Below, piece by piece: positions 1-64,000 of a stretch of DNA of 64,000 nucleotides. The stretch comes from Polyangium spumosum. GTDB taxonomy: Bacteria > Myxococcota_A > Polyangia > Polyangiales > Polyangiaceae. The DNA lies in the NCBI RefSeq assembly GCF_009649845.1, contig NZ_WJIE01000014.1, positions 1-64,000 on the forward strand, read 5' to 3'. Under the pieces are notes generated by a model. The model did not search any database and was not told the DNA's origin. It worked only from the letters and a program-made list of their open reading frames with translations. The first letter of the stretch is position 1, and every line of letters starts with the position of its first letter. Position numbers and translations under genes: made by a program.

Positions 1-1265
1 GGCGCGGGCGCGGCAGCCGGCGCGGGCGCGGCAGCCGCCGCTGGCGCCGACGGGGCCGCCGCGGGCACGGGCGGGACGATGGGCCCGGAGAAGACCTCCG
101 TCGCCTGATCGTCGATCGGCGCCTGCTGCGCCGCGGCCATGTGCCTGTGCAGGATCGGCGAACCGTGGTTCACCGAGCCCGGGTGCACGCCGGTCTCGGC
201 GTCCTCGTCGGCGGGCAGGTGCGCGAACTCGGCGGGAACGGCGCCTGCGGCCATGGCTGCGCCGTGGCCCCCGGGCGGCGGCGTCGGGGCGGGCAACCAC
301 CCCGGCGCGCTCGGCGGCGGCGCGGGCGGCGGCACCGAGCCGGTCGTCTTCCGCTCGCGCGCGGCCTGCGCGATCTGCCCGATACGATCCACGAGCAACC
401 GGCCCTCGTGCGGCGCGAACGGCAAGAGCGCGTGGGCGAACGCGTGCACGCTCCGGAAGCGCGCCTCGACGTCCTTCGCGAGCGCCCAGCCGATCACCGT
501 GTCGAGCTCCTTCGTCACGTCGCCGCGGAGCTGCGAGACCGGCATCGGATCGTCGCGCGTGATCTGCAACATCAGGTGCGCGGCTTCGCCCTGGAACGGC
601 GGGCGACCCGCGAGCATCTCGTAGAGGATCGTCCCGAGCGACCAGACGTCCGTGCGCGCGTCGACATCCTTCGCCTTGCGCACGAGCTCCGGCGACGCGT
701 ACGGCGTCAGGCCGAACATCGCCGTGCCCGTGATCTCGCCCATCGCGTCCTGCGCGCCGCCGAGCAGCTTCGCCGTGCCGAAGTCGGTGATCTTGAGCAT
801 CGGCGCGCCGCCCGTCCGTTGCGTGACGAAGAGGTGCGACGGCTCGAGGTCGCGCACGACGATGCTGTTCGCGTGCGCCTCGGCGACGGCCTCGCAGGCT
901 TGCAGCACGAAGAGGATCGCGTCGTGCAGCGGCAGCGGCCCGGTCTTGCGCACGTGGCGCTCGAGGTCGGTGCCCTCGAGGTACTGCCGGACGAGGTAAA
1001 ACGTCCCGTCCGCCTCGTTGCCGACGTCGATGATGCGGGCGACGTGCTCGGAGGCGATCTTCGACAGGGCGCGCGCCTCGCGGCGGAAGCGCTCGATCTC
1101 GCGCTGATCGGCCTGGTGGGGCAGGAGCAGCTTGATGATGGCCCGCTGGTCGAACGACGTGTGGAACGCGTCGACCGTGAGCCCGTGTTTACGCCCGAGG
1201 ATGGCGCGAACGCGGTACTTACCGCCGATCAGGGCGCCGGGGTGGATGTCGTTGGCGGAGCGCAT
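1..1265 (-). CDS. Ser/Thr kinase-like protein, degenerate catalytic loop (3' end beyond window)
   Basis: The N-terminal ~270 residues form a PknB-type kinase fold. The ATP-anchoring Lys is at residue 45 (RAIIKLL), an alpha-C Glu lies in FRREAR, DFG is at 161-163, and an APE-like ASPEL follows. The catalytic loop reads VRDLEPSHLF (residues 137-146) instead of HRDLKPxNLF: Asp139 is kept, but the following Lys is Glu and the metal-binding Asn is His. The Gly-rich loop (ILGRKHGLTV) has also lost its pattern. This is what I would expect of a pseudokinase or a very weak kinase. The kinase part is followed by a Pro/Ala-rich tail that runs off the left edge, so any C-terminal membrane segment is not visible. 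The ATG at 1265 lacks a clear Shine-Dalgarno sequence but begins right before the conserved N-lobe. Confidence 0.85.
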   Translation of the reverse strand, partial: MRSANDIHPGALIGGKYRVRAILGRKHGLTVDAFHTSFDQRAIIKLLLPHQADQREIERFRREARALSKIASEHVARIIDVGNEADGTFYLVRQYLEGTDLERHVRKTGPLPLHDAILFVLQACEAVAEAHANSIVVRDLEPSHLFVTQRTGGAPMLKITDFGTAKLLGGAQDAMGEITGTAMFGLTPYASPELVRKAKDVDARTDVWSLGTILYEMLAGRPPFQGEAAHLMLQITRDDPMPVSQLRGDVTKELDTVIGWALAKDVEARFRSVHAFAHALLPFAPHEGRLLVDRIGQIAQAARERKTTGSVPPPAPPPSAPGWLPAPTPPPGGHGAAMAAGAVPAEFAHLPADEDAETGVHPGSVNHGSPILHRHMAAAQQAPIDDQATEVFSGPIVPPVPAAAPSAPAAAAAPAPAAAPA

Positions 1266-1376
1266 GAATCGTCGTTGTCGGCGAACCGGATCGCGCGGAC
1301 ATTCTTGCATGCCCGCGGCGGGAGGACTAGCAACGTGGTGTCCCGTCCGGGCCGAGAGAGCCCCACGCGCCGCACC

Positions 1377-1619
1377 ATGAAGCGCTACCAACCTGGCCCC
1401 TACGACAACCTCCCCGACGTACGGGACGGCCTGACCCGCAAGGAGCGCATCGTCCTCTGGGTCCTGCACCAGACGCAGGAGGAGCTCCGGGGCCGCAACG
1501 TGCCCACGGCGATGCTCTACGGCCGCGTGGTCGAGCACATCGACATGAGCGTCGAGGAGCTGCAGAGGATCCTCGGCCGCCTGGCCGCTCCGCAAGAAGA
1601 GCTCCGCGGCAAACGCTGA
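1377..1619 (+). CDS. Small conserved-looking hypothetical protein (80 aa)
   Basis: The 80-residue product is charged and probably helical (LTRKERIVLWVLHQTQ, then SVEELQRILGRL). It has no signal peptide, membrane segment or Cys motif. The middle looks like a small helix-turn-helix-like fold, but I do not recognise a family. The start is taken at the ATG; an in-frame GTG at 1335 would add 14 residues of low-complexity sequence. The gene is divergent from the kinase-like gene to its left and convergent with yhbY, 13 nt downstream. Function unknown; that it is a real gene is supported mainly by its position between two well-defined genes. Confidence 0.5.
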   Translation: MKRYQPGPYDNLPDVRDGLTRKERIVLWVLHQTQEELRGRNVPTAMLYGRVVEHIDMSVEELQRILGRLAAPQEELRGKR

Positions 1620-1632
1620 CGGCCGGCCGCGC

Positions 1633-1935
1633 TCAGCCGGCCTTCGGCAAGCTGATCTTCGGCTCCTTCGGGTGACGCCGGTAGAGCAGGATCGTCCGCC
1701 CGAGCATCTGGACGAGCTCGGCGCGCACGGCCGGCGGGATCTTCTCGGCGAGATCGCCGCGCTCGTCCGGGCACTCCGTCCCCACGCGCACCTTGACCAG
1801 CTCGTGTTGCTCGAGCGCTTGGTCCACGGCGGAGACGATGCCCTCGGTCAGCCCGTGTTTCCCGAGCTGGACCACGGGATCCAGGTGATGGCCGAGCGCG
1901 CGCAGGTGGCGGCGCTGCTTTCCGGTCAGGCTCAT
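1633..1935 (-). CDS. yhbY: YhbY/CRM-domain RNA-binding protein
   Basis: The 100-residue product matches the single-domain CRS1-YhbY (CRM) family. It opens with SLTGKQRRHLRALGHHLDP, then has the VQLGKHGLTEG segment that corresponds to the GxxG loop, and later ELVKVRV and GRTILLYRR. Members associate with pre-50S ribosomal particles and help large-subunit assembly. I chose the ATG at 1935, which is preceded by AAAGAGAA at Shine-Dalgarno distance; an ATG at 1959 would add eight residues outside the domain. It is convergent with the small gene to its left. Confidence 0.9.
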   Translation of the reverse strand: MSLTGKQRRHLRALGHHLDPVVQLGKHGLTEGIVSAVDQALEQHELVKVRVGTECPDERGDLAEKIPPAVRAELVQMLGRTILLYRRHPKEPKISLPKAG

Positions 1936-2093
1936 GCGGTTCTCTTTTTTGGTCGGCACGTTCGGTAAGGAGCGGCCGGCCTAGCCCCCCGGCACCTCCA
2001 CGTCAAGCGCGCCCGCGCTCCATTGCCGGACGCACCCGACCCCTCCATGTTCCCTGCGTAGCGCCGGGGAGGCGCGAGAGGGAGGAGGGACGC

Positions 2094-2570
2094 GTGCAAG
2101 AGGAACGCGTGCAGGAGACGGAACGGACCACGTTCGTGCTCATCGCCGATGCCAGCCGAGCTCGCCTGTTCCGGCGGGGCTCCGAGGAGACCGCCGCGCT
2201 CGAGCTCATCGAGGAGTTCGAGCACCCCGAGAGCCGCGCCATGGCCCGCGATCTCATGGCGGACAAACCCGGCCGCGCCTTCACCGGCGGCGGCCAGGTC
2301 GCCGGCCGCAGCGCCAAGGAGTACACCACCGACCCGAAGGAGGTCGAAGCCCAGAAATTCGCGCGTAGCCTCGCCGATCGGCTCGCCTCGCTCTACGACG
2401 CGCACGCCTTCCGCGAGCTCGTCCTCGCCGCGCCGCCGAAGTTCCTCGGCCTCCTGCGCGCCACGCTCGCGGCCCACACGAACCACGTCGCGGACACCGT
2501 CGTCGCCTCGCACGAGAAGGACTACACCCAGCTCGACGTGCGCACGCTCGCCGAACGTATCGCCGCCTGA
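2094..2570 (+). CDS. Host-attachment family protein (PF10116-like)
   Basis: The 158-residue cytosolic protein has the features of the 'protein required for attachment to host cells' family: an opening strand TTFVLIADASRARLF, a central FxGGGQVAGR segment, and a C-terminal LVLAAPPKFLGLLRATL-type motif. The family name comes from a plant-symbiosis phenotype; the fold resembles release-factor eRF1-like domains and the biochemical role is unclear. Translation starts at GTG 2094, about 7 nt after a strong GGAGGAGGGA. The next gene starts 60 nt downstream on the same strand. Confidence 0.8.
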   Translation: MQEERVQETERTTFVLIADASRARLFRRGSEETAALELIEEFEHPESRAMARDLMADKPGRAFTGGGQVAGRSAKEYTTDPKEVEAQKFARSLADRLASLYDAHAFRELVLAAPPKFLGLLRATLAAHTNHVADTVVASHEKDYTQLDVRTLAERIAA

Positions 2571-2630
2571 TCCTCGGGCACGGAATCGTCGGAGCGCGCC
2601 TGCCGGCGTGAGGTATACCGGGGCCCTTCC

Positions 2631-4049
2631 ATGAGCGACGTGGCCCCGATCTCCAGCACTTCGCGCATCGAGGACGAGCCGACCGGAGGCACGCGGACCG
2701 TACGCGCCGAGCTGCGCGAGCTCGCCGTCCTCGGCGGCCCCATCACCCTGAGCTTCGTCGCCAACCAGATGCTCGGGTTCGTCGACGTCGCCATGGTCGG
2801 CCGCCTCGGCGCGACCTCGCTCGCCGCCACGGGCATCGGCAACGGCATCTTCTTCACCATCAGCATCGTCGGCATGGGCGTCGTCCTCGGCATGGATCCG
2901 CTCGTCTCGCAGGCCGCGGGCGCGAACGATCACGCCCGCGCGCGCGCCGTCCTCTGGCAGGCCGTGCGCATCGCCGTCCTCGCCGGCGTCCCGAGCATGC
3001 TCCTCATCGTGCTCGCTGGCCTCCTCATCGGCCACGCCGGCATCGACGCCGAGACCTCGCGCCTCGTCCTGCGTTACCTCCTCGGCCGCCTCCCGGGCCT
3101 CATCCCCTTCCTCGTGGCCACGGCCGGCCGCACCTACCTCCAGGCGCGCGGCTTCCCGCGCGCGCTCGTCTCGGCGGCGATCGCGGCGAACATCACGAAC
3201 TTCCTCGGCAACTGGCTCTTCATTTACGGCGACGACGGCCTCGCGCAGGTCGGCTTGCCTCGTATCGGTTTGCCGGCGCTCGACGTCCTCGGCGCGGGCA
3301 TCGCCTCCAGCATCGCCACGCTCGCCACCATCACCGTCGTGTTCCGCGAGGTCTCCCGCCGCGACGGCGCCTTGCGCGCGGCCGAGCTCCGCCCCGACCC
3401 CGAGACGACGCGGGCCATCGTGCGGGTCGGCTGGCCGATCGGCATGCACCTGCTCGCGGAGGTCGGCGCCTTCTCCCTCGCGGGCATCTTCGCCGGGTGG
3501 ATCGGCCCCGAGGCGGCCGCGGGCCATCAGGTCGCGCTCACCCTCGCGAGCCTCTCGTTCACCGTGGCGCTCGGCATGTCGAACGCGACCAGCGTCCTCG
3601 TCGGCCGCGCCGTCGGCCGCGGCGACCCTGCGGGCGCGCGCCGTGTCGGCCTCGTCGGCGTCGTCGCGACGAGCGCCGTGATGGGCCTCTGGGCGATCGT
3701 CTTCGCCGCGGCCCCGACGCTCTGCGCGCGTATCCTCTCGGACAAACCCGACGTCCTCGAGGCGGCTGTACCGCTCATCCGCATCGCGGCGATCTTCCAG
3801 CTCGCGGACGGCGCGCAGGCGGTCGCGGCGGGGGCGCTCCGCGGCGCCGGGGACACCCGGTCGGCGCGGAACGCGAACATGGTGGGGTATTACGTCTTCG
3901 GCCTCCCGCTCGCCCTCCTGCTGGGGTTTGGCGTGGGGATGGGCGCGATCGGGATCTGGTGGGGGCTCACGGCGGCGCTGTTCCTCGTCGCCGCGGCGCT
4001 CGTCGTGCGGTTCTCGCGGATGTCATCGACGCAGATGCAGCGGATCTGA
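2631..4049 (+). CDS. MATE family multidrug/Na+ antiporter
   Basis: The 472-residue integral membrane protein has about twelve hydrophobic segments in two similar halves, the hallmark of MATE (NorM/DinF-type) exporters. After a ~30-residue cytosolic N-terminus come the first helix (GGPITLSFVANQMLGFVDVAMVGRLG) and the conserved QAAGANDHARAR loop. The second half repeats this with GHQVALTLASLSF and GRAVGRGDPAGAR. Members expel cationic drugs or metabolites against Na+ or H+; the substrate cannot be told from sequence. It ends 16 nt from the convergent reductase gene. Confidence 0.93.
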   Translation: MSDVAPISSTSRIEDEPTGGTRTVRAELRELAVLGGPITLSFVANQMLGFVDVAMVGRLGATSLAATGIGNGIFFTISIVGMGVVLGMDPLVSQAAGANDHARARAVLWQAVRIAVLAGVPSMLLIVLAGLLIGHAGIDAETSRLVLRYLLGRLPGLIPFLVATAGRTYLQARGFPRALVSAAIAANITNFLGNWLFIYGDDGLAQVGLPRIGLPALDVLGAGIASSIATLATITVVFREVSRRDGALRAAELRPDPETTRAIVRVGWPIGMHLLAEVGAFSLAGIFAGWIGPEAAAGHQVALTLASLSFTVALGMSNATSVLVGRAVGRGDPAGARRVGLVGVVATSAVMGLWAIVFAAAPTLCARILSDKPDVLEAAVPLIRIAAIFQLADGAQAVAAGALRGAGDTRSARNANMVGYYVFGLPLALLLGFGVGMGAIGIWWGLTAALFLVAAALVVRFSRMSSTQMQRI

Positions 4050-4065
4050 TCCGGCCGCTCGCGCC

Positions 4066-4587
4066 TCAAGTCACCGCGTACTGCAGCAAGAGCACGCCAT
4101 TGCGGTAGACCTTCGTCGACAGGAGCGTGAGGTTCACGGGCGCGGGGAGGCGCGAGGCGAGGGGGATCCCCGCGCCGAGCAGGAGCGGGTTCAGCTTGAT
4201 CAGCACCTCGTCGACGAGCTTCTCGGCGAGGAGCATCCCCGCGAAATCGCCGCCTCCGCACAGGTAGATGGGCTTTCCCTCCTTCGCCTTGAGGCCGCGG
4301 ACGAAGCCGACCGCGTCCTCCGCGACGACCTTCACCCGTGGATTCGGGCTCTCCTTCAAGGTCCGGGAGAAGACGTACGTCTCGAGCATCGGATAAGGAT
4401 CGGTGACCCCGACCTTGAGCCCGAGGTCGTACGTGCGCCGGCCCATCACGACCGCGCTGTATCCCGACAGCGACGCGAGGTAATCGGTGACGTGGTCCCC
4501 TTCCATGGGGAAACAATCAAACGAGTGGTCTTCCCGCGCGATGAAACCATCCACCGTGCTGGCGACGTGATACACGAGTTTTCGCAT
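4066..4587 (-). CDS. RibD C-terminal/dihydrofolate reductase-like protein
   Basis: The 173-residue protein belongs to the 'dihydrofolate reductase family' that shares the RibD C-terminal fold. It begins MRKLVYHVASTVDGFIA, has VVMGRRTYDLG, the NADPH-site glycines YLCGGGDFAGMLL, and DEVLIKLNPLLLGAGIPL. Such proteins are stand-alone NADPH reductases of unknown substrate, distinct from folate-pathway FolA. The start at 4587 is preceded by CTGGAGATCGT; a frame extending to 4653 adds an Arg-rich stretch outside the fold. Its upstream region is shared with the divergent trehalose gene. Confidence 0.85.
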   Translation of the reverse strand: MRKLVYHVASTVDGFIAREDHSFDCFPMEGDHVTDYLASLSGYSAVVMGRRTYDLGLKVGVTDPYPMLETYVFSRTLKESPNPRVKVVAEDAVGFVRGLKAKEGKPIYLCGGGDFAGMLLAEKLVDEVLIKLNPLLLGAGIPLASRLPAPVNLTLLSTKVYRNGVLLLQYAVT

Positions 4588-4911
4588 ACGATCTCCAGAT
4601 ACACGCCGGCCGAACCGCCGACGTGGCGAGCAAGCAGCAACCAGGATTCTCAATCCGACCTGAACAGACGCATTTTACGCTCGACTCGATACCCAGTCCG
4701 TCGCGGACGGATGAGGAGACACAGCGTGCGTCTGCAATGGCGGGGGCTCGTGCTCAGCGAGGAGAGATCATAGGACGACGCTTCTTCAGCGCCGCGGCCA
4801 CCCTACCGAGCGCCCCCGGATCACGCAAGAAAATTCGCATTCTCCGCACAAACGTTCGTCGGGGCCCGAGATCGTTTGTGCTCAAAATATTGTGGACATT
4901 CCATTCCATGG
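4588..4911. other. Divergent intergenic region, locally AT-richer
   Basis: These 324 bases separate two divergent genes and hold no convincing reading frame. The right part (about 4820-4910) is clearly less GC-rich than its surroundings, with runs such as AAGAAAATTCGCATT and CTCAAAATATTGTGG. It probably holds the promoters of the trehalose gene and of the reductase gene. I could not assign -35/-10 boxes with confidence. Confidence 0.5.
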
Positions 4912-7107
4912 ATGCCACGCTCGGCCACCTTGTCACGCATCCTCCTCGTCTCGAACCGCCTGCCTGTCACCGTGAAGGTCGAACACGGTGAGGTCCTCGT
5001 CACCCGCAGCCCCGGAGGGCTCGCGACCGGCATGAAAGGGCCCCACGAGCGCTCGGGGGGCCTCTGGCTCGGCTACCCCGGCGACATCGCCCGCCTCGCG
5101 CCCGATCAGCGCACGGCCCTCGAAGCGCGCCTGGAAGAGCTCCGTTATGTACCGCTGCACCTCTCCTCGGGCGAGGTCTCCAGGTACTACGAGGGCTTCT
5201 CCAATGGCGTCCTCTGGCCCCTCTTCCATTATTTGCTCGACCGCATCCCCCTCGGCGACCGCGACTGGGAGAGCTACCGCCGCGTGAACGAGCGATTCGC
5301 GGAGCTCGTCGCCGCCCACTACCGCGAGGGCGACGTCGTCTGGGTCCACGACTATCAGCTCATGCTCGTCCCCGGAATGCTGCGGAAGAAAATACCGAAC
5401 GCCAGGATCGGTTTTTTTCTGCACATCCCATTCCCCTCCGCGGAGGTCTTTCGTATCCTGCCCTGGCGCGCCCAGATCCTCGAGGGCCTGCTCGGCGCCG
5501 ACCTCGTCGGGTTCCACACGCTCTCGTACATGCGCCATTTCGCGTCGGCGCTGCTCCTCGTGCTCGGCTTCGAGGCCGACGTCGACCGCATCTACACCGA
5601 AGGGCGCGAGGTCCGGCTCGGCGCCTTCCCCATGGGCATCGACGCCGCCGCGCTCTCCACCCTCGCCGGCTCCGCCGAGGTCGAGGCGGAGGCGCAGGCC
5701 ATTCGCCAGCCGGGGCAGCACATCCTGCTCGGCATCGACCGCCTCGATTACACGAAGGGCATCCCGCGCCGCCTCCTCGCCATCGAGCGCCTCCTCGAAC
5801 GCGAGCCCTCGCTCCGCGGCAAGCTCCGCCTCGTCCAGGTCACCGTCCCCTCGCGCACCAACGTCGAGGCCTACCAGGGCTTCCGCAGCCAGGTCGACGA
5901 GCTCGTGGGCCGCATCAATGGCGCCTACGCCACGGTCCACTCCGTGCCCATTCATTCGATGTACCGCTCCTTCAACGAGCGGCAGCTCGCCTCGCTCTAC
6001 CGCGCCGCCGACGTCATGATCGTCACGCCCTTGCGCGACGGGATGAACCTCGTCGCCAAGGAGTTCGTCGCGTCCCGCACCGACGAGGACGGCGTGCTCG
6101 TCCTCAGCGAGCTCGCGGGCGCCGCCTCCGAGCTCGGCGACGCCCTGGTCGTCAATCCCTACGATATCGGCGAGGTCGCGGCCGCCATCAAGCGGGCCCT
6201 CGTCATGCCCGAGGCCGAGCGCCGCACGCGCATGCAGAACCTGAGGCGACGCGTCCTCCAGAACGACGTCCACGGCTGGGCCCGGAGCTTCCTCGAGACG
6301 CTCGAGGAGCAAAACGAATCCATGAGCGCGGGCGGCCTCGCCGCGACCAAGCCCGCCGCCCTCGAGACGCTCACCGCCGAGCTCCGCGCCGCCCCGAGCC
6401 TCACGGTGCTGCTCGATTACGACGGCACCCTCGTCCAGTTCGCCCGCTCCCCCGAGGACGCCGCGCCCGACCGGGAGCTCCGCAACCTGCTCACGGCCCT
6501 CGCCCGCCGCCGCGACACCCAGGTGTTCGTCGTGAGCGGCCGGACGCGCGACGTCCTCGAGCGCTGGTTCGGCGACCTGCCCATCGGCCTCGCCGCCGAG
6601 CATGGCTTCTGGACGCGCGACGTCCCGGGCCAGGAATGGCGCGCCCGCAAGGACATCCCGTCCGATTGGAGCGCGAAATTCCTGCCCTTGCTCCGCCAGC
6701 TCGTCGCGCGCACGCCGGGCGCGATCCTCGAAGAGAAGAGCGCCTCGCTCACCTTCCACTACCGCATGGCCGACCCTGCGTTCGGCGCGCTCCGGGCCAA
6801 GGAGCTCCGGCTCCACTTCGGTTCCCTGCTCAAGAACGCGCCCGTCGAGATCCTCCCCGGCGACAAGATCGTCGAGATTCGTGCCATGGGCGCGGGCCCC
6901 GGCGCGCTCGTCTCCTCCCTGCTCGAAGCCGCTCCGGAGACCCGCCTCGTCGCGCTCGGCGACGACCTCGTCGACGAAGAAATGTTCGCCGCGCTTCCGC
7001 CCCCGCACATCGCCGTGCACGTCGGCCCGAGGCCGAGCCGCGCCCCCTACCGTTTGTCCGAGCCCACGGCCGCGCGCGCGTTCCTCAAGGCCCTCGCCGA
7101 CGGCTGA
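4912..7107 (+). CDS. otsAB: Fused trehalose-6-phosphate synthase/phosphatase
   Basis: The 731-residue protein has two enzymes in one chain. Residues ~7-470 are a GT20 trehalose-6-phosphate synthase: [56 protein letters not shown] and [14 protein letters not shown] are the UDP-glucose and glucose-6-phosphate site motifs. Residues ~485-730 are a HAD-type trehalose phosphatase with LLDYDGTLV (~499-507) and [11 protein letters not shown]. Together they make trehalose from UDP-glucose and glucose-6-phosphate in the cytosol, typically for osmotic or desiccation stress. The ATG at 4912 was preferred to a TTG at 4876; neither has a clear Shine-Dalgarno sequence. The end is 6 nt from the convergent kinase gene. 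Confidence 0.95.
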
Positions 7108-7113
7108 TCGCCC

Positions 7114-8619
7114 TCAAAGGCATTGCCGCTTGTATTTCTTTCGACCGGCCGCGTCGATGAAGAACGGCGGATCACAGCCGTCGATCCGCGCGGCGGGTTT
7201 CGCCCGCGGAGCCTGCGGGCGCGGCGGCGCCGCCCGGCTCGGCGCGGCGCTCGGCAGCGGCGCGAGGCTCGGCGCGGGAGGCGGCGGCGCAGGCGCGGAG
7301 GGGAGCGATTGCGGTGAAGAAACCAGCTCCGGCGCGGCGAGGCGCGCGGGAATCGAGGACGCGGCCGGCGGAGAGGCCGCGCTCTCCGGCCCTCCCCGCA
7401 AGAGAATGACGACCAGCAAAACCACGAGGATCCCGACGAGCCCGACGAGCGCGAGCACCACGGGCGACGCGCGTCGATCCGGCGCGCTCGTCGGCGCGGC
7501 ATTCTCCACCGAGACCACGATCGGCGCCGTCGGCGCGGCCTCCTGGGCCGGAGCGCCCGCTGGCGAGGGCGTCATGTCGAGCAACGTCGGCTCGTCCGAG
7601 CTCGAAGCGACCTTCTCCGGCGCGGCGCTCCTCGGGGCGCGGCGCTCCTCGCCCTCGATCGCTTGCATCAGCCGCGCCCGCTCGGCGAGCGTGTCCCCCG
7701 AGAGCTCCTCGACCCACGCGGCGATCTCCGACGGCGTCGCGAGTGGCCCGCACGCCTCGAGGGCGACGGCCATTTCGAGCGCCGTCGCGAAACGCGCGTC
7801 CGCGTCGCGACGGAGCGCCCGGAGCGTGACCTCATCGAAGCTCGGCGGCAGATCGGCCACGCGTTTGCTCGGCGCCTCGACCTCGGCCTCGAGCAGCCGC
7901 ACGAGCGCGAGGTCCTCCGACGCCCCCGCATAAAGGCGCCGGCACGTGAGCGCCTCCCATAACACCACGCCCGCGGCATACACGTCCGCCCGCCGATCGA
8001 GCACCTCGCCGCGGAGCTGCTCGGGCGACATGTACGCGAGTTTGCCCTTGATCGTATGGTCGCTCGTCACGTGCGCCCGGCCGGCCGCGCGCGCGATCCC
8101 GAAATCGAGCACACGCGAGACGCCGTCCGCGCCGACGAGCACGTTCTGCGGCGACACGTCGCGGTGCACCACGCCGAGCGGCTCGCCTCGCGTGTCCTTG
8201 GCCTCGTGCGCCGCGTGCAGGCCCCGGAGCGCGCTCGCGAGCACCGCGGCCACGATCCTCGGCGGGATCTTCTGCTTTCGCTTGCTCGCCGCGCTGATGA
8301 GCCGCGACAGCGGCTCGCCGTGCACGTACTCCATGACCAGGAAGACCTCGCCCTCCTGCGACACCACGTCGAGCGTGCCCACCACGTTCGGGTGCCGGAT
8401 CCGCGCCGCGATCCGCGCCTCGTCCGTGAACATCGTGACGACCTCGGGCACGCGCGCGTGCCAGGGGTGCAGGCGCTTGATCGCCACCGTCCGCGAGAAC
8501 CCCTCGTCCCCGACGAGCCTCCCGAGGTGAACCGTGGCCATGCCGCCCGCCGCGATCTCGTCGTACACGCGGTACCGGCCCACAACCCGGACCCGGGGCG
8601 CGCCCCGTTCGGCTTCCAT
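7114..8619 (-). CDS. Transmembrane Ser/Thr protein kinase
   Basis: The 501-residue kinase has an N-terminal catalytic domain (~15-280): AAGGMATV glycine loop, Lys48 in VAIKRL, catalytic loop VVHRDVSPQNVLV, and DFG in LDFGIARA. Ser in place of the catalytic-loop Lys is a common variant among myxobacterial kinases. A Pro/Ala linker leads to one membrane helix (VVLALVGLVGILVVLLVVILL, ~380-400). A Pro-rich outer tail ends in a short segment with two Cys (GCDPPFF...KYKRQCL) seen on many myxobacterial kinases. It starts 12 nt after the FHA/sigma-54 gene and is probably cotranscribed, which suggests that the FHA protein is its partner. Confidence 0.93.
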   Translation of the reverse strand: MEAERGAPRVRVVGRYRVYDEIAAGGMATVHLGRLVGDEGFSRTVAIKRLHPWHARVPEVVTMFTDEARIAARIRHPNVVGTLDVVSQEGEVFLVMEYVHGEPLSRLISAASKRKQKIPPRIVAAVLASALRGLHAAHEAKDTRGEPLGVVHRDVSPQNVLVGADGVSRVLDFGIARAAGRAHVTSDHTIKGKLAYMSPEQLRGEVLDRRADVYAAGVVLWEALTCRRLYAGASEDLALVRLLEAEVEAPSKRVADLPPSFDEVTLRALRRDADARFATALEMAVALEACGPLATPSEIAAWVEELSGDTLAERARLMQAIEGEERRAPRSAAPEKVASSSDEPTLLDMTPSPAGAPAQEAAPTAPIVVSVENAAPTSAPDRRASPVVLALVGLVGILVVLLVVILLRGGPESAASPPAASSIPARLAAPELVSSPQSLPSAPAPPPPAPSLAPLPSAAPSRAAPPRPQAPRAKPAARIDGCDPPFFIDAAGRKKYKRQCL

Positions 8620-8631
8620 GGAGCCTCGAGG

Positions 8632-10020
8632 TTAACCCTTGTGGCGCGCCTTGATGAGCTGAAAGTACCGCCGCGCGATCCCCGACGCCGCCGCCGCCGC
8701 GCCCACGTTCCCGCCGTGCGCCGCGAGCACGCGCTCCACGTACCTCCGCTCGAACACCTCGACCACGCGCTCTCGCGCGCGGGGGAGCGGCAACTCGAGC
8801 GCGAGGATCTCCTCGATCCAGTCGGCCGCGGACGCGGCCTTCGCGCTTGGCCTCGGCACGCCCGCGGGTTTTGGCGCGCCCGGCCGCGCCGTCGCGATGG
8901 GCGCGAGTTCGCCGAGGGCGACGCGACGCGCGACCGCGTTGTAGAGCTCGCGCACGTTGCCCGGCCAGGCGTAGTCCGTGATACGCGCGGCGAACTCCGG
9001 CGGGAACGGCGTGTCCTTGCTCGCGAGCTTCCGCCAGAAGTGCTGCGCGAGCACGAGCACGTCGCCCGATCGACGCCGCAGCGGCGGCAGCTCGATCCGC
9101 GCCACCGCGAGCCGATAGAACAGATCGTCGCGGAACCTGCCCTCCTGGATCTCGTGATCGAGGTCGCGCCGCGTCGCCGCCAGGATCCGCGCGTCGACGC
9201 GGATCCACCGGTTCGAGCCCACGCGCTGCACCTCCGAGCGCTCGAGCGCGCGCAGCAACTTCGCCTGCAGCGGCAGCTCCAGATCCCCGATCTCGTCGAG
9301 CAGGAGCGTGCCGCCGTGCGCCTCCTCGAACACGCCCTTGCGTGACTCGGTCGCGCCCGTGAACGCCCCGCGCTCGTGCCCGAAGAGCGCGGACTCGACC
9401 AGGTTCGGCGGGACGGCCGTGCAATCGAAGACCACGAACGGCCCGTGCTTGCGTGGCCCCATCTCGTGCAGCGACTCGGCCAGGACCTCCTTGCCCGTGC
9501 CCGTCTCGCCCTCGATGAGCACGGGCACGAGCGCGCCCGAGAGCCGCTCGCAGAGCGGATACAGCGCGCGCATCTCCGGGCTCGCGCCGACCATCGAGCC
9601 GAACCGCACGGCCGAAGGGATCGCCGCGGGCGCCTGATCGGCGAGCCTGTCCACGCGGATCTGCGTCTCGCCCATCGTGACGACCTCGCCGCCCACGAGC
9701 AGCGCGTCGAGCACGGCCACGCCTTGCACCGACGTGCCGTTCGTCGAGTCGAGGTCGGTCACGCGCAGCTTGCCTCGGCGGATCTCGAAGGCCGCGTGCC
9801 TGCGCGAGACCAGCCGATCGTCGATCCGGAGGTCACAGCTCGGGCTCTGCCCGACGAGCACGCGCGACGGGTGCCCCGGGGCGACGGCGAACGTCTGCCC
9901 GCGGCTCGGGCCGGCGACGACCACGAGCGAGAACCCGGGTGAAGCCGCGCGCTCGGGCCTCTGCGCGAGCTCCGTCTCCACCTTGTCGTCGAACACGTCG
10001 TCGTCTTCGAACCCGCTCAT
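8632..10020 (-). CDS. FHA-domain sigma-54-dependent transcriptional activator
   Basis: The 462-residue regulator has an FHA domain (~30-125; VLVGQSPSCDLRI, SRRH at 72-75, DLDSTNGT at 89-96) that should bind phosphothreonine. An AAA+ sigma-54 activator domain follows (Walker A GETGTGKE 171-178, GAFTGA 218-223, DEIGD 242-246). The C-terminal Fis-type helix-turn-helix includes AAHGGNVGAAAAASGI. FHA in place of a response-regulator receiver implies control by Ser/Thr kinases, and a kinase gene lies directly downstream. The start at 10020 (MSGFEDDD) is preferred to an ATG at 10038, which adds six basic residues. Confidence 0.94.
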   Translation of the reverse strand: MSGFEDDDVFDDKVETELAQRPERAASPGFSLVVVAGPSRGQTFAVAPGHPSRVLVGQSPSCDLRIDDRLVSRRHAAFEIRRGKLRVTDLDSTNGTSVQGVAVLDALLVGGEVVTMGETQIRVDRLADQAPAAIPSAVRFGSMVGASPEMRALYPLCERLSGALVPVLIEGETGTGKEVLAESLHEMGPRKHGPFVVFDCTAVPPNLVESALFGHERGAFTGATESRKGVFEEAHGGTLLLDEIGDLELPLQAKLLRALERSEVQRVGSNRWIRVDARILAATRRDLDHEIQEGRFRDDLFYRLAVARIELPPLRRRSGDVLVLAQHFWRKLASKDTPFPPEFAARITDYAWPGNVRELYNAVARRVALGELAPIATARPGAPKPAGVPRPSAKAASAADWIEEILALELPLPRARERVVEVFERRYVERVLAAHGGNVGAAAAASGIARRYFQLIKARHKG

Positions 10021-10096
10021 GCGCCGCCATCTCAGCACGCACGCCCGCTCTCGTCACGAGCAGGCGCGCGCCTCGTTTTTTGCTGGCGCGCCGCGG

Positions 10097-11593
10097 CTAC
10101 GTCCCGCTCCCCGCCGCCTTCGCCTTCGCCGGCGCAGCCTTCCCGAACGTGTACGTCGCCCCGAGGCCGAGGATCGTCGCGCTCGCCGAATACCTCCCGC
10201 CGTTGATGATGTTCGGCTGCGGGGGCGGGTTCGCCACGAGCGGGCTCACCTGCTCGATCTTCGCCTCCCGCGGGTCGACGTCCTGCGAGAACAGGATCAC
10301 GTGCGCCGCCACGACGTCGAGCCGGACCGGCCCCACGTGGAGCCCCGCGCCGATCGAGGGCGTCAGCTTGTTCGAATCGATCGTCAACACCGAGACGTAC
10401 TCCCTCGGCACCGCGCTCGTCTCGAACCGCAAGCCCGCCCGCACGTCGAGCCGCACCTTGCCGAGCGGGATCGTGTATTCGCCGCCGACCTGGGTCGAGA
10501 ACGCGCCCTGGAAATTGCGCTGCAGGTTCACGGGCGGCAGGTAATACGTATCGGGAAAACCCACCACGTTCTTCAGCGCGACGCCGTCCGGATCCACGCG
10601 GATGCTGTCGTGCACGCCCCAATCTTCATAAGCGAACGCGAGCTCCGCGCGTAGTTTGTCCGTCGGCCGCGCCTCGATCCCGAGCCGCACGTTCCACGGC
10701 AGCTCGAAGGCCACGTCCGCGTCCTCCCCCTCCTGCCGCGCCGTCGCGAACGGCGCCGCCGACGGCAGCCGCGTCCGGATCGTCCCGCTCGAGCGCACCC
10801 AGAACGGCAGATGCCCCGACAAACCCACCCTCACCTTGGGGTGCGGGATGTAGATCACCCCCACGTTCCCCGACGGCGCCACGATCGGCCCTACCGCGAG
10901 CTCCGCGAGCACGTCCCACGACGGCTGCTCCGGCGCGCAGAAGAATCGATCCGGCACGCAACCCGAGAAGACCACCGTGCTCCGGAACGTCCCCGCGAGC
11001 ACCTCGATCCCCGCGCCGATCCGCAGGTTCGGCGTCGGCGCGTAGGCCGCGTAAACGCCGCCCACCGCGAGGACCGAGCCTTCGAGCGAGAGCAGCGAAT
11101 ACCGCTGCGGCGCGGGGCCCCCGTTCACCGTCTCCGGATACGTCGCGATCCCCGCATAAGGCGCCCACAGCCCGACGCCCACCACCCATTGGTCGTGCGG
11201 GACGAACGAGAACCCGAGCGTGGGGATCGGCAAAAACGGCGCGCTCCCTCGCACCGGATCGAACGTCTGCTCGCCCTCGCTCACGGTCGCGCCCGTGTTC
11301 GGATCCGTCTGCCGGACGATCGTGCTTCGCGTGTATTCGCTCGAAAAATGAACGTAACTCGCGTCGAAGAGCACGCTCATCCCGGCGTCGAAGAGGCCCG
11401 CCGGGTTGTACACGACGGCGCCGAGGTCGTCGGCGCCCGCGACGAACGCGCCTCCTCGACCGAGCGGACGCACGCCGCGCTCCGAGAGGTAGAGCCCCGC
11501 CGCGGAGGCGGGTCCGGCGAAGAGCCCGAACGAAATGGCGGCCAGCGCGCCGATCGCGGCGGCGCGCCTCCGCGGGGAATTCGTCCGTTTCAT
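10097..11593 (-). CDS. FadL/TodX-type outer-membrane transport protein
   Basis: The 498-residue protein has a cleavable signal peptide (cut expected after GPASA, ~residue 31). Next comes the FadL-family N-terminal hatch: AAGLYLSERGVRPLGRGGAFVAGADDLGAVVYNPAGL. The rest alternates polar and hydrophobic residues as in a 14-strand beta barrel. FadL proteins let hydrophobic molecules such as long-chain fatty acids or aromatics cross the outer membrane. The start overlaps the stop of the large lipoprotein gene as ATGA (11590-11593), so translation is coupled and the two products probably act together. Confidence 0.9.
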   Translation of the reverse strand: MKRTNSPRRRAAAIGALAAISFGLFAGPASAAGLYLSERGVRPLGRGGAFVAGADDLGAVVYNPAGLFDAGMSVLFDASYVHFSSEYTRSTIVRQTDPNTGATVSEGEQTFDPVRGSAPFLPIPTLGFSFVPHDQWVVGVGLWAPYAGIATYPETVNGGPAPQRYSLLSLEGSVLAVGGVYAAYAPTPNLRIGAGIEVLAGTFRSTVVFSGCVPDRFFCAPEQPSWDVLAELAVGPIVAPSGNVGVIYIPHPKVRVGLSGHLPFWVRSSGTIRTRLPSAAPFATARQEGEDADVAFELPWNVRLGIEARPTDKLRAELAFAYEDWGVHDSIRVDPDGVALKNVVGFPDTYYLPPVNLQRNFQGAFSTQVGGEYTIPLGKVRLDVRAGLRFETSAVPREYVSVLTIDSNKLTPSIGAGLHVGPVRLDVVAAHVILFSQDVDPREAKIEQVSPLVANPPPQPNIINGGRYSASATILGLGATYTFGKAAPAKAKAAGSGT

Positions 11594-14500
11594 TCGCGGG
11601 GCCGCTTCTGGACGATGGTGTAGATCTGCTCGAGGCCTCGCGTCGGGCTCGTCAGGAAATCACGCGTCGAGCCGAAGATCGTCTCGTAATCGGTGGGCGC
11701 GAGCGGCCCCGGGTTCGCGGCCGCGTCGATGCGGCTCACCTCGGCCACCGTGTCCATGATGATCTCGAGCGGCGAGAGCCTCGCCACGCCATTCACCGGC
11801 GCCATCGGCGTCACGAGGTTCGGCAGGATGTGATCCATCACGTGGTACCTGTCGTACTCGTCCGCGTTGAGCGCCTTCAAGAGCTGCAACGCCGCCGGCA
11901 ATGCGCCCTTGTCCCCGTCCTCGTCCTCGGGCCGCGCGCCCGGGGCCGCCGCGTTGAGGAGCGGCGCGAGCTCGGCATCCGCGAGCAGCACCTGCAAGGC
12001 GTCCGCGAGCGACGACAGCGTCGCCTCGAGGGCCTGCCCGTCGCTCGCGGCCGAGAGCAGATGATCGAGCAGCCTCTCGAGCTCGCGCCGCGCCGTCTCG
12101 TCCTGCCGGATCTTCTCCAGAAGATCGATGAGCGCGGCCGTCATCGGGCTCTCGAGCCCGTCGGCGAGTGATTTCCCGAGCCCCTCCTTCGCCCACGTGC
12201 ACGGCGTCCCATTCTCGCGATCGGGGCAATGCGCGTTCACCTGCTCGCGGAAGACGCGCAGCGTCGTCGAGAGCGCCCGCGGAATCGCCGGGTTCGCGAA
12301 CTTCGCCGCATCGCCTTCGCCCTCCACGGCGAGGAACTGATCCACGAGCTGCGACCGCGCCCGCTTCCATTGCCCCTTGCGCCGATCCGCGTCCGCCTTG
12401 CACGTCTCGTACGCCGCCTGGCAATCGGCGAGCTCCTGCCCGGTTTTTCCGGAGCAACCACACGCATTGTCGAAGCGCAGATCCATCGCGTGCAGCCCGT
12501 CGGCGAACAAGGTGAACACCGTGGCTTGCGCCTGCGGCGTCCCGTCGGTCCACGTCGTGCCCTTGTTCCCCTTCCGATCCCGGATCCCCGCGTTCTCTGC
12601 GTACGTCGGATCGAACAGGATCTTCGCGGTCTTCTCGAGCACGTCGGCGCCCGTGAGCACCTGCCCCGCGCTCGGCCCGCGCGCGACCGTGATCTTCGAG
12701 ACGTCCCGCATCGCCTTCGAGAACTCGTGCAGCGCGGGCACGACGTCGGTCAAAAATGCGTCGGCCAGGATCGGCTCGTACGTGTTCACGCCGGCGCCCG
12801 AGCAATACAGCGGGTTCGTCTGGGCGTCCCCGCTCGAATCACACTCCGGCCCGTGATCCGGCCCCGGCCAGTGCCGCTTCAGGATCTCGATCAGGTCGAG
12901 CAACATGAGCTCGCCGTCGGCGTTGGACGAGGCGTCGGCGAACGCGGTCACGACGGGCGACAGGTACTCGTAAAAGCCGAACCGCTCGAGCAAAAAGAGC
13001 GTGTTTTTCCCGCGGATCCGGAGGATGTTCGCCGACGTGTCGCACTTGCGCGTGCCCTCCTGCGTCTGCGGACAAACCACGGTGGGGACGGGCTCGATCA
13101 GGCTCGAAATGAAGTCGTTCGTCTTCTTGTTCTTGGCGTTGCCGCCGAGGATGTAGAGGTCGAGGTCCGGCAGGATGCTGAACTGCTCCGACGTCGCGCC
13201 GAAGAAGACCAGCCGGTTCAGCGCCTTCGGCTCCGGCTTCAGCGTGAGCCCCTCGATCCCCGACGACTCCTCGAAAAGCGCGTCCTTGCTCGTGAAGACG
13301 CCGAGGAAGTTCAGGATCCCGTCGAGCACGCCCGATTTGATCTTGAACTCGGCGCGCTTCGGGTGGCCGGGCGGCAGCACCGAGTCGAGGTAAAACACCG
13401 CGAGGTTGGGGAACTCGAGCAGCTCGCATTCGTCGTACGCGGGCACGGGCCAGATCGGCCACGACACGGAGAGCCCGCCGACCGAAGCCTGCACCTTCGC
13501 GCCCTGCTTGTTGCACGCCTTCACGTTGTTCGCGTGATGGATGATGTCGAGCGTCCGCTCCCAGCAAGAGCGGTTCTCCCCCGCGAGGGGCTTCTTCCGA
13601 TCGACGGGCGTCGACGGAGGCAACGTGTTGTTCTGCGTGACGTTCCACGCCAAACCATTGAGGTCGTCGTCGTGATACGTCATCTCGTCGCGGTTCGTCA
13701 TGAACCGCGCGAGCGACTCGCCCATGTGCGCGACGCCGTCCTTCGGCTCGACGAACGCCGGATCCGCGAACGACCCGATGAGCTCGCCCGTGAGCCCCGG
13801 CCGCTGCGTGATCCGCCCCATCACGCCCGCGATCTCGTCCCAGATCGGCGACTCGTACGGCACCTTCGCGAGCTTCTCCAGCCCCTGCGCCGCGAGCGCG
13901 TCGTGATCGAGCGCGATCTTGCGGATCCGGAGCGCCGCCCCGAGCAGCCGCGCGAGCTCTTGCTCGTGGTTCTCCACGAGATCGATGAGCCCGAGCACGA
14001 GCGCGTCCGACTCCGGATCCGCGAGGATCTGCCCGAGCGCATGCGCGAGATCCGGCAGCGGCGACGTGTCCGCCTTGAAGCGCCGGTACGGCACGCAGCT
14101 CTCGCACGTGGTCCCCGCGGGCTTCACCTCCTCGGTCTCGAGATCGTAGACCGCGTCCTCGCGATCCCCGAGCAGCATCGTCGCCCCCGCGACCGCGTAC
14201 ATGAGCGTCTCGCGCTCGCTCTGCCACGCGTCCTCGCCCGCGCCGGGCGCGTACTGCGTCGCGTCCACGAGCGGCGCGAGGTCCTGCGCGATCGCGCCGA
14301 TCAGCGTGCGCGACGTGTCGATGTACTCGTACACGGCAGGTTCGGGGCGCCCGTACACGTCCGTGCCCGGCGTCCCCGCGGGGCTGAAGGGCGCGAGCGC
14401 CGGTACCGGCACGTGGATCGTCGTGACGAACTGGCCGAACTCGTCGGTGTCCGCGAAGCCGTCGCCGTTCGTGTCCGCGAACGGCGCGGGCACCGTGCCC

Positions 14501-15501
14501 GCCTGCCCCGGCACGTTGCCGGAGGGCACGACGAACCCGCGCCGATCCCGCCGCGCGATCCACGTCGATTGCGCGGCAGAATCCTTCGCGTACCGATCGT
14601 GCTGATCGAGCATCACGCGCGAGAGGATCTCGAGCGTCTCCATCGGCCGGTTCGGCTGCGCCTTCGCCGCGTCCACGACGAGCGGCGAGAGCGGCGCGAG
14701 CTCGGGCTTCGAGCTCGCGAGATCCCGCTCCACGACCCTGAGGATCTGCGCGAGCTCGGGCGCCATCACGCCGTCCGGCGCGAGCACGTCGAGCGCGCTC
14801 CCGAGCAGCGGACGCAGGCGCGGGTACGAGAGCAAGGGCCGCACCGCGCCGAGCCCCACGCCCGCCGGCCTGTAGCCTTGCCGGCCCCATATCTTCGAGA
14901 ACGCCTGCCGCGCGGGCTCGCTCTGCATGAACGAGGCGAAGACCTCGCCGAGCGCGCGCGTCGAGGCGGGCACCGTGGGCGTCCCTCCGGGCTCGAACGG
15001 GTTCGACTCGTAGAGCCGCGAGAGGTCCTGGCTGAACGCGAGCAACGCGTCGTGCAGCCGCACCTTGTCGCCCTCGGCCTCGGTGCTGACGTCGTCGATC
15101 TCGACGTCGGGGAAGATCGCGTTGAACGCCTGCACGAGGTCGCTGCGACGCAGCGCCATGGCCTCGACCTTGGCGATCCCGAGCGCGCGCGCCGCCTCCT
15201 GCTCGGGCCCGGTCACGGCCGGCAGGAAGCTCGTATCGACCGTGTCCGCGTAGATGCCCTGGTTCGAGTAGTGGCAGACCGCGTGATACGAGCCGCCCGT
15301 GAGATCGTCCGAGAGCGAGCTCGCGCCGACACGATCACAAAGCACGCCGTAAAGATCGTCGCCGAGCGTGGCCTTGGGCGGCGCGATCCTCGTGGTATCG
15401 ATGCCCTCGTGGCACGACGCGGCCGCGACGACGGTGGCCGCGAGGCCGAGCGGACGAAGAACACGGCGCAAGACAACCGAGCGAGTCAGACGAGCGCGCA
15501 T
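11590..15501 (-). CDS. Very large lipoprotein of unknown function (1303 aa)
   Basis: The signal sequence MRARLTRSVVLRRVLRPLGL leads to AAASC (Cys ~31), a plausible lipobox, so the protein should be lipid-anchored. The mature ~1270 residues are mostly helical and fit no family I know. Visible details are CESC, a DTNGDGFADTDEFG calcium-loop-like segment, and a Cys cluster in CGCSGKTGQELADC. The end is coupled by ATGA to the FadL-type gene. It may be a periplasmic or surface partner of that barrel. The start at 15501 is fixed by the signal peptide; the frame is open further upstream across the divergent gene but has no signal there. Confidence 0.8.
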   Translation of the reverse strand: MRARLTRSVVLRRVLRPLGLAATVVAAASCHEGIDTTRIAPPKATLGDDLYGVLCDRVGASSLSDDLTGGSYHAVCHYSNQGIYADTVDTSFLPAVTGPEQEAARALGIAKVEAMALRRSDLVQAFNAIFPDVEIDDVSTEAEGDKVRLHDALLAFSQDLSRLYESNPFEPGGTPTVPASTRALGEVFASFMQSEPARQAFSKIWGRQGYRPAGVGLGAVRPLLSYPRLRPLLGSALDVLAPDGVMAPELAQILRVVERDLASSKPELAPLSPLVVDAAKAQPNRPMETLEILSRVMLDQHDRYAKDSAAQSTWIARRDRRGFVVPSGNVPGQAGTVPAPFADTNGDGFADTDEFGQFVTTIHVPVPALAPFSPAGTPGTDVYGRPEPAVYEYIDTSRTLIGAIAQDLAPLVDATQYAPGAGEDAWQSERETLMYAVAGATMLLGDREDAVYDLETEEVKPAGTTCESCVPYRRFKADTSPLPDLAHALGQILADPESDALVLGLIDLVENHEQELARLLGAALRIRKIALDHDALAAQGLEKLAKVPYESPIWDEIAGVMGRITQRPGLTGELIGSFADPAFVEPKDGVAHMGESLARFMTNRDEMTYHDDDLNGLAWNVTQNNTLPPSTPVDRKKPLAGENRSCWERTLDIIHHANNVKACNKQGAKVQASVGGLSVSWPIWPVPAYDECELLEFPNLAVFYLDSVLPPGHPKRAEFKIKSGVLDGILNFLGVFTSKDALFEESSGIEGLTLKPEPKALNRLVFFGATSEQFSILPDLDLYILGGNAKNKKTNDFISSLIEPVPTVVCPQTQEGTRKCDTSANILRIRGKNTLFLLERFGFYEYLSPVVTAFADASSNADGELMLLDLIEILKRHWPGPDHGPECDSSGDAQTNPLYCSGAGVNTYEPILADAFLTDVVPALHEFSKAMRDVSKITVARGPSAGQVLTGADVLEKTAKILFDPTYAENAGIRDRKGNKGTTWTDGTPQAQATVFTLFADGLHAMDLRFDNACGCSGKTGQELADCQAAYETCKADADRRKGQWKRARSQLVDQFLAVEGEGDAAKFANPAIPRALSTTLRVFREQVNAHCPDRENGTPCTWAKEGLGKSLADGLESPMTAALIDLLEKIRQDETARRELERLLDHLLSAASDGQALEATLSSLADALQVLLADAELAPLLNAAAPGARPEDEDGDKGALPAALQLLKALNADEYDRYHVMDHILPNLVTPMAPVNGVARLSPLEIIMDTVAEVSRIDAAANPGPLAPTDYETIFGSTRDFLTSPTRGLEQIYTIVQKRPRE

Positions 15502-15612
15502 GACGACCCTCCCACGACCGTGGATTGTACCTGACCTCGGTCTTTTACGGAACGCCGTCGTTCGACGATTGTCACGGGCGGCGCGGCCAAAGGTTGCTAC
15601 ATCTCGCCGCGC

Positions 15613-16530
15613 ATGACGTTCATCCCCGAGGAACCCGAGGTCCCGGAGGCGCAACGCGCATCGGGGCCGCTGGTCATACGATACGAGGACATTGGCCAGA
15701 ACGGAAAACTCCTGCTCGACGCGATGCCCGTGGTGCTCGGGCCTTCGGTGTGGCGAGCGGTGTGGCAACAAGGCGCGACGGTGGCGCTCGCGGCGGAGGG
15801 GATCATCCCGATCCTGAGCCGCTTCGTGCTGGAGGGCGGCGCGGGTCCGCTGTCGGTGTGGTCGCCGGTCGAGGGGGAGGGCCGGTTCCAGATCGCGCAT
15901 ACCGTGGGCGCGGACGGCGCCGTCGAGCGGCTGATGCTCAACATGTGGTGCAACGTGTACGGCGAGGCGGGCCGCACGCACGGGCCCGCGCCGGCGAACG
16001 CGGGCGAGCGATTGCTCGCGGGTCGCGTCTACGCCGAGCACGTGATCACGCGCCCGTTCGGGCCGCCGGAGGCGCGCAAGATCACGCGGCTCTCGGTGCC
16101 GGGTCTGCCCGAGGTGCCGCCCGATCGCGCGACGTGGCGGCCGCCGGAGGCCTCGATCGAGCTGCCCCCCGGGGCGCGCTGGGTCGACGACGTCTTCGCG
16201 CTCGACCCTGTGCCGGTGGTCTTCGGGCTCGACCATACCGACTCGAACCAGCACGTCAATTCGCTGGTCTACCCACGCCTCTTCGTGGAATCCGCGCTGC
16301 GACGATTGTGGGACCACGGGAGAAAGACGCCGCTGCTCGCGCGAACCGCGGAGATCGCCTACCGAAAGCCGAGCTTCGCCGGCGAGCGGGTGCGGGTCGC
16401 GTCACGCGTGTTCGTGAAGGGCGACGCGATGGGCGTGGCCGCGATGCTGGTGTCGGACGAGGAGGCCGCGGGGCCGCTCGAGAAGGCGCGGCCGCGGGTG
16501 TTCGCGCGGATGTGGTTCAACGAGGGCTGA
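15613..16530 (+). CDS. Hotdog-fold thioesterase-like protein
   Basis: The 305-residue cytosolic protein ends in a hotdog-type domain with LDHTDSNQHVNSLVYPRLFVE (from ~206; Asn212, His214, Asn216). This resembles the catalytic/CoA-site helix of acyl-ACP thioesterases (NxHVNNxxY). The pattern AEIAYRKPSFAGERVRV that follows is the usual next strand pair. The N-terminal half may be a second, degenerate hotdog domain, as in plant and bacterial FatA/B-like enzymes. Function as an acyl-thioester hydrolase is an inference. It is divergent from the large lipoprotein gene and ends 17 nt from the convergent 142-aa gene. Confidence 0.7.
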   Translation: MTFIPEEPEVPEAQRASGPLVIRYEDIGQNGKLLLDAMPVVLGPSVWRAVWQQGATVALAAEGIIPILSRFVLEGGAGPLSVWSPVEGEGRFQIAHTVGADGAVERLMLNMWCNVYGEAGRTHGPAPANAGERLLAGRVYAEHVITRPFGPPEARKITRLSVPGLPEVPPDRATWRPPEASIELPPGARWVDDVFALDPVPVVFGLDHTDSNQHVNSLVYPRLFVESALRRLWDHGRKTPLLARTAEIAYRKPSFAGERVRVASRVFVKGDAMGVAAMLVSDEEAAGPLEKARPRVFARMWFNEG

Positions 16531-16547
16531 ACCGTTCCCTGACGGAT

Positions 16548-16976
16548 CTATCCCCTCGACGCTCCCGACAGAGGTGCATCTGCACCCGTGAGCAGGAACT
16601 CCAGGCGATCCGCCTCTCGCGCGAGCACGAGCAGATAAAATCGGAGCTCCGCCGGCGAGACCGTGCTCGCGCGACAAACCACCGTGGCTTCGACCCTCCC
16701 CCACCGCGCCACGCGCCGGAACGAAACGACCCGCGTGGCGCGGTTCTGCTGAAGGAGGATCCTCGCGAGATCGGCGTCACGGAGGCTCAGGATCTGCCCG
16801 GCGCGCGCGACGATCGCGCGAAGAACGAGCGAGTCCCTGCTCGCATCGTGCTCCCAGCGTACCTCGTGCCCGCGCCCCGATTTTGGCCATACGATGGTGA
16901 CGACGCTCCCCTCCAGGGAGAACCTCGCCTTCTCGTCCGAGTGGGCACAGGCAGCTTTCAGACACCTATCCATCAT
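16548..16976 (-). CDS. Small last gene of the PLD-helicase cassette, unknown
   Basis: This 142-residue protein overlaps the end of the helicase gene by 11 nt and has no good Shine-Dalgarno sequence, so it probably relies on translation running through from that gene. The N-terminal half is beta-rich (ARFSLEGSVVTIVWP, HEVRWEHD, SLVLRAIVA). The end is a helix, SPAELRFYLLVLAREADRLE. This beta-then-helix layout recalls YbjN/secretion-chaperone-like folds (weak inference). No catalytic motif is visible. It may be an accessory or regulatory subunit of the helicase; I do not recognise the family. Confidence 0.7.
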   Translation of the reverse strand: MMDRCLKAACAHSDEKARFSLEGSVVTIVWPKSGRGHEVRWEHDASRDSLVLRAIVARAGQILSLRDADLARILLQQNRATRVVSFRRVARWGRVEATVVCRASTVSPAELRFYLLVLAREADRLEFLLTGADAPLSGASRG

Positions 16977-19900
16977 GCGCCGTGGCCCGCTCCTTCTTTA
17001 GATCCTCTTTGAACGTCTCGTACTCGCGATCTTCATCCGACAGGAGCACGTGCTCCACGTCGTCCGCGCAAAGCGCGACCGCGGCGAAGAGATCACAGAG
17101 TTCTTCCACGTCGGTCGTCTCCGGATCGAGCAGGACATCCCCCTCCACGGTCACTGTATAGCTCCGCAACCCCTCCCCCTCCGAGACGAGACAGATGCGC
17201 GCGCCCAGGAATGTTTCCTGATATTCCAGCAGCTTCGCCAGGGCGGGCTCGTCCTCGCGAATGCATCCAACCGGACTCGTTAAATGCACGAGTGCCCGCC
17301 CCTCGATCGGCGCGCCTTCGACGTATAGCAAAAATGGTTGTTGCCGCACACCATTCTCGCCCCAAGGGTCTTTTTCCTGCGGGCGGAGGAGCCGTGGCCC
17401 CCGCCTATAGGTCGTCCCCACACCCGCTTCACGCTTCTCGTCGTGCCAATCGATCCGGATCCGTTTCCCGAGGGATTTCACGAGCTCCGAGAAGTGTGCG
17501 ACACACGCCTCGGCCCGCTCCTCCTTCTCCGCTGGATTGATCTTTTGTGTCCCGCGCAGGAGCTTCGGATCAATCTCGAACTTCGTCTCGAGCCGCCCCT
17601 CGATCGGGGCCGTGTCGCGTTCGTCCCTGGCGAAGGCCTGGTCCACGTGAACTGACGACTCGCGGCTCCTGGTCCCGAGATCCTCGCCGCCGAACGACTG
17701 GTGCATCGCTCGAACGAAGCGATTCATCTTGCGGAAGAGCCGCGCCATCTGGAGTCGCTCTACGGTCTCTCCGAGGTACGGGTATTGTGCCTCGAGCTTC
17801 TCGTCCACCCGCACCGGCCGATCGAGCGCGCCGAGTCGCCGGTGCGTCGCAGAACCAATCCGATCGATTCGACCCGTTCGCTGCTCCATCTCTGAAGGAT
17901 TCCAGGCGATGCCGTAATGGATGACCTTCGAGCAGAACGTGTGGAGATCTTCACCCTCCTTCACGACGTCCGTGGAGACCAGGACGAGTGGATACCCCGG
18001 CATCCGAAACTGCTTCACGATCCGAGGCGTGACACCACCGAACATCCCGGCGACCGGTCGCTGTGCGGAGAGCTCCTTGCGCAACTCCTTGCGTATCGAA
18101 TCCGTATACTTGGCTCGCTTCGCCTCCGGGAAGTTCAGGCGGACGATCTCGTCGAAGTTCTGCGAGACGCTCGACAGCTCATACATCGCCGTGAGCCCAC
18201 CACGACAGATCTCGGATTCGAGGCGATCACAGTATTTATTCAACAACTTCGATACGACGTCATGGCTGCGCTCGGCTCGCCTCGCCTCGAGCGAGCCGAA
18301 TAAATCGGCTGCGAGCGCCCATAACGTGATGAAGGCGTGCCCAAGCCGCGCGGTACATGAAAGCAATTCCCGGCGCAGCTCCCGATCGAGCGCAAACTGT
18401 GCGGGCCGCTCGAATCTGGTCGGAAAGAACACCCGCGCGAGCGCTGGACGCTCCTGCACTCCCGAGAAAAATGTCCGGATCTTGAGATACTCGTCCGGCC
18501 CCGGAAAGGAGCTCCGCTCCGTCCGCTCCGGCTCCCGCTTCGTGCCGGGAAAGCGCAAGTCGAGGAGCGCCTCGGCCTCCGCCCACCTCTTGAACGAGAG
18601 CCGCGCCCCCGCGAGCACGACGAGCGCGGCGGCTTGATATGCCTCGAAAATGGCACGCCGTGGAACCTCACCTCGCCTCCCCCGGACCCTCGACGTCGCG
18701 ATGCGCCGGAGCCGCTCACCGAGCGCTGCCCGGTTCTGCTCCACGGCCCGGGAGAGCGCGCCCAGCGGATCCTCGCTCGCCGCAGCGCCAAGCAAGAGGA
18801 GGACATAGTTTTCGTCGAAGAACGTGCCGAAGGGTGACGTGTCACCCTGAAGCTGGTTGTTTCGGAAAGACGCCCCCGAGAAGCATTTCTCCGGCCCCGT
18901 GCCTCGGAAGAACCACGAAAAGAACGTAACGTCGTCGTTCGGATCGTCGACCTCTCCCGACTCCTCGTCCGTGGCGCTGCGTGGCGCCCCTCCCTCCTCC
19001 CCCTCAACGCGAGGCGCCTCCTCTTCGATGTGCGAAGCGAGCATTCGACTCTGGCGCCACGCTCGATACCTCTCGAATACTTTCCCGAGCTCGTACCCCA
19101 TGTTCGGCAACTCGCGGCGGAGGTTCTGCTCGATCCACGCGTCGTAATGGTCGCGGAGCTTCTCACCGATCTCCTGGACGCTCCGGATGCGCCGGACGAA
19201 GACGAGCGCCTTCTGACCATCGCCGAACGTCGTGCGAAGGCTGTCGACGACGCAATCCATCTTGGGGTGCGGCATCGGGCGCTGGGCCACGTGCTTGTAG
19301 TAGGACGTCCGGAGCCCCTTGATGACGCCGACGTCGGCCCCTTCCTTCTCGGCATCGGTCTCCGCCTGCTCCGAGCCGTCGAAATTCGCGTCTTCCCCGG
19401 AGGATCCGCGCCGCTTCTTGCGCGCCGTTTCTCCGAAGCTCTCGAACGAGGCGAGCATTCCCATTTGAAACGTCTTGTCGAATTTCGGGTGCCGAATGAC
19501 CTCCGCGACCTTCCGCTGGACGAGCGCCACGACCAGCCGACTCTGAGCGTCCGGGACCTCGAGCGCCTCGTCGTGCGTCCGCACGCCTCCGCCCCGCCAC
19601 TCGCGGCGGTACATGTTCTTCGTGTACGTATCACCCGCTACATCGAGGCGCGTGAGCCGACGGATCATGAACTCCTTCGCCCGCTTTTCGGCGTCCTCGC
19701 CGAGAAGGGCGCTCCCCGACGTCTCGAACCCGAACAACGCGAGCTGATGGTGAAGTTCTTCGTAATGGCTCTCAAGGGGCGTCGCCGAGAGGAACAGTAC
19801 CCGATCGAAGCGCTTCCCCCAGAGCGGAAACGCCTCGTGCGCACCGTCCGGCGCCGAACCTAGCGTCATCGCGAGCAGACGATTGCGCGCCGACACGCGG

Positions 19901-20589
19901 CCGGAGTCGCCATACCCATGCTTCAGGTTGTGCGCCTCGTCTATGATGACGAGATCGTAATGCGGCAGCAGCGCGTTGATGCTCCGCGCGTACGCGTCTT
20001 TGAATGCGTTGTTGTCCTGGAGCGAACGCAGGTCGAGGCCCGCGCGTTCGAGCATCGGCCCCAGCCGGACGAGTTCGTCCCTCATCCGCTTCTTGCTCTC
20101 CCGCGCCGCGCTCTCCTCCTGCGCCATGCCGAAGCTGAAGCTCGGGAGCCGCAAGAACACGTCCCGGTCCGGGTTCTTCACGACCTCCTCCGCCCATCCT
20201 GGCAGGCTGTGGCAGGCAACCGCAGGCCGCGCAGGCGTGTTGCCGAAGGACTTCACGACGAGGTCCGTGGCAAGGTAGTTCGTGGCGACGAGGTTCCTCC
20301 ACTCCTTGAGCCACTTTTCTTGGATGTTCTTCTTGGGCGCGATCACCAGCACGCGCAGATCCGGATGCGCGAATCGGAGCAGGCAAAGGACGCCGAGCGC
20401 CACGTACGTTTTGCCCATCCCTACCTCGTCGGCGAGATAGGCGAAGTCTTGCGTCGCGAGTATGTTGTGGAGCGCCACGGCGCCGCGGAGCTGCTCGGCG
20501 GCCAGGTGCTCACCGATGGGGCCATTCGCGTGAAAATCTAGGAGCTTTTTGGCTTCGGAAAAGCCGATGCGCGTGATGGGCTTGCTCAT
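16966..20589 (-). CDS. SNF2-type superfamily 2 helicase of PLD-helicase cassette
   Basis: The 1207-residue protein has a Swi2/Snf2-like ATPase: Walker A in LADEVGMGKTYVALG (57-61), DEAH at 217-220 (LVIIDEAHNLKHG), SAT at 268-270, and motif VI QRTGRIDRIG at ~903-912. Between the two RecA lobes is an insert of several hundred residues with acidic stretches, much larger than in a minimal helicase. A ~290-residue C-terminal extension follows motif VI. SNF2 enzymes pump along double-stranded DNA rather than unwinding it. The start overlaps the PLD gene stop (ATGA 20586-20589) and has a GAGGAGGA site. Partners of this kind occur in phage-defence systems such as DISARM, but the neighbours here differ. 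Confidence 0.92.
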   Translation of the reverse strand: MSKPITRIGFSEAKKLLDFHANGPIGEHLAAEQLRGAVALHNILATQDFAYLADEVGMGKTYVALGVLCLLRFAHPDLRVLVIAPKKNIQEKWLKEWRNLVATNYLATDLVVKSFGNTPARPAVACHSLPGWAEEVVKNPDRDVFLRLPSFSFGMAQEESAARESKKRMRDELVRLGPMLERAGLDLRSLQDNNAFKDAYARSINALLPHYDLVIIDEAHNLKHGYGDSGRVSARNRLLAMTLGSAPDGAHEAFPLWGKRFDRVLFLSATPLESHYEELHHQLALFGFETSGSALLGEDAEKRAKEFMIRRLTRLDVAGDTYTKNMYRREWRGGGVRTHDEALEVPDAQSRLVVALVQRKVAEVIRHPKFDKTFQMGMLASFESFGETARKKRRGSSGEDANFDGSEQAETDAEKEGADVGVIKGLRTSYYKHVAQRPMPHPKMDCVVDSLRTTFGDGQKALVFVRRIRSVQEIGEKLRDHYDAWIEQNLRRELPNMGYELGKVFERYRAWRQSRMLASHIEEEAPRVEGEEGGAPRSATDEESGEVDDPNDDVTFFSWFFRGTGPEKCFSGASFRNNQLQGDTSPFGTFFDENYVLLLLGAAASEDPLGALSRAVEQNRAALGERLRRIATSRVRGRRGEVPRRAIFEAYQAAALVVLAGARLSFKRWAEAEALLDLRFPGTKREPERTERSSFPGPDEYLKIRTFFSGVQERPALARVFFPTRFERPAQFALDRELRRELLSCTARLGHAFITLWALAADLFGSLEARRAERSHDVVSKLLNKYCDRLESEICRGGLTAMYELSSVSQNFDEIVRLNFPEAKRAKYTDSIRKELRKELSAQRPVAGMFGGVTPRIVKQFRMPGYPLVLVSTDVVKEGEDLHTFCSKVIHYGIAWNPSEMEQRTGRIDRIGSATHRRLGALDRPVRVDEKLEAQYPYLGETVERLQMARLFRKMNRFVRAMHQSFGGEDLGTRSRESSVHVDQAFARDERDTAPIEGRLETKFEIDPKLLRGTQKINPAEKEERAEACVAHFSELVKSLGKRIRIDWHDEKREAGVGTTYRRGPRLLRPQEKDPWGENGVRQQPFLLYVEGAPIEGRALVHLTSPVGCIREDEPALAKLLEYQETFLGARICLVSEGEGLRSYTVTVEGDVLLDPETTDVEELCDLFAAVALCADDVEHVLLSDEDREYETFKEDLKKERATAHDG

Positions 20590-22634
20590 CCCCGGTCCTC
20601 CTCGTGCTCCCCGCGCTCGACGTTTCTACGGAACCAGCGATCAAACCACGCGAAGAACCGCCGGCGATGCTCGGCATCTTCGAAGGTGAACGTCGCTCGG
20701 ATGGTGTCGACGTTCTCCCCGAGCTTCTTCTCCAGCTCTCGACGCCGCTTCGCGTGTTCCTCGAGGAAACGCGCGACGAGCACATCCCCCAGCCGATCGA
20801 AGCGGTCGAAGAGGACTTGGACCGACAGGAGCGTGACGTATCGATGCACGCGATCTCCCGCGTCGTCCTTGATCACGCGATCCAGGAGGGCTGGCAGCGT
20901 ATCGAACCCCTTTCCGAACAACAAAAACTCGGCCTCGCGGGGCCGTTTGTCCTGGATGGCCTGGACCACCCGATCCTCAAGACGGAAGAAGCCATGATAG
21001 ATGCCCGCGACGCCATCGAACAAACTCTTCTCCGCGTCCTTCGAAGTCGCATCCACGCGTCCGACGGTGCTGCCGAGCGTGGTGGCCTCTAGCGAGCGCT
21101 CCAGCGCGATCTGCCGCTGATCTTCGCTGAGCGACGACCAGGCCCGCAGGATGTCCTCCGCCGTCCACTGCACCCCCTCTGCATAGGACGGTTTTTCGAT
21201 GATGCCGATCTCTTGCACGAGCACGATCGCCTCGCCACGCTCGCCCGCCTGGGCGGTAAGATACGACGTGCCGCGGAGCTTCTCGGCGATGACGCGGGAT
21301 ACGTCGTCCCGGAATGGCACCCAAGCGTTCGATTGGACGGGCGCGATCACCGTGATCGGCACGCCCCCGGAGGTGACCGAGATTCGCCTGGGAACAGCAT
21401 CCACCTGCTCGTCCCAGTAATAGGACGCCATCCCATTCCCCCAGTCGTAGCGGAGGTACAGCGGAAGGACGATGACGTCATCGATGTCTTCTTCGTCGTC
21501 GACCTCCTCCGGATCCGCGAAGATCTTGGGCCGTCCCGACCGTCCGAGAGGCGTGAGCAAGGGACGCGGGCCCTCGGCATATTTGTCGAGGACCAGGAAG
21601 GCCGCCTCCAGGTTCCCCTGGCGGCAGCTCTCGTGTGCTGCGCCGGTTAGGTTCACGGAGCCGACGAGTGAATACTCCCTGCCATCCTGCAAGAGGAGCC
21701 TGTAGAGCTTCGCGTGCACCCGGCGCAGCTTCGCCTTGCTGTCCTTCTCGGACGACCTTCGATGCTGGGCAGGTAGATCGGACCAGGTGGCGAGGTCCTC
21801 GACAGCTTCGAAGTACGCCTCGGAGCAAGCCGCCTTGCCATTCTCGTCTGTCGGCAGATAGACACGAATTTCGGTCGGAGACAGGGCTTCCGCGAGCGCG
21901 CGGAGAGGGGCCGCGTCGGATTCATCGAAATAGGGCGACACAATCTCCAGCTCGCATCGGTTGCGTACGCCGCGGACCAGCGTCTCCGCGAAAAACTCCG
22001 TGAGCGTGCTCTGCCCGACGAAAATCCGCGTCTTCTTCCGCTCGTCTGGCTGGAGCCCACGAGCGAATTTGTCGATCTCGTCCAATGCCGGGTGCTCGTC
22101 GTCCGGTGGCGCGTCGCTCCGGATGTTCCTTAGCAGGTGGCGCAGATCGTCCCGAAACGAGCATTTCGTCCCCTCCGCGACCTCTTCGATGTGAAAGCAC
22201 TCCAGGCTGGTGAAGTACCCGGGCTCCGTGAGGTTCGCCGACGAGATGCAAATCACGAGGCGCCGAGACCGCTTCGCTCCATCCCCGTCGGTGACGAGGG
22301 CGAGGACGACCTTCGGGTGAAACCTCGTCTTGTTCCGGCGCACGATGGCGCGGTACGTGACGGCAAGGCGCGGCGACGTGACTTGCTGGAGCCCTGCCCG
22401 ATCGTAATAGACGGCGACCTCCGCGATTCCCTCTCGTAGTGCCCTGTCGGTCTCGCACATTCGCGCGCGGGTGTGGTGCGAGAACGTCTTGTCCCAGAGA
22501 ACTGGGAGCACGTTCTCCTCGAAGAACGCGGGCTCGAATGTGTAGGTGGTGAAGACCGCGGCCTCGACGCGACCCTTGCCGATGGCATCGCGTAATGCAT
22601 CGCAGAGCGAGTTCTCGGGAATGGGGCTTTGCAT
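20586..22634 (-). CDS. Two-site phospholipase D-family nuclease
   Basis: The 682-residue protein carries two PLD half-sites in one chain: HPK at 106-108 with ISSANLT at 130-136, and HAK at 307-309 with GSVNLTGAA at 325-333. The second is followed by GNLEAAF, whose Glu is also typical. This HxK...SxNLT form is found in PLD-type restriction nucleases and DISARM DrmC-like proteins, whereas lipid-cleaving enzymes usually keep HxKx4D. No signal peptide is present, so it should act on nucleic acid in the cytosol. The C-terminal ~300 residues are unassigned and end in a charged helical tail. It overlaps the upstream gene by one base (TGATG). Confidence 0.88.
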   Translation of the reverse strand: MQSPIPENSLCDALRDAIGKGRVEAAVFTTYTFEPAFFEENVLPVLWDKTFSHHTRARMCETDRALREGIAEVAVYYDRAGLQQVTSPRLAVTYRAIVRRNKTRFHPKVVLALVTDGDGAKRSRRLVICISSANLTEPGYFTSLECFHIEEVAEGTKCSFRDDLRHLLRNIRSDAPPDDEHPALDEIDKFARGLQPDERKKTRIFVGQSTLTEFFAETLVRGVRNRCELEIVSPYFDESDAAPLRALAEALSPTEIRVYLPTDENGKAACSEAYFEAVEDLATWSDLPAQHRRSSEKDSKAKLRRVHAKLYRLLLQDGREYSLVGSVNLTGAAHESCRQGNLEAAFLVLDKYAEGPRPLLTPLGRSGRPKIFADPEEVDDEEDIDDVIVLPLYLRYDWGNGMASYYWDEQVDAVPRRISVTSGGVPITVIAPVQSNAWVPFRDDVSRVIAEKLRGTSYLTAQAGERGEAIVLVQEIGIIEKPSYAEGVQWTAEDILRAWSSLSEDQRQIALERSLEATTLGSTVGRVDATSKDAEKSLFDGVAGIYHGFFRLEDRVVQAIQDKRPREAEFLLFGKGFDTLPALLDRVIKDDAGDRVHRYVTLLSVQVLFDRFDRLGDVLVARFLEEHAKRRRELEKKLGENVDTIRATFTFEDAEHRRRFFAWFDRWFRRNVERGEHEEDRG

Positions 22635-23956
22635 CAAGCGCGCCCCACGACGGTGCGACCTATCGCCTTCAAGCTGTTCATGAAATACGAGTTGGTCCAG
22701 AGGTGCGGCAACTCTTTTCGCGACGGGAGCGGAGGCCCATCGTCCCCACGAAACCGTACATCGAGCTTGCCGCGGTCGATCTTCACCCACGGCGCCGCGC
22801 CGCCACGCGCCCTCATGACGGCCTCGTTCTGCTCGAGCACGAGGCGGATCGCGTCGCCGTACTTCCCACGCTGCATCGCGAGGCCCGCATCGAGGATACG
22901 CTTGCGGGTGTTGTCCGAAGCCGCGTGATCGAAGAGCACGATCGCTCCTCGCGGCAATGCATCCGGCTCGAGATGAACGAGCCCCTTGCCCCACGTCTCC
23001 TCCACGTCCCGAGCGACGTCCTTCACCGAGCGGCTCCCGCAACGCATCAGGTAACCGAAGAGCCGCGCCACCGCGCCGAGGAGCGGCTCGACGTGGCGGA
23101 TGTACGAGAGGCGCTCGGCCAAGGCGCCGCGACCCTCTTTCTCCGCGCGTAACAGAAGCTCGTCCAGGTCTTTCATAACAAACCAGGTTTCCCACGGTAC
23201 CCGCTTGGAATCGTAGACCTCGACCATGGTCTCCCATAGCTCCCGTTGCCGAGCGCGGACCGATGGCGCCATTCCCTCCCCGCCGCGGACCAGCGTATTC
23301 AGATAATAGTCGAGCTCTTCGCCTTCGACCCTCGGCACGAGCTGCCTGGCGAGCGCGGCTGCGCACGCCTTGTGCTTGTTGTAGGGGTCGAAAATTGCGG
23401 CCTCCTTCTTCCCAATAAGGTCATCTATCGCCCTCTCGAAGCCGCGGAGCCTGCTCGCATGGAAGCTCTCGACGAACTGATAGGCAGAGGGCGTCAGCCT
23501 CTGCACGTGCGCGTCGAAGATCCCGCTCTTGCGCGCGGCCTGGCTGTACAAGCCCCACAATCCATAGGTCCGCTGATCACTCAAGATCTGATGCGCCGGG
23601 TCCGCGGAAATCTTCACGCTCCCCCCGCTCGCGAGGCGTCCTTTCACCCGCTCGATACCGCGCAGCTCTCCCCGGAGCCCTTCTTGCCCCGCCGCGTGAC
23701 GGCTATACGCGGCGAGCTGCTCGGCCCGCAGGAACAACGCGAGCCGTGCTCCTTCGCTGACCTTCCCGCGCTCGACGAGGCGATCCACGAAATACATGCC
23801 CAAGATGAGTGTCGTAAACCCACGCAAGGAGGTCGTGACCGTCGTCAGGTTGCCAACGACCTCCCGCCCAAACGCGCTCCAGATGGGCTCGAAGCCCAGT
23901 GGATCCCGAGACCCCTTCACCTTGGCTCGATCGTCAATCTTCGTAAAAAAGACCAT
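22634..23956 (-). CDS. First gene of PLD-helicase cassette, unrecognised family (440 aa)
   Basis: This 440-residue cytosolic protein begins VFFTKIDDRAKVKGSRDPLG and has no motif I can tie to a known enzyme. It is rich in charged helices. A weakly hydrophobic patch (FTTLILGMYFVDRLV, ~47-61) is too short and polar to be a sure membrane segment. The start is at 23956, with a GAGGA site 5 nt upstream that overlaps the stop codon of the permease gene (23965-23967). Cotranscription from the znu promoter is therefore likely. The stop is shared with the PLD gene start (TGATG). Strict coupling with a nuclease and a helicase suggests a sensor, specificity or scaffold subunit (inference). Confidence 0.8.
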   Translation of the reverse strand: MVFFTKIDDRAKVKGSRDPLGFEPIWSAFGREVVGNLTTVTTSLRGFTTLILGMYFVDRLVERGKVSEGARLALFLRAEQLAAYSRHAAGQEGLRGELRGIERVKGRLASGGSVKISADPAHQILSDQRTYGLWGLYSQAARKSGIFDAHVQRLTPSAYQFVESFHASRLRGFERAIDDLIGKKEAAIFDPYNKHKACAAALARQLVPRVEGEELDYYLNTLVRGGEGMAPSVRARQRELWETMVEVYDSKRVPWETWFVMKDLDELLLRAEKEGRGALAERLSYIRHVEPLLGAVARLFGYLMRCGSRSVKDVARDVEETWGKGLVHLEPDALPRGAIVLFDHAASDNTRKRILDAGLAMQRGKYGDAIRLVLEQNEAVMRARGGAAPWVKIDRGKLDVRFRGDDGPPLPSRKELPHLWTNSYFMNSLKAIGRTVVGRA

Positions 23957-23964
23957 GCCCGTCC

Positions 23965-24786
23965 TCACCGCTTCTTGAACAGCAGCGAAAGCCCGAACAG
24001 CGCCCCCAGCGTCAGGATGATCGTCGCGCCGCTCGCCACGTTCGCGTGGTACGAAAGAATCAATCCAATCGACGATCCGATCGTCCCGATCGCAATCGCG
24101 AGCAGCGCCACCCGCCCGATGCTCCGGCCCACCATCTTGGCCGTCGCCGCCGGGATCACCACGAACGAGCTCACGAGCGCGATCCCCACCGTCTTCACCG
24201 CCACCACGATCACGACCGCCGTCAGCGCCAGCAGCATGTAATCGAGCGCGGCCACCTTCACGCCCGAGAGCGCGGCGAGCTCCGGGTCGAACGTCGCATA
24301 CGCGAGCTTCGTCCAGGTGAACGCCAGGAGAAGCGCCGTCACCACGCCCACCACGCCCACCGTGAGCAGGTCCTCCGGCGATATCGCGAGGATGCTCCCG
24401 AAGAGCACCGTCTCCACGTTCACCTGCGGCCCGTCCGTCGATCGGAGCCCCAGAAGCAGCACGCCGAGCGCGAACGACACGGCCGAAAACACGCCCGTCG
24501 CCACGTCCCCGCGCAGGCTCCCGCGCCGGAGGACGTACCCGATCCCGAGCGCGATCAGCACCGTGAACGGCAGCGCCACCCAGGTCATCCGCTCCAGCGA
24601 CACGCCGAGCAGGAGCCCGAGGGCGATGCCCCCGAACGCCGCGTGCGCGAGGCCGTCGCCGATGAACGACAGGCCACGCTGCACCACGAACACGCCGATC
24701 ATCGCGCACAGACCCCCCACCACCGCGCCGGCGATCATCGCCCGCTGCATGAAGGGGACCAGCAAGGGCTCGAGCAACGCGTCCAC
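23965..24786 (-). CDS. znuB: Metal ABC transporter permease
   Basis: The 273-residue protein has about eight membrane helices and the ABC-3 family pattern: VVGGLCAMIGVFVVQRGLSFIGDGLAHAAFGGIALG near the N-terminus and AVKTVGIALVSSFVVIPAATAKM late in the chain. It forms the membrane pore of a ZnuABC/MntABC-type importer in the inner membrane. It starts 6 nt after the ATPase gene. The metal (Zn2+ or Mn2+) is inferred from the His-rich partners. The stop codon lies within the ribosome-binding site of the next cassette. Confidence 0.92.
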   Translation of the reverse strand: MDALLEPLLVPFMQRAMIAGAVVGGLCAMIGVFVVQRGLSFIGDGLAHAAFGGIALGLLLGVSLERMTWVALPFTVLIALGIGYVLRRGSLRGDVATGVFSAVSFALGVLLLGLRSTDGPQVNVETVLFGSILAISPEDLLTVGVVGVVTALLLAFTWTKLAYATFDPELAALSGVKVAALDYMLLALTAVVIVVAVKTVGIALVSSFVVIPAATAKMVGRSIGRVALLAIAIGTIGSSIGLILSYHANVASGATIILTLGALFGLSLLFKKR

Positions 24787-24792
24787 GAAGGT

Positions 24793-25620
24793 TCACTCCT
24801 CGTCGGGCAAATGATGATGGTGTGAATGCGCCGCGTGGTCGCCGCCGGCCACGGCCGATATCGCCGAGAGAGACGCCTGGCCGAGGAGCTCGCTCGGCAA
24901 ACCCCAGGCCGAGACCCTGCCCGCGTCGAGGTACACCACCCGCTCGGCGCAACGCGCCACCGCCGCCAGGTTGTGCGTCACCAGGATCGCCGCGAGCTCG
25001 TCGCTCGCCGAGATCTCCGCCAGCAAATCGAGGAACTCCGCCCGCCCCTTCACGTCGACGCCCGCCGTCGGCTCGTCCAGGATGACGAGCGAGGGCTCGT
25101 TCACGAGCGCCCGCGCCAGGAAGACCCGCTGCGTCTCGCCGCCCGAGAGCCGCGCGATCTCCTTCTCGAGCAGCCTCTCTCCGCCCACGTGTCGCAGGAT
25201 CTCGATCGCCCGCGCCCGCTCCTCCTCGCGGATCCGCAGCGGCCAGCTCCCGCGCATGGCCGCGACGATGAGGTCGATCGAGCGCGCCGGGAACGTCATG
25301 TCGCTCGTCTTGCGTTGCGGCACGTACCCCACGTCGCGCAGCGCCTTTTGCGCGCTTTTGCCCATGATGCGGATCGAGCCGCTCGTCGGCGTCATGAGCC
25401 CGAGCACCGCCTTCAGGAACGTGCTCTTGCCCGCGCCGTTTGGCCCGCAGAGGCACACGAACTCGCCCTTCGGCACCCAGAACGAGACCTCGTCGAGCAG
25501 CCTCCGCCCGGGCACGTCGACGACGAGGTCCTCCACCTCCAGCACGCGCGGGAGCGACGCATCGGGCAGCGTGAAATGCCCCTGCGGCATCCCATCCATT
25601 TCGGCCTGCGCGGCGGTCAT
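24793..25620 (-). CDS. znuC: Metal ABC transporter ATP-binding protein
   Basis: The 275-residue ABC ATPase has Walker A GPNGAGKST (59-67), Q-loop YVPQRK, signature LSGGETQR, Walker B LVILDEPTAGVD and a switch His in VTHNLAA. It powers the znuA/znuB importer. The C-terminus ends in HSHHHHLPDEE, an unusual His cluster that could bind the transported metal or sense it. The start overlaps the znuA stop (ATGA 25617-25620). Confidence 0.93.
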   Translation of the reverse strand: MTAAQAEMDGMPQGHFTLPDASLPRVLEVEDLVVDVPGRRLLDEVSFWVPKGEFVCLCGPNGAGKSTFLKAVLGLMTPTSGSIRIMGKSAQKALRDVGYVPQRKTSDMTFPARSIDLIVAAMRGSWPLRIREEERARAIEILRHVGGERLLEKEIARLSGGETQRVFLARALVNEPSLVILDEPTAGVDVKGRAEFLDLLAEISASDELAAILVTHNLAAVARCAERVVYLDAGRVSAWGLPSELLGQASLSAISAVAGGDHAAHSHHHHLPDEE

Positions 25621-26675
25621 TGCAGGGCCTTGTCGAGGACGGCGGCGTTCTTCTGCAGGAGCTCCTCGTACGTCTCGGCGCCCGCGCTGCCGCCGATCGG
25701 GTCGAGCTCGAAGAGCGGCAATTTCGCCTGGTCGGCGATCACCTGCGCGGGCCTTCGATCGAGCTGCGGCTCGGAGAACAGCGCCGCGGCCTTGCTCTTC
25801 TCCATCGCGGAGAGCACGTCCTTCACGTAACGCGCCGTGGGCTCCTTGCCGGGGAACGGCTCGATCACGGCCGCGATCTGGAGCCCGTAACGCTCGGCGA
25901 AATACCCCATCGAGCCGTGGAACGTGACGATCGTCTTCTTCGTCCAGCCCTTCGCGCGCGCCTCGAGGCCCGCGTGCAGCTTGTCGAGCTCGGCCTCCAC
26001 GGCCTTGCCGCGCGCCGTGTAGCCCTCGGCGCCCTTCGGATCGAGCTTCACGAAGGCCTCGACGAGCATCGGCACGACCGCCTTCATGCGCACCGGATCG
26101 AGCCAGAAATGCGGGTCTTCCGCGCCGTGGGCGTGGTGATGACCGTGGTGGTCGTGCTCGCCCTTCGCCGCGCCCTTGGGCTCGGGCTTCGGCGTGTGGT
26201 CGCCGTCGTCGTGCTCGCGGCCGTCGTCGTGCTTCGCGTGCTCGTCGTGGTCCTCGCCCTCCTCGGCGGCCTCGGCGCCGACCTCCTCGGCCGTCATGCG
26301 GCGCGGGTTCGCCTTCGGGCCGAGCTGCACGATCGGCACGTCCGTGCCCGCCGCGCCGCGCACGATCTTCTCCAGCCATCCATCCATGCCGAGGCCAACC
26401 GAGACGCCGAGCTTGCTCTTCGCGACCTGCGCCATCTCCTTCGGCGTCGGGTCGTAGCTGTGCTCGCTCCTCCCCGGCGGCAGCACGAGCACGACGTCGA
26501 GCCCGTCGCCCGCCACGCGCCGCGCGATGTCCCAGAGCGGGAAGATCGAGACCGCGACGCGCGGTTTGTCCGAGGCGGCAGCGGGCCCGCCCTTGCTGCG
26601 GTTGCAGGCCGCGGCGACGAGCACGACGAGCACGAGGACGATGGAGCGCAGGACCGTGGCGAGTTTCGGCGTCAT
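25617..26675 (-). CDS. znuA: Zinc-type solute-binding lipoprotein
   Basis: The 352-residue product is a lipoprotein (VAAAC, Cys24) of the cluster A-I metal-binding family. Likely metal ligands are His72 (SEHSYDPTP), His189 (EDPHFWLDP) and a His in VTFHGSMGYF. Between the first two ligands is a long loop very rich in His, Asp and Glu (~140-186), which is typical of zinc rather than manganese binders. The start at 26675 follows GGGGGGAAG; a frame to 26741 adds a Pro/Arg-rich stretch. It heads a minus-strand operon znuA-znuC-znuB that continues into the PLD-helicase genes. No clear Zur box was found upstream. Confidence 0.92.
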   Translation of the reverse strand: MTPKLATVLRSIVLVLVVLVAAACNRSKGGPAAASDKPRVAVSIFPLWDIARRVAGDGLDVVLVLPPGRSEHSYDPTPKEMAQVAKSKLGVSVGLGMDGWLEKIVRGAAGTDVPIVQLGPKANPRRMTAEEVGAEAAEEGEDHDEHAKHDDGREHDDGDHTPKPEPKGAAKGEHDHHGHHHAHGAEDPHFWLDPVRMKAVVPMLVEAFVKLDPKGAEGYTARGKAVEAELDKLHAGLEARAKGWTKKTIVTFHGSMGYFAERYGLQIAAVIEPFPGKEPTARYVKDVLSAMEKSKAAALFSEPQLDRRPAQVIADQAKLPLFELDPIGGSAGAETYEELLQKNAAVLDKALQ

Positions 26676-26800
26676 GAACGAGCTTCCCCCCGGACGAGGG
26701 CCGGGGCGGCAGGATCGCAGGCGAGGGGGGATGCGTGTCAAGCCAGCTCGGATGCTCGTCGGGTGATGCCTCGACGACGCCCCGTAGTACGATGCGGCCG

Positions 26801-27766
26801 ATGGCTTCCTCCTCCCTCACGCCCGCAGCGCAGGCGCGAGAAACGACGCCGATCGCCGCGCGCGCCTGGTTCCCTCGCGTCCGCGTGTGCATCGACTGCC
26901 GCACCTTGCTCGGGCCGAAGGAGACGTGTGATGGGGGGCGCAAGCATCGCGTGGCCTCGCTCGAGACCCGCGCGGGGCGCGACGCGCTGCGCACCGAGGT
27001 GTGGGGCCCGCCCTCCGTGCGCAGGCGCGCCAAACAGCTCGCCAAGGCCGGCGGCACCTCGCTCGGCGCGGGCTCGATCTTCGAGGGTTGCACCGGCTGC
27101 GGCGATTGCGGCAGCGTCGCGTTGGATGCCGAGTTCCTCCCCGTCGTCGCCGTCGTCGCGCTCATCGCGGCCGCAGGCGTCCTCCTTTACTGGATCATCG
27201 CCAAGATCTACGAGGCCATCCGCGCCTACCAGAACCGGCCTCGCCCGAACGGCGGGATCACGAAGCCCCCGTCGCTCGGGCGCAGGCCCGGGCCGCGCGG
27301 TACCGTGCTCGGACAAACCGGGATGCTCGCCCCCGCGACGGGCAAGCCGTGCGTCGCCTGGGCCCTCGATCTGCGCAACAAGCGCTTCCTCGGGACCGAC
27401 CTCATGCTCCACGACGCCGAGACCTCGGGCTTCTCGGTGAAGCTCGACGACGGCACCATCCTGCGGGTCCCCGGAGGCCGCGTCCGCCTCGAGGGCCCGA
27501 AGGAGCGGCTCGATCGCGCGGACGCGCCGCCCGTCGACGGGTTTGTCCAGACCATCAACCAAAACGACGACCCCGAGGACGAAGGGCTCGAGCCGTTCCC
27601 CTACGACACCGTCGACGAGATCGTGGTTCGTCCGGGCGATCGGGTGCGCGTGTTCGGCGAGCTCGAGCGCGACGTGGATCCGGCGGCGCCCGGCGGATAT
27701 CGCGCGGCGAACGTGATCCTCGTACCGAAGGGCGTGCCCGCGCTCCGCGTCGAGCAGCAACAGTGA
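26801..27766 (+). CDS. Single-pass membrane protein with Cys clusters, unknown
   Basis: The 321-residue protein has a Cys-containing N-terminus (CIDCRTLLGPKETC, then CTGCGDCG), which could bind zinc or an iron-sulfur cluster. One membrane helix follows (FLPVVAVVALIAAAGVLLYWII). The C-terminal domain contains GKPCVAWALDLRN, GFSVKLDDGTILRVPGGRVRLEGP and VRPGDRVRVFGELE. This beta-rich part loosely recalls the GIDE domain of membrane E3-ligase-like proteins (weak inference). ATG 26801 is used; an ATG at 26792 is equally possible and neither has a good Shine-Dalgarno. It is divergent from znuA and ends 10 nt before the amidase gene. Confidence 0.7.
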   Translation: MASSSLTPAAQARETTPIAARAWFPRVRVCIDCRTLLGPKETCDGGRKHRVASLETRAGRDALRTEVWGPPSVRRRAKQLAKAGGTSLGAGSIFEGCTGCGDCGSVALDAEFLPVVAVVALIAAAGVLLYWIIAKIYEAIRAYQNRPRPNGGITKPPSLGRRPGPRGTVLGQTGMLAPATGKPCVAWALDLRNKRFLGTDLMLHDAETSGFSVKLDDGTILRVPGGRVRLEGPKERLDRADAPPVDGFVQTINQNDDPEDEGLEPFPYDTVDEIVVRPGDRVRVFGELERDVDPAAPGGYRAANVILVPKGVPALRVEQQQ

Positions 27767-27776
27767 AAGGGAAAAG

Positions 27777-28829
27777 ATGACGCAAAAGGTCGAGCTCGCC
27801 GCCTGCCAGGTCCACGTCACGCCCGAGGATTACGCCTCCGCCGAGGCCTTCGAGGCCATGCTCTCCCGCGTCGGCGACAAACTCGAGAAGGCACGCGCGC
27901 GGGCTCCGAGCGGGGCGTACGAGCACCCTTGCCTCGCCGTCTTCCCCGAGATGATCGGCGGGTTCTTGCCGCTCGCCGGCCGCCTCGACCTCGTCCGCGG
28001 CGCCCGCACCGTCGACGAGGCCCTCACCAAGGTCGCCCTCCGCTCGCCCTTCCGCATGGCCTCCGCGATGCTCCGCGGCAAGACGGCCCGCGCGAGCGTC
28101 GGCTTTCTCCTCGCGGTCGCCCCCGAGGTCCGGCGTATCTATCGCGAGGCCTTCTCCCGGTTCGCGCAGCGTTACCAGGCCTGGACCGTGGCCGGCAGCG
28201 CGCTCTTGCCTCGCAATGCGCACGGCAACCTCGCGGCGTCTTACGCGCCGGCCGAGGGCCGCGTCTACAACACCTCGTACACCTTCAATCCCGCGGGCCG
28301 CCACGTCAATGTCACGCGCAAGGTGAACCTCGTCCCCACGGTCGAGGACACGCTCGGCCTCTCGCCGGGCCGGCGCGGCGAGCTCATGCCCTTCTCCACG
28401 CCCTTCGGCCAGGTCGGGACGCTCATCTGTTACGACGGCTTCGCCGTCCCGCACACCCCCCGCGAGCCCGAATTCGTCCCCCTGATCCCCCATTACGACC
28501 ACCTCGAATGCAGCGTGATCGCCCACCCCGCCGCGAATTTCTGGCCCTGGGAGACGCCGTGGACCTTCGGCGGCTCCGACGGGCGCAGGCTCCGCGAGCA
28601 ACAATGGCTCGACGAGGGGCTCTTCGCGCAGATGGACACCACGCCGCTCCGCGCCATCCGCTACGGCGTGACCGCGCAGCTCCTCGGCCGGGTCTTCGAC
28701 GCCCACTTCGACGGCCGCTCGCAGCTCCTCACGCGGGACGAGGGCTCCACGCGGATCCTCGCGGAGGCCACGCGCGGCGACGCGTCCCCGGAGGCCGAGG
28801 AGGTGCTCCTCCGCGTGGTCGAGGTATAG
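27777..28829 (+). CDS. Carbon-nitrogen hydrolase (nitrilase superfamily)
   Basis: The 350-residue cytosolic enzyme keeps the Glu-Lys-Cys triad of the family: Glu58 (VFPEMIGG), Lys182 (TRKVNLVP) and Cys218 (LICYDGF). Members hydrolyse amides, nitriles or carbamoyl groups through a Cys thioester. An extra segment between residues ~60 and 130 makes it longer than the usual 260-300 residues, so the substrate cannot be guessed. It starts after AAAGGGAAAAG, 10 nt behind the upstream membrane-protein gene, and probably shares its transcript. Confidence 0.88.
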   Translation: MTQKVELAACQVHVTPEDYASAEAFEAMLSRVGDKLEKARARAPSGAYEHPCLAVFPEMIGGFLPLAGRLDLVRGARTVDEALTKVALRSPFRMASAMLRGKTARASVGFLLAVAPEVRRIYREAFSRFAQRYQAWTVAGSALLPRNAHGNLAASYAPAEGRVYNTSYTFNPAGRHVNVTRKVNLVPTVEDTLGLSPGRRGELMPFSTPFGQVGTLICYDGFAVPHTPREPEFVPLIPHYDHLECSVIAHPAANFWPWETPWTFGGSDGRRLREQQWLDEGLFAQMDTTPLRAIRYGVTAQLLGRVFDAHFDGRSQLLTRDEGSTRILAEATRGDASPEAEEVLLRVVEV

Positions 28830-28892
28830 ACAGCCCGTTCCGGCGGCCTTACCCTCGGGCGCCGGCTCGTTTCCCGAGGACCGACCGCGATC

Positions 28893-29165
28893 ATGAATCA
28901 ACCGAATCCGTGGATCCTGCTCATGGGAGGCTTCTCCCTCTTCAACGTCGCCGGCATGGTCTACGGGATCAAGGCGCCCGAGTGGGCGAAGATCGCCGCG
29001 TCGCTCGCCTGCGGCCTGCTCGGCGTCGTCTGCGTCGTGCTCGCCTTCAAGCGGCAGTTCCGCAAGAAGCCCGTCCCGCCGCCGAAGGTCGAGAGACGCG
29101 CGCCGCGATCGAAGCCCGCGCCCGCGCGCCCCGCGCAGGCGAGCGACGCGGGTGACGCCTCGTAA
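28893..29165 (+). CDS. Small two-helix membrane protein, unknown
   Basis: The 90-residue protein has two hydrophobic helices (WILLMGGFSLFNVAGMVYGI and AKIAASLACGLLGVVCVVLAF). A basic, Pro/Ala-rich tail should face the cytosol. It lies 63 nt after the amidase gene and 14 nt before the methyltransferase gene on the same strand. I do not recognise a family. Confidence 0.65.
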   Translation: MNQPNPWILLMGGFSLFNVAGMVYGIKAPEWAKIAASLACGLLGVVCVVLAFKRQFRKKPVPPPKVERRAPRSKPAPARPAQASDAGDAS

Positions 29166-29179
29166 AAGGGACGAGCCGG

Positions 29180-29830
29180 GTGAAGACGCGCCCGCCTGGC
29201 CCGACCGGCCGCGAAGCCGCGCGAAGGGCCCTCCTCGCGGACGTCGCCGCCGGCCGCGTCGTCTCCGACCTCGCCTTCGATCGGCTCTACCCCGAGCGAA
29301 TCCGCAAGCTCTCCCATCGTTACTGGACCCCGGTCCACGTGGCCCGCCGCGCCGCGGAGCTCTTCGCCGCGCACGGCGCCCGCCGCGTGCTCGACATCGG
29401 CGCGGGCATGGGGAAATTCTGCGTCATCGCCGCGCTCACCACGGAGCTCGAGCTCACCGGCGTCGAGCATCGCGAGGGCCTCGTCGCCGCCGGCCGCGAG
29501 ATCCTCGCGACCTACGGCATTCCGCGCGTCACCTTGATCCACGGCACGCTCGACGACGTCGATTTCGGCGCGTACGACGGGTTTTACCTGTTCAACCCCT
29601 TCGAGGAGGGCACCTTCGAGCCCTCACAATGGGTCGATCGGACGGTCCCGCTCTCCGAGGAGCGCGCCTCCGCCGACGTCGCCCAAGTCGAAGAGGCGCT
29701 CGCGCGGGCCCGGCGCGGCACGTGTGTCGTGACCTTCCACGGGTTCGGCGGCGCGATCCCCCCGGGGTTCGTCCACCTGCCCGAGGAGACATGCGGGACG
29801 GCGTTCCTGCGGCTCTGGATCAAGGCCTAA
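29180..29830 (+). CDS. Class I SAM-dependent methyltransferase
   Basis: The 216-residue protein has the SAM-binding motif I VLDIGAGMGKF (70-80), an acidic end of strand 2 (TGVEHREG) and a motif-III-like RVTLIHGTLDDVDF. The acceptor site segment FYLFNPFEEGTFEP contains NPF where many relatives have N/DPPY. The substrate is unknown. The start is GTG 29180; no other start allows the conserved N-terminal helix. The stop codon overlaps the end of the convergent glyoxalase II gene by three bases. Confidence 0.82.
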   Translation: MKTRPPGPTGREAARRALLADVAAGRVVSDLAFDRLYPERIRKLSHRYWTPVHVARRAAELFAAHGARRVLDIGAGMGKFCVIAALTTELELTGVEHREGLVAAGREILATYGIPRVTLIHGTLDDVDFGAYDGFYLFNPFEEGTFEPSQWVDRTVPLSEERASADVAQVEEALARARRGTCVVTFHGFGGAIPPGFVHLPEETCGTAFLRLWIKA

Positions 29831-30591
29831 CGAAACCCATCCTTCGCCGCCCGCACCTTCCCGAGCGTCTCCGCGCCGCTCGTCCCGCCAAACTTCGCGC
29901 GCACGTCCTGCGCCTCGACGCGCAAAAATGGATTGATCCGGTGCTCCTCGGCCATCGTCCCGGGCACCGTGGGCTCGCCGCGGCTGCGTTTGTCCTGCGC
30001 CATCAACAACGCGCGCTTCACGGCCTCGTTCTCGGGCTCCGCGAACGCGGCGAACCGCAGGTTGCTCACGGTGTACTCGTGCCCGCAATAAACCCGCGTC
30101 TCGCCGGGCAGGCGCCCGAGCTTCTGGCACAAAGAGGCATACATCATCTCGGGTGTGCCCTCGAAGAGCCGACCGCAGCCGGCCACGAACATCGTATCGC
30201 CCGTAAAAACCGCGTCGTTCACGACGTACGCGACCGCGCCCAGCGTGTGCCCGGGCACGTGCAGCGCCCGGAACGTCATCCCCGCGACCTCGAACGACCC
30301 GCCGTCCTCCACCCCGACCGTCTGCGCGGGGATCCGCCCCTGTGCCAGGTCGCTCGTGTGTCCGTACACGGGCAGGCCTCCGAAGCGGCTCTGCAGCGCC
30401 TCGTTGCCGCCCACGTGGTCGTAGTGGTGGTGCGTGTTCAGGATGGCCACGAGCTCGAGCCCCTCGCGCGCGAGCGCCACGAGCACAGGCTCCGCCTCGG
30501 AGGGATCCACCACGACCGCCTCGCGCCGCCCTTCCTCGGCCACGAGATACGCATAGTTGTCGCTCAAACAAGGAACGGGGACGACACGCAT
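29827..30591 (-). CDS. gloB: Hydroxyacylglutathione hydrolase (glyoxalase II)
   Basis: The 254-residue metallo-beta-lactamase-fold enzyme has THHHYDHVGG (His54, His56, Asp58, His59), VPGHTLGAVAYV, FTGDTMFVAGCGRLFEG and VYCGHEYT. These supply the binuclear metal ligands of glyoxalase II. The C-terminal part (NLRFAAFAEPENEA and NPFLRVEAQDVRAKF) is the glutathione-binding domain that marks this family. It splits S-D-lactoylglutathione to lactate and glutathione. The start at 30591 (MRVVPVPCLSDNYAYLV) fits the family N-terminus. Confidence 0.95.
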   Translation of the reverse strand: MRVVPVPCLSDNYAYLVAEEGRREAVVVDPSEAEPVLVALAREGLELVAILNTHHHYDHVGGNEALQSRFGGLPVYGHTSDLAQGRIPAQTVGVEDGGSFEVAGMTFRALHVPGHTLGAVAYVVNDAVFTGDTMFVAGCGRLFEGTPEMMYASLCQKLGRLPGETRVYCGHEYTVSNLRFAAFAEPENEAVKRALLMAQDKRSRGEPTVPGTMAEEHRINPFLRVEAQDVRAKFGGTSGAETLGKVRAAKDGFR

Positions 30592-30752
30592 GCGGCACAC
30601 CTTACTGCGCCTGCCGTCACGCCTCAACCACCGCCGTCTGTGCCACTCGTTCGGGTCTCCATCCTGGCGTCGGCGCCTCGATGGCACACTTCGGCACGCG
30701 GCCACATCCCCATTTCGTGTGTGAATTCGCGAGGTGGGGCCCGAGCGCTTGA

Positions 30753-30768
30753 TGGCCCGCCCCTTGCT
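30753..30768 (+). promoter_or_regulatory. Sigma-54-like promoter match
   Basis: TGGCCCGCCCCTTGCT has GG and GC spaced by ten bases, as in -24/-12 promoters (TGGCAC-N5-TTGCA). The predicted start would fall only 2-3 nt before the ATG at 30781, so the message would be nearly leaderless. This weakens the call; a chance match in GC-rich DNA is possible. Confidence 0.25.
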
Positions 30769-30780
30769 CATGGGGTGGGC

Positions 30781-32997
30781 ATGATGAAGAACGCTCGCTC
30801 TGCCTTCTGGATCTTCGCTTCGATTCTCCCCCTCACGGCCGCCGGTTATGGCTGCAGCGGCTCGACGGACGTGCGTACGCCGACGACCGCCGAGGCGCGC
30901 GGCACGCTGACGCAGGCCCAGAGCTGCGCCGACCTCGAGGAGATGCTCAAGGCGGACGCCGTCGCGAAGATGAACGCGCAGATCGACGCCATCATCGCCG
31001 ACATCGAGGAGAACGGCGAGTACTGGGGCTCCCCTGATTACGGCTGGGAGGACAGCCCCGGCGGCGTGGTGGGCTCCACGGGCAGCGGCGTCCCGAGTGA
31101 TCCCGGCGGCGCGGGCGGGTCGGGCGGCGGCTCGAGCGGCTCGGGCGGCTCGAGCGGCGGCGGCGACGGAAACGGCGCGCCCCCCGACCACTCCGAGACG
31201 AACACGCAGGTCGCGGGCGTCGACGAGGCCGACATCCTCAAGACGGACGGCAACTACATCTACCTCCTGCACGGGCAGAACCTCGAAATCCTGAAGTCGT
31301 GGCCCGTCTCCGATCTCGCGATCGACACGACCACGTCGATCGAGGGCAGCCCGATCGAGATGTTCGTGACCGACGACCAGCTCGTCATTTATTCGCAGGT
31401 CGACGGCACCTCGCTCTACCAGCAGGCCGGCGTGGAGCCGCGCTCTCCCTACTACGACTACTACGGCGGCGGCGCCATGTACGACGGGTATTACAACCCG
31501 TATTACGCGCCGCTCACGAAGATCACGGTCCTCGGCCTCGACGGCGGGCAGACCACGGGCGTCCAGAAGGAGGTCTATTTCGAGGGCAACTACGCCTCCT
31601 CGCGCCGCGTCGGCAAGCACGTGCGCACGGTGCTCTCCGGCGGCCACCACGGCCCCAGCGTGAGTTATTACCCCGAGTTCCCCGAGGGCGATTACCCGGA
31701 GTCGGCCAGCGAGTGGATCGACGCCTTCGAGGACCTGCGCTTCAAGAACGCGCTCGCGATTTACGGCTCGACCATCAACGACTGGTTGCCCTACCGCTTC
31801 GAGAAGAGCGGCGGCAACGTCTCGGCCCTCCCGCCGAGCTGCAGCTCGTATTACGTGCCCACCGCGGGCTCCACGGCGTACGGCCTCACGCAGGTGCAAT
31901 CGTTCGCGCTCGACAACCTCGGCGCGCCCCTCGTCGAGACGAGCATCGTCGGCGGCGCGGACACCGTGTATTCGAGCGAGGACGGGCTCTACCTCGCGGC
32001 GCGGGGCTGGAACGACTCGATGTGGTGGGGCGGCCAGGACATGCCGCTCGTGGCGACCGACACCACCGAGACGTTCGTGCACAAGTTCGATCTCGCGACG
32101 AACCCGGCGCAGCCGGCCTACGTCGCGACGGGCTCGGTGCCCGGGCACGTGAAGAACCAGTTCTCGCTCGACGAGAAGGACGGCCTGCTCCGCATCGCCA
32201 CGACGCGCAACCTCGCCTCGCAGACGGACTGGACGAGCTCGAGCAGCGTCTACGTCCTGCAGCAAAACGAGGCCCAGCTCGTGCAGCTCGGCGCCGTCAC
32301 GGACCTCGCTCCGGGCGAGCAGATCTATTCGACGCGCTTCATCGGCAACCGCGGCTACGTCGTGACGTTCCGCCAGGTCGACCCGCTCTTCGTGATCGAT
32401 CTCGCGAACCCCGCGGCCCCGAAGGTCCTCGCCGAGCTCAAGATCCCGGGCTTCAGCGAATACATGCACCCGATCGACGACAACCACCTGCTCACGATCG
32501 GCCAGGACGCGACGAACGACGGCCAGGTGACGGGCCTCGCGCTGCAGGTCTTCGACGTGACGAACCCGACGGCGCCGGCGCTGATGCACAAGTACACGTT
32601 CTCGGGCGCGGAGTCGGGCTACTCCGAGGCGCAGTACAACCACAAGGCGTTCAACTGGTACGGCCCGAAGAACCTGCTCGCGTTCCCCTTCAGCGGCTGG
32701 AACCCGAACACGGGTGAAATGAAGAGCTCGCTCGAGCTCTTCGACGTGACGCTCGACAATGGCATCGTGAAGCGCGGCTCGGTCGACCACTCGCAGTTCT
32801 TCTCGGCCGATCCGTACGGCTACTGCGGCGGTTACTTCGGCGTCGGCGTCCGCCGCGGCGTGTTCATCGACGATTACGTCTACGCGATCTCGTACGGCGG
32901 CGTCACCGCGAGCGACGTGAACACCCCCGCCACGCCGGTCGCCTCCGTCGCCCTGCCCCAGCCGAACCAGCCCTACGGCTACTGCGGCGGGTTCTGA
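30781..32997 (+). CDS. Secreted beta-propeller domain lipoprotein
   Basis: The 738-residue product has a signal sequence ending GYGCSGS (lipobox with an unusual Tyr). A short helical segment and a Gly/Ser linker (~107-140) follow. Then comes the 'beta propeller domain' family (PF09826-like), recognised by NTQVAGVDEADILKTDGNYIY, ASSRRVGKHVRTVL, NGSTINDW-type blades and LLTIGQDATNDG. Blades repeat through ~residue 700. Two copies of PYGYCGG near the C-terminus could form a disulfide. The role of the family is unknown; binding at the cell surface is likely. Start ATG 30781 or 30784 after GGGGTGGG. Confidence 0.88.
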   Translation: MMKNARSAFWIFASILPLTAAGYGCSGSTDVRTPTTAEARGTLTQAQSCADLEEMLKADAVAKMNAQIDAIIADIEENGEYWGSPDYGWEDSPGGVVGSTGSGVPSDPGGAGGSGGGSSGSGGSSGGGDGNGAPPDHSETNTQVAGVDEADILKTDGNYIYLLHGQNLEILKSWPVSDLAIDTTTSIEGSPIEMFVTDDQLVIYSQVDGTSLYQQAGVEPRSPYYDYYGGGAMYDGYYNPYYAPLTKITVLGLDGGQTTGVQKEVYFEGNYASSRRVGKHVRTVLSGGHHGPSVSYYPEFPEGDYPESASEWIDAFEDLRFKNALAIYGSTINDWLPYRFEKSGGNVSALPPSCSSYYVPTAGSTAYGLTQVQSFALDNLGAPLVETSIVGGADTVYSSEDGLYLAARGWNDSMWWGGQDMPLVATDTTETFVHKFDLATNPAQPAYVATGSVPGHVKNQFSLDEKDGLLRIATTRNLASQTDWTSSSSVYVLQQNEAQLVQLGAVTDLAPGEQIYSTRFIGNRGYVVTFRQVDPLFVIDLANPAAPKVLAELKIPGFSEYMHPIDDNHLLTIGQDATNDGQVTGLALQVFDVTNPTAPALMHKYTFSGAESGYSEAQYNHKAFNWYGPKNLLAFPFSGWNPNTGEMKSSLELFDVTLDNGIVKRGSVDHSQFFSADPYGYCGGYFGVGVRRGVFIDDYVYAISYGGVTASDVNTPATPVASVALPQPNQPYGYCGGF

Positions 32998-33005
32998 AAA
33001 GCAAA

Positions 33006-33049
33006 CGCCGCGCCCCGAGGCTCCCCTCTCCCGGCCTCGGGGCGCGGCG
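33006..33049. terminator. Strong bidirectional hairpin between convergent genes
   Basis: A perfect 15-bp stem (CGCCGCGCCCCGAGG at 33006-33020 with its complement at 33035-33049) and a 14-nt loop lie between convergent genes. Read on the minus strand, the stem is followed by TTTGCTTTTC, so it should end the acyl-CoA dehydrogenase transcript. On the plus strand no T-run follows. Confidence 0.8.
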
Positions 33050-33064
33050 GTCCGTCAGGACGAC

Positions 33065-34210
33065 CTATCCGTCGATCACCATCTCCGCGATCCGCTTGCG
33101 ATGGTGCGCCGCGTCCCCGAACGCCGCGCGGCTCCACTGGGCGCGCTTGAACCAGAGCTGCACGTCGCACTCCCAGGTAAAACCAATCCCGCCGTGGAGC
33201 TGCACGGCCTTCGCCGCCGCGAAAGCGTACGTGTCCGACGCGTGCGCCTTCGCCATCCGCGCGAGCCTCTCGGCCTGCGCGGGCGCGTGATCGATCGCCG
33301 CCGCCGCGCGATACACGAGCGAACGCGAGAGCTCGATCTTCGCGAGCAGATCCACGAGCGGGAACTTCACGCCCTGGAATGCGCCGATCGGCCGGCCGAA
33401 CTGCTGGCGGAGCTTCGCGTATTCCGTGGTCATGCCGAGCAGCCGGTCCGCGCCCCCCACCATCTCCGCTGCGAGCGCCGTCCAGATCCGCGGCATCACC
33501 CGGCCGAGGATCGTGATCGCCTCCCCCTTCGCGCCCACCCGATCCGCGTCGGTCACGGCCACGTCCTCCAGCCGCACGTGCCCGCTCCGCCGCGTCGCAT
33601 CAACGAGTTTGTCCGGCGACACCATGATCCCCGCCGACGCGGCCGGCAGGGCGAACAGGCTCGGCCCCTCGGCCTCGTTCGCCGTCACGACGAGCAGGCG
33701 CGCGCTCGGCGCGTCCACGACGAGCTCCTTCTCGCCCGAGATCACGATCCGCTCGCCCTCGCGGCGCGCCGTCGCCTCGACGTGCCCGTAATCCCATCCC
33801 CCGCGACGCTCCTCCGAGCCCACGGCCGCGCGGACCTTGCCCTCCGCGATCGCAGGGAGCCACCGCGCCTTCTCCTCCTCGCTCCCCGCCTCCCGGAGGA
33901 CGAGCGTCGCGAAGAGCGTCCCGAAAAACGGTAATGGCGAGAGCGCGCGGCCCATCTCTTCCATGAGCACGGCGAGGCTCGTCATCGACATCTCGCTCCC
34001 GCCCTGCGCCGCGGGCACGGCGAGCCCGAGCCATCCCGCCTCCGCCGCCCGCGTCCACAGCCCCTCGTCGAAGCCCGCGGGCGTCTCCATGGAGCGCCGC
34101 ACGTCCTCCGTATTGCAAGAGCTCTCGAGGAGCTTCCGCGCCTCGCGCCGGAGCAACACTTGCTCCTCGCCATAACCGAAATCGTCGGGGATCCGGGCGC
34201 TCTTTTGCAT
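33065..34210 (-). CDS. Acyl-CoA dehydrogenase, small-type subunit (pair 2)
   Basis: The 381-residue flavoprotein has the usual helical-beta-helical acyl-CoA dehydrogenase fold. It has MGRALSPLPFFGTL in the N-domain and LRQQFGRPIGAFQ and LHGGIGFTWECDVQLWFKR in the C-domain. The helix-G position that carries the catalytic Glu in the neighbouring large subunit has none here. Proteins of this kind (FadE27/FadE29-like) pair with a large partner to make an alpha2beta2 enzyme. It starts 11 nt after the large-type gene at 34222, which suggests that the two form one enzyme. It ends at the strong hairpin at 33006. Confidence 0.88.
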   Translation of the reverse strand: MQKSARIPDDFGYGEEQVLLRREARKLLESSCNTEDVRRSMETPAGFDEGLWTRAAEAGWLGLAVPAAQGGSEMSMTSLAVLMEEMGRALSPLPFFGTLFATLVLREAGSEEEKARWLPAIAEGKVRAAVGSEERRGGWDYGHVEATARREGERIVISGEKELVVDAPSARLLVVTANEAEGPSLFALPAASAGIMVSPDKLVDATRRSGHVRLEDVAVTDADRVGAKGEAITILGRVMPRIWTALAAEMVGGADRLLGMTTEYAKLRQQFGRPIGAFQGVKFPLVDLLAKIELSRSLVYRAAAAIDHAPAQAERLARMAKAHASDTYAFAAAKAVQLHGGIGFTWECDVQLWFKRAQWSRAAFGDAAHHRKRIAEMVIDG

Positions 34211-34221
34211 GGTCGTCCTCC

Positions 34222-35460
34222 TCAGGTGCTCTTCGGCAGGCCCAGGATCTTCTCGCCGATGAGGTTTCGCTGGATCTCGCTCGTCCCGCCGCCGATGGTG
34301 AACCCGAAGCTGTTCATGTAGGCCCGCTGGAAATGGCCCCCGTCCGCCGCGCGCTCGGCGCCGAACGCATGTTGCGCGAGCGGCCCCTCGACCTCCTGCC
34401 CGAGCGCCGCGAGCCGCTGCCCGAACTCGGTCGCCACGAGTTTGCCCAGGAACGGGAGCGCGAGCGGGCGCTCCTCCACGAGCCCGGGGACACGCGCCCG
34501 CAGCGCCGACGCGAGCAGCGCCTCCTCCTCGATCGCGAGCTCCGCGATACGATCCCGCATCACCGGATCCTCGCTCGCGGGCCGTCCGTCACGACAGACC
34601 CCCTTCGCCAGGGCGACGAGCCGCGCGACCTCGCCGCCCGCCGCGAGCGCCCCGCCCGTCGCGCTGCCCTCGGACGCCCCGCGCTCGAACGCGAGCGTCA
34701 TGACCGCGAGCCGCCAGCCGTCCCCCTCCGAGGCGAGCAAACACGAGGCCGGGATCTCGACGTCCTCGAAGATCACCTGATTGAACCCGCCCTCGCCCGT
34801 CATCTTCACGAGCGGCCGCACGAACACGCCCCTCGATTGCATGGGGAAGAGGAAATAGCTGATCCCCGCGTGCTTCGGCGCCGCCGGGTCCGTGCGCGCG
34901 AGCAAGATCATGTAATCGGCCCAGAACGCCTGCGTCGTCCAGACCTTGTGACCATGGACGATATAGTGGTCGCCGCTCCGCACGGCGCTCGTGCGCAGGC
35001 TGGCGAGGTCGCTGCCGGCGCCGGGCTCGCTGAAGCCCTGGCACCACACCTCGTCGCAGGAGAGGATGTTCCGCAAATACCTCTGCTTCTGCTCCTCCGT
35101 GCCCACCGCGAGGATCGTCGGGCCCGCCCAGTCGAGGCCGATCCGGTTCACGAGGAACGGCACGCCGGCGCGCCCCATCTCCTCGGCCACGACCCGCTGC
35201 GACCCGGGCGGCATTCCTTGCCCGCCGTATTGCTTCGGCCACTCCACGCCGATCAGCCCCGCGGCGTGGACCTGCTTTTGCCAGGCCTTGAGCCAGAGGA
35301 ATTGCTCCTCCGACTCGACCTCCAGGAACGTCTGCGGGAGCTTGAAGCCCGGATCGGCCGGGCGGTTGTCATGAAAAAAGGCTCGCGCCCGCTCGCGCAG
35401 GTCGCGCTTCTCGTTCTCGTGCTCGTGCTCGTGCTCGTGGGTGTCGTGGGACGGGGCCAT
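34222..35460 (-). CDS. Acyl-CoA dehydrogenase, large-type subunit (pair 2)
   Basis: The 412-residue flavoprotein has WCQGFSEPGAGSDLASLRT (FAD/substrate loop), HKVWTTQAFWADYMILLART, and a likely catalytic Glu259 in LAFERGAS, the helix-G position used by isovaleryl- and FadE26/28-type enzymes. It ends GGGTSEIQRNLIGEKILGLP. The N-terminus (THEHEHEHE) is coded by four copies of CTCGTG (35416-35439) and is odd for the family; a later start could remove it. It forms a pair with the gene 11 nt downstream. Confidence 0.9.
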   Translation of the reverse strand: MAPSHDTHEHEHEHENEKRDLRERARAFFHDNRPADPGFKLPQTFLEVESEEQFLWLKAWQKQVHAAGLIGVEWPKQYGGQGMPPGSQRVVAEEMGRAGVPFLVNRIGLDWAGPTILAVGTEEQKQRYLRNILSCDEVWCQGFSEPGAGSDLASLRTSAVRSGDHYIVHGHKVWTTQAFWADYMILLARTDPAAPKHAGISYFLFPMQSRGVFVRPLVKMTGEGGFNQVIFEDVEIPASCLLASEGDGWRLAVMTLAFERGASEGSATGGALAAGGEVARLVALAKGVCRDGRPASEDPVMRDRIAELAIEEEALLASALRARVPGLVEERPLALPFLGKLVATEFGQRLAALGQEVEGPLAQHAFGAERAADGGHFQRAYMNSFGFTIGGGTSEIQRNLIGEKILGLPKST

Positions 35461-35485
35461 GCGAGGCGCACGGTACCACGAGGTT

Positions 35486-36637
35486 TTACCGATGCGAAGG
35501 GGACACGCGGGCCCCGGGCGCGCGCACGCCCGCCCCGCGCAAGGCCGTCTTCAGGCCCTCCTCGAGGTCGGCGACCGTGGTCAGGCCCGAGAGGTCGACG
35601 CCGAGCTCCACGATGGTCTGCGCGACCCTGGGGCGGATACCCGTGACGATCGCGCGCGCCCCGAGCAGCTCCGCGGCGCGCACGATCCGCAGGAGGTGAT
35701 CGGCGGTCTCGGCGTCGAGCGTATCGACGCCCGTCACGTCGAGGATGGCGTGGTGCGCGCCGCGATCGACGATCTCCTTGAGCAGCGCCTGCATGATCGT
35801 CGCCGCGCGCGCCCCGCTCACCTGCCCGACGATGGGCAAGGTCAGGATGCCCTCCCATACCTGGATGATCGGGGTCGAGAGCGCCGCGATCGTCTTTTGC
35901 TGCTGCGCGATGAGGAAGGCATTCTCTTTTTCGGTGCGGCGCAGCGCCTCCTCGGTCACCCGGCGCTCCTCGACCTCCTGCCGGAGCCGCTCGAGCGCGA
36001 CCGCGAGGTCGGCGCGGGTCGCCGCGTCCGCCGCGAGCAAGAGCTCGAGATCCCCCTCGATCGTGCGGTCCGAGGGGCGCACGATGAACTCGTCGGCCTC
36101 GTCGCCCCGGGCCTGGAACGAGACCTGCTGCGCCCAGCAATTCTTGCCGAAGAGGCGCGTGCACAGGCCGGCGAACTTCCCGCCCATCATCCCCGAGCCC
36201 CAGCAGACCGAGAGCGCGCGCTGGTACACCGACTCCCAGCCATTCTTGCAGCGGAACCGGCCCACCTCCGCCTCGCGGTCGAGCGAGACGACCTCCCAGA
36301 TCCCCCAGCCTGCCGCCGCCGCGATGACCGCGAGGGAGGCGAGCCCCTCCTCGAAGCTCGGAAACGTGGAGATGTGCGCCCAATCTCCGTCGACGCTGTC
36401 GCGCCCGCCGCTCTGCAGCGCCAGGTTGAATCGCTCGACGCCCACCATCCGCGAGAGGCCCAGCATGAGGCCGGCCATACTCGACTCCGTCCACATGGTG
36501 ATCGTCGGCAGCCCCATGTAGAACTGCATGCCGCTCGGCAAATCGAACCGCACGTCGACGCCGCCCACGTCGATCTTCAGCGGAAAGCCCCCTGGCGATT
36601 GCGGTGCCTCGTCCTTCAAAAAAGCTACGTCCGTCAT
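35486..36637 (-). CDS. V4R-STAS sensory regulator (RsbR-like)
   Basis: The 383-residue protein has an N-terminal V4R-like sensor (~40-185; RFRCKNGWESV, CWGSGMMGGKFAGL, CTRLFGKNCWAQQ), a short coiled coil (~195-235) and a C-terminal STAS domain (~245-360). The STAS part is of the RsbR/RsbS type, with AILDVTGVDTLDAETADHLL and GARAIVTGIRPRVAQTIVELG. The Thr in GVDTLD matches a stressosome phosphorylation site. V4R domains bind hydrocarbons or other small ligands in known regulators. It sits between two acyl-CoA dehydrogenase pairs and may sense their substrate. The ATG at 36637 follows a GGGGGG tract; GTG 36643 is the alternative. Confidence 0.85.
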   Translation of the reverse strand: MTDVAFLKDEAPQSPGGFPLKIDVGGVDVRFDLPSGMQFYMGLPTITMWTESSMAGLMLGLSRMVGVERFNLALQSGGRDSVDGDWAHISTFPSFEEGLASLAVIAAAAGWGIWEVVSLDREAEVGRFRCKNGWESVYQRALSVCWGSGMMGGKFAGLCTRLFGKNCWAQQVSFQARGDEADEFIVRPSDRTIEGDLELLLAADAATRADLAVALERLRQEVEERRVTEEALRRTEKENAFLIAQQQKTIAALSTPIIQVWEGILTLPIVGQVSGARAATIMQALLKEIVDRGAHHAILDVTGVDTLDAETADHLLRIVRAAELLGARAIVTGIRPRVAQTIVELGVDLSGLTTVADLEEGLKTALRGAGVRAPGARVSPSHR

Positions 36638-36749
36638 GATCACCCCCCGGTGAATACATCACGATACGCGTCCGGAACACGCGCGCACCTCGGGGCTTTC
36701 CTGAATTCGACGCCCGAAATGTGCTCAGCCGTGAAGGGGGGCGATTCGA

Positions 36750-37889
36750 TCAGAAGGAGGGCTGCGCGGCGAATCGCGCGAGGTGATGCTCTTCGTCACC
36801 GAACAGGGCGTTCAGGACGTGCATACGCTTGAAGTACAGACCGATATCGTGCTCGTCCGTGATGCCGATCCCGCCGTGGAGCTGGATGGATTGCTGCGTG
36901 ACGTAACGCCCGCACAGGGCGAGCTCGACCTTCGCCGCGCTGACGGCGGAGCGACGCTCGGCCGGGTCCGGGTCCGCGACCTTGATGCTCGCGAGGATCG
37001 AGGTGCTCTTCGCGAGCTCGGCGCGGACGAACATGTCGACGGCGCGGTGCTGCAATGCCTGGAACGTGCCGATCTTCAAGCCGAACTGCTCGCGCGTCTT
37101 CAGGTAATCCACGGTCATGCCGAGGGCCGCGCGCATGACGCCGAGCCCCTCCGCGCACGCCGCCGCGGCGCCGAGGTCCATGATCTCGTCGAGCACCGGC
37201 GCCGCCGCGCCCTCGGCCCCGAGCCGCATCGACGCCGGGGCGACCACGCCGTCGAGCGAGACCATCGCGGCCTTGTGTCCGTCCATGGTCCGTATCGTCT
37301 TGATCCGGAGGCCCGCCGTATCCCGCGGGAGCACGAAGAGCGAGATACCGTCGCTATCGCCCGGGTTGCCCGCGGTGCGGGCCGAGACGACGATCGTATC
37401 CGCCGCGTGACCATTCAGGACGAAGACCTTCTCGCCGCGCAGCACGTATTCGTCGCCGTTTCTGATTGCCGTCGTCTCGACCCAGGTCGGGTCGTACCGG
37501 CCGCCGCGCTCGGCCCAGGCGAGGGCGAGGCTCGTGTCGCCGGCGATGAGCGGCGCGAGGTGGGCCTCGTGCTCTTCGGGGCCGCCGAGGCGCAGAAGGG
37601 CCGTGCCCGCACAGAGCACGGACGCGACGAAGGGCTCGGGGACGAGGCCCGCGCCGAGCTGTTCGAGGACAATGGCGACGTCGACGAAGGAGCCCCCGAG
37701 GCCACCCGCGGACTCGGGGAACACGAGGCCGATCCATCCGAGCTCGGCCATGGTCTTCCAGAGCGATTTGCTCCAGCCGACGGGGTCGTCTCGCAGGGCG
37801 CGGAAACGGCTGACCGTCGCCTCCTTCTTCACGAAGGAGGCGACGGTGCTTTCGAGGAGCTTCTGGTCCGGCGTGAGGTCGAAATTCAT
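36750..37889 (-). CDS. Acyl-CoA dehydrogenase, small-type subunit (pair 1)
   Basis: The 379-residue protein opens NFDLTPDQKLLESTVASFV and has VFPESAGGLGGSFVD and REQFGLKIGTFQALQHRAVDM. It closes with LHGGIGITDEHDIGLYFKR. The helix-G segment (GLGVMRAALGMTVDYL) has no Glu at the catalytic position used in its large partner, as in the non-catalytic chain of heteromeric FadE enzymes. It starts 12 nt after the large-type gene. Its probable role is as one half of an alpha2beta2 dehydrogenase acting on bulky CoA esters; substrate unknown. Confidence 0.88.
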   Translation of the reverse strand: MNFDLTPDQKLLESTVASFVKKEATVSRFRALRDDPVGWSKSLWKTMAELGWIGLVFPESAGGLGGSFVDVAIVLEQLGAGLVPEPFVASVLCAGTALLRLGGPEEHEAHLAPLIAGDTSLALAWAERGGRYDPTWVETTAIRNGDEYVLRGEKVFVLNGHAADTIVVSARTAGNPGDSDGISLFVLPRDTAGLRIKTIRTMDGHKAAMVSLDGVVAPASMRLGAEGAAAPVLDEIMDLGAAAACAEGLGVMRAALGMTVDYLKTREQFGLKIGTFQALQHRAVDMFVRAELAKSTSILASIKVADPDPAERRSAVSAAKVELALCGRYVTQQSIQLHGGIGITDEHDIGLYFKRMHVLNALFGDEEHHLARFAAQPSF

Positions 37890-37901
37890 GGCGAGTCCCC
37901 G

Positions 37902-39083
37902 TCAGCTCGGCAGGCCGAGGATGAGCTTGGCGATGACGTTTTTCTGGATCTCGTTGCTGCCGCCATAGATGCTGGCCGCGCGCGCATACTGGAACTGCGG
38001 GGGGACCGAGGCCTCGTGTTCGGGGATCGTGCCCGGCTCGTTGTGCCAGGAGAGCGCGTCGTGCCCCATCAGGTCCATCGCGAGCTCGTAACATTGCTGG
38101 TTGATCTCGCTGCCGCGGATCTTCAGGATGCTCGACTCCGGCCCCGGCGCGTGCCCGAGCTCGGCCGAGGCGAGCGCCCGATAGTTCGTCATCTTGAGCG
38201 CGAGAAGCTCGATCTCGAGCCTCGCGATCCGCGAGCGCCACGCCGGGACCTCGAGCAGCGGCACGCCCCGCTCCGTCGTCGCCGCCGCGATCCGCTTCAC
38301 GCGCCTGAGGACACGCGTGGACATGCCCACGGCCGCGATGTACGTGCGCTCGTGGCCGAGCAGCGCCTTGGCCAGGGTCCAGCCGCCGTGCAGCGGGCCG
38401 ACGAGGTTCTCCCCGGGGACGACGACGTTCTCGAAGAACGTATCACAAAACGCGGGCGTCCCTGCGGTCGTGAGCGTCGGCCGCGCCGTGACGCCGGGCG
38501 TCTTCATGTCGACGAGGAAGAAGCTGATCCCCGACTGCTTCTTCGCGGTCTTGTCGGTCCGCGCGAGCACGAAGATCCAGTCGGCGTATTGCGCGTACGT
38601 CGTCCACGTCTTCTGCCCATTGAGCACATAATTGCCCTTTCCGTCGGGGTCGGCGGAGAGCTTGAGCGAGGCGAGGTCGCTTCCGGCGTTCGGCTCCGAA
38701 TACCCCTGGCACCAGACCTCCTCGCCCGCGACGATCTTCGGCAAGAAGCGCCTCCGCTGGGCGTCGGTGCCGAACTGCAGGATGAGGGGGCCGACCATCA
38801 TGAGGCCAAAAGGCGAGAGCGACGGGGCGCCGGCGAGCTCGAGCTCCTCGGTGAGGATGAAGCGGCGCGTGACGTCGAGCCCGGCGCCGCCCCATTCCGC
38901 GGGCCAATGGGGAGCGACCCAGCCCTTCGCGTGGAGGATCCGGTGCCACGCCATGATCTCGTCGTGCTCGAAATGCCCGTCGACGGCCGCTTTCTCGCGG
39001 ATGCGCGGAGGCATGGCCTCCCGGATCCACGCGCGGACCTCGTCGCGGAAGGCGATCTGCTCAGGGGTGAAGGACAGGTCCAT
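37902..39083 (-). CDS. Acyl-CoA dehydrogenase, large-type subunit (pair 1)
   Basis: The 393-residue flavoprotein has WCQGYSEPNAGSDLASLKLS, GQKTWTTYAQYADWIFVLART and GHERTYIA with Glu245, which aligns by eye with the catalytic Glu of FadE26-type (ChsE4) steroid side-chain dehydrogenases. It ends GGSNEIQKNVIAKLILGLPS. It is the first gene of the minus-strand acyl-CoA dehydrogenase run and lies behind a terminator at 39131-39159, so it should have its own promoter just upstream of 39083. Confidence 0.9.
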   Translation of the reverse strand: MDLSFTPEQIAFRDEVRAWIREAMPPRIREKAAVDGHFEHDEIMAWHRILHAKGWVAPHWPAEWGGAGLDVTRRFILTEELELAGAPSLSPFGLMMVGPLILQFGTDAQRRRFLPKIVAGEEVWCQGYSEPNAGSDLASLKLSADPDGKGNYVLNGQKTWTTYAQYADWIFVLARTDKTAKKQSGISFFLVDMKTPGVTARPTLTTAGTPAFCDTFFENVVVPGENLVGPLHGGWTLAKALLGHERTYIAAVGMSTRVLRRVKRIAAATTERGVPLLEVPAWRSRIARLEIELLALKMTNYRALASAELGHAPGPESSILKIRGSEINQQCYELAMDLMGHDALSWHNEPGTIPEHEASVPPQFQYARAASIYGGSNEIQKNVIAKLILGLPS

Positions 39084-39130
39084 CAGGCTCTCCAGCGTCC
39101 GGTTCTAGTGCGAACGGAGGCCGGAGGGAA

Positions 39131-39159
39131 GTTGAAAAGGCGCGGGCTCACCCCGCGCC
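39131..39159 (-). terminator. Intrinsic terminator of upstream minus-strand genes
   Basis: An 8-bp GC stem (GGCGCGGG at 39139-39146 with CCCGCGCC at 39152-39159, 5-nt loop) is followed on the minus strand by TTTTCAAC. It separates the small-gene cluster ending at 39228 from the acyl-CoA dehydrogenase genes. Confidence 0.7.
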
Positions 39160-39227
39160 GAGCCGCCGGAGGTGCGGTCGCCCTCCGGGTTCCTCGACGA
39201 CGACCCAGGGGGGCGCGGCGGTGGGGT

Positions 39228-39545
39228 TCACACGGTGATACCGAAGGACATCAGGACGGCTTCCGCTGTCGATTGGAGCTCATCGGGCGCCTTCCCTGTC
39301 GCCACCCAGTCCGAGACCAGCGCTCGCAGCCTCCGGACGCGGTCCCGGTCTTCCTCGCGGACGACCATGTCGGTTGAAACCTCTTTCCCGACGATACCGT
39401 CGAGGGCGCGCTCCATCTCGTGTACGATCGTCACCCAATCGGGATCCGGGGTCGTGGCAGGATCGTCCCGCAGCGCCTTCACGAAGGCGGCGATGCAATT
39501 GATGCCTTCGGCGAGCGCGTTCGCCATGTCTCGATCACGTGTCAT
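39228..39545 (-). CDS. Small helical hypothetical protein (105 aa)
   Basis: The 105-residue acidic, all-helical protein has no signal peptide, membrane segment or Cys. Features include EGINCIAAFVKALRDDP and REEDRDRVRRLRALVSDW. It starts 12 nt after the lipoprotein gene at 39558 and is likely cotranscribed with it and with the outer-membrane-like gene. No family recognised. Confidence 0.55.
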   Translation of the reverse strand: MTRDRDMANALAEGINCIAAFVKALRDDPATTPDPDWVTIVHEMERALDGIVGKEVSTDMVVREEDRDRVRRLRALVSDWVATGKAPDELQSTAEAVLMSFGITV

Positions 39546-39557
39546 GGCTTCGTACCC

Positions 39558-40040
39558 TCATTTCTTTTCGAAATCGTAGCGGCAAAGCCATTTGCCGATC
39601 GGGTAGATGAGGGTGCAATTGTCACCGTTCGAGTACTGGTACGAACAGGTATAGGAGGGCCATCCGCCCTTGCACCAGTACAGGTCCCCGATCCCGCTCG
39701 AAGGGCTGTAGGGATGCGCGGCTCGATGGACGCAGTACGCCTTGATCGCGTGGCACTGCTCGACGCACGCGTCGCTTGCGGGCACCAAGCACCGAGCCTC
39801 CACCATCGCGTTACATTCGCCCTCGCCCAGAGGCGGCTCCGGCGGCTCATTTTGTGGTTCGAACGGCACCTGCCCATACCCACCCACGCCCACCCCCGTC
39901 GGCACGATCGGCCCGCCGCCCACTCCCGCCGTCTCGTACAGCTCCTCCCTCGGAAAACACTCCCCGTCCGTGTAATTGCACGCCATGAAGCACGAGCCCA
40001 GGACGGCCGCGATCGCCAGATATCCTTTCGTCCTGTTCAC
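39558..40040 (-). CDS. Cys-rich lipoprotein, unknown
   Basis: The 160-residue product starts at GTG 40040, which overlaps the TGA of the upstream gene (GTGA, 40037-40040) and has GGAG a few bases upstream. The signal peptide ends GSCFMAC, a workable lipobox. A Gly/Pro-rich linker is followed by a compact domain with about ten Cys (ECNAMVEARC, CVEQCHAIKAYC, WCKGG, CSYQYSNGDNC, WLCRYDF). These probably form disulfides outside the cytoplasm. No family recognised. Coupling suggests that it works with the outer-membrane-like protein. Confidence 0.75.
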   Translation of the reverse strand: MNRTKGYLAIAAVLGSCFMACNYTDGECFPREELYETAGVGGGPIVPTGVGVGGYGQVPFEPQNEPPEPPLGEGECNAMVEARCLVPASDACVEQCHAIKAYCVHRAAHPYSPSSGIGDLYWCKGGWPSYTCSYQYSNGDNCTLIYPIGKWLCRYDFEKK

Positions 40041-40558
40041 TTCGACCTCCATCGAAACACGGGACCCGCCACGAGCATGGCCGCCCATCCCCCGGGCAGG
40101 ACGGCGCTCCGTCCACCCACCCAATCCACGTTCGCGCTCAGCGATACCCCGATGGCCCCGCCGAAATACACGTTCACCAGCGCGTGCCCACCCGGCGCAA
40201 GACCCGCGACGCGCCCGCACAACGTCTCACCACACGCGGGCATCGAGTAGAGCGAAATCGAAGGCCCCATCCGGGCGTCGCCGTCCTTCCACGTATACCC
40301 GAAGGCGGCCGACGTCTGGTTGTACACCCCCACCCCGAGCCTACCCGTCCCGGGCAACACGCTGCACAGGTCGTCCACGCCAAACGAGAAGCCGCTCTCC
40401 CCGCGCCACGACATCGCCACATGAGGGCTCACCCCGAAGCGCGGCAGGGTCCCGACGAGGAGCCCGCCCAGGCCCACGCCGCCGCTGAGCTCGTACGCCT
40501 CGGCTGGCGTCGCCGCTGTGAGCAGACCTGCGGACACGAGCAAAACCCCCGAACGCAT
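40037..40558 (-). CDS. Small outer-membrane beta-barrel-like protein
   Basis: The 173-residue product has a signal peptide (MRSGVLLVSAGLLTAATPAEA, cut after AEA). It continues with Gly-rich alternating strands (YELSGGVGLGGLLVGTLPRFG, LGVGVYNQTSAAFGYTW, ending GPVFRWRSK). It looks like a small secreted or outer-membrane barrel. The start at 40558 is set by the signal peptide. It heads the short operon 40558-39228. Confidence 0.65.
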   Translation of the reverse strand: MRSGVLLVSAGLLTAATPAEAYELSGGVGLGGLLVGTLPRFGVSPHVAMSWRGESGFSFGVDDLCSVLPGTGRLGVGVYNQTSAAFGYTWKDGDARMGPSISLYSMPACGETLCGRVAGLAPGGHALVNVYFGGAIGVSLSANVDWVGGRSAVLPGGWAAMLVAGPVFRWRSK

Positions 40559-40634
40559 GCGGACATCGACCCCAAGCAGGGACTGAAGCGCAGCCACGAA
40601 AGCGAGTCAACAAGTCCCTCCCACGCGCCCGGAA

Positions 40635-40962
40635 GTCGCCCTCACGAGACCCGAAGACCCCCGCGCTCGACCCGAAGACGCCCTCACGAGACCCGAAGGT
40701 CTCGCGCGCTCGACCCGCAGACGCCCTCACGAGACCCCAAGGTCTCGCGCGCTCGACCCGAAGACGCCCTCACGAGACCCGAAGGTCTCGCGCGCTCGAC
40801 CTGGAGACCCGCGCGCTCGACCCGAAGACGCCCTCACGAGACCCGAAGGTCTCGCGCGCTCGACCCGAAGACGCCCGCACGACACCCCAAGGTCTCGTGA
40901 GCTAGCCCCGAAGACGCCCGCACGAGACCCCAAGGTCTCGTGAGCTAGCCCCGAAGACGCCC
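40635..40962. repeat. 43-bp tandem repeat array with a hairpin in each unit
   Basis: About seven units with a 43-bp period (anchors GACG at 40677, 40720, 40763, 40827, 40870, 40913, 40956). One 21-bp insertion lies between the third and fourth anchors. Each full unit holds a small palindrome, CGAGACC-CGAA-GGTCTCG or CGAGACC-CCAA-GGTCTCG (at 40687, 40730, 40773, 40837, 40923; one mismatch at 40880). In the last unit the stem extends to 9 bp. The period is not a multiple of three and the array lies between divergent genes, so it is not coding. The rest of 40559-41070 holds no other gene. Confidence 0.9.
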
Positions 40963-41015
40963 CGGGGAGCCCTCGCGAATCGCGCGCCTCCCGCCTCCCG
41001 TCGACTGCGTAGGGC

Positions 41016-41044
41016 TTGACGCGTACGCTCAGGCACAGTACGGG
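41016..41044 (+). promoter_or_regulatory. Possible sigma-70 promoter of lipoprotein gene
   Basis: TTGACG (41016-41021) and TACGGG (41039-41044) are 17 bp apart and lie 27 nt before the ATG, with CTGGAG as ribosome-binding site. The -10 box is poor, so this is tentative. Confidence 0.3.
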
Positions 41045-41070
41045 CGCCCCGACCCTGGAGAACCACGCCC

Positions 41071-41955
41071 ATGAATCGATGGATGTTACTCGTCGCGCTC
41101 GCGTGCGCGGCGTCGGGTTGCCTCGTGCGCAAGGATACGCTCGCGGACAAGGCGCACTACAGCGGTCATGCCCCCGGAAAGGCGCCGACGAACGCCGACG
41201 CTATCGAGGTGCTCGAGAGCTTGCCGGAGGGCATCGCGTACCGCGATAGGAACGTCAAGGTCGAGCCTGATTTCCCCACGCCGGAGGATCCACACGTCGT
41301 GCTGGGTGTATTCAGCGTGACACGACATCCCGACGACCCGAAGACGTACACGGAGAGCGAATTGCTCACGCTCGCCAAACGAACCGCCGCCGAGCAAGGG
41401 GGCAACGCCCTCTATCGCCACCCTCGCTTGGACGGATACTACGTGCTCCATGTCTCGAGCGCCGCGCCCCGCTACGCCGCGCCCGCGGACCTCTGGAAGG
41501 AGCTGGAGGGGGGCTACATCGGCAGCGCCTTCCACAAGGTCGCCGAGGCCGAGCGGAAGCTCGAGGCGTTCGAGCCGCTACCGATCTCGACCCAGGGCAT
41601 GCGCTGCTACAAGGTCGCGTTCGTCCTCGCCGAGGACGCGACGTTCGAGCCGGAGGTGAAATGGGGGATCGTGATCGACGTGCAGCGCGGCAAGGACAAG
41701 CGCTCGTACACGGAGAATCCGCCCAGGGGCAGGCAGAATCTGGTGCGCAACCGTGTCTTCCCCGTCGCGTGCGTCAAGGCGGGCGGCTCGATCTCGATCA
41801 GCTTGAGGCCGCAGAAGGCCGGGCCCTTCGGGCAGGGCAAGATGCAGATCCGCGTCTACGAAATGAGCCTCGGCCAGGCGGAGCGAAAGCACAAATGCGC
41901 GGCCTTGAACGGCGGCGAGCGTTCGCTCGCGCAATCCGAGGACCTATGCCTCTGA
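41071..41955 (+). CDS. Lipoprotein of unknown function
   Basis: The 294-residue protein has a clear lipoprotein signal (MNRWMLLVALACAASGC, Cys17). The mature part contains GVFSVTRHPDDPKTYTESELLTLAKRTAAEQGGNALYRHP, which resembles the heavy-metal-binding/YbjQ-like pattern of small surface proteins. A C-terminal beta-rich half follows (AFVLAEDATFEPEVKWGIVIDVQ). Two Cys near the end may pair. No certain family. It stands alone after the repeat array with its own ribosome-binding site. Confidence 0.75.
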   Translation: MNRWMLLVALACAASGCLVRKDTLADKAHYSGHAPGKAPTNADAIEVLESLPEGIAYRDRNVKVEPDFPTPEDPHVVLGVFSVTRHPDDPKTYTESELLTLAKRTAAEQGGNALYRHPRLDGYYVLHVSSAAPRYAAPADLWKELEGGYIGSAFHKVAEAERKLEAFEPLPISTQGMRCYKVAFVLAEDATFEPEVKWGIVIDVQRGKDKRSYTENPPRGRQNLVRNRVFPVACVKAGGSISISLRPQKAGPFGQGKMQIRVYEMSLGQAERKHKCAALNGGERSLAQSEDLCL

Positions 41956-42022
41956 TCCGAGGGCGGGCGCGCTGCCTGGCCCAAGGACACGTCTCGTTGG
42001 CGACGTCCCCGCGCGTGTGCCG

Positions 42023-43342
42023 TCACTTCTCGTCGGTCACCGCCCCCACCACCCCATCGAAGAACTCCGCGCAGCTCGTCTCGTCGAGCAGCCGATTCCA
42101 CCCGCGCTCGTCGAAGGGCACGGGCAATCCGTGGTTCGTCAGCAGCACGCCGATGAGCTCTCGCGCCGGGTCGATCCACATGAACGTCCCCGCGCCGCCC
42201 GCCTTGCCGTACGAGCCCGGCGAGAGGCGCGTCCCGCCGTTCGAGAATCGTGGCGTGAAGAGCTCCCAGCCGTATCCCTTCGGCGTCGAGAGCAGGTTCA
42301 AAAGCGGCGACGTGTCCGCCTTCGCCGCGTCGACGAACGGCGTCTGATTCGCCACCATCGCCGAGGCGAGCTCCGCGCCGATGATACGCTTGCCGTCGTA
42401 CGTGCCGCCGCCGAGCACCATCTGGCAAAAGACGGCCACGTCCTTCGCCGTGGAGAACACGCCGTCGCAGCCGCACACGCCGCCGAGCACGAAATCCTGG
42501 TCGTCCTGCACCGCCCCCCGCACGACCGTCGCCCGCCGCGTCGTCGCGCCCGTCGCCGCGATCCGCGAATGGAGCTCCGGCGGAGGATTGTACGTCGTGT
42601 CCACCATTCCGAGCGGCTTCCACACCGCGTCACGCGCGAACACGTCGAGCGTCGCGCCCGCCGCCGCCTCCACCACCTTGCCGAGCAGGCGATACGTCAG
42701 ATCACTGTATTCGACCTTCGACCCCGGAGGATACTCGAGCGGCGTCGCGCTCATCTTCCGCCATATCTCCTCCGGCTTGTCGTCGTAGAAATGGTTGTCG
42801 AGCGGAAGCCCGGACGAATACCGGAGCATGTCCCGCACCGTCACCTTGTCCTTGCCCTCCCCCTGGAACGTCGTCAGGTATTTGACGGCCGGGTCGTCGA
42901 GGCGGAGCTTGCCCCGGTCGACGAGGACGAGCGCCGAAATGGCCGTTGACAACACCTTCGTCAACGATTCGAGGTCGAAGAGGGTGTCGAGCGTCACGGG
43001 CTCGTCGCCCCCGCGCACCTTCTTGCCGTACGCGTGCTGTCCGACGATCTTGCCGTGACGCGCCACGAGCGCCGTGAACCCCGGGAACGCGCCGTCGTTC
43101 ACGCGGCGCTCGAGCCGCGCGAAGACGTCCTCGATCCGCGCGGCGGACATGCCGACGCTCTCGGCCGAAGCCGGCGCGAGAGGCCCCGTCGACGGCGGCG
43201 GCGGCGGCTTCGGCGGCGGCGGCGCGGCCTTCGTCTCCGGGCACTGGGACGCGGGCGCCGGGTCGCAAGCCGAGCCGAGGAGCAAAGCGCCTACGCCTTG
43301 AAGGAGCCGGCGCCGAACGATGGGTGACGTGGACTGGCCCAT
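42023..43342 (-). CDS. Class C beta-lactamase-like serine hydrolase lipoprotein
   Basis: The 439-residue product has an RRRLLQG-containing signal ending LLGSAC, which could be a Tat-exported lipoprotein. A Pro-rich linker follows, and then a penicillin-binding/esterase fold. Active-site motifs are S126-L-T-K129 (LFDLESLTKV), Y212-S-D (KVEYSDLTYRL, in place of YxN) and GKAGGAG in place of KTG. This set is typical of EstB-like esterases and D-aminopeptidases rather than true beta-lactamases. It probably acts in the periplasm; substrate unknown. Confidence 0.87.
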   Translation of the reverse strand: MGQSTSPIVRRRLLQGVGALLLGSACDPAPASQCPETKAAPPPPKPPPPPSTGPLAPASAESVGMSAARIEDVFARLERRVNDGAFPGFTALVARHGKIVGQHAYGKKVRGGDEPVTLDTLFDLESLTKVLSTAISALVLVDRGKLRLDDPAVKYLTTFQGEGKDKVTVRDMLRYSSGLPLDNHFYDDKPEEIWRKMSATPLEYPPGSKVEYSDLTYRLLGKVVEAAAGATLDVFARDAVWKPLGMVDTTYNPPPELHSRIAATGATTRRATVVRGAVQDDQDFVLGGVCGCDGVFSTAKDVAVFCQMVLGGGTYDGKRIIGAELASAMVANQTPFVDAAKADTSPLLNLLSTPKGYGWELFTPRFSNGGTRLSPGSYGKAGGAGTFMWIDPARELIGVLLTNHGLPVPFDERGWNRLLDETSCAEFFDGVVGAVTDEK

Positions 43343-43490
43343 AAGAAGGGAGATTCTTCGGTCAGCGAGGGATGGAAGCCTCTCGCGGGCACACGCGGAC
43401 GTGGGCGCGCAAGAGCAACATTTTGCCGACCTTCACGGGCGCAGCAAGTTCCTCGTCGAGGGCGTGCGCCTTTTCCGAGGGGATGCCGGC

Positions 43491-43715
43491 TCACCGGGCG
43501 TCGGAGGAATTCATGGGGATCCAGCCGGGCGGGTCACTCGCCGGGAAGGACTCCTCGGATGCCTGGTCGACGAGCTCGTCGGCCTCGGTTTTGGGTTCGA
43601 GCACCCGGTTCTCTCCCTCCCAGCCGACCGGAGGCCTGCCGTGCTCGGGCTCGTCGGCCGGCGTGCCTCCGCTCGGCCTCTCGTTTTGCGCTCCGGGGTT
43701 CCGCATCTCAGCCAT
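43491..43715 (-). CDS. Short acidic protein with SFPASDPPGW motif
   Basis: The 74-residue hydrophilic product carries ELVDQASEESFPASDPPGWIP near its C-terminus, a motif common in short uncharacterised bacterial proteins. The rest is Pro/Glu-rich and probably disordered. The ATG at 43715 follows a strong AGGAGGGAAG site. It is divergent from the DUF2795 gene; both may be stress proteins, but nothing here proves it. Confidence 0.7.
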   Translation of the reverse strand: MAEMRNPGAQNERPSGGTPADEPEHGRPPVGWEGENRVLEPKTEADELVDQASEESFPASDPPGWIPMNSSDAR

Positions 43716-43870
43716 GGCTTCCCTCCTATAGGTCTCATGCTTACCGCGAGCCAAAGCGCAAGAGGGCGGCGACGGAAGGGGCCGCTCGACGCGTTATGAC
43801 TCGCTCGGCCAAACCCTCGACACGGGCCTCACCGCGCCCAACACCCCGGGAGGCAGGAGGAGGACGCACC

Positions 43871-44275
43871 ATGGCCGAGAAAAACAAGGACGAGAGCAAG
43901 GGCACGATGACCGTGAAGGAGGCAGGACACCTCGGCGGCAAGGAGGTCCAGCACCAGCGTGATCTCCGCGATCGCAAGGAGGTCCGCGGGCAGGCGTACG
44001 ACAAGCCCGGGCCGCCCGAGGGCACGGCCTTCGGCATCGGCGCGGTCACGCAGGCGCTCTCCGGCATGGAGTTCCCCGTGACGAAGCAAGACCTGCTGGA
44101 GCGCGCAGGCGACCAGGAGATCGAGTATCGCAAGGGACAACCCGTCTCGCTGCGCCAGATCATCGAGGGCCTCGAGGACGAGGAGTTCGCCTCGATGGCA
44201 AACGTCGTTCAAGCAGTGAGCGGCGCCCTCAAGGAAGAGGGGCTCAGCGGCGAGAAGGAGGAGAAGGCGGCCTGA
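43871..44275 (+). CDS. DUF2795 family protein
   Basis: The 134-residue soluble protein opens with an acidic/basic tail that includes TVKEAGHLGGKEV (a KGG-like stress motif). It ends with a DUF2795 domain (~58-118): SGMEFPVTKQDLLERAGDQEIEYRKG and DEEFASMANVVQAVSG. The family is widespread and of unknown function. A strong AGGAGGAGGAC site precedes ATG 43871. It is convergent with glmS; a hairpin lies between them. Confidence 0.83.
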   Translation: MAEKNKDESKGTMTVKEAGHLGGKEVQHQRDLRDRKEVRGQAYDKPGPPEGTAFGIGAVTQALSGMEFPVTKQDLLERAGDQEIEYRKGQPVSLRQIIEGLEDEEFASMANVVQAVSGALKEEGLSGEKEEKAA

Positions 44276-44292
44276 GGCATTCTCTCCGTCAC

Positions 44293-44318
44293 CCCTCTCC
44301 ACTTTCGTGGAGAGGGGC
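44293..44318. terminator. 11-bp hairpin between convergent genes
   Basis: CCCCTCTCCAC-TTTC-GTGGAGAGGGG is a perfect stem-loop between the DUF2795 and glmS stops. No T-run follows on either strand. The CACCCCTCTCC...GGGGGTGAGG surround resembles dispersed REP-type palindromes, so it may be a repeat that also serves as terminator. Confidence 0.6.
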
Positions 44319-44330
44319 CGGGGGTGAGGC

Positions 44331-46181
<1,851 letters not shown>

Positions 46182-46406
46182 CGATGCCTCGCTTCGTGGG
46201 AGCGGACGCGCGCGCGCCGCCGCTGCCGAGGTGTAACCCGAGCGAGGGCTCCGAGCGAAAAAACTTCGATGTTGGGTGCCCTTACGCGCCTTCTTCGAGG
46301 TCCAGGTTCCGCCCCGCACGCGCAGCACACAGCCGATCTGCGCTGGCCGTGGGCGGGGCTACCAACCTCGACACGTCGGCGCCAAGCAATGTGGAGGAGG
46401 ACATCG

Positions 46407-46754
46407 ATGCACGACCACCCGACCCACGGCAGCCACGACCACGCGCACGGCGAGGGCTGCGGGCACACGGCGATCCGGCACGAGGGGCACACCGATTACC
46501 TGCACGACGGGCACCTGCACCACGCGCACGGCGACCACACGGACGAGCACGTGATTCCGGTGGACGAGGCGAACCGCGCCGAATGCACGCCCTCGCACGC
46601 CTGCAGCGGGCACCAGCGAGGCCACGTGCACGGGCCTTCGTGCGGCCATGAGGGCGTCCCGCACGGGGATCACGTCGATTACCTGGTCGGGGGGCACCTG
46701 CATCACCCGCACGGCGGGCATTGCGACGACCACGGCGCGCTCGAGCTCGCCTGA
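46407..46754 (+). CDS. His-rich metal-binding protein with internal duplication
   Basis: The 115-residue protein has 29 His and 5 Cys. It consists of two copies of one pattern: CGHTAIRHEGHTDYLHDGHL with HHAHGDHTDEH, and CGHEGVPHGDHVDYLVGGHL with HHPHGGHCDDH. A spacer between them contains two more Cys. There is no signal peptide, so it is probably a cytosolic metal buffer or chaperone (Zn, Ni, Co or Cu not distinguishable). A strong GGAGGAGG site precedes ATG 46407. It is divergent from glmS and distant from the znu operon in this window. Confidence 0.85.
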   Translation: MHDHPTHGSHDHAHGEGCGHTAIRHEGHTDYLHDGHLHHAHGDHTDEHVIPVDEANRAECTPSHACSGHQRGHVHGPSCGHEGVPHGDHVDYLVGGHLHHPHGGHCDDHGALELA

Positions 46755-46830
46755 TTTCGTGGGCGCGAGCGGCGCGCCTTGCGGCCCGACCTGGCCGGCT
46801 GGTAGCCTCCTCCGGTCTGGAGGGCTTTTC

Positions 46831-48003
46831 ATGAAATCGAAGGACGATCGGAAATCGATCGAGCGCGCGCGGGCGGGGCTCGGGCGCCTGGTTCTCGTCT
46901 GCGTCGGCGTCGCGCTCGGCTCGCTCGTGATGGCGTGCGCCGGGGGGAACGAAACCCCCCCGGGCGGCGAGGGCGGCGCGGGTGGAGACGGCGGCGCGGG
47001 CGCGTCGGGCGGGTCCGGCGGCGCGGGCGGCGCGGGTGGAGACGGCGGCGCGGGCGGCGCGGTCGTCTACCCGGTGGCGCCCGAAGGCGTCGCGGAGTTC
47101 AGCCCGCTCGGCCAGTTGCCGGAGGGAATCGTGATCGACGGGACCACCGCGTACGTGAGTTTTTCGGTGGACCCGAAGGTCGTGAAGGTCGACCTCGAGA
47201 CGGGCGCCGTCAGCGATTGGGGCCCGATTCCGGCCCCGATCGGCATCGGGTTCCCGCAGGGCCTCGGACTCGACGCGCAGAAGAACGTGTACGTCGTGGT
47301 GAAGAGCGAGGATCCGGCGAAGTTCAAGCCCGGCGTGTACAGGTTCCCGCCGGGCGGCGGGGAGCCCACGTGGGTCTCGGGGACCGACATCGTCGGTTAT
47401 CCGCGCACGATCGGGTTCACGACGTTCGGCTCGTCGTTCTTCACCTCGCCGGTCACCGGCCACCTCGGCGAGATCATCACGAATGGCACGCTGCAAATGT
47501 ACGGCCCCGCCGACGAGCTCACGGGGGACGAGATGTCGGCCTGCGCGTTCGGCGAGCTGACGCCGATGGGCATCACGAGCGTGCTCGTCTCCGGGAACAG
47601 CACGATCGAATCCACGTTTTACTGGACGAACGCCGATCGCGCGGCGATCTACAAGGGCGCGTTCGTCCCGGCCGGGGGCGGCATGGTCGAGCTGAAGGCC
47701 GACCCGAACCCCGTCGCCGGCCCGGATTGCGCGCTGCTCGGCGGCGCCGAGGGCTTGATCGAGGATCCGGCCGACGGGAGCATGCTCGTCGCCGCGCGCC
47801 GGGCGAACAAGATCGTCCGCGTGAAATCCACCGGCGAGACCCAGGTCCTCTCCGAGGGCGCGGGTTATTACGAGCCCTCCGCCCTCGCGATTGGCGAGAC
47901 CAGCAAGGGCCGGCACCTCTACATCACGAACTCGGCCCACACGACCTACAACAAGGGCGGCGTCCCCGGCCTCGTGCGTATCCCGCTGCCGAGCGCCCCG
48001 TGA
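46831..48003 (+). CDS. Beta-propeller (SMP-30/NHL-like) lipoprotein
   Basis: The 390-residue product has a signal ending LVMAC and then a ~40-residue Gly-rich linker (repeats of GGAGGDGG). A propeller-like domain follows, with repeated LPEGIVIDGTTAYVSF, PQGLGLDAQKNVYVVVK and GLIEDPADGSMLVAARRANKIVRV blades. This is the pattern of SMP-30/gluconolactonase or NHL propellers. No metal-ligand set could be assigned, so enzyme activity is open. GGAGG precedes ATG 46831. A terminator follows. Confidence 0.8.
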   Translation: MKSKDDRKSIERARAGLGRLVLVCVGVALGSLVMACAGGNETPPGGEGGAGGDGGAGASGGSGGAGGAGGDGGAGGAVVYPVAPEGVAEFSPLGQLPEGIVIDGTTAYVSFSVDPKVVKVDLETGAVSDWGPIPAPIGIGFPQGLGLDAQKNVYVVVKSEDPAKFKPGVYRFPPGGGEPTWVSGTDIVGYPRTIGFTTFGSSFFTSPVTGHLGEIITNGTLQMYGPADELTGDEMSACAFGELTPMGITSVLVSGNSTIESTFYWTNADRAAIYKGAFVPAGGGMVELKADPNPVAGPDCALLGGAEGLIEDPADGSMLVAARRANKIVRVKSTGETQVLSEGAGYYEPSALAIGETSKGRHLYITNSAHTTYNKGGVPGLVRIPLPSAP

Positions 48004-48020
48004 AGGCGCGCGGGGCAGCT

Positions 48021-48042
48021 TTGCTGCATCGCAGCAATTTTG
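48021..48042 (+). terminator. Intrinsic terminator
   Basis: TTGCTGC-ATC-GCAGCAA (48021-48037) is followed at once by TTTTGCT, a classic stem and T-run 18 nt after the propeller gene stop. It isolates that gene from the lipase-like gene downstream. Confidence 0.8.
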
Positions 48043-48164
48043 CTCTCCCTTCCGCGTCGTGACCTTCGTCTCGTGTCCTCTGCGACGTGTTGCACCGCCG
48101 CAGAGGACGCTTGCGTTTCCGAAAACGGGCGCCTACCCTCGATCCGATTGCGTGGAGGTTGGCG

Positions 48165-50246
48165 ATGGCATTACGTGCATTTTCCGTGGGCGTGCTCTGT
48201 TTGCTCGTGGCGGCCGCCTGCGGCCCGACCCCGGATCCCGAGGCGGCGGGCGGGAGCGGAGGCCAGGGCGCCTCGGGCGGGGGCGGGCCGGGCGGCGGCG
48301 GCGCGGGCGGGAATGGCGGGGACGCGCCGTATCCGCCGGCGGACGCGTTCGACCCAGCGTACGACGCTTATTTCGATCCCCCCGCGGCCGGCGAATACAA
48401 GGATGATTACCGCGTCGTCGGCGAGATCACCCCGCCGGCCTGGTCGTGGGGCAAGATCGAGCTCGTCGAGGGCCTGCAGCGTTACCGCACCGAGGGCTAC
48501 AACGTCCGCACGCAGAAGCTGCGCTGGGAGGACACGTTCGAGGACGACACGTACAAGCTGAAGACGTATTTCGGCGCGCTGAACCAGGAGCTCGTCGACG
48601 GCTTCAACATCCATTACAAGGACACGTGCGCCGGCGCGGTGGGGCAAAACGGGGCCCCCGCCTGCGGCCAGAAGGGCCCGATGCGCCCCGAGGCGCGGTT
48701 CGTCCTTTTGCACCACGGGCCGAAGACGGCGTCGCTCTCCTGCGACAAGAGCAAGCCCCCCGTCCTCCTGGTGCACGGCGCCATGCAAAACGGCAACGTG
48801 TGGCTCCTGCCCGGCGGCGACGACGGCGCGGGCAACGCCTACCCGGGCACGACGCAGAAGACGGGAATGGTGCAATGGCTGGAGGAGCGCGGTTTTTGCA
48901 CGTACGCGCTCACCTTCGGCACGTTCCACGGCGACAACTTCAACCAGGCGACGAACCTCGCCAACGTGATCCGGCGCGTCTCCGCGCTCGTCGGTCAACC
49001 CAAGGTCGACGTCGTGGCCTGGAGCAAGGGCGTGCTCGCGGCCGACCTCTACCTCTCGAACGTCGCGAGCTGGAAGGACTGGGGCCCGAAACATTTCGAG
49101 CGCGTCGCGGCGGACACGGCCAAGAACGTGCCGGCCTTCCGCAAGGACGTGCGCACCTACGTGGCGCTCTCGGGGCCGCACCTCGGCATCGACCTGAACT
49201 TCCGCCATCCCTTCAACAACCTCATCATCTACAGCACGCCCGACGCCGCGCCGATCGGCCAGGGCCCGGTGACCTGGGGGTGGATGAGCGCGGTGCAATG
49301 CGTGACGTTCGGCTACGCCTCCGGGCCGAACTCGATCTTCCCGAACCCCTACGCCTACTCGGCCTGCGAGAACCGCGGCGCGATGTGGCCCGATTACTGG
49401 ACCCGCATCTACACCTCGAACATCACGGGCCTCGACGCCGCGGGCAAGCCCGTCTCCGAGAAGAGCCTCGAGGCGCTGAACGTCGCGGAGGGCGTGGACG
49501 GGGCGAAGTTCGATTTCGATCAGTACAACCACGCGATGTGGGGCTCGATCGACGAGTCGGGCGCGCACGTCTCGGCGTACCTCGGGCAGCTCCAGACGGC
49601 CTACGACCTGCGCACGTTCTACCCCTTGCCGAACCGGCAGGACGATCCGGTCTCCTACGACTGGTCCGAGCTCGACACCGACGAGTCGAAATGGCGCGCC
49701 TGGGTGAACACCTACAAGCTCGCCTACAACCCGGCCGGCGTCCCCGCCGGGTGGATCGAGGACGACGACGCGCACATCACCTGCCGCGCCACCGCCTACG
49801 AGCCGCAAACCTCGCCCTGCAAGGCGAAACACGGCTATTACGACGCGACGCACGCCGAGGCGTACGAATTCGGGTACGCGACGTACACGCTCATGGATGG
49901 CATCGGCATCGAGGCCGTGATGGAGATGGGCGGCAACTTCATCGAGCGATTGAAGGGCCACGGCCTGAGCCCCGACCTCGATTCTCTCTACGTGGTGCAC
50001 GGCACGCAGCCCGGCGCGCCCGGCACCATCTTCGAGATCGACGGCATGGAGTGCCCGACCTGCGATCCGAAGGGCGACGGCGTGCTCTTCGACGTGAGCA
50101 TCGCCGCCCGCGATCAGCTCACGCAGGGCTGGCCCGCGGACGCGAAGGAGAGCCGCTCGAAGCAGGAGGGCGTCGCGTTCGGCCACCTCGAGGTCGGCGT
50201 CGCGCCGGCCGTCTGGGAGAAGATCGGGGCCGCCTTCGACAAATGA
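48165..50246 (+). CDS. Lipase-like alpha/beta-hydrolase lipoprotein
   Basis: The 693-residue product is a lipoprotein (VAAAC, Cys19) with a Gly-rich linker (~29-52). The catalytic domain has PPVLLVHGAMQNGNVW (oxyanion region) and a nucleophile elbow AWSKG with Ser287, where Ala replaces the first Gly as in Bacillus LipA. ALSGPHLGIDL follows. At 693 residues it is much longer than a minimal lipase (~180-300), and its C-terminal half is unassigned. Several Cys pairs suggest disulfides (CDKSKPP, CRATAYEPQTSPC, CPTCD). It is probably a secreted, surface-bound esterase. GGAGG precedes ATG 48165. Confidence 0.8.
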   Translation: MALRAFSVGVLCLLVAAACGPTPDPEAAGGSGGQGASGGGGPGGGGAGGNGGDAPYPPADAFDPAYDAYFDPPAAGEYKDDYRVVGEITPPAWSWGKIELVEGLQRYRTEGYNVRTQKLRWEDTFEDDTYKLKTYFGALNQELVDGFNIHYKDTCAGAVGQNGAPACGQKGPMRPEARFVLLHHGPKTASLSCDKSKPPVLLVHGAMQNGNVWLLPGGDDGAGNAYPGTTQKTGMVQWLEERGFCTYALTFGTFHGDNFNQATNLANVIRRVSALVGQPKVDVVAWSKGVLAADLYLSNVASWKDWGPKHFERVAADTAKNVPAFRKDVRTYVALSGPHLGIDLNFRHPFNNLIIYSTPDAAPIGQGPVTWGWMSAVQCVTFGYASGPNSIFPNPYAYSACENRGAMWPDYWTRIYTSNITGLDAAGKPVSEKSLEALNVAEGVDGAKFDFDQYNHAMWGSIDESGAHVSAYLGQLQTAYDLRTFYPLPNRQDDPVSYDWSELDTDESKWRAWVNTYKLAYNPAGVPAGWIEDDDAHITCRATAYEPQTSPCKAKHGYYDATHAEAYEFGYATYTLMDGIGIEAVMEMGGNFIERLKGHGLSPDLDSLYVVHGTQPGAPGTIFEIDGMECPTCDPKGDGVLFDVSIAARDQLTQGWPADAKESRSKQEGVAFGHLEVGVAPAVWEKIGAAFDK

Positions 50247-50315
50247 TCACGCGCGCCGCGGCGCGGGCCGCGCGGGACTTTCCCCCGAGGCCCGCGCCGC
50301 GGTAGAACGCGCACC

Positions 50316-50714
50316 ATGCCCACCAAAGACCTCGCCTTGCCCGCATTGACGACGATCGTCGCCCTCATCACGTATTTCGTCCTCACCCTGAACGTCGGCC
50401 GCGCCCGCGGGAAATTCAACGTTCCGGCGCCGCAGACCTCCGGCAACCCCGATTTCGAGCGCGTGCTGCGGGTGCAGCAGAACACCGTCGAGCAGATCAT
50501 CCTGTTCCTCCCGAGCCTGTGGCTCTGCGCTCTGTTCACGAGCCCGAAGCTCGCCGCAGGGCTCGGCGGCGTGTGGATCCTCGGCCGGATCCTCTACGCG
50601 TGGGGCTACTACAAGGCCGCGGAGAAGCGCGGGCCGGGCTTCGGGATCGCGCTGCTCAGCACCCTGTCGCTCCTCATCGGTTCGATCTACGGCGTGATCA
50701 CCACCCTCCTGTGA
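50316..50714 (+). CDS. MAPEG family membrane protein
   Basis: The 132-residue protein has four membrane helices and the MAPEG motif FERVLRVQQNTVEQIILFLPSLWL, with GRILYAWGYYKAAEKRGPGF later. Bacterial members act as glutathione transferases/peroxidases in the membrane or are uncharacterised. It begins 69 nt after the lipase-like gene and ends 42 nt before the kinase gene. Confidence 0.92.
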   Translation: MPTKDLALPALTTIVALITYFVLTLNVGRARGKFNVPAPQTSGNPDFERVLRVQQNTVEQIILFLPSLWLCALFTSPKLAAGLGGVWILGRILYAWGYYKAAEKRGPGFGIALLSTLSLLIGSIYGVITTLL

Positions 50715-50756
50715 TAGGCTCCGGGGCCACCGCGTCGAGGAGGGCCGGAGAGTTCG

Positions 50757-52607
<1,851 letters not shown>

Positions 52608-52683
52608 CGGCGGCCTCGGCCGAGCCCGAAGCGCCTCGCCATTTGGCGGGCGACGCGGCGCTCGGCTTTCGCTATAGGTAGTA

Positions 52684-54528
52684 TTGGCCAACGTGACGGA
52701 CGACGCAGATACGAAACACGTGCTGGTCGAGGAGCCCGAGGAGATCGAGGCCGAGCTCGACGAGGACGAAGAGGAGCGCCGAGACACGCGCGAGTGGAAG
52801 ACCCGCTCGTGGCTGCCAAAGGCGCCGCTCTTCGGGCTCGACGCGAGTTTGTCCGAGCTCGGCGTGGCGATCCTGGAGGCTGACGCCGAGGGCCGCCTCG
52901 TCCGCATGAACGCGACCGCGGAGCGGCTGACGGGCGAGAGCTTCGAGGAGAGGCGCGGCGCGCCGCTCGACGAGGTCTTCCGCGTGCGGCCCGTCTCGCC
53001 GCCGACGCCGTTCCCCTCCGAGGGCCCGACGAGCGGCCAGCTCCCCGCGGGGCTGCTCGGACACACGGCGCTGCTCGAGCGGAAAGACGGGCAAATCGTG
53101 GCGATCCGCCACGCCACGGGCATCGCCGGAGGCAACGAGGGCGCGCCGGAGCGCGCGGGCAAACTCGTGGTCTTCCGCGACGCGAACGTCGAGCAGCTCC
53201 TCTCGCTGCAGATCGCGCGGCAAGCGCGGTACGACGCGCTGACGGGCCTGCTCAACCGGCACGCCTTCGCCGAGCGCATCGAGCAGGCGCTCGGGTCGAG
53301 CCGCGAGCGCGGCGTCCGGCATGCGCTGGTCTACTTCGACCTCGACCGGTTCCGGCTCGTGAACACGACGTGTGGCCACGACGCGGGCGACGATCTCCTC
53401 CAGTGGGTGGCGACGCGCCTGCACGAGATCATGGGGCCGCAGGACGCGGCGGGCCGGATCGGCGGCGACGAGTTCGTGATCCTGCTCCACGGCCGCGACA
53501 CGCTCGACGCCGAGCAGATCGTGCGGAAGCTGCAGCGGACGCTGCACGAGTTCCGGTTCGGCTGGCAGAAGAAGACGTTCCCGGTCGAGGCGAGCATGGG
53601 CCTCGTGCCGTTCGGCGGCGAGTTCCACCGCGCGGCCGAGGTGCTGGCGGCGGCGGATCAGGCCTGCCGGCTGGCGAAGGACAGCGGCCGCGGGCGCTTG
53701 CAGATCTACATGAACGACGACCAGGACATGGCGCGGAGCCGGCGCGCCATGCAGTGGGTCGCGAGCATCCAGCGCCACCTCGCGGACGGCCGGCTGCGGC
53801 TCTTCGCGCAGGAGATCAATGCCTTGCCGCCGACGAAGCGGCGGGGCCTGCATTTCGAGGTCCTCGTGCGCGTCGTGGGCGACGAGGGCCAGCTCGAGTC
53901 GCCGGTGGGGATCATCCAGGCGGCCGAGGACAGCCGGATGATGGACGAGATCGACCGGTACGTGGTGCAGAGGACGCTGGCGACGCTCGGCGCGCTGCCG
54001 AAGGAGCACCTGAAGCACCTGCACACGTGCGCGATCAACCTCTCGGCGCTCTCGCTCCTGCGCGAGGGGCTGCTCGATTTCCTCGTCGAGCAGCTCGGCA
54101 AGTACAAGGTCCCGGCGACGAAGATCTGCTTCGAGATCACGGAGACGGCGGCGTTCGCGAACCTGCAGGAGGTGCTCTGGATGATGCAGGAGCTCGGGGC
54201 GATGGGCTGCCGCTTCGCGATCGACGATTTCGGCAGCGGGCACGCCTCCTACGGCTACCTCGAGAGCCTGCCGGTCGATTACGTGAAGATCGACGGCATG
54301 TTCGTGCGGAGCATGCTGGACAGCCCCTTGCACCGCGCGATCGTGGAGAGCGTGCAGCGCATCGGCGGGATGCTGGGGATCGAGACGGTGGCCGAGTCGG
54401 TGGAGACGCAGCCGATGGCGGACATGCTCTCGAACATGGGCATTCATTATGCCCAGGGCTGGCTCTACGGAAAACCGAAGCCCATCGCGGACGTGCTGGC
54501 GACGCTGGCGACGCCCGACGGGAAGTGA
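52684..54528 (+). CDS. PAS-GGDEF-EAL cyclic-di-GMP signalling protein
   Basis: The 614-residue cytosolic protein has a PAS-like domain (~55-170), a GGDEF domain (GRIGGDEFVILL, signature at 260-264) and an EAL domain. The EAL motif is EVLVR (~399-403), with NLSALSLL, DDFGSGHASYGYL, YVKIDGMFV and ETVAESVET intact. It should make and/or break c-di-GMP. The RxxD feedback site before GGDEF is missing (GPQD). The start is TTG 52684 or GTG 52693; no ATG is available upstream of the PAS domain. Confidence 0.93.
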   Translation: MANVTDDADTKHVLVEEPEEIEAELDEDEEERRDTREWKTRSWLPKAPLFGLDASLSELGVAILEADAEGRLVRMNATAERLTGESFEERRGAPLDEVFRVRPVSPPTPFPSEGPTSGQLPAGLLGHTALLERKDGQIVAIRHATGIAGGNEGAPERAGKLVVFRDANVEQLLSLQIARQARYDALTGLLNRHAFAERIEQALGSSRERGVRHALVYFDLDRFRLVNTTCGHDAGDDLLQWVATRLHEIMGPQDAAGRIGGDEFVILLHGRDTLDAEQIVRKLQRTLHEFRFGWQKKTFPVEASMGLVPFGGEFHRAAEVLAAADQACRLAKDSGRGRLQIYMNDDQDMARSRRAMQWVASIQRHLADGRLRLFAQEINALPPTKRRGLHFEVLVRVVGDEGQLESPVGIIQAAEDSRMMDEIDRYVVQRTLATLGALPKEHLKHLHTCAINLSALSLLREGLLDFLVEQLGKYKVPATKICFEITETAAFANLQEVLWMMQELGAMGCRFAIDDFGSGHASYGYLESLPVDYVKIDGMFVRSMLDSPLHRAIVESVQRIGGMLGIETVAESVETQPMADMLSNMGIHYAQGWLYGKPKPIADVLATLATPDGK

Positions 54529-54534
54529 GCCCGT

Positions 54535-55179
54535 TCATTTCTTGGTTTCGTGCAGCCTCCAGAGGTACCAGCAAGCGATCGAGCGATAAGGCCTCCAGGG
54601 CCGCGCGAGCTTGACCATACGCTCGGGCGTCGGATCTTTCCGGAGGCCGTGGAGCCTCTTCATCCCCTTCTGGATGCCGAGATCCGCGACCGGGAGGACG
54701 TCGGGGCGGCCGAGGCGGAAGATCAAGAACATCTCCGCGGTCCAGCGCCCGATCCCTTTGACGCGGCGGAGGCGCTCGATCACGACCTCGTCGTCGAGCG
54801 CGGGCAGCTCGTCGAGGACGAGCGAGCCATCGAGGAGCTTGTCGCAGAGGTCCCGGATGAACTTCACCTTGGACCCGGACAAACCGCAGGCGCGGAGGGC
54901 TTGCTCCTCGACGCGGAGCAGCTCGGCCGGCGGGAGGAGTTTTCCCCCGCCGAGGGCGAGGACGCGGCCGAAGATGGTATCGGAGGCCTTCACGGAGAGC
55001 TGCTGGCTGACGATCGACTCGACGATGGCCTCGAAGTACCCGGGCGTGTGAAAGGGCCCGCTCGTCTGGGCGGCGGAGCCGAGGCGGCAAGGGCCGACGG
55101 TCTGGATGAGCTCGGCGAGGCGGGGATCGGCGGCGGAGAGGAAGCGGAGGGCCTCGGCGTGAGGGTCGGGAGAGGTCAT
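54535..55179 (-). CDS. alkA: DNA-3-methyladenine glycosylase II
   Basis: The 214-residue HhH-GPD enzyme has the hairpin RVKGIGRWTAEMF (139-151) and the catalytic Asp166 in VLPVADLGIQKG. It lacks the N-terminal domain of E. coli AlkA (282 aa), as short bacterial and archaeal members do. It removes alkylated bases from DNA to start base-excision repair. It is convergent with the c-di-GMP gene, 6 nt apart. Confidence 0.92.
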   Translation of the reverse strand: MTSPDPHAEALRFLSAADPRLAELIQTVGPCRLGSAAQTSGPFHTPGYFEAIVESIVSQQLSVKASDTIFGRVLALGGGKLLPPAELLRVEEQALRACGLSGSKVKFIRDLCDKLLDGSLVLDELPALDDEVVIERLRRVKGIGRWTAEMFLIFRLGRPDVLPVADLGIQKGMKRLHGLRKDPTPERMVKLARPWRPYRSIACWYLWRLHETKK

Positions 55180-55202
55180 GGAGCGGCGAGTTTAAATGGG
55201 GC

Positions 55203-56573
55203 TCACTTCCCCCGCCTCCGAAAACTCGCCCCCAGATCCCACCCCTCCCCGCCCCGCGCCAGCACGAGCTCCGGTATGAGCCCGCCCGCCACCCGGAGCT
55301 CCCCGAGCACGCCCACCCGCAGGCCCTGCGTCAGCGCCCGCGCCGGCGCGTTCGGCGCGAGCTTCGGCGGCTTGCTCGCGAGCTCCCTCGCCCGCGCCGG
55401 ATCATCCGCCGTCGCCAGCGACAGCCATCCGCCGAGCGGCCCCGGCAGCGCCGCGCGCACGACGTCGATCGATAACGTCGCCTGTCCCTTCGACCGCCTT
55501 CGGCCGAGCTCCGCCCGCGCGATCGTCGAGACCGTCACCTCGTGCCCCGGCCTCGACAGGATCGGCGCCACCGTCCGCGCCACCTCGACGAGGTGCGCCG
55601 ACGCCTCGTCCACCAATAACTCCGCCGGCGGCCCTCCCCAGCCCGGATCCCCGCTCGCCGGCGGCAAGGGCCCGAGCCCGAGGTGCGACAAACGCTCCGG
55701 AGGCACCGCGTCCACGAGCCGCTGCGCGACCGACGGCAAAGCAAAATGGCCCGCCTGCGGGCCGATCTGCAAGACGATCCACGCGACGCGCCCGAGGTCG
55801 AACCGCACGGCCCCTCTTCGTTCGCCGTGCAATCCGAGCCCGAGCCAGCCCACGTCGTCCCGCTCCGCCTCGAAGCGCCGCAGCGACGTCGCCAGGTCGT
55901 CCGCGCGCGTCACCTCGATCCCATCCAGGAACGCCGCGCCCCTCGCCGCGAATGGGTTTCTGGAGAGCACGATCCCACGGTCGCCACACTCCGCGCGGAA
56001 GGCTCCCGTCCCGTCCGGCGCGCGCGGGTCGAACCTCCGCGGCACCACCGAGACGAGCGGGGACGAGAGCGCGCGGGCGAGCTTGTGCGGGTCTGTCGTG
56101 CCAAACACGATCGCCAGCGGGTCCTTCGGGTAGGGCGCGGGCCTCGGGACCTCCGCGAGCAGCGCCGCCGCGCCCCGGCCGCGGGCGCGCTCGATCGAGA
56201 AGATCACGTCCGCCGCGCCGAGCGGCGCCTTGCGCGCCGTGCGCAGCCCCTCGCGCAGCCGCACCACCGTCCCGAGCGCCTCTCTCGTGGGCAACGATTG
56301 CGCGAGCGCCGGGGCCGGGTGGCCCGCCGCGTCGAGGGTATAAAGCGGGTCGGCGATCGCCGCGCCGAAGAGGGCCGCCGCCGGGTCGCGCAGGTCGTGC
56401 GGGTCGATCGAGCGCGTGGGCCACGGCAAGTGCAGCGAGAATCGACCTCCCTGCGGCGTCCGGCCGAGCGCGCGCGCGCCCGAGGCCGCGAGGGCGAGCG
56501 CGCTGCCCAGGGAGGCGCCGAGGAACGTGCGCCTGGACAAACGGTTGTCCGAGACGAACATTTCGTCGCTCAT
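55203..56573 (-). CDS. Tat-exported peptide-type solute-binding protein
   Basis: The 456-residue protein has a twin-Arg signal (LSRRTFLGASLGSALALAASG). The mature part resembles family 5 solute-binding proteins (SBP_bac_5): IDPHDLRDPAAALFGAAIADPLYTLD, LRTARKAPLGAADVIFSIERA and DGTGAFRAECGDRGIVLSRNP. No permease or ATPase gene is next to it. It is translated from an ATGA overlap (56570-56573) with the integrin-like gene, as the last gene of an operon headed by an RND transporter. Confidence 0.85.
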   Translation of the reverse strand: MSDEMFVSDNRLSRRTFLGASLGSALALAASGARALGRTPQGGRFSLHLPWPTRSIDPHDLRDPAAALFGAAIADPLYTLDAAGHPAPALAQSLPTREALGTVVRLREGLRTARKAPLGAADVIFSIERARGRGAAALLAEVPRPAPYPKDPLAIVFGTTDPHKLARALSSPLVSVVPRRFDPRAPDGTGAFRAECGDRGIVLSRNPFAARGAAFLDGIEVTRADDLATSLRRFEAERDDVGWLGLGLHGERRGAVRFDLGRVAWIVLQIGPQAGHFALPSVAQRLVDAVPPERLSHLGLGPLPPASGDPGWGGPPAELLVDEASAHLVEVARTVAPILSRPGHEVTVSTIARAELGRRRSKGQATLSIDVVRAALPGPLGGWLSLATADDPARARELASKPPKLAPNAPARALTQGLRVGVLGELRVAGGLIPELVLARGGEGWDLGASFRRRGK

Positions 56574-58015
56574 CGGACCACCCATATCTCGTCCGCGGTC
56601 GCCACCACGAACGGCGCCCGCCCCGGCCCGTCGGGAGGGCAAACCGCGAGCGCGTGGACGCCCGCCGCGGCCGGGAGGCGCAGGACCTCGCGGAGCCGCC
56701 CCTTCGCGCCCGGCGCCGCGCGCGCCCACGTGCGCACGACGACCGCGTCCTCGAGCGCATTCGCCACGTCGAGCCCGCTCAGGATCTCCGGATCCCCATC
56801 CTGATCGAGGTCGCCCACCGCGAGCTGCGCGCCCGCGCCGGCGAGCGCCTCGACGTGCCCCGCGTCGTCGCGCACGAAGGCCGCGCCCCGCTCCTTGCGG
56901 CCCGCGAGCACGGTGAACGGCGTCCCCCGCGGCGTCACGAGCGAGGCCGCGGCGAGGACGTCGAAGCTGCCGGCCATCGACGGTCCGAGCGCGGTTTCGC
57001 CGGGCAAACACGGCACGAGCGGGCCCGCGAGAGCGCCGGCGCCGATCCGCGCGCAGCCGCTCGCCTCGCCGGCCGAGACGGGCAGACCCGAGAGAGGCGC
57101 GACGACCACGAGCTCGGCGTCGAGGCGCATGGCCTTCGCTCGATCCGTCACGCCGACGTCGGCGAAAAACGCGACCCCGCCCGCCGCGTCGGGGCGCGAG
57201 ACGAGCCCCGCGAGGCCGATCGGCTCGCGGAGCGGCGACGGGTGCAAGGGCGAGAGATCCGACCAGGAGCGCGAGCGCAAGGGGAACACCTTGCCCTCGC
57301 GCAGCCGGAGCGTGGTCACGCGGCGCCGGCTCGCGCTCAGGATCTCGAGCGCGCCGTCGCCGTCGAGGTCGCCACACGCGAGGGCCACGACGTCGGACTC
57401 GAAGTTCTGGCCCCGCTTGACCGAGGCCTTCGCGAGGGGCACGGGCTCGAGGAAGCTGCGGATCTCGGCGTCGAGCGGGGCCGCGGCGAAGGCGTGCGCG
57501 AAGGGGCCGGGCTCGGGGTCGCGAATACGAGCCCATACGGTGCGCGGGACGGGGAACACGTCGGCGGTGACGCGCAGCTTGCCGTGCTGGATCTCCACGG
57601 CGAGGTGCACGAACGAGCGCTCGCCGCGCGCCGCGATACGCGCATCCACGAGCGAGAGCGGCGTCGGGTGCGCGGAGCTGCCCGCGCCGAGGCGGCCCGC
57701 GAGCAGCGAGGCGATCCGCGTGGAGAGCTCGGCCCCGCGAGGCGCAGGCGCATCGGAGACGAGGGGCGCGGCGACGACGAGCACACGCGCGGGCGCGAGC
57801 CCGAGATCCGCGGCGAGCGACTCGACCACGCGGACGACCGCGGCGCGCGGCCGAGGCGCGGCGGGTGATGGCTGGGGGTTCGTCGGAGCGGGGTTTGTCC
57901 CGGATGGGTTCGTCCGGGCCGGGGGAGGCGACGCCGGAGGCTTCTTCGGCTGGACCTCGGCGTTTCGCGGGACGAACCCGACGAGGGCCACCGCCACGAC
58001 AAACGCCGCGCGCAT
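56570..58015 (-). CDS. Secreted integrin-like (FG-GAP/VCBS) repeat protein
   Basis: The 481-residue product has a short signal peptide (MRAAFVVAVALVGFVPRNAEV) and a Pro-rich linker. Repeats with calcium-loop signatures follow: ACGDLDGDGALEILSASRRR and AVGDLDQDGDPEILSGLD. These are typical of FG-GAP/VCBS propeller blades. The early mature part (~50-160) may be a separate domain. Starts and stops overlap with both neighbours (TGATG at 58013-58017; ATGA at 56570-56573), so it is made in step with them. Function unknown. Confidence 0.8.
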   Translation of the reverse strand: MRAAFVVAVALVGFVPRNAEVQPKKPPASPPPARTNPSGTNPAPTNPQPSPAAPRPRAAVVRVVESLAADLGLAPARVLVVAAPLVSDAPAPRGAELSTRIASLLAGRLGAGSSAHPTPLSLVDARIAARGERSFVHLAVEIQHGKLRVTADVFPVPRTVWARIRDPEPGPFAHAFAAAPLDAEIRSFLEPVPLAKASVKRGQNFESDVVALACGDLDGDGALEILSASRRRVTTLRLREGKVFPLRSRSWSDLSPLHPSPLREPIGLAGLVSRPDAAGGVAFFADVGVTDRAKAMRLDAELVVVAPLSGLPVSAGEASGCARIGAGALAGPLVPCLPGETALGPSMAGSFDVLAAASLVTPRGTPFTVLAGRKERGAAFVRDDAGHVEALAGAGAQLAVGDLDQDGDPEILSGLDVANALEDAVVVRTWARAAPGAKGRLREVLRLPAAAGVHALAVCPPDGPGRAPFVVATADEIWVVR

Positions 58016-58785
58016 CAGCGCGACCGTTCGGTCGAGGGCGCGGCGTCTTCCTCCTCGGGCAGGCCCGCGAGCCTGCGCGCGGTCGGCCGGATCCCCTCGG
58101 CGAGCGCGGCGTGCCCCGCGAGCGCGTACAGGCCACACGCCGCCTCGGTGACGCCCTGGTACGTCGAGAGCCACCGGGCCATCGCGAGGGTCTTCGTGCT
58201 CTGCGAGAGGATGGCCTCGCGTTTCTCGCGGTCGACGTCCGCGAGCGCGCGCTTGAGCTCGACGATGGCGAAGCCGAGGTCCTCGGAGACGGCGAGCGGC
58301 GCGATGGCGAGGCTCTTGATCTTCGGCGGCTCGACGAGCGGGCGCTCGCGCAGGAGGCGCTCGCTCGTGCCCGCCACGCGGAGGAGCACCTCGGGGTCGT
58401 CGGGGATCTGCGAGGGGATGCCGTACGCCGCGGCCACGGGCACGCCGTAGGTGCTCGCGAGGGTGGTCCGGAGCGAGAGGAGCAGGGCCTTCAATCCCTC
58501 GACGCGCTCCTCGGCGAGCGCGCGCGGGGCGTCGTCGTCCGCGAGCTCGCGCGTGTGGGCGAGGTCGGCCGCGAACATCGACTCGGTCGTGCGCGCGAGC
58601 AGATCACGCAGGGCGTGGAGGAGGTCGGCGGCGGTGAGGCTCTTCGGCGCGCCCTCCGGGAAGAGCACGGCCTCGAGGTCCTTGGCGATCTCGGGGACGT
58701 GCTCGTTCAAGGACGTGAGCACGGTGCGGCTGATGGCGACGCGATCCGCGATGAGCTTGGAGGGTTGCGACATGAGCAACGACAT
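58015..58785 (-). CDS. All-helical hypothetical protein in RND operon
   Basis: The 256-residue protein appears wholly alpha-helical and soluble, with no signal peptide, Cys motif or membrane span. Segments include LTAADLLHALRDLLARTTESMF and GFAIVELKRALADVDREKRE. It starts 32 nt after the RND gene (ATG 58785, or 58773). I do not recognise a family; an adaptor on the cytosolic face of the exporter is one guess. Confidence 0.65.
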   Translation of the reverse strand: MSLLMSQPSKLIADRVAISRTVLTSLNEHVPEIAKDLEAVLFPEGAPKSLTAADLLHALRDLLARTTESMFAADLAHTRELADDDAPRALAEERVEGLKALLLSLRTTLASTYGVPVAAAYGIPSQIPDDPEVLLRVAGTSERLLRERPLVEPPKIKSLAIAPLAVSEDLGFAIVELKRALADVDREKREAILSQSTKTLAMARWLSTYQGVTEAACGLYALAGHAALAEGIRPTARRLAGLPEEEDAAPSTERSR

Positions 58786-58817
58786 GGATACCGCCGCGCC
58801 GTCGATCTGAGAAGGCC

Positions 58818-61214
58818 TCACGCTCTCCACAGCCGGAGCCCCGCGGGCACGACGACGAGCGCCACCACGAGTCCGGCCACGCTGCCGAGCGCGCCCACGA
58901 GCCCGAGATCCCGCAGGCCGTCGAAGCGGCAGAGCGCGAGCGCCGCGAAGCCCGTGGCGGTCGTGAGCGCGGTGGCCGCGACGGGAGGCCCTTCGAAGCG
59001 CAAGGTCTCGCGAATGACGTCGCCCTCCGCCTCCCGCGCCCGATGAAGCAAGAACATCCCCTCGTCGACGGTGATGCCGAGCAGCACGGGCAAGACGAGC
59101 GCGTCGTAGGCGTGCAGCGGGATGCCGAAGAGGCGCACGAGCAAGAGCACCGCCGCGATCTCGCAGAGCACGACGACAGCCGCGATCACCACGTCGCGCG
59201 CGCGCCGGAGCGACATCGCGAGCGCGGCCACCACGAGCAAGGCGGCGACGCCCGCGATCTTCGGCAGGTCGCTCGCGAGGCTCTCGCGGAGCGCCACCTC
59301 GAGCCGCGCGTACCCCGTCAGCTTCGCCTCCGGATCGACCCGCCGGAGCGCCTCCTCGACCCGCGCGGCCGCGCCGGGGACGCCTCGCGGACGCACGTAC
59401 AGCGCCACGAGGTGCTCCCCCTCGTCCATGCCGAGGTAACGCGAGAGCAGGATCGACGCCGGGCCTCTTCGGAGGTCCTCGATCTGCAGGACGTCCCGCG
59501 GAGGCGCGCGCATCGCGTCGAGCACGGCCGAGAAACGCGCCGGGGCAAACCCCGTCTCCACGAGCGCCTTCTCGAGCTCGCTCGCCTTCGCCGGCAAGTC
59601 GAGCGCGTCCCGCGCCGCGAAGCGCGCCTCTTGCGTCTCCCCGGCCGGCGCGAGCGCCGTGAGCGCGTCGACCGCCTCGACGTCGTCCTTCATCGCCGAG
59701 AGCGCCTCCGCGAGCCGGTCGCTCCGCGCGCGCGCGCGCTCGAGGTCCCGATCGGCGACGAGCACGACCCATTGCCCGCTCTTGCCCCCGAACGCGTCGA
59801 ACACCGCCTGCTGCACCTTCAGCGGTTCGAGCTCCTTCGGCCGCACGGCGACGATCGACTCCGACAAACTCGGCGCCGCGCCCGCGAGCACGGCCACCAC
59901 GGGCACGAGCGCGACGAAGGCGAGGACGGCCGCGCGCCGCCGCGTGCCGGAGAGCCAGGCGAACGCGTCGGTCCAGCGCACGGGCGGCGCCTCGGGCGGC
60001 GGTCTTCGTTCGAGCAGCGCGCCGATCTCGGGCGTCACGAGCACGATCGCGGCCGCCGTCAAGACCTCGCCCGCGGCGCAGAGCAGCCCGAGCTGCTGCA
60101 TGGCCTCGATGCTGGAGAGCGAGAGCGCGCCGAACGCCGCCGCCGCCGTGCCGGCCGCGAAGAGCACGCTCTTCGCCGTCTTCGCCCGCGCCGCGCGCGC
60201 CGCCTCGCGCGGGCCGAGCCCCGCCCGCCGCGCTTCGAGCAGCGCCGCATAGACGTGCACGCCCGTGTCGACCCCGACGCCCACGACGACCGACATGAAC
60301 GCGACCGCGATCGCCGACAAACCTCGCGGGAGCGCCGCCGCCACGGCCGCGGTCCACACCGTGCCGAGCAGGAGCGGCGGCATCACGGCGACGAGCGCGC
60401 GCACGCGCCGGAAGATCAAGGCGAAGACGAGCGACGCGAGCACCGTGGCGAGGGCGCCGGAGATCGAGAGGTCCCGCGTGAGCATCTCCTCGGTCGCCGC
60501 CGCGATCGCGTGCCCGCCCGTGAGGCCGAGCCGCATCTCGGGGTGGGCCGCGTGATGCGGCGCGAGCACCGCCGCCGTGTCCTCGACGAAGCGCCGCGCG
60601 TCCTCGCCGCGCAAGGCTTGTCCGCGCGGCGCGACGAGCACGAGGTGCGCCCTTCCGTCGTCGGTGGCGAACGCCCCGTCCGGCTGCGTGCGCACGCCGG
60701 CGCTGATGTCGGCGCCCTCGTGGACGAGCTGCCCGAGCCGGAGCGGATCCGTCGCGAGGACCTCGGCCACGGCGCCGCTCCCCGGCGCGAGGAGCATGGC
60801 CCGGCTCTCGGCGAGCCGCGCGCGTATGCCCTCGGGCGTGAGCGCGCCGCGGAGGCGCTCCATGGCGCGGGGATCGGCGTGACGGAAGGCGAGCATCGGA
60901 TCGAGCGCGCGCGAGGCGTCGATCCGGTCGGCGGCGCGGGCCACGCTCGGGCGCTCGGCGAGCGCGGAGGCGATCTCGGACGCGACCTTCGCGTTCGTCT
61001 CGGGCTCCGGGCCTTCGACGAGCACCACGGCGAGGTCGCCGCCGCCGAAGCCTCGCACGTACCGGCGCAGCGCCGCGGCCTCGCCCTGGTCCGGCAGGAG
61101 CGACGCGACGTTCGGGTCGAGCCGGAGCCGGAACGCGACCACGAAGAGCGCGAGCACGGTCATCCCGACGAGCGCGAGCGTGACGAAGCGCCTCGTCGAC
61201 GCGGGAGCAGCCAT
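58818..61214 (-). CDS. RND/MMPL family exporter
   Basis: The 798-residue protein has the two-fold MMPL/HpnN-like layout: helix 1 (TLALVGMTVLALFVVAFRL), a ~200-residue outer domain, five helices with FMSVVVGVGVDTGVHVYAALLEARRAG, then a second outer domain and five more helices with LPVLLGITVDEGMFLLHRARE. The Asp residues in the paired GVDTG/VDEG helices fit proton coupling. Such proteins move lipids or hopanoids to the outer membrane. The start at 61214 (MAAPASTRRF) is preferred to an ATG at 61298, which adds a Pro/Gly-rich stretch. It heads the four-gene operon to 55203. Confidence 0.92.
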   Translation of the reverse strand: MAAPASTRRFVTLALVGMTVLALFVVAFRLRLDPNVASLLPDQGEAAALRRYVRGFGGGDLAVVLVEGPEPETNAKVASEIASALAERPSVARAADRIDASRALDPMLAFRHADPRAMERLRGALTPEGIRARLAESRAMLLAPGSGAVAEVLATDPLRLGQLVHEGADISAGVRTQPDGAFATDDGRAHLVLVAPRGQALRGEDARRFVEDTAAVLAPHHAAHPEMRLGLTGGHAIAAATEEMLTRDLSISGALATVLASLVFALIFRRVRALVAVMPPLLLGTVWTAAVAAALPRGLSAIAVAFMSVVVGVGVDTGVHVYAALLEARRAGLGPREAARAARAKTAKSVLFAAGTAAAAFGALSLSSIEAMQQLGLLCAAGEVLTAAAIVLVTPEIGALLERRPPPEAPPVRWTDAFAWLSGTRRRAAVLAFVALVPVVAVLAGAAPSLSESIVAVRPKELEPLKVQQAVFDAFGGKSGQWVVLVADRDLERARARSDRLAEALSAMKDDVEAVDALTALAPAGETQEARFAARDALDLPAKASELEKALVETGFAPARFSAVLDAMRAPPRDVLQIEDLRRGPASILLSRYLGMDEGEHLVALYVRPRGVPGAAARVEEALRRVDPEAKLTGYARLEVALRESLASDLPKIAGVAALLVVAALAMSLRRARDVVIAAVVVLCEIAAVLLLVRLFGIPLHAYDALVLPVLLGITVDEGMFLLHRAREAEGDVIRETLRFEGPPVAATALTTATGFAALALCRFDGLRDLGLVGALGSVAGLVVALVVVPAGLRLWRA

Positions 61215-61312
61215 CGGCGCTTGGATACGCCGAGCGCCCCCGCCCGGCAAGCCGGACATACGGCCGGGCGAGAACGATCCGCTCCGTGAAGAATTCAAAA
61301 GAATCGGGAACG

Positions 61313-63349
61313 ATGCGGCGTTCTCGATGTCGAGGCCCCATCACCATGCGGACCTCCCTCGCCTCGTACGCGCGCGCCGCCGCCGCCCTCGCCTCGATCC
61401 TGCTCTCCGCGAACGCCGCCGACGCGGACACGGTGCGTGGGACGCGGTCGGAAAAACTCGTGGAGAAGACCCACGTGATCGACCTCCGCATCGGCCATGG
61501 TCATGCCGACATGGTCGTGCGACGCACGGTGCACAATGGCGGCGCGCGGCACGATCAGGCGACGTTTTACATCGACCTGCCCGAGGGGGCCGTGGCCGTC
61601 GGGCTGCGCACGCTGGGGACGCTCGACGGCAAGCCGCACTGGTTCGACGGCGAATTGCTGGAGGCCGAGAAGGCCGCCGCGCGATACCGGGAGCTCACGG
61701 GCGTCGGCGGGTATTACCCGAAGGACCCGGCCCTGCTCTCGTGGCGGAGCCAGGACCTGCTCGCGCTCCAGGTCTTCCCCTGCCCGCCCGGCGAGCCCAA
61801 GACGATCGAATACACCTTGCGGCTGCCCACGCATTACCACGAAGGCCGCCACCACCTCGACCTCTCGGCCATGGGCACGGCGGAGCTGCCCGCCCAGGTC
61901 ACCGTGACGCCCATGGAAAAAGGCGAGGCGCTCTTCGTCGGCGACAAGCGCGTCATGGCGCCGGCGTTCGTCACGCTGAAGGATTCGATCGACCTCTCGG
62001 TCGCGCCCGCGAGCGAAAAACCCCTCGAAGGCGCGCTCGCGTCGGTGGCGTTCGGCAAGCAGAAGAACGTGGTCCATTACCACATCGACGCGGCGCCCGC
62101 GCTCTCCCGCGTGCCCCGCGGCGCGCACGTGGTCGTCCTGATCGACGCCTCCCGATCGCTCGAACAGGAGCAGGTCGAGGCGGAGGTCGCCATGACGCGG
62201 GCCTACCTCTCCCATTTCCCGGACGCGCGCGCGGCCGTGCTCACGTTCGACCGCGTGGCGCGTGCGCCGAAGGGCGGGTTTGTCACGGTGCGCGAGGCGC
62301 TCGCCGGGCTCGATGGCTCGCAGATCGTCCTGAAAAACGGTAGCCACATCGACGAGGCGCTCGCCCGCGCCGACGCGCTGCTCGCGGCCCTGCCGAAGGG
62401 CACGCCGAAGCGGATCCTGGCGTTGACGGACACGCGCACGCGGCAGGAGCTCACGCCATCGCTGCTGCGGGGTCGGCTCTCGAAGAGCGGCGCGCTCCTG
62501 CACGTGGGCGTGGTGGGCTCCTCTTCGAGGACGACGCTCCAGCGGGACGACGCGCACGCCTGGGCGACCTTGACGCGCCCTTCGGGTGGGCTCGTCTGGC
62601 AGGCCTCGATCGATACGACGGACACGGGCGAGGCGCCCAAGACGACCTACGAGGAGCTCGCGCGCCCTCGGCAGATCGACCATTTCCAGGTGCACGCGCA
62701 GGGCATCGCCCCGGAGGACATCGCGTTTCCCGAGGTGCTCGCGGAGGGCGAGTCGTTCGAGGATCTGCGTTTGTCCGAGAAGCAGGTGCCGTTCGTCGAG
62801 GTGACGGGCGAGCTCTGGGCGACGCCCGTGCGCCGGGTGCTCGTCGCCGACGAGGCCGAAAATCGAAGGTGGGCGGGGCTCGTGTTCGGCTCGGATCTCC
62901 TCTATTCGATCGAAGAGGCGGACATGATGCCGCTCGCGATGATGGGGCGCGCCGTCTCGCCGGTGACGAGTTACCTCGCGATCGAGCCGGGCGTGCGCCC
63001 TTCGACCGAGGGGCTCGAGGAGTTCGGTGCGAGCGGCCAGGGCTTCGGGTCCGCGTTTGGCGGGATGGGGGGCGGGCACGCCGCGAAGCCGCTCCTCCTC
63101 GCGACGTTCGATAAACACGGGTTCTTGAAGGGCGAGCTCACGCGTGGGCTCGCGGCGTGCGGCGGAGAAGGGAAAAAGGCGACCGTCTGGCTCGAATCGA
63201 CGCTCCAGGAGGTGGTCCTGGTGCGGGCGGAGATCGAGGAGGAGAAGGCGGGGTCGAAGCTCGTCACGTGCCTGGAGGAGGCGGCGTGGGAGATCGAGCT
63301 GCCGGGGGCGTTTTCGTCGAGCTGGCAGGGGTTTTCGATCAAGCTTTGA
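61313..63349 (+). CDS. Secreted VIT/VWA-type protein
   Basis: The 678-residue product has a signal peptide (ASYARAAAALASILLSANAADA). A VIT domain (~45-190) includes ADMVVRRTVHNGGARHDQATFYIDLPEGAVAVGL and a YRELTGVGGYYPKDPALLSW loop. A von Willebrand A-like domain (~275-430) follows with VVVLIDASRSLEQEQ, a MIDAS-like DxSxS whose last position is Ser. The C-terminal part is unassigned and has few Cys. VIT-VWA proteins bind other proteins outside the cell. Starts at 61286 (GTG), 61313 and 61346 are all possible. Confidence 0.82.
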   Translation: MRRSRCRGPITMRTSLASYARAAAALASILLSANAADADTVRGTRSEKLVEKTHVIDLRIGHGHADMVVRRTVHNGGARHDQATFYIDLPEGAVAVGLRTLGTLDGKPHWFDGELLEAEKAAARYRELTGVGGYYPKDPALLSWRSQDLLALQVFPCPPGEPKTIEYTLRLPTHYHEGRHHLDLSAMGTAELPAQVTVTPMEKGEALFVGDKRVMAPAFVTLKDSIDLSVAPASEKPLEGALASVAFGKQKNVVHYHIDAAPALSRVPRGAHVVVLIDASRSLEQEQVEAEVAMTRAYLSHFPDARAAVLTFDRVARAPKGGFVTVREALAGLDGSQIVLKNGSHIDEALARADALLAALPKGTPKRILALTDTRTRQELTPSLLRGRLSKSGALLHVGVVGSSSRTTLQRDDAHAWATLTRPSGGLVWQASIDTTDTGEAPKTTYEELARPRQIDHFQVHAQGIAPEDIAFPEVLAEGESFEDLRLSEKQVPFVEVTGELWATPVRRVLVADEAENRRWAGLVFGSDLLYSIEEADMMPLAMMGRAVSPVTSYLAIEPGVRPSTEGLEEFGASGQGFGSAFGGMGGGHAAKPLLLATFDKHGFLKGELTRGLAACGGEGKKATVWLESTLQEVVLVRAEIEEEKAGSKLVTCLEEAAWEIELPGAFSSSWQGFSIKL

Positions 63350-63350
63350 G

Positions 63351-64000
63351 CTATTGCAAGGCGGCGTGCCACATCGCCTGCCAGAGCTCCGGATAGGCGC
63401 TCGCGACGCGGGAGGGCGCGTGATCGCAGAGGGCGCGCGCGGCGAGGTCGAAGGCCCGCTCGCCGCAGGTCCGCGGCGTGAAGGAGCGCGTCCGCTTGCG
63501 GCCCGGCCGCGCGCGCGGGCTCGGCGGGACCGGCAGGGACGCGCGCGCCGCGCCGCGGTTCAAGACCGAAGAGACGCTGCCGATCCCCTGCTCGGCCCGA
63601 CGCGCGACGTGCTCCGAATACGCCTCGCCGTGGCCGAATTTCTCGGCGAAAAGCTGCAGGATCGAGGTGTGGTCGAGCAGGCCGCCGTGGACCGTGCCCC
63701 GCTCGACGAGCGGCGAGACGACGATCGCGGGGACACGCACGCCCGTGGTTTCGAAGGCCCCGTCTCGAATGGCGGGCGGCGAGACGTGGTCGTAAAACCC
63801 GCCGTGCGAGGCGTACGTGACGATGAAGAGCGTGCGGGCGAAGCGCTCGGGGTTCGACGTGAGCGCCTCGTAGACCTGGAGCAAAAATCGCTCGCCCGGC
63901 GCCATGGGCAAGGGCGGGCGGTTGTCGTTCGGCGGGCGGCCGAGGTGGAAGGGCGCGTCGAAATAAGACGGCTCGATGTAAATCACCTGGGGGAACGTCT
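63351..64000 (-). CDS. Phosphoesterase/phospholipase C family, 5' end beyond window
   Basis: At least 216 C-terminal residues of a PF04185-type enzyme are visible. The frame is open through the right edge. Motifs are FPQVIYIEPSYFD, NDNRPP and TYASHGGFYDHVSPP, then RVPAIVVSPLVERGTV and DHTSILQLFAEKFG. In the family the central motif is usually TYDExGGFYDHVPPP; here the Asp-Glu pair is Ala-Ser, which may remove metal ligands. The frame ends one base from the convergent VIT/VWA gene. A signal peptide, if any, lies outside the window. Confidence 0.87.
   Translation of the reverse strand, partial: TFPQVIYIEPSYFDAPFHLGRPPNDNRPPLPMAPGERFLLQVYEALTSNPERFARTLFIVTYASHGGFYDHVSPPAIRDGAFETTGVRVPAIVVSPLVERGTVHGGLLDHTSILQLFAEKFGHGEAYSEHVARRAEQGIGSVSSVLNRGAARASLPVPPSPRARPGRKRTRSFTPRTCGERAFDLAARALCDHAPSRVASAYPELWQAMWHAALQ

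Follow-up and report, generated by a model that had tools for sequence, protein, structure and literature searches.

What are the four overlapping genes that lie between a zinc-transporter gene and a thioesterase-like gene in the soil bacterium Polyangium spumosum, and do they form a defence system that is already listed? They occupy part of the window, a 64,000-nucleotide stretch of contig NZ_WJIE01000014.1, and a preliminary description had proposed them as a new anti-phage cassette. From sequence comparison and structure models, we favour, with moderate confidence, a horizontally moving, restriction-like system against phages or other mobile elements, of the PDC-M27 type, remotely related to Zac and extended by a fourth subunit; it would probably attack invading virus DNA. 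The features are as follows.

23957..23965, minus strand: upstream cassette edge, an 8-nt gap and the last base of the znuB-like stop
22634..23956, minus strand: gene A, 440 aa; predominantly helical, in the PDC-M27A family and remotely related to ZacA/DUF6361
20586..22634, minus strand: gene B, 682 aa; nuclease of the PLD superfamily, a single chain carrying two HKD half-sites
16966..20589, minus strand: gene C, 1207 aa; SNF2/RapA-type ATPase
16969..17859, minus strand: C-terminal tail of C, the last ~45 residues of which resemble the last strand-helix module of D
16548..16976, minus strand: gene D, 142 aa; TY-chaperone (type III secretion chaperone/YbjN) fold by model
16531..16547, no strand: downstream cassette edge, a 17-nt gap from the D stop to the stop of the convergent thioesterase-like gene

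By ORF reading, all four genes are intact and open in frame, with the lengths and overlaps that the preliminary description gave: A and B have one base in common, within TGATG, B and C overlap by ATGA, and C and D overlap by 11 nt. The four proteins are 75-86% identical to those of Polyangium sp. y55x31, with no stops and dN/dS of 0.16-0.21, and 24 of 30 A-bearing loci show the same A-B-C order; together these results argue that the ORFs are not due to chance. The GC content is 63.5% in the cassette versus 69-70% in its flanks. Just 8 nt separate the start of A from the preceding gene, which by eye is a znuB-like zinc-transporter permease, and A thus looks like the tail of that operon; the thioesterase-like neighbour is called from weak Pfam matches only. 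Direct and inverted repeats at the cassette edges measure 7-9 bases, no longer than random piece pairs give.

The two HxK...SxN sites claimed for B are present, at H106 and H307, and both half-sites are kept in all 27 aligned rows. In the PLD superfamily, two HKD halves form one active site. B scores below the cut-off for Pfam PLDc_2 (E 1.4e-5; 25.4 bits, cut-off 27), and it matches PADLOC PDC-M27B (E 5.6e-15; residues 11-398, profile 4-377 of 635) and, slightly better, ZacB (E 8.4e-17). C matches PDC-M27C (E 3.3e-82), ZacC (E 1.2e-21, with the best stretch in the helicase motif region), and Pfam Helicase_C and ResIII. It carries Walker A, DEAH, SAT and QRxGRxxR, motifs I, II, III, V and VI being present in the alignment, and the very large insert reported for it corresponds to a stretch of about 400 residues that separates motif IV (464) from motif V (872). 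The solved sequences nearest to C are RapA chains (E 7e-5). Its tail after motif VI, 297 residues long, has no Pfam match.

A matches PDC-M27A (E 1.4e-18; two stretches, the best covering 302-451 of 460), has no Pfam match, and gives no hit to ZacA or DUF6361 at E 1. Relatives bridge this gap: the A protein of locus L069 matches ZacA (E 5.3e-11). Among 23 aligned homologues, D18 and G100 are invariant and P19, L20, E79, Q128, G132, G135, Y137, F300, V380 and W390 nearly so. The structure model of A is confident (pLDDT 87.5) and matches no known structure: PDB searches peak at E 0.42 with Foldseek and at Z 4.1 with VIA-align, and viral models at E 0.36, an absence that is no proof of a new fold. 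These matches rule out an unlisted gene set, and the statement that the cassette matches no named system has to be dropped, although no system takes in all of it: three of the four proteins match PDC-M27, and D matches nothing.

D reaches no PADLOC model better than E 0.019, that one from another system, and has no Pfam CesT or YbjN match. Its structure model is confident (pLDDT 88.5) and shows a helix, a beta meander and a helix, the TY-chaperone fold. The nearest PDB entries are 8q8o (Z 13.1), ExsC 3kxy (Z 12.7) and VecA 9uwz (Z 12.3), followed by CesT 5z38 (Z 11.3) and DR_1245 4h5b (Z 10.9); 36 entries have Z >= 9.3, after which scores drop to 5.3. One clade (support 100/100), the one in which the A proteins match PDC-M27A, has a D gene behind C in seven of its eight members; 16 loci outside it have none there. 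L063 has no separate D. D genes also stand behind C in L064 and L066, where the first D profile (three rows) missed them and reading of the ORF behind C found them; that of L064 is a weak match (P 0.01; 20.4 against a shuffle maximum of 19.5). D-like proteins without A and B occur in L097 and L098. The long C tail is common to the D-bearing clade, and its end modestly resembles D: local profile-profile hhalign gives P 4.8e-5 and probability 68% over ~45 residues, global hhalign of D over the whole tail is weak (P 0.045), and the C tails of L066, L008 and L057, taken singly, fail to outscore their shuffles against D. D looks like a component left out of the PADLOC list.

The A-B-C order is widely conserved beyond close relatives, a check that had been proposed for the candidate; it occurs in 11 families within the phylum and on one plasmid of an alphaproteobacterium. 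The cassette is present in at least 9 of 183 genomes of the order and at least 19 of 377 of the phylum. Within the genus, the site holds the cassette in two of six genomes (in the second likewise behind the znuB-like gene), a Uma2 nuclease gene in one, and nothing in three, where the two flanking genes are directly adjacent. Relics of A persist in four loci, and the cassette tree conflicts with taxonomy. The three proteins A, B and C have concordant distance matrices (r 0.95-0.97; none of 2,000 permutations as high). The P. spumosum copy lies outside any defence island, among housekeeping-type genes; some copies elsewhere adjoin BREX or type I restriction genes. Among neighbour proteins that were partly chosen for scanning by their defence-like look, with no control set, we found PglZ-BrxD-BrxHI of BREX (L026), BrxD-BrxHI (L070), type I restriction R and M genes (L055 and L060), PDC-S02 (L067) and an LmuB-like protein (L056); 4 of the 11 loci scanned gave no defence-system match beyond a weak Cas4-like one. 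By annotation, the plasmid carrying the cassette also has SIR2 and QueC-like genes. At one locus, A and B lack C and follow the BrxHI helicase gene of BREX, which looks as though A-B could work with a different motor.

Window A and window B have no plasmid match. The A proteins of L026 and L022 each have one, to the same Methylocystis record, which is also among the 166 plasmid records matched by the C protein of L022; none of these covers more than 80% of the query, and they are general SNF2-type pieces. Carriage by phages was rejected, as searches of viral contigs with L026 A and window C, made with single proteins and reaching close relatives only, returned no relative.

The proposal of a translocating helicase that feeds a PLD nuclease is supported as an inference, for a mobile and partly defence-associated SNF2-PLD cassette that is no longer without a named match. 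C would load onto incoming DNA and translocate, B would cut that DNA with a single active site made of its two HKD halves, and A may serve as an adaptor or sensor coupling B to C. By analogy with TY-chaperones, the ligand of D may be a peptide or a domain, the D-like tail of C being the likeliest; by this binding, D would hold the motor inactive or unassembled until an infection begins. Since the cassette encodes no methylase, self and non-self would have to be told apart by DNA ends, by replication state or by a phage protein, and not by a mark of its own. A bolder version is possible but doubtful: C would end in a TY-chaperone domain that pairs with D like SycN-YscB (PDB 1xkp), a phage peptide or the release of D would switch methylase-free restriction on, and A would have a new fold.

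Other readings share parts of this evidence. Abortive infection, in which C and A would sense infection, B would degrade host and phage DNA, and D would act as an antitoxin-like catch on B or C, fits a cassette without a protective methylase and a small last gene with a chaperone or regulator fold by model; PMC9503650 also places TY-chaperones in predicted viral-conflict systems. Outside the D clade, however, A-B-C cassettes lack D, so a dedicated antitoxin is not general, and C retains a full motor that a plain toxin would not need; we regard this reading as rather unlikely. An anti-plasmid or anti-conjugation role is unlikely. A motor and nuclease without a modification gene would suit any entering DNA, and one cassette copy is itself plasmid-borne; no finding counts against this role, and the association with BREX and type I restriction does not separate phage from plasmid.

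A role in host DNA repair or chromosome processing, with a RapA-like remodeller and a PLD nuclease, would agree with the RapA chains nearest to C and with DR_1245, reportedly termed a DdrB partner in the title of one study, among the fold neighbours of D. It is made quite improbable by the patchy presence in genus, order and phylum, the relics of A, the conflict between tree and taxonomy, and the BREX and restriction-modification neighbours. The close spacing (8 nt) of the znuB-like stop and the start of A, and the same placement in a second genus genome, would suit a zinc-uptake operon tail serving zinc starvation. Yet a znuB-like or thioesterase-like gene was found at L008 only, of 31 other loci (30 A-bearing or plasmid stretches and one Zac locus, several stretches being short), and the flanking genes adjoin without the cassette in three genus genomes. 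A zinc-responsive function is thus very improbable, and the znuB-like site more likely serves as an insertion point that provides the cassette with a promoter.

The cassette gives the listed candidate PDC-M27 a probable missing subunit, an active-site layout (a double-HKD nuclease with an SNF2 motor) and a link to Zac, and one genus offers a natural present, empty and swapped site. Should D gate the motor, the cassette would show how host DNA is spared by a restriction-like system that has no methylase of its own, a question common to several nuclease-helicase defences.

Among known systems, the closest is the PADLOC candidate PDC-M27, of which A, B and C each match the models and D matches none. 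Term searches found no paper naming PDC-M27 or ZacABC, none for DUF6361 and none for Zac together with PADLOC; the PDC list reportedly stems from Payne et al. 2024. Zac (ZacA, DUF6361; ZacB, PLD; ZacC, SNF2) has the same three-gene layout as A-B-C, with B scoring against ZacB, C against ZacC best in the helicase motif region, and bridging A proteins matching ZacA, and differs in that window A itself does not. In the Zac locus L087, C ends in a short tail (137 residues), and D finds no match there. A genuine ZacABC lies next to DISARM genes at another place in the same genome.

DISARM (DrmA, DrmB, DrmC, DrmD and a methylase) likewise combines a PLD protein with an SNF2-like helicase. C scores against NCBIfam DrmD with E 4.8e-25 and 88 bits (cut-off 610), B against DrmC with 25.9 bits (cut-off 133), and the one hit of C that is labelled DrmA (2e-17) covers just its helicase motifs. 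Membership was ruled out by these scores below the cut-offs and by the lack of a DrmB/DUF1998 match; in contrast to DISARM, the cassette has no DrmA, DrmB/DUF1998 or methylase, and, as first described, no DUF1998, methyltransferase or queuosine-type gene is among the four. DrmC is described in PMC9142583 as dispensable in DISARM, and B therefore need not be the effector. BREX-related type 2 systems, according to PMC12839542, likewise use an HKD nuclease and a Swi2/Snf2 helicase as an effector pair and protect self DNA by an N6-methylase, which is not found among the four cassette proteins. The TY-chaperones (T3SS/YbjN superfamily), as outlined in PMC9503650, have the same fold as modelled for D, which differs from them in standing behind an SNF2 gene inside a nuclease operon.

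The cassette is a new four-gene variant of the listed defence candidate PDC-M27, with a chaperone-like fold predicted for its fourth product. Its minus-strand genes lie where the preliminary description placed them, with the same TGATG (A/B), ATGA (B/C), and 11-nt overlap (C/D) junctions:

23956-22634, minus strand, gene A
22634-20586, minus strand, gene B, PLD nuclease
20589-16966, minus strand, gene C, SNF2-type ATPase
16976-16548, minus strand, gene D

Against Pfam, B gave a weak PLD match and C matched helicase domains; A and D had no match. Searches against PADLOC-DB matched A to PDC-M27A (E, 1.4e-18), B to ZacB (8.4e-17) and PDC-M27B (5.6e-15), and C to PDC-M27C (3.3e-82), ZacC (1.2e-21), and DrmD (1.4e-21), so the earlier view that the set matches no named system fails for A, B, and C; D is without a match, its best (0.019) being at chance level. 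NCBIfam returned DISARM, Dpd, and other helicase matches, all far below cut-offs. PDC-M27 is itself a candidate system; PMC12988326 describes PDCs as putative candidates that were derived by guilt by embedding. The two HxK...SxN sites previously noted in B are present in all 27 aligned rows. C retains Walker A GKT, motif II DE[AFI][HQ], and motif VI QRxGR wherever rows show them; C of locus L067 deviates around motif I, and that of L068 is cut before motif V.

As a single query, A was found in 9 of 183 genomes of the order, its own counted, and an A profile in at least 19 of 377 genomes of the phylum, a lower bound with about four candidates scored per genome. Thirty loci with an A match were examined, including the window and one plasmid. 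A-B-C occurs in order at 24 of them, in 11 families of the phylum and on one Methylocystis plasmid, which answers the proposed check for the same order in unrelated genomes; the 24 include L068, where a contig end cuts C, and L067, where A is weak (3.6e-7). The remainder comprise A-B with the contig ending inside B (L021), a stop in A with a short B (L058), only parts of A (L059, L061, and L065), and a weak A followed by B with no C found (L070). Over 23 loci, one of them the Zac locus, correlations between the A, B, and C distance matrices were 0.946, 0.968, and 0.953, and none of 2,000 permutations reached them, a result equally given by common descent of whole cassettes. In the midpoint-rooted C tree, the C proteins of the window and L008 fall together with those of L020 from the window's family, L055 from another family of the class, and L057 from another class, apart from L026 and L069, which belong to the window's family or genome; L067, L069, and L087 are long branches of unsure placement. 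This grouping, at odds with taxonomy, points to transfer of the cassette between lineages or to an early duplication.

Within the genus, the cassette occupies the same site in two genomes, G150 and the window's own (G000; 10.76 Mb, with the window on contig C14). The proteins of these two genomes are 85.7% (A), 75.1% (B), 83.3% (C), and 84.5% (D) identical, with no stops in the cassette genes and dN/dS values of 0.17, 0.21, 0.16, and 0.17, respectively. Synonymous divergence is higher in the cassette (0.47 to 0.74) than in two tested flanking genes (0.23 and 0.35), and GC content is lower (63.5% versus 69 to 70%), which fits a cassette history separate from that of the flanks. In the window and L008, the cassette lies between genes judged by eye to encode a zinc ABC transporter and a thioesterase-like gene; among 31 other loci, several with short stretches, either flanking gene recurs only in L008. 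The site is empty in three genomes of the genus (G148, G151, and G152), with 16 nt between matched ends of the flanking genes, stop codons counted, and in G149 a Uma2 gene (putative restriction endonuclease; PF05685, 8.7e-14) replaces the cassette:

9210-10052 of L084 (G149:C1), Uma2-family putative endonuclease gene at the znuB-thioesterase site

Being empty, Uma2-filled, or cassette-filled within the genus, the site is a small hot spot. No repeats beyond chance were found at the cassette edges.

A PADLOC scan of selected neighbors, partly chosen for a defence-like look and with no control set, gave defence-type matches at 7 of 11 loci: PglZ, BrxD, and BrxHI (L026), BrxD and BrxHI (L070), type I R and M (L055 and L060), PDC-S02 (L067), LmuB-like (L056; 7e-22), and type II enzyme-like (L053; 1.7e-15). 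The chosen neighbors of L063, L064, and L066 had no defence match, and those of L021 only a Cas4-like one (2.6e-6). Genes annotated as SIR2, ATPase, Fic, and 7-cyano-7-deazaguanine synthase lie near the plasmid copy. At L070 (G476:C95:70000-89900, 4836-13261), the weak A and a B, with no C, come directly after BREX BrxD-BrxHI; A and B may there depend on a different motor. L021 has, upstream of A-B (G055:C212, 2705-5971), genes for a HEPN (MAE_28990-like) protein and for a weakly Cas4-like DUF2779 protein, perhaps part of a defence island.

The D model (5 sequences; pLDDT, 88.5; pTM, 0.83) starts with a helix and four strands, continues with two helices and two strands, and ends in a helix. 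It best matches 8q8o (Z, 13.1; rmsd, 2.4; 122 aligned), followed by ExsC 3kxy (12.7; 2.2; 112) and VecA 9uwz (12.3; 2.7; 120), and also other type III secretion (T3SS) chaperones, DR_1245 (Z, 10.9), and YbjN (10.3); Z is 9.3 at rank 36 and then drops to 5.3. On these scores, D is predicted to have the TY-chaperone (T3SS chaperone/YbjN superfamily) fold, which PMC9503650 describes from predicted viral-conflict systems. A 5-row D profile strongly matched 4 of 377 genomes, every one beside A-B-C, and more weakly three further genomes; the fetched stretches of two of these (L097 and L098) hold neither A nor B. The open reading frame behind C was read in 23 loci. D follows C in the window, L008, L020, L055, and L057, which form one side of a 100/100 branch. 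L063, L064, and L066 form the neighboring branch (all eight together, 100/99), and D lies behind C in L066 (hhalign P, 2e-5; 34.4 versus a shuffle maximum of 19.7) and, narrowly, in L064 (P, 0.01; 20.4 versus 19.5), with 0 of 100 shuffles as high in each. The C tail of L063 ends in a D-like stretch (P, 0.003; none of 60 shuffles as high), perhaps a fusion. A separate D thus follows C in seven of eight clade members, and the loci with a PDC-M27A-matching A protein are precisely this clade plus L021. At 16 other loci, Zac locus and plasmid included, a 7-row profile found no D behind C at E 1; only 383 nt were left in L022, and L068 was unreadable.

In L097 (G365:C29:356000-375900, 12137-17696), the gene upstream of a different, 1,499-aa SNF2-like protein encodes a D-like protein larger than D, with a weak Pfam match to CesT (E, 0.005, below cut-off); the combination of TY-chaperone and SNF2 may recur in another system. 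A second SNF2-like gene (1,301 aa; 2.6e-24 to the C profile) adjoins A-B-C in L054 (G487:C139:20000-39900, 12959-19899), and the start of the protein after it resembles, by eye, that of the one behind the L097 SNF2.

After motif VI, the C tail spans 266 to 340 residues in the eight-locus clade versus 75 to 137 in the rest. Its last ~45 residues match the final strand-helix module of D with a score of 28.5, above all 100 column shuffles (maximum, 19.3) and 15 control windows from B and the front of C (all ≤18.0); with 7 rows each, P is 4.8e-5 (probability, 68%). Tested singly, the tails of L066, L008, and L057 were equaled or exceeded by some of their shuffles (2, 1, and 1 of 60, respectively), and one of five control tails (L060) narrowly beat its own (17.8 versus 17.5). 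The likeness is modest and holds at profile level. The chaperone fold may extend across the whole tail. The A model is confident (23 sequences; pLDDT, 87.5; pTM, 0.86; 19 helices), with no structural match in the PDB or viral models.

The best explanation, which we consider probable, is a restriction-like defence of the PDC-M27 type with D as fourth subunit. Building on the gene set, order, and motifs observed, the predicted D fold, and the clade restriction of D, motor C would feed nuclease B, A would couple the two, D would gate C via its tail, and self would be told from non-self without a methylase of the cassette's own. DISARM offers a model in which, according to PMC9142583, loading on DNA ends precedes nuclease action. 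A bolder reading, in which a chaperone domain ending C would pair with separate D to control the motor and A would be a new fold, seems rather unlikely; our confidence in both this and the restriction-like defence is held down by the weak outcome for tails taken singly and by the small margin of D in L064.

Among 15 A proteins scanned with PADLOC, eight match PDC-M27A at ≤1e-10 (window, L020, L021, L055, L057, L063, L064, and L066), and that of L069 matches ZacA (5.3e-11). ZacA matches for L060, L062, L067, and L071 are weak (4e-5 to 0.005), and the A proteins of L022 and L026 hit neither model at 0.01. The window's genome holds two further sets, a divergent A-B-C (L069) and a genuine ZacABC (L087; 5.7e-71, 7.7e-94, and 3.7e-240) directly adjoining DISARM DrmC, DrmB, and DrmA and an AbiU-like gene:

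7894-13791 of L069 (G000:C2:91000-110900), A-B-C bridging ZacA/DUF6361 and the window's A
6687-13152 and 13147-19900 of L087 (G000:C8:360000-379900), ZacABC beside DISARM and an AbiU-like gene

Behind the L069 set is a 294-aa protein that, by eye, resembles a PD-(D/E)XK transposase-type nuclease. Against DUF6361, A of L069 scores below cut-off (1.1e-4) and A of L087 above it (5.9e-8). From these matches, PDC-M27 and Zac look like branches of one A-PLD-SNF2 cassette superfamily.
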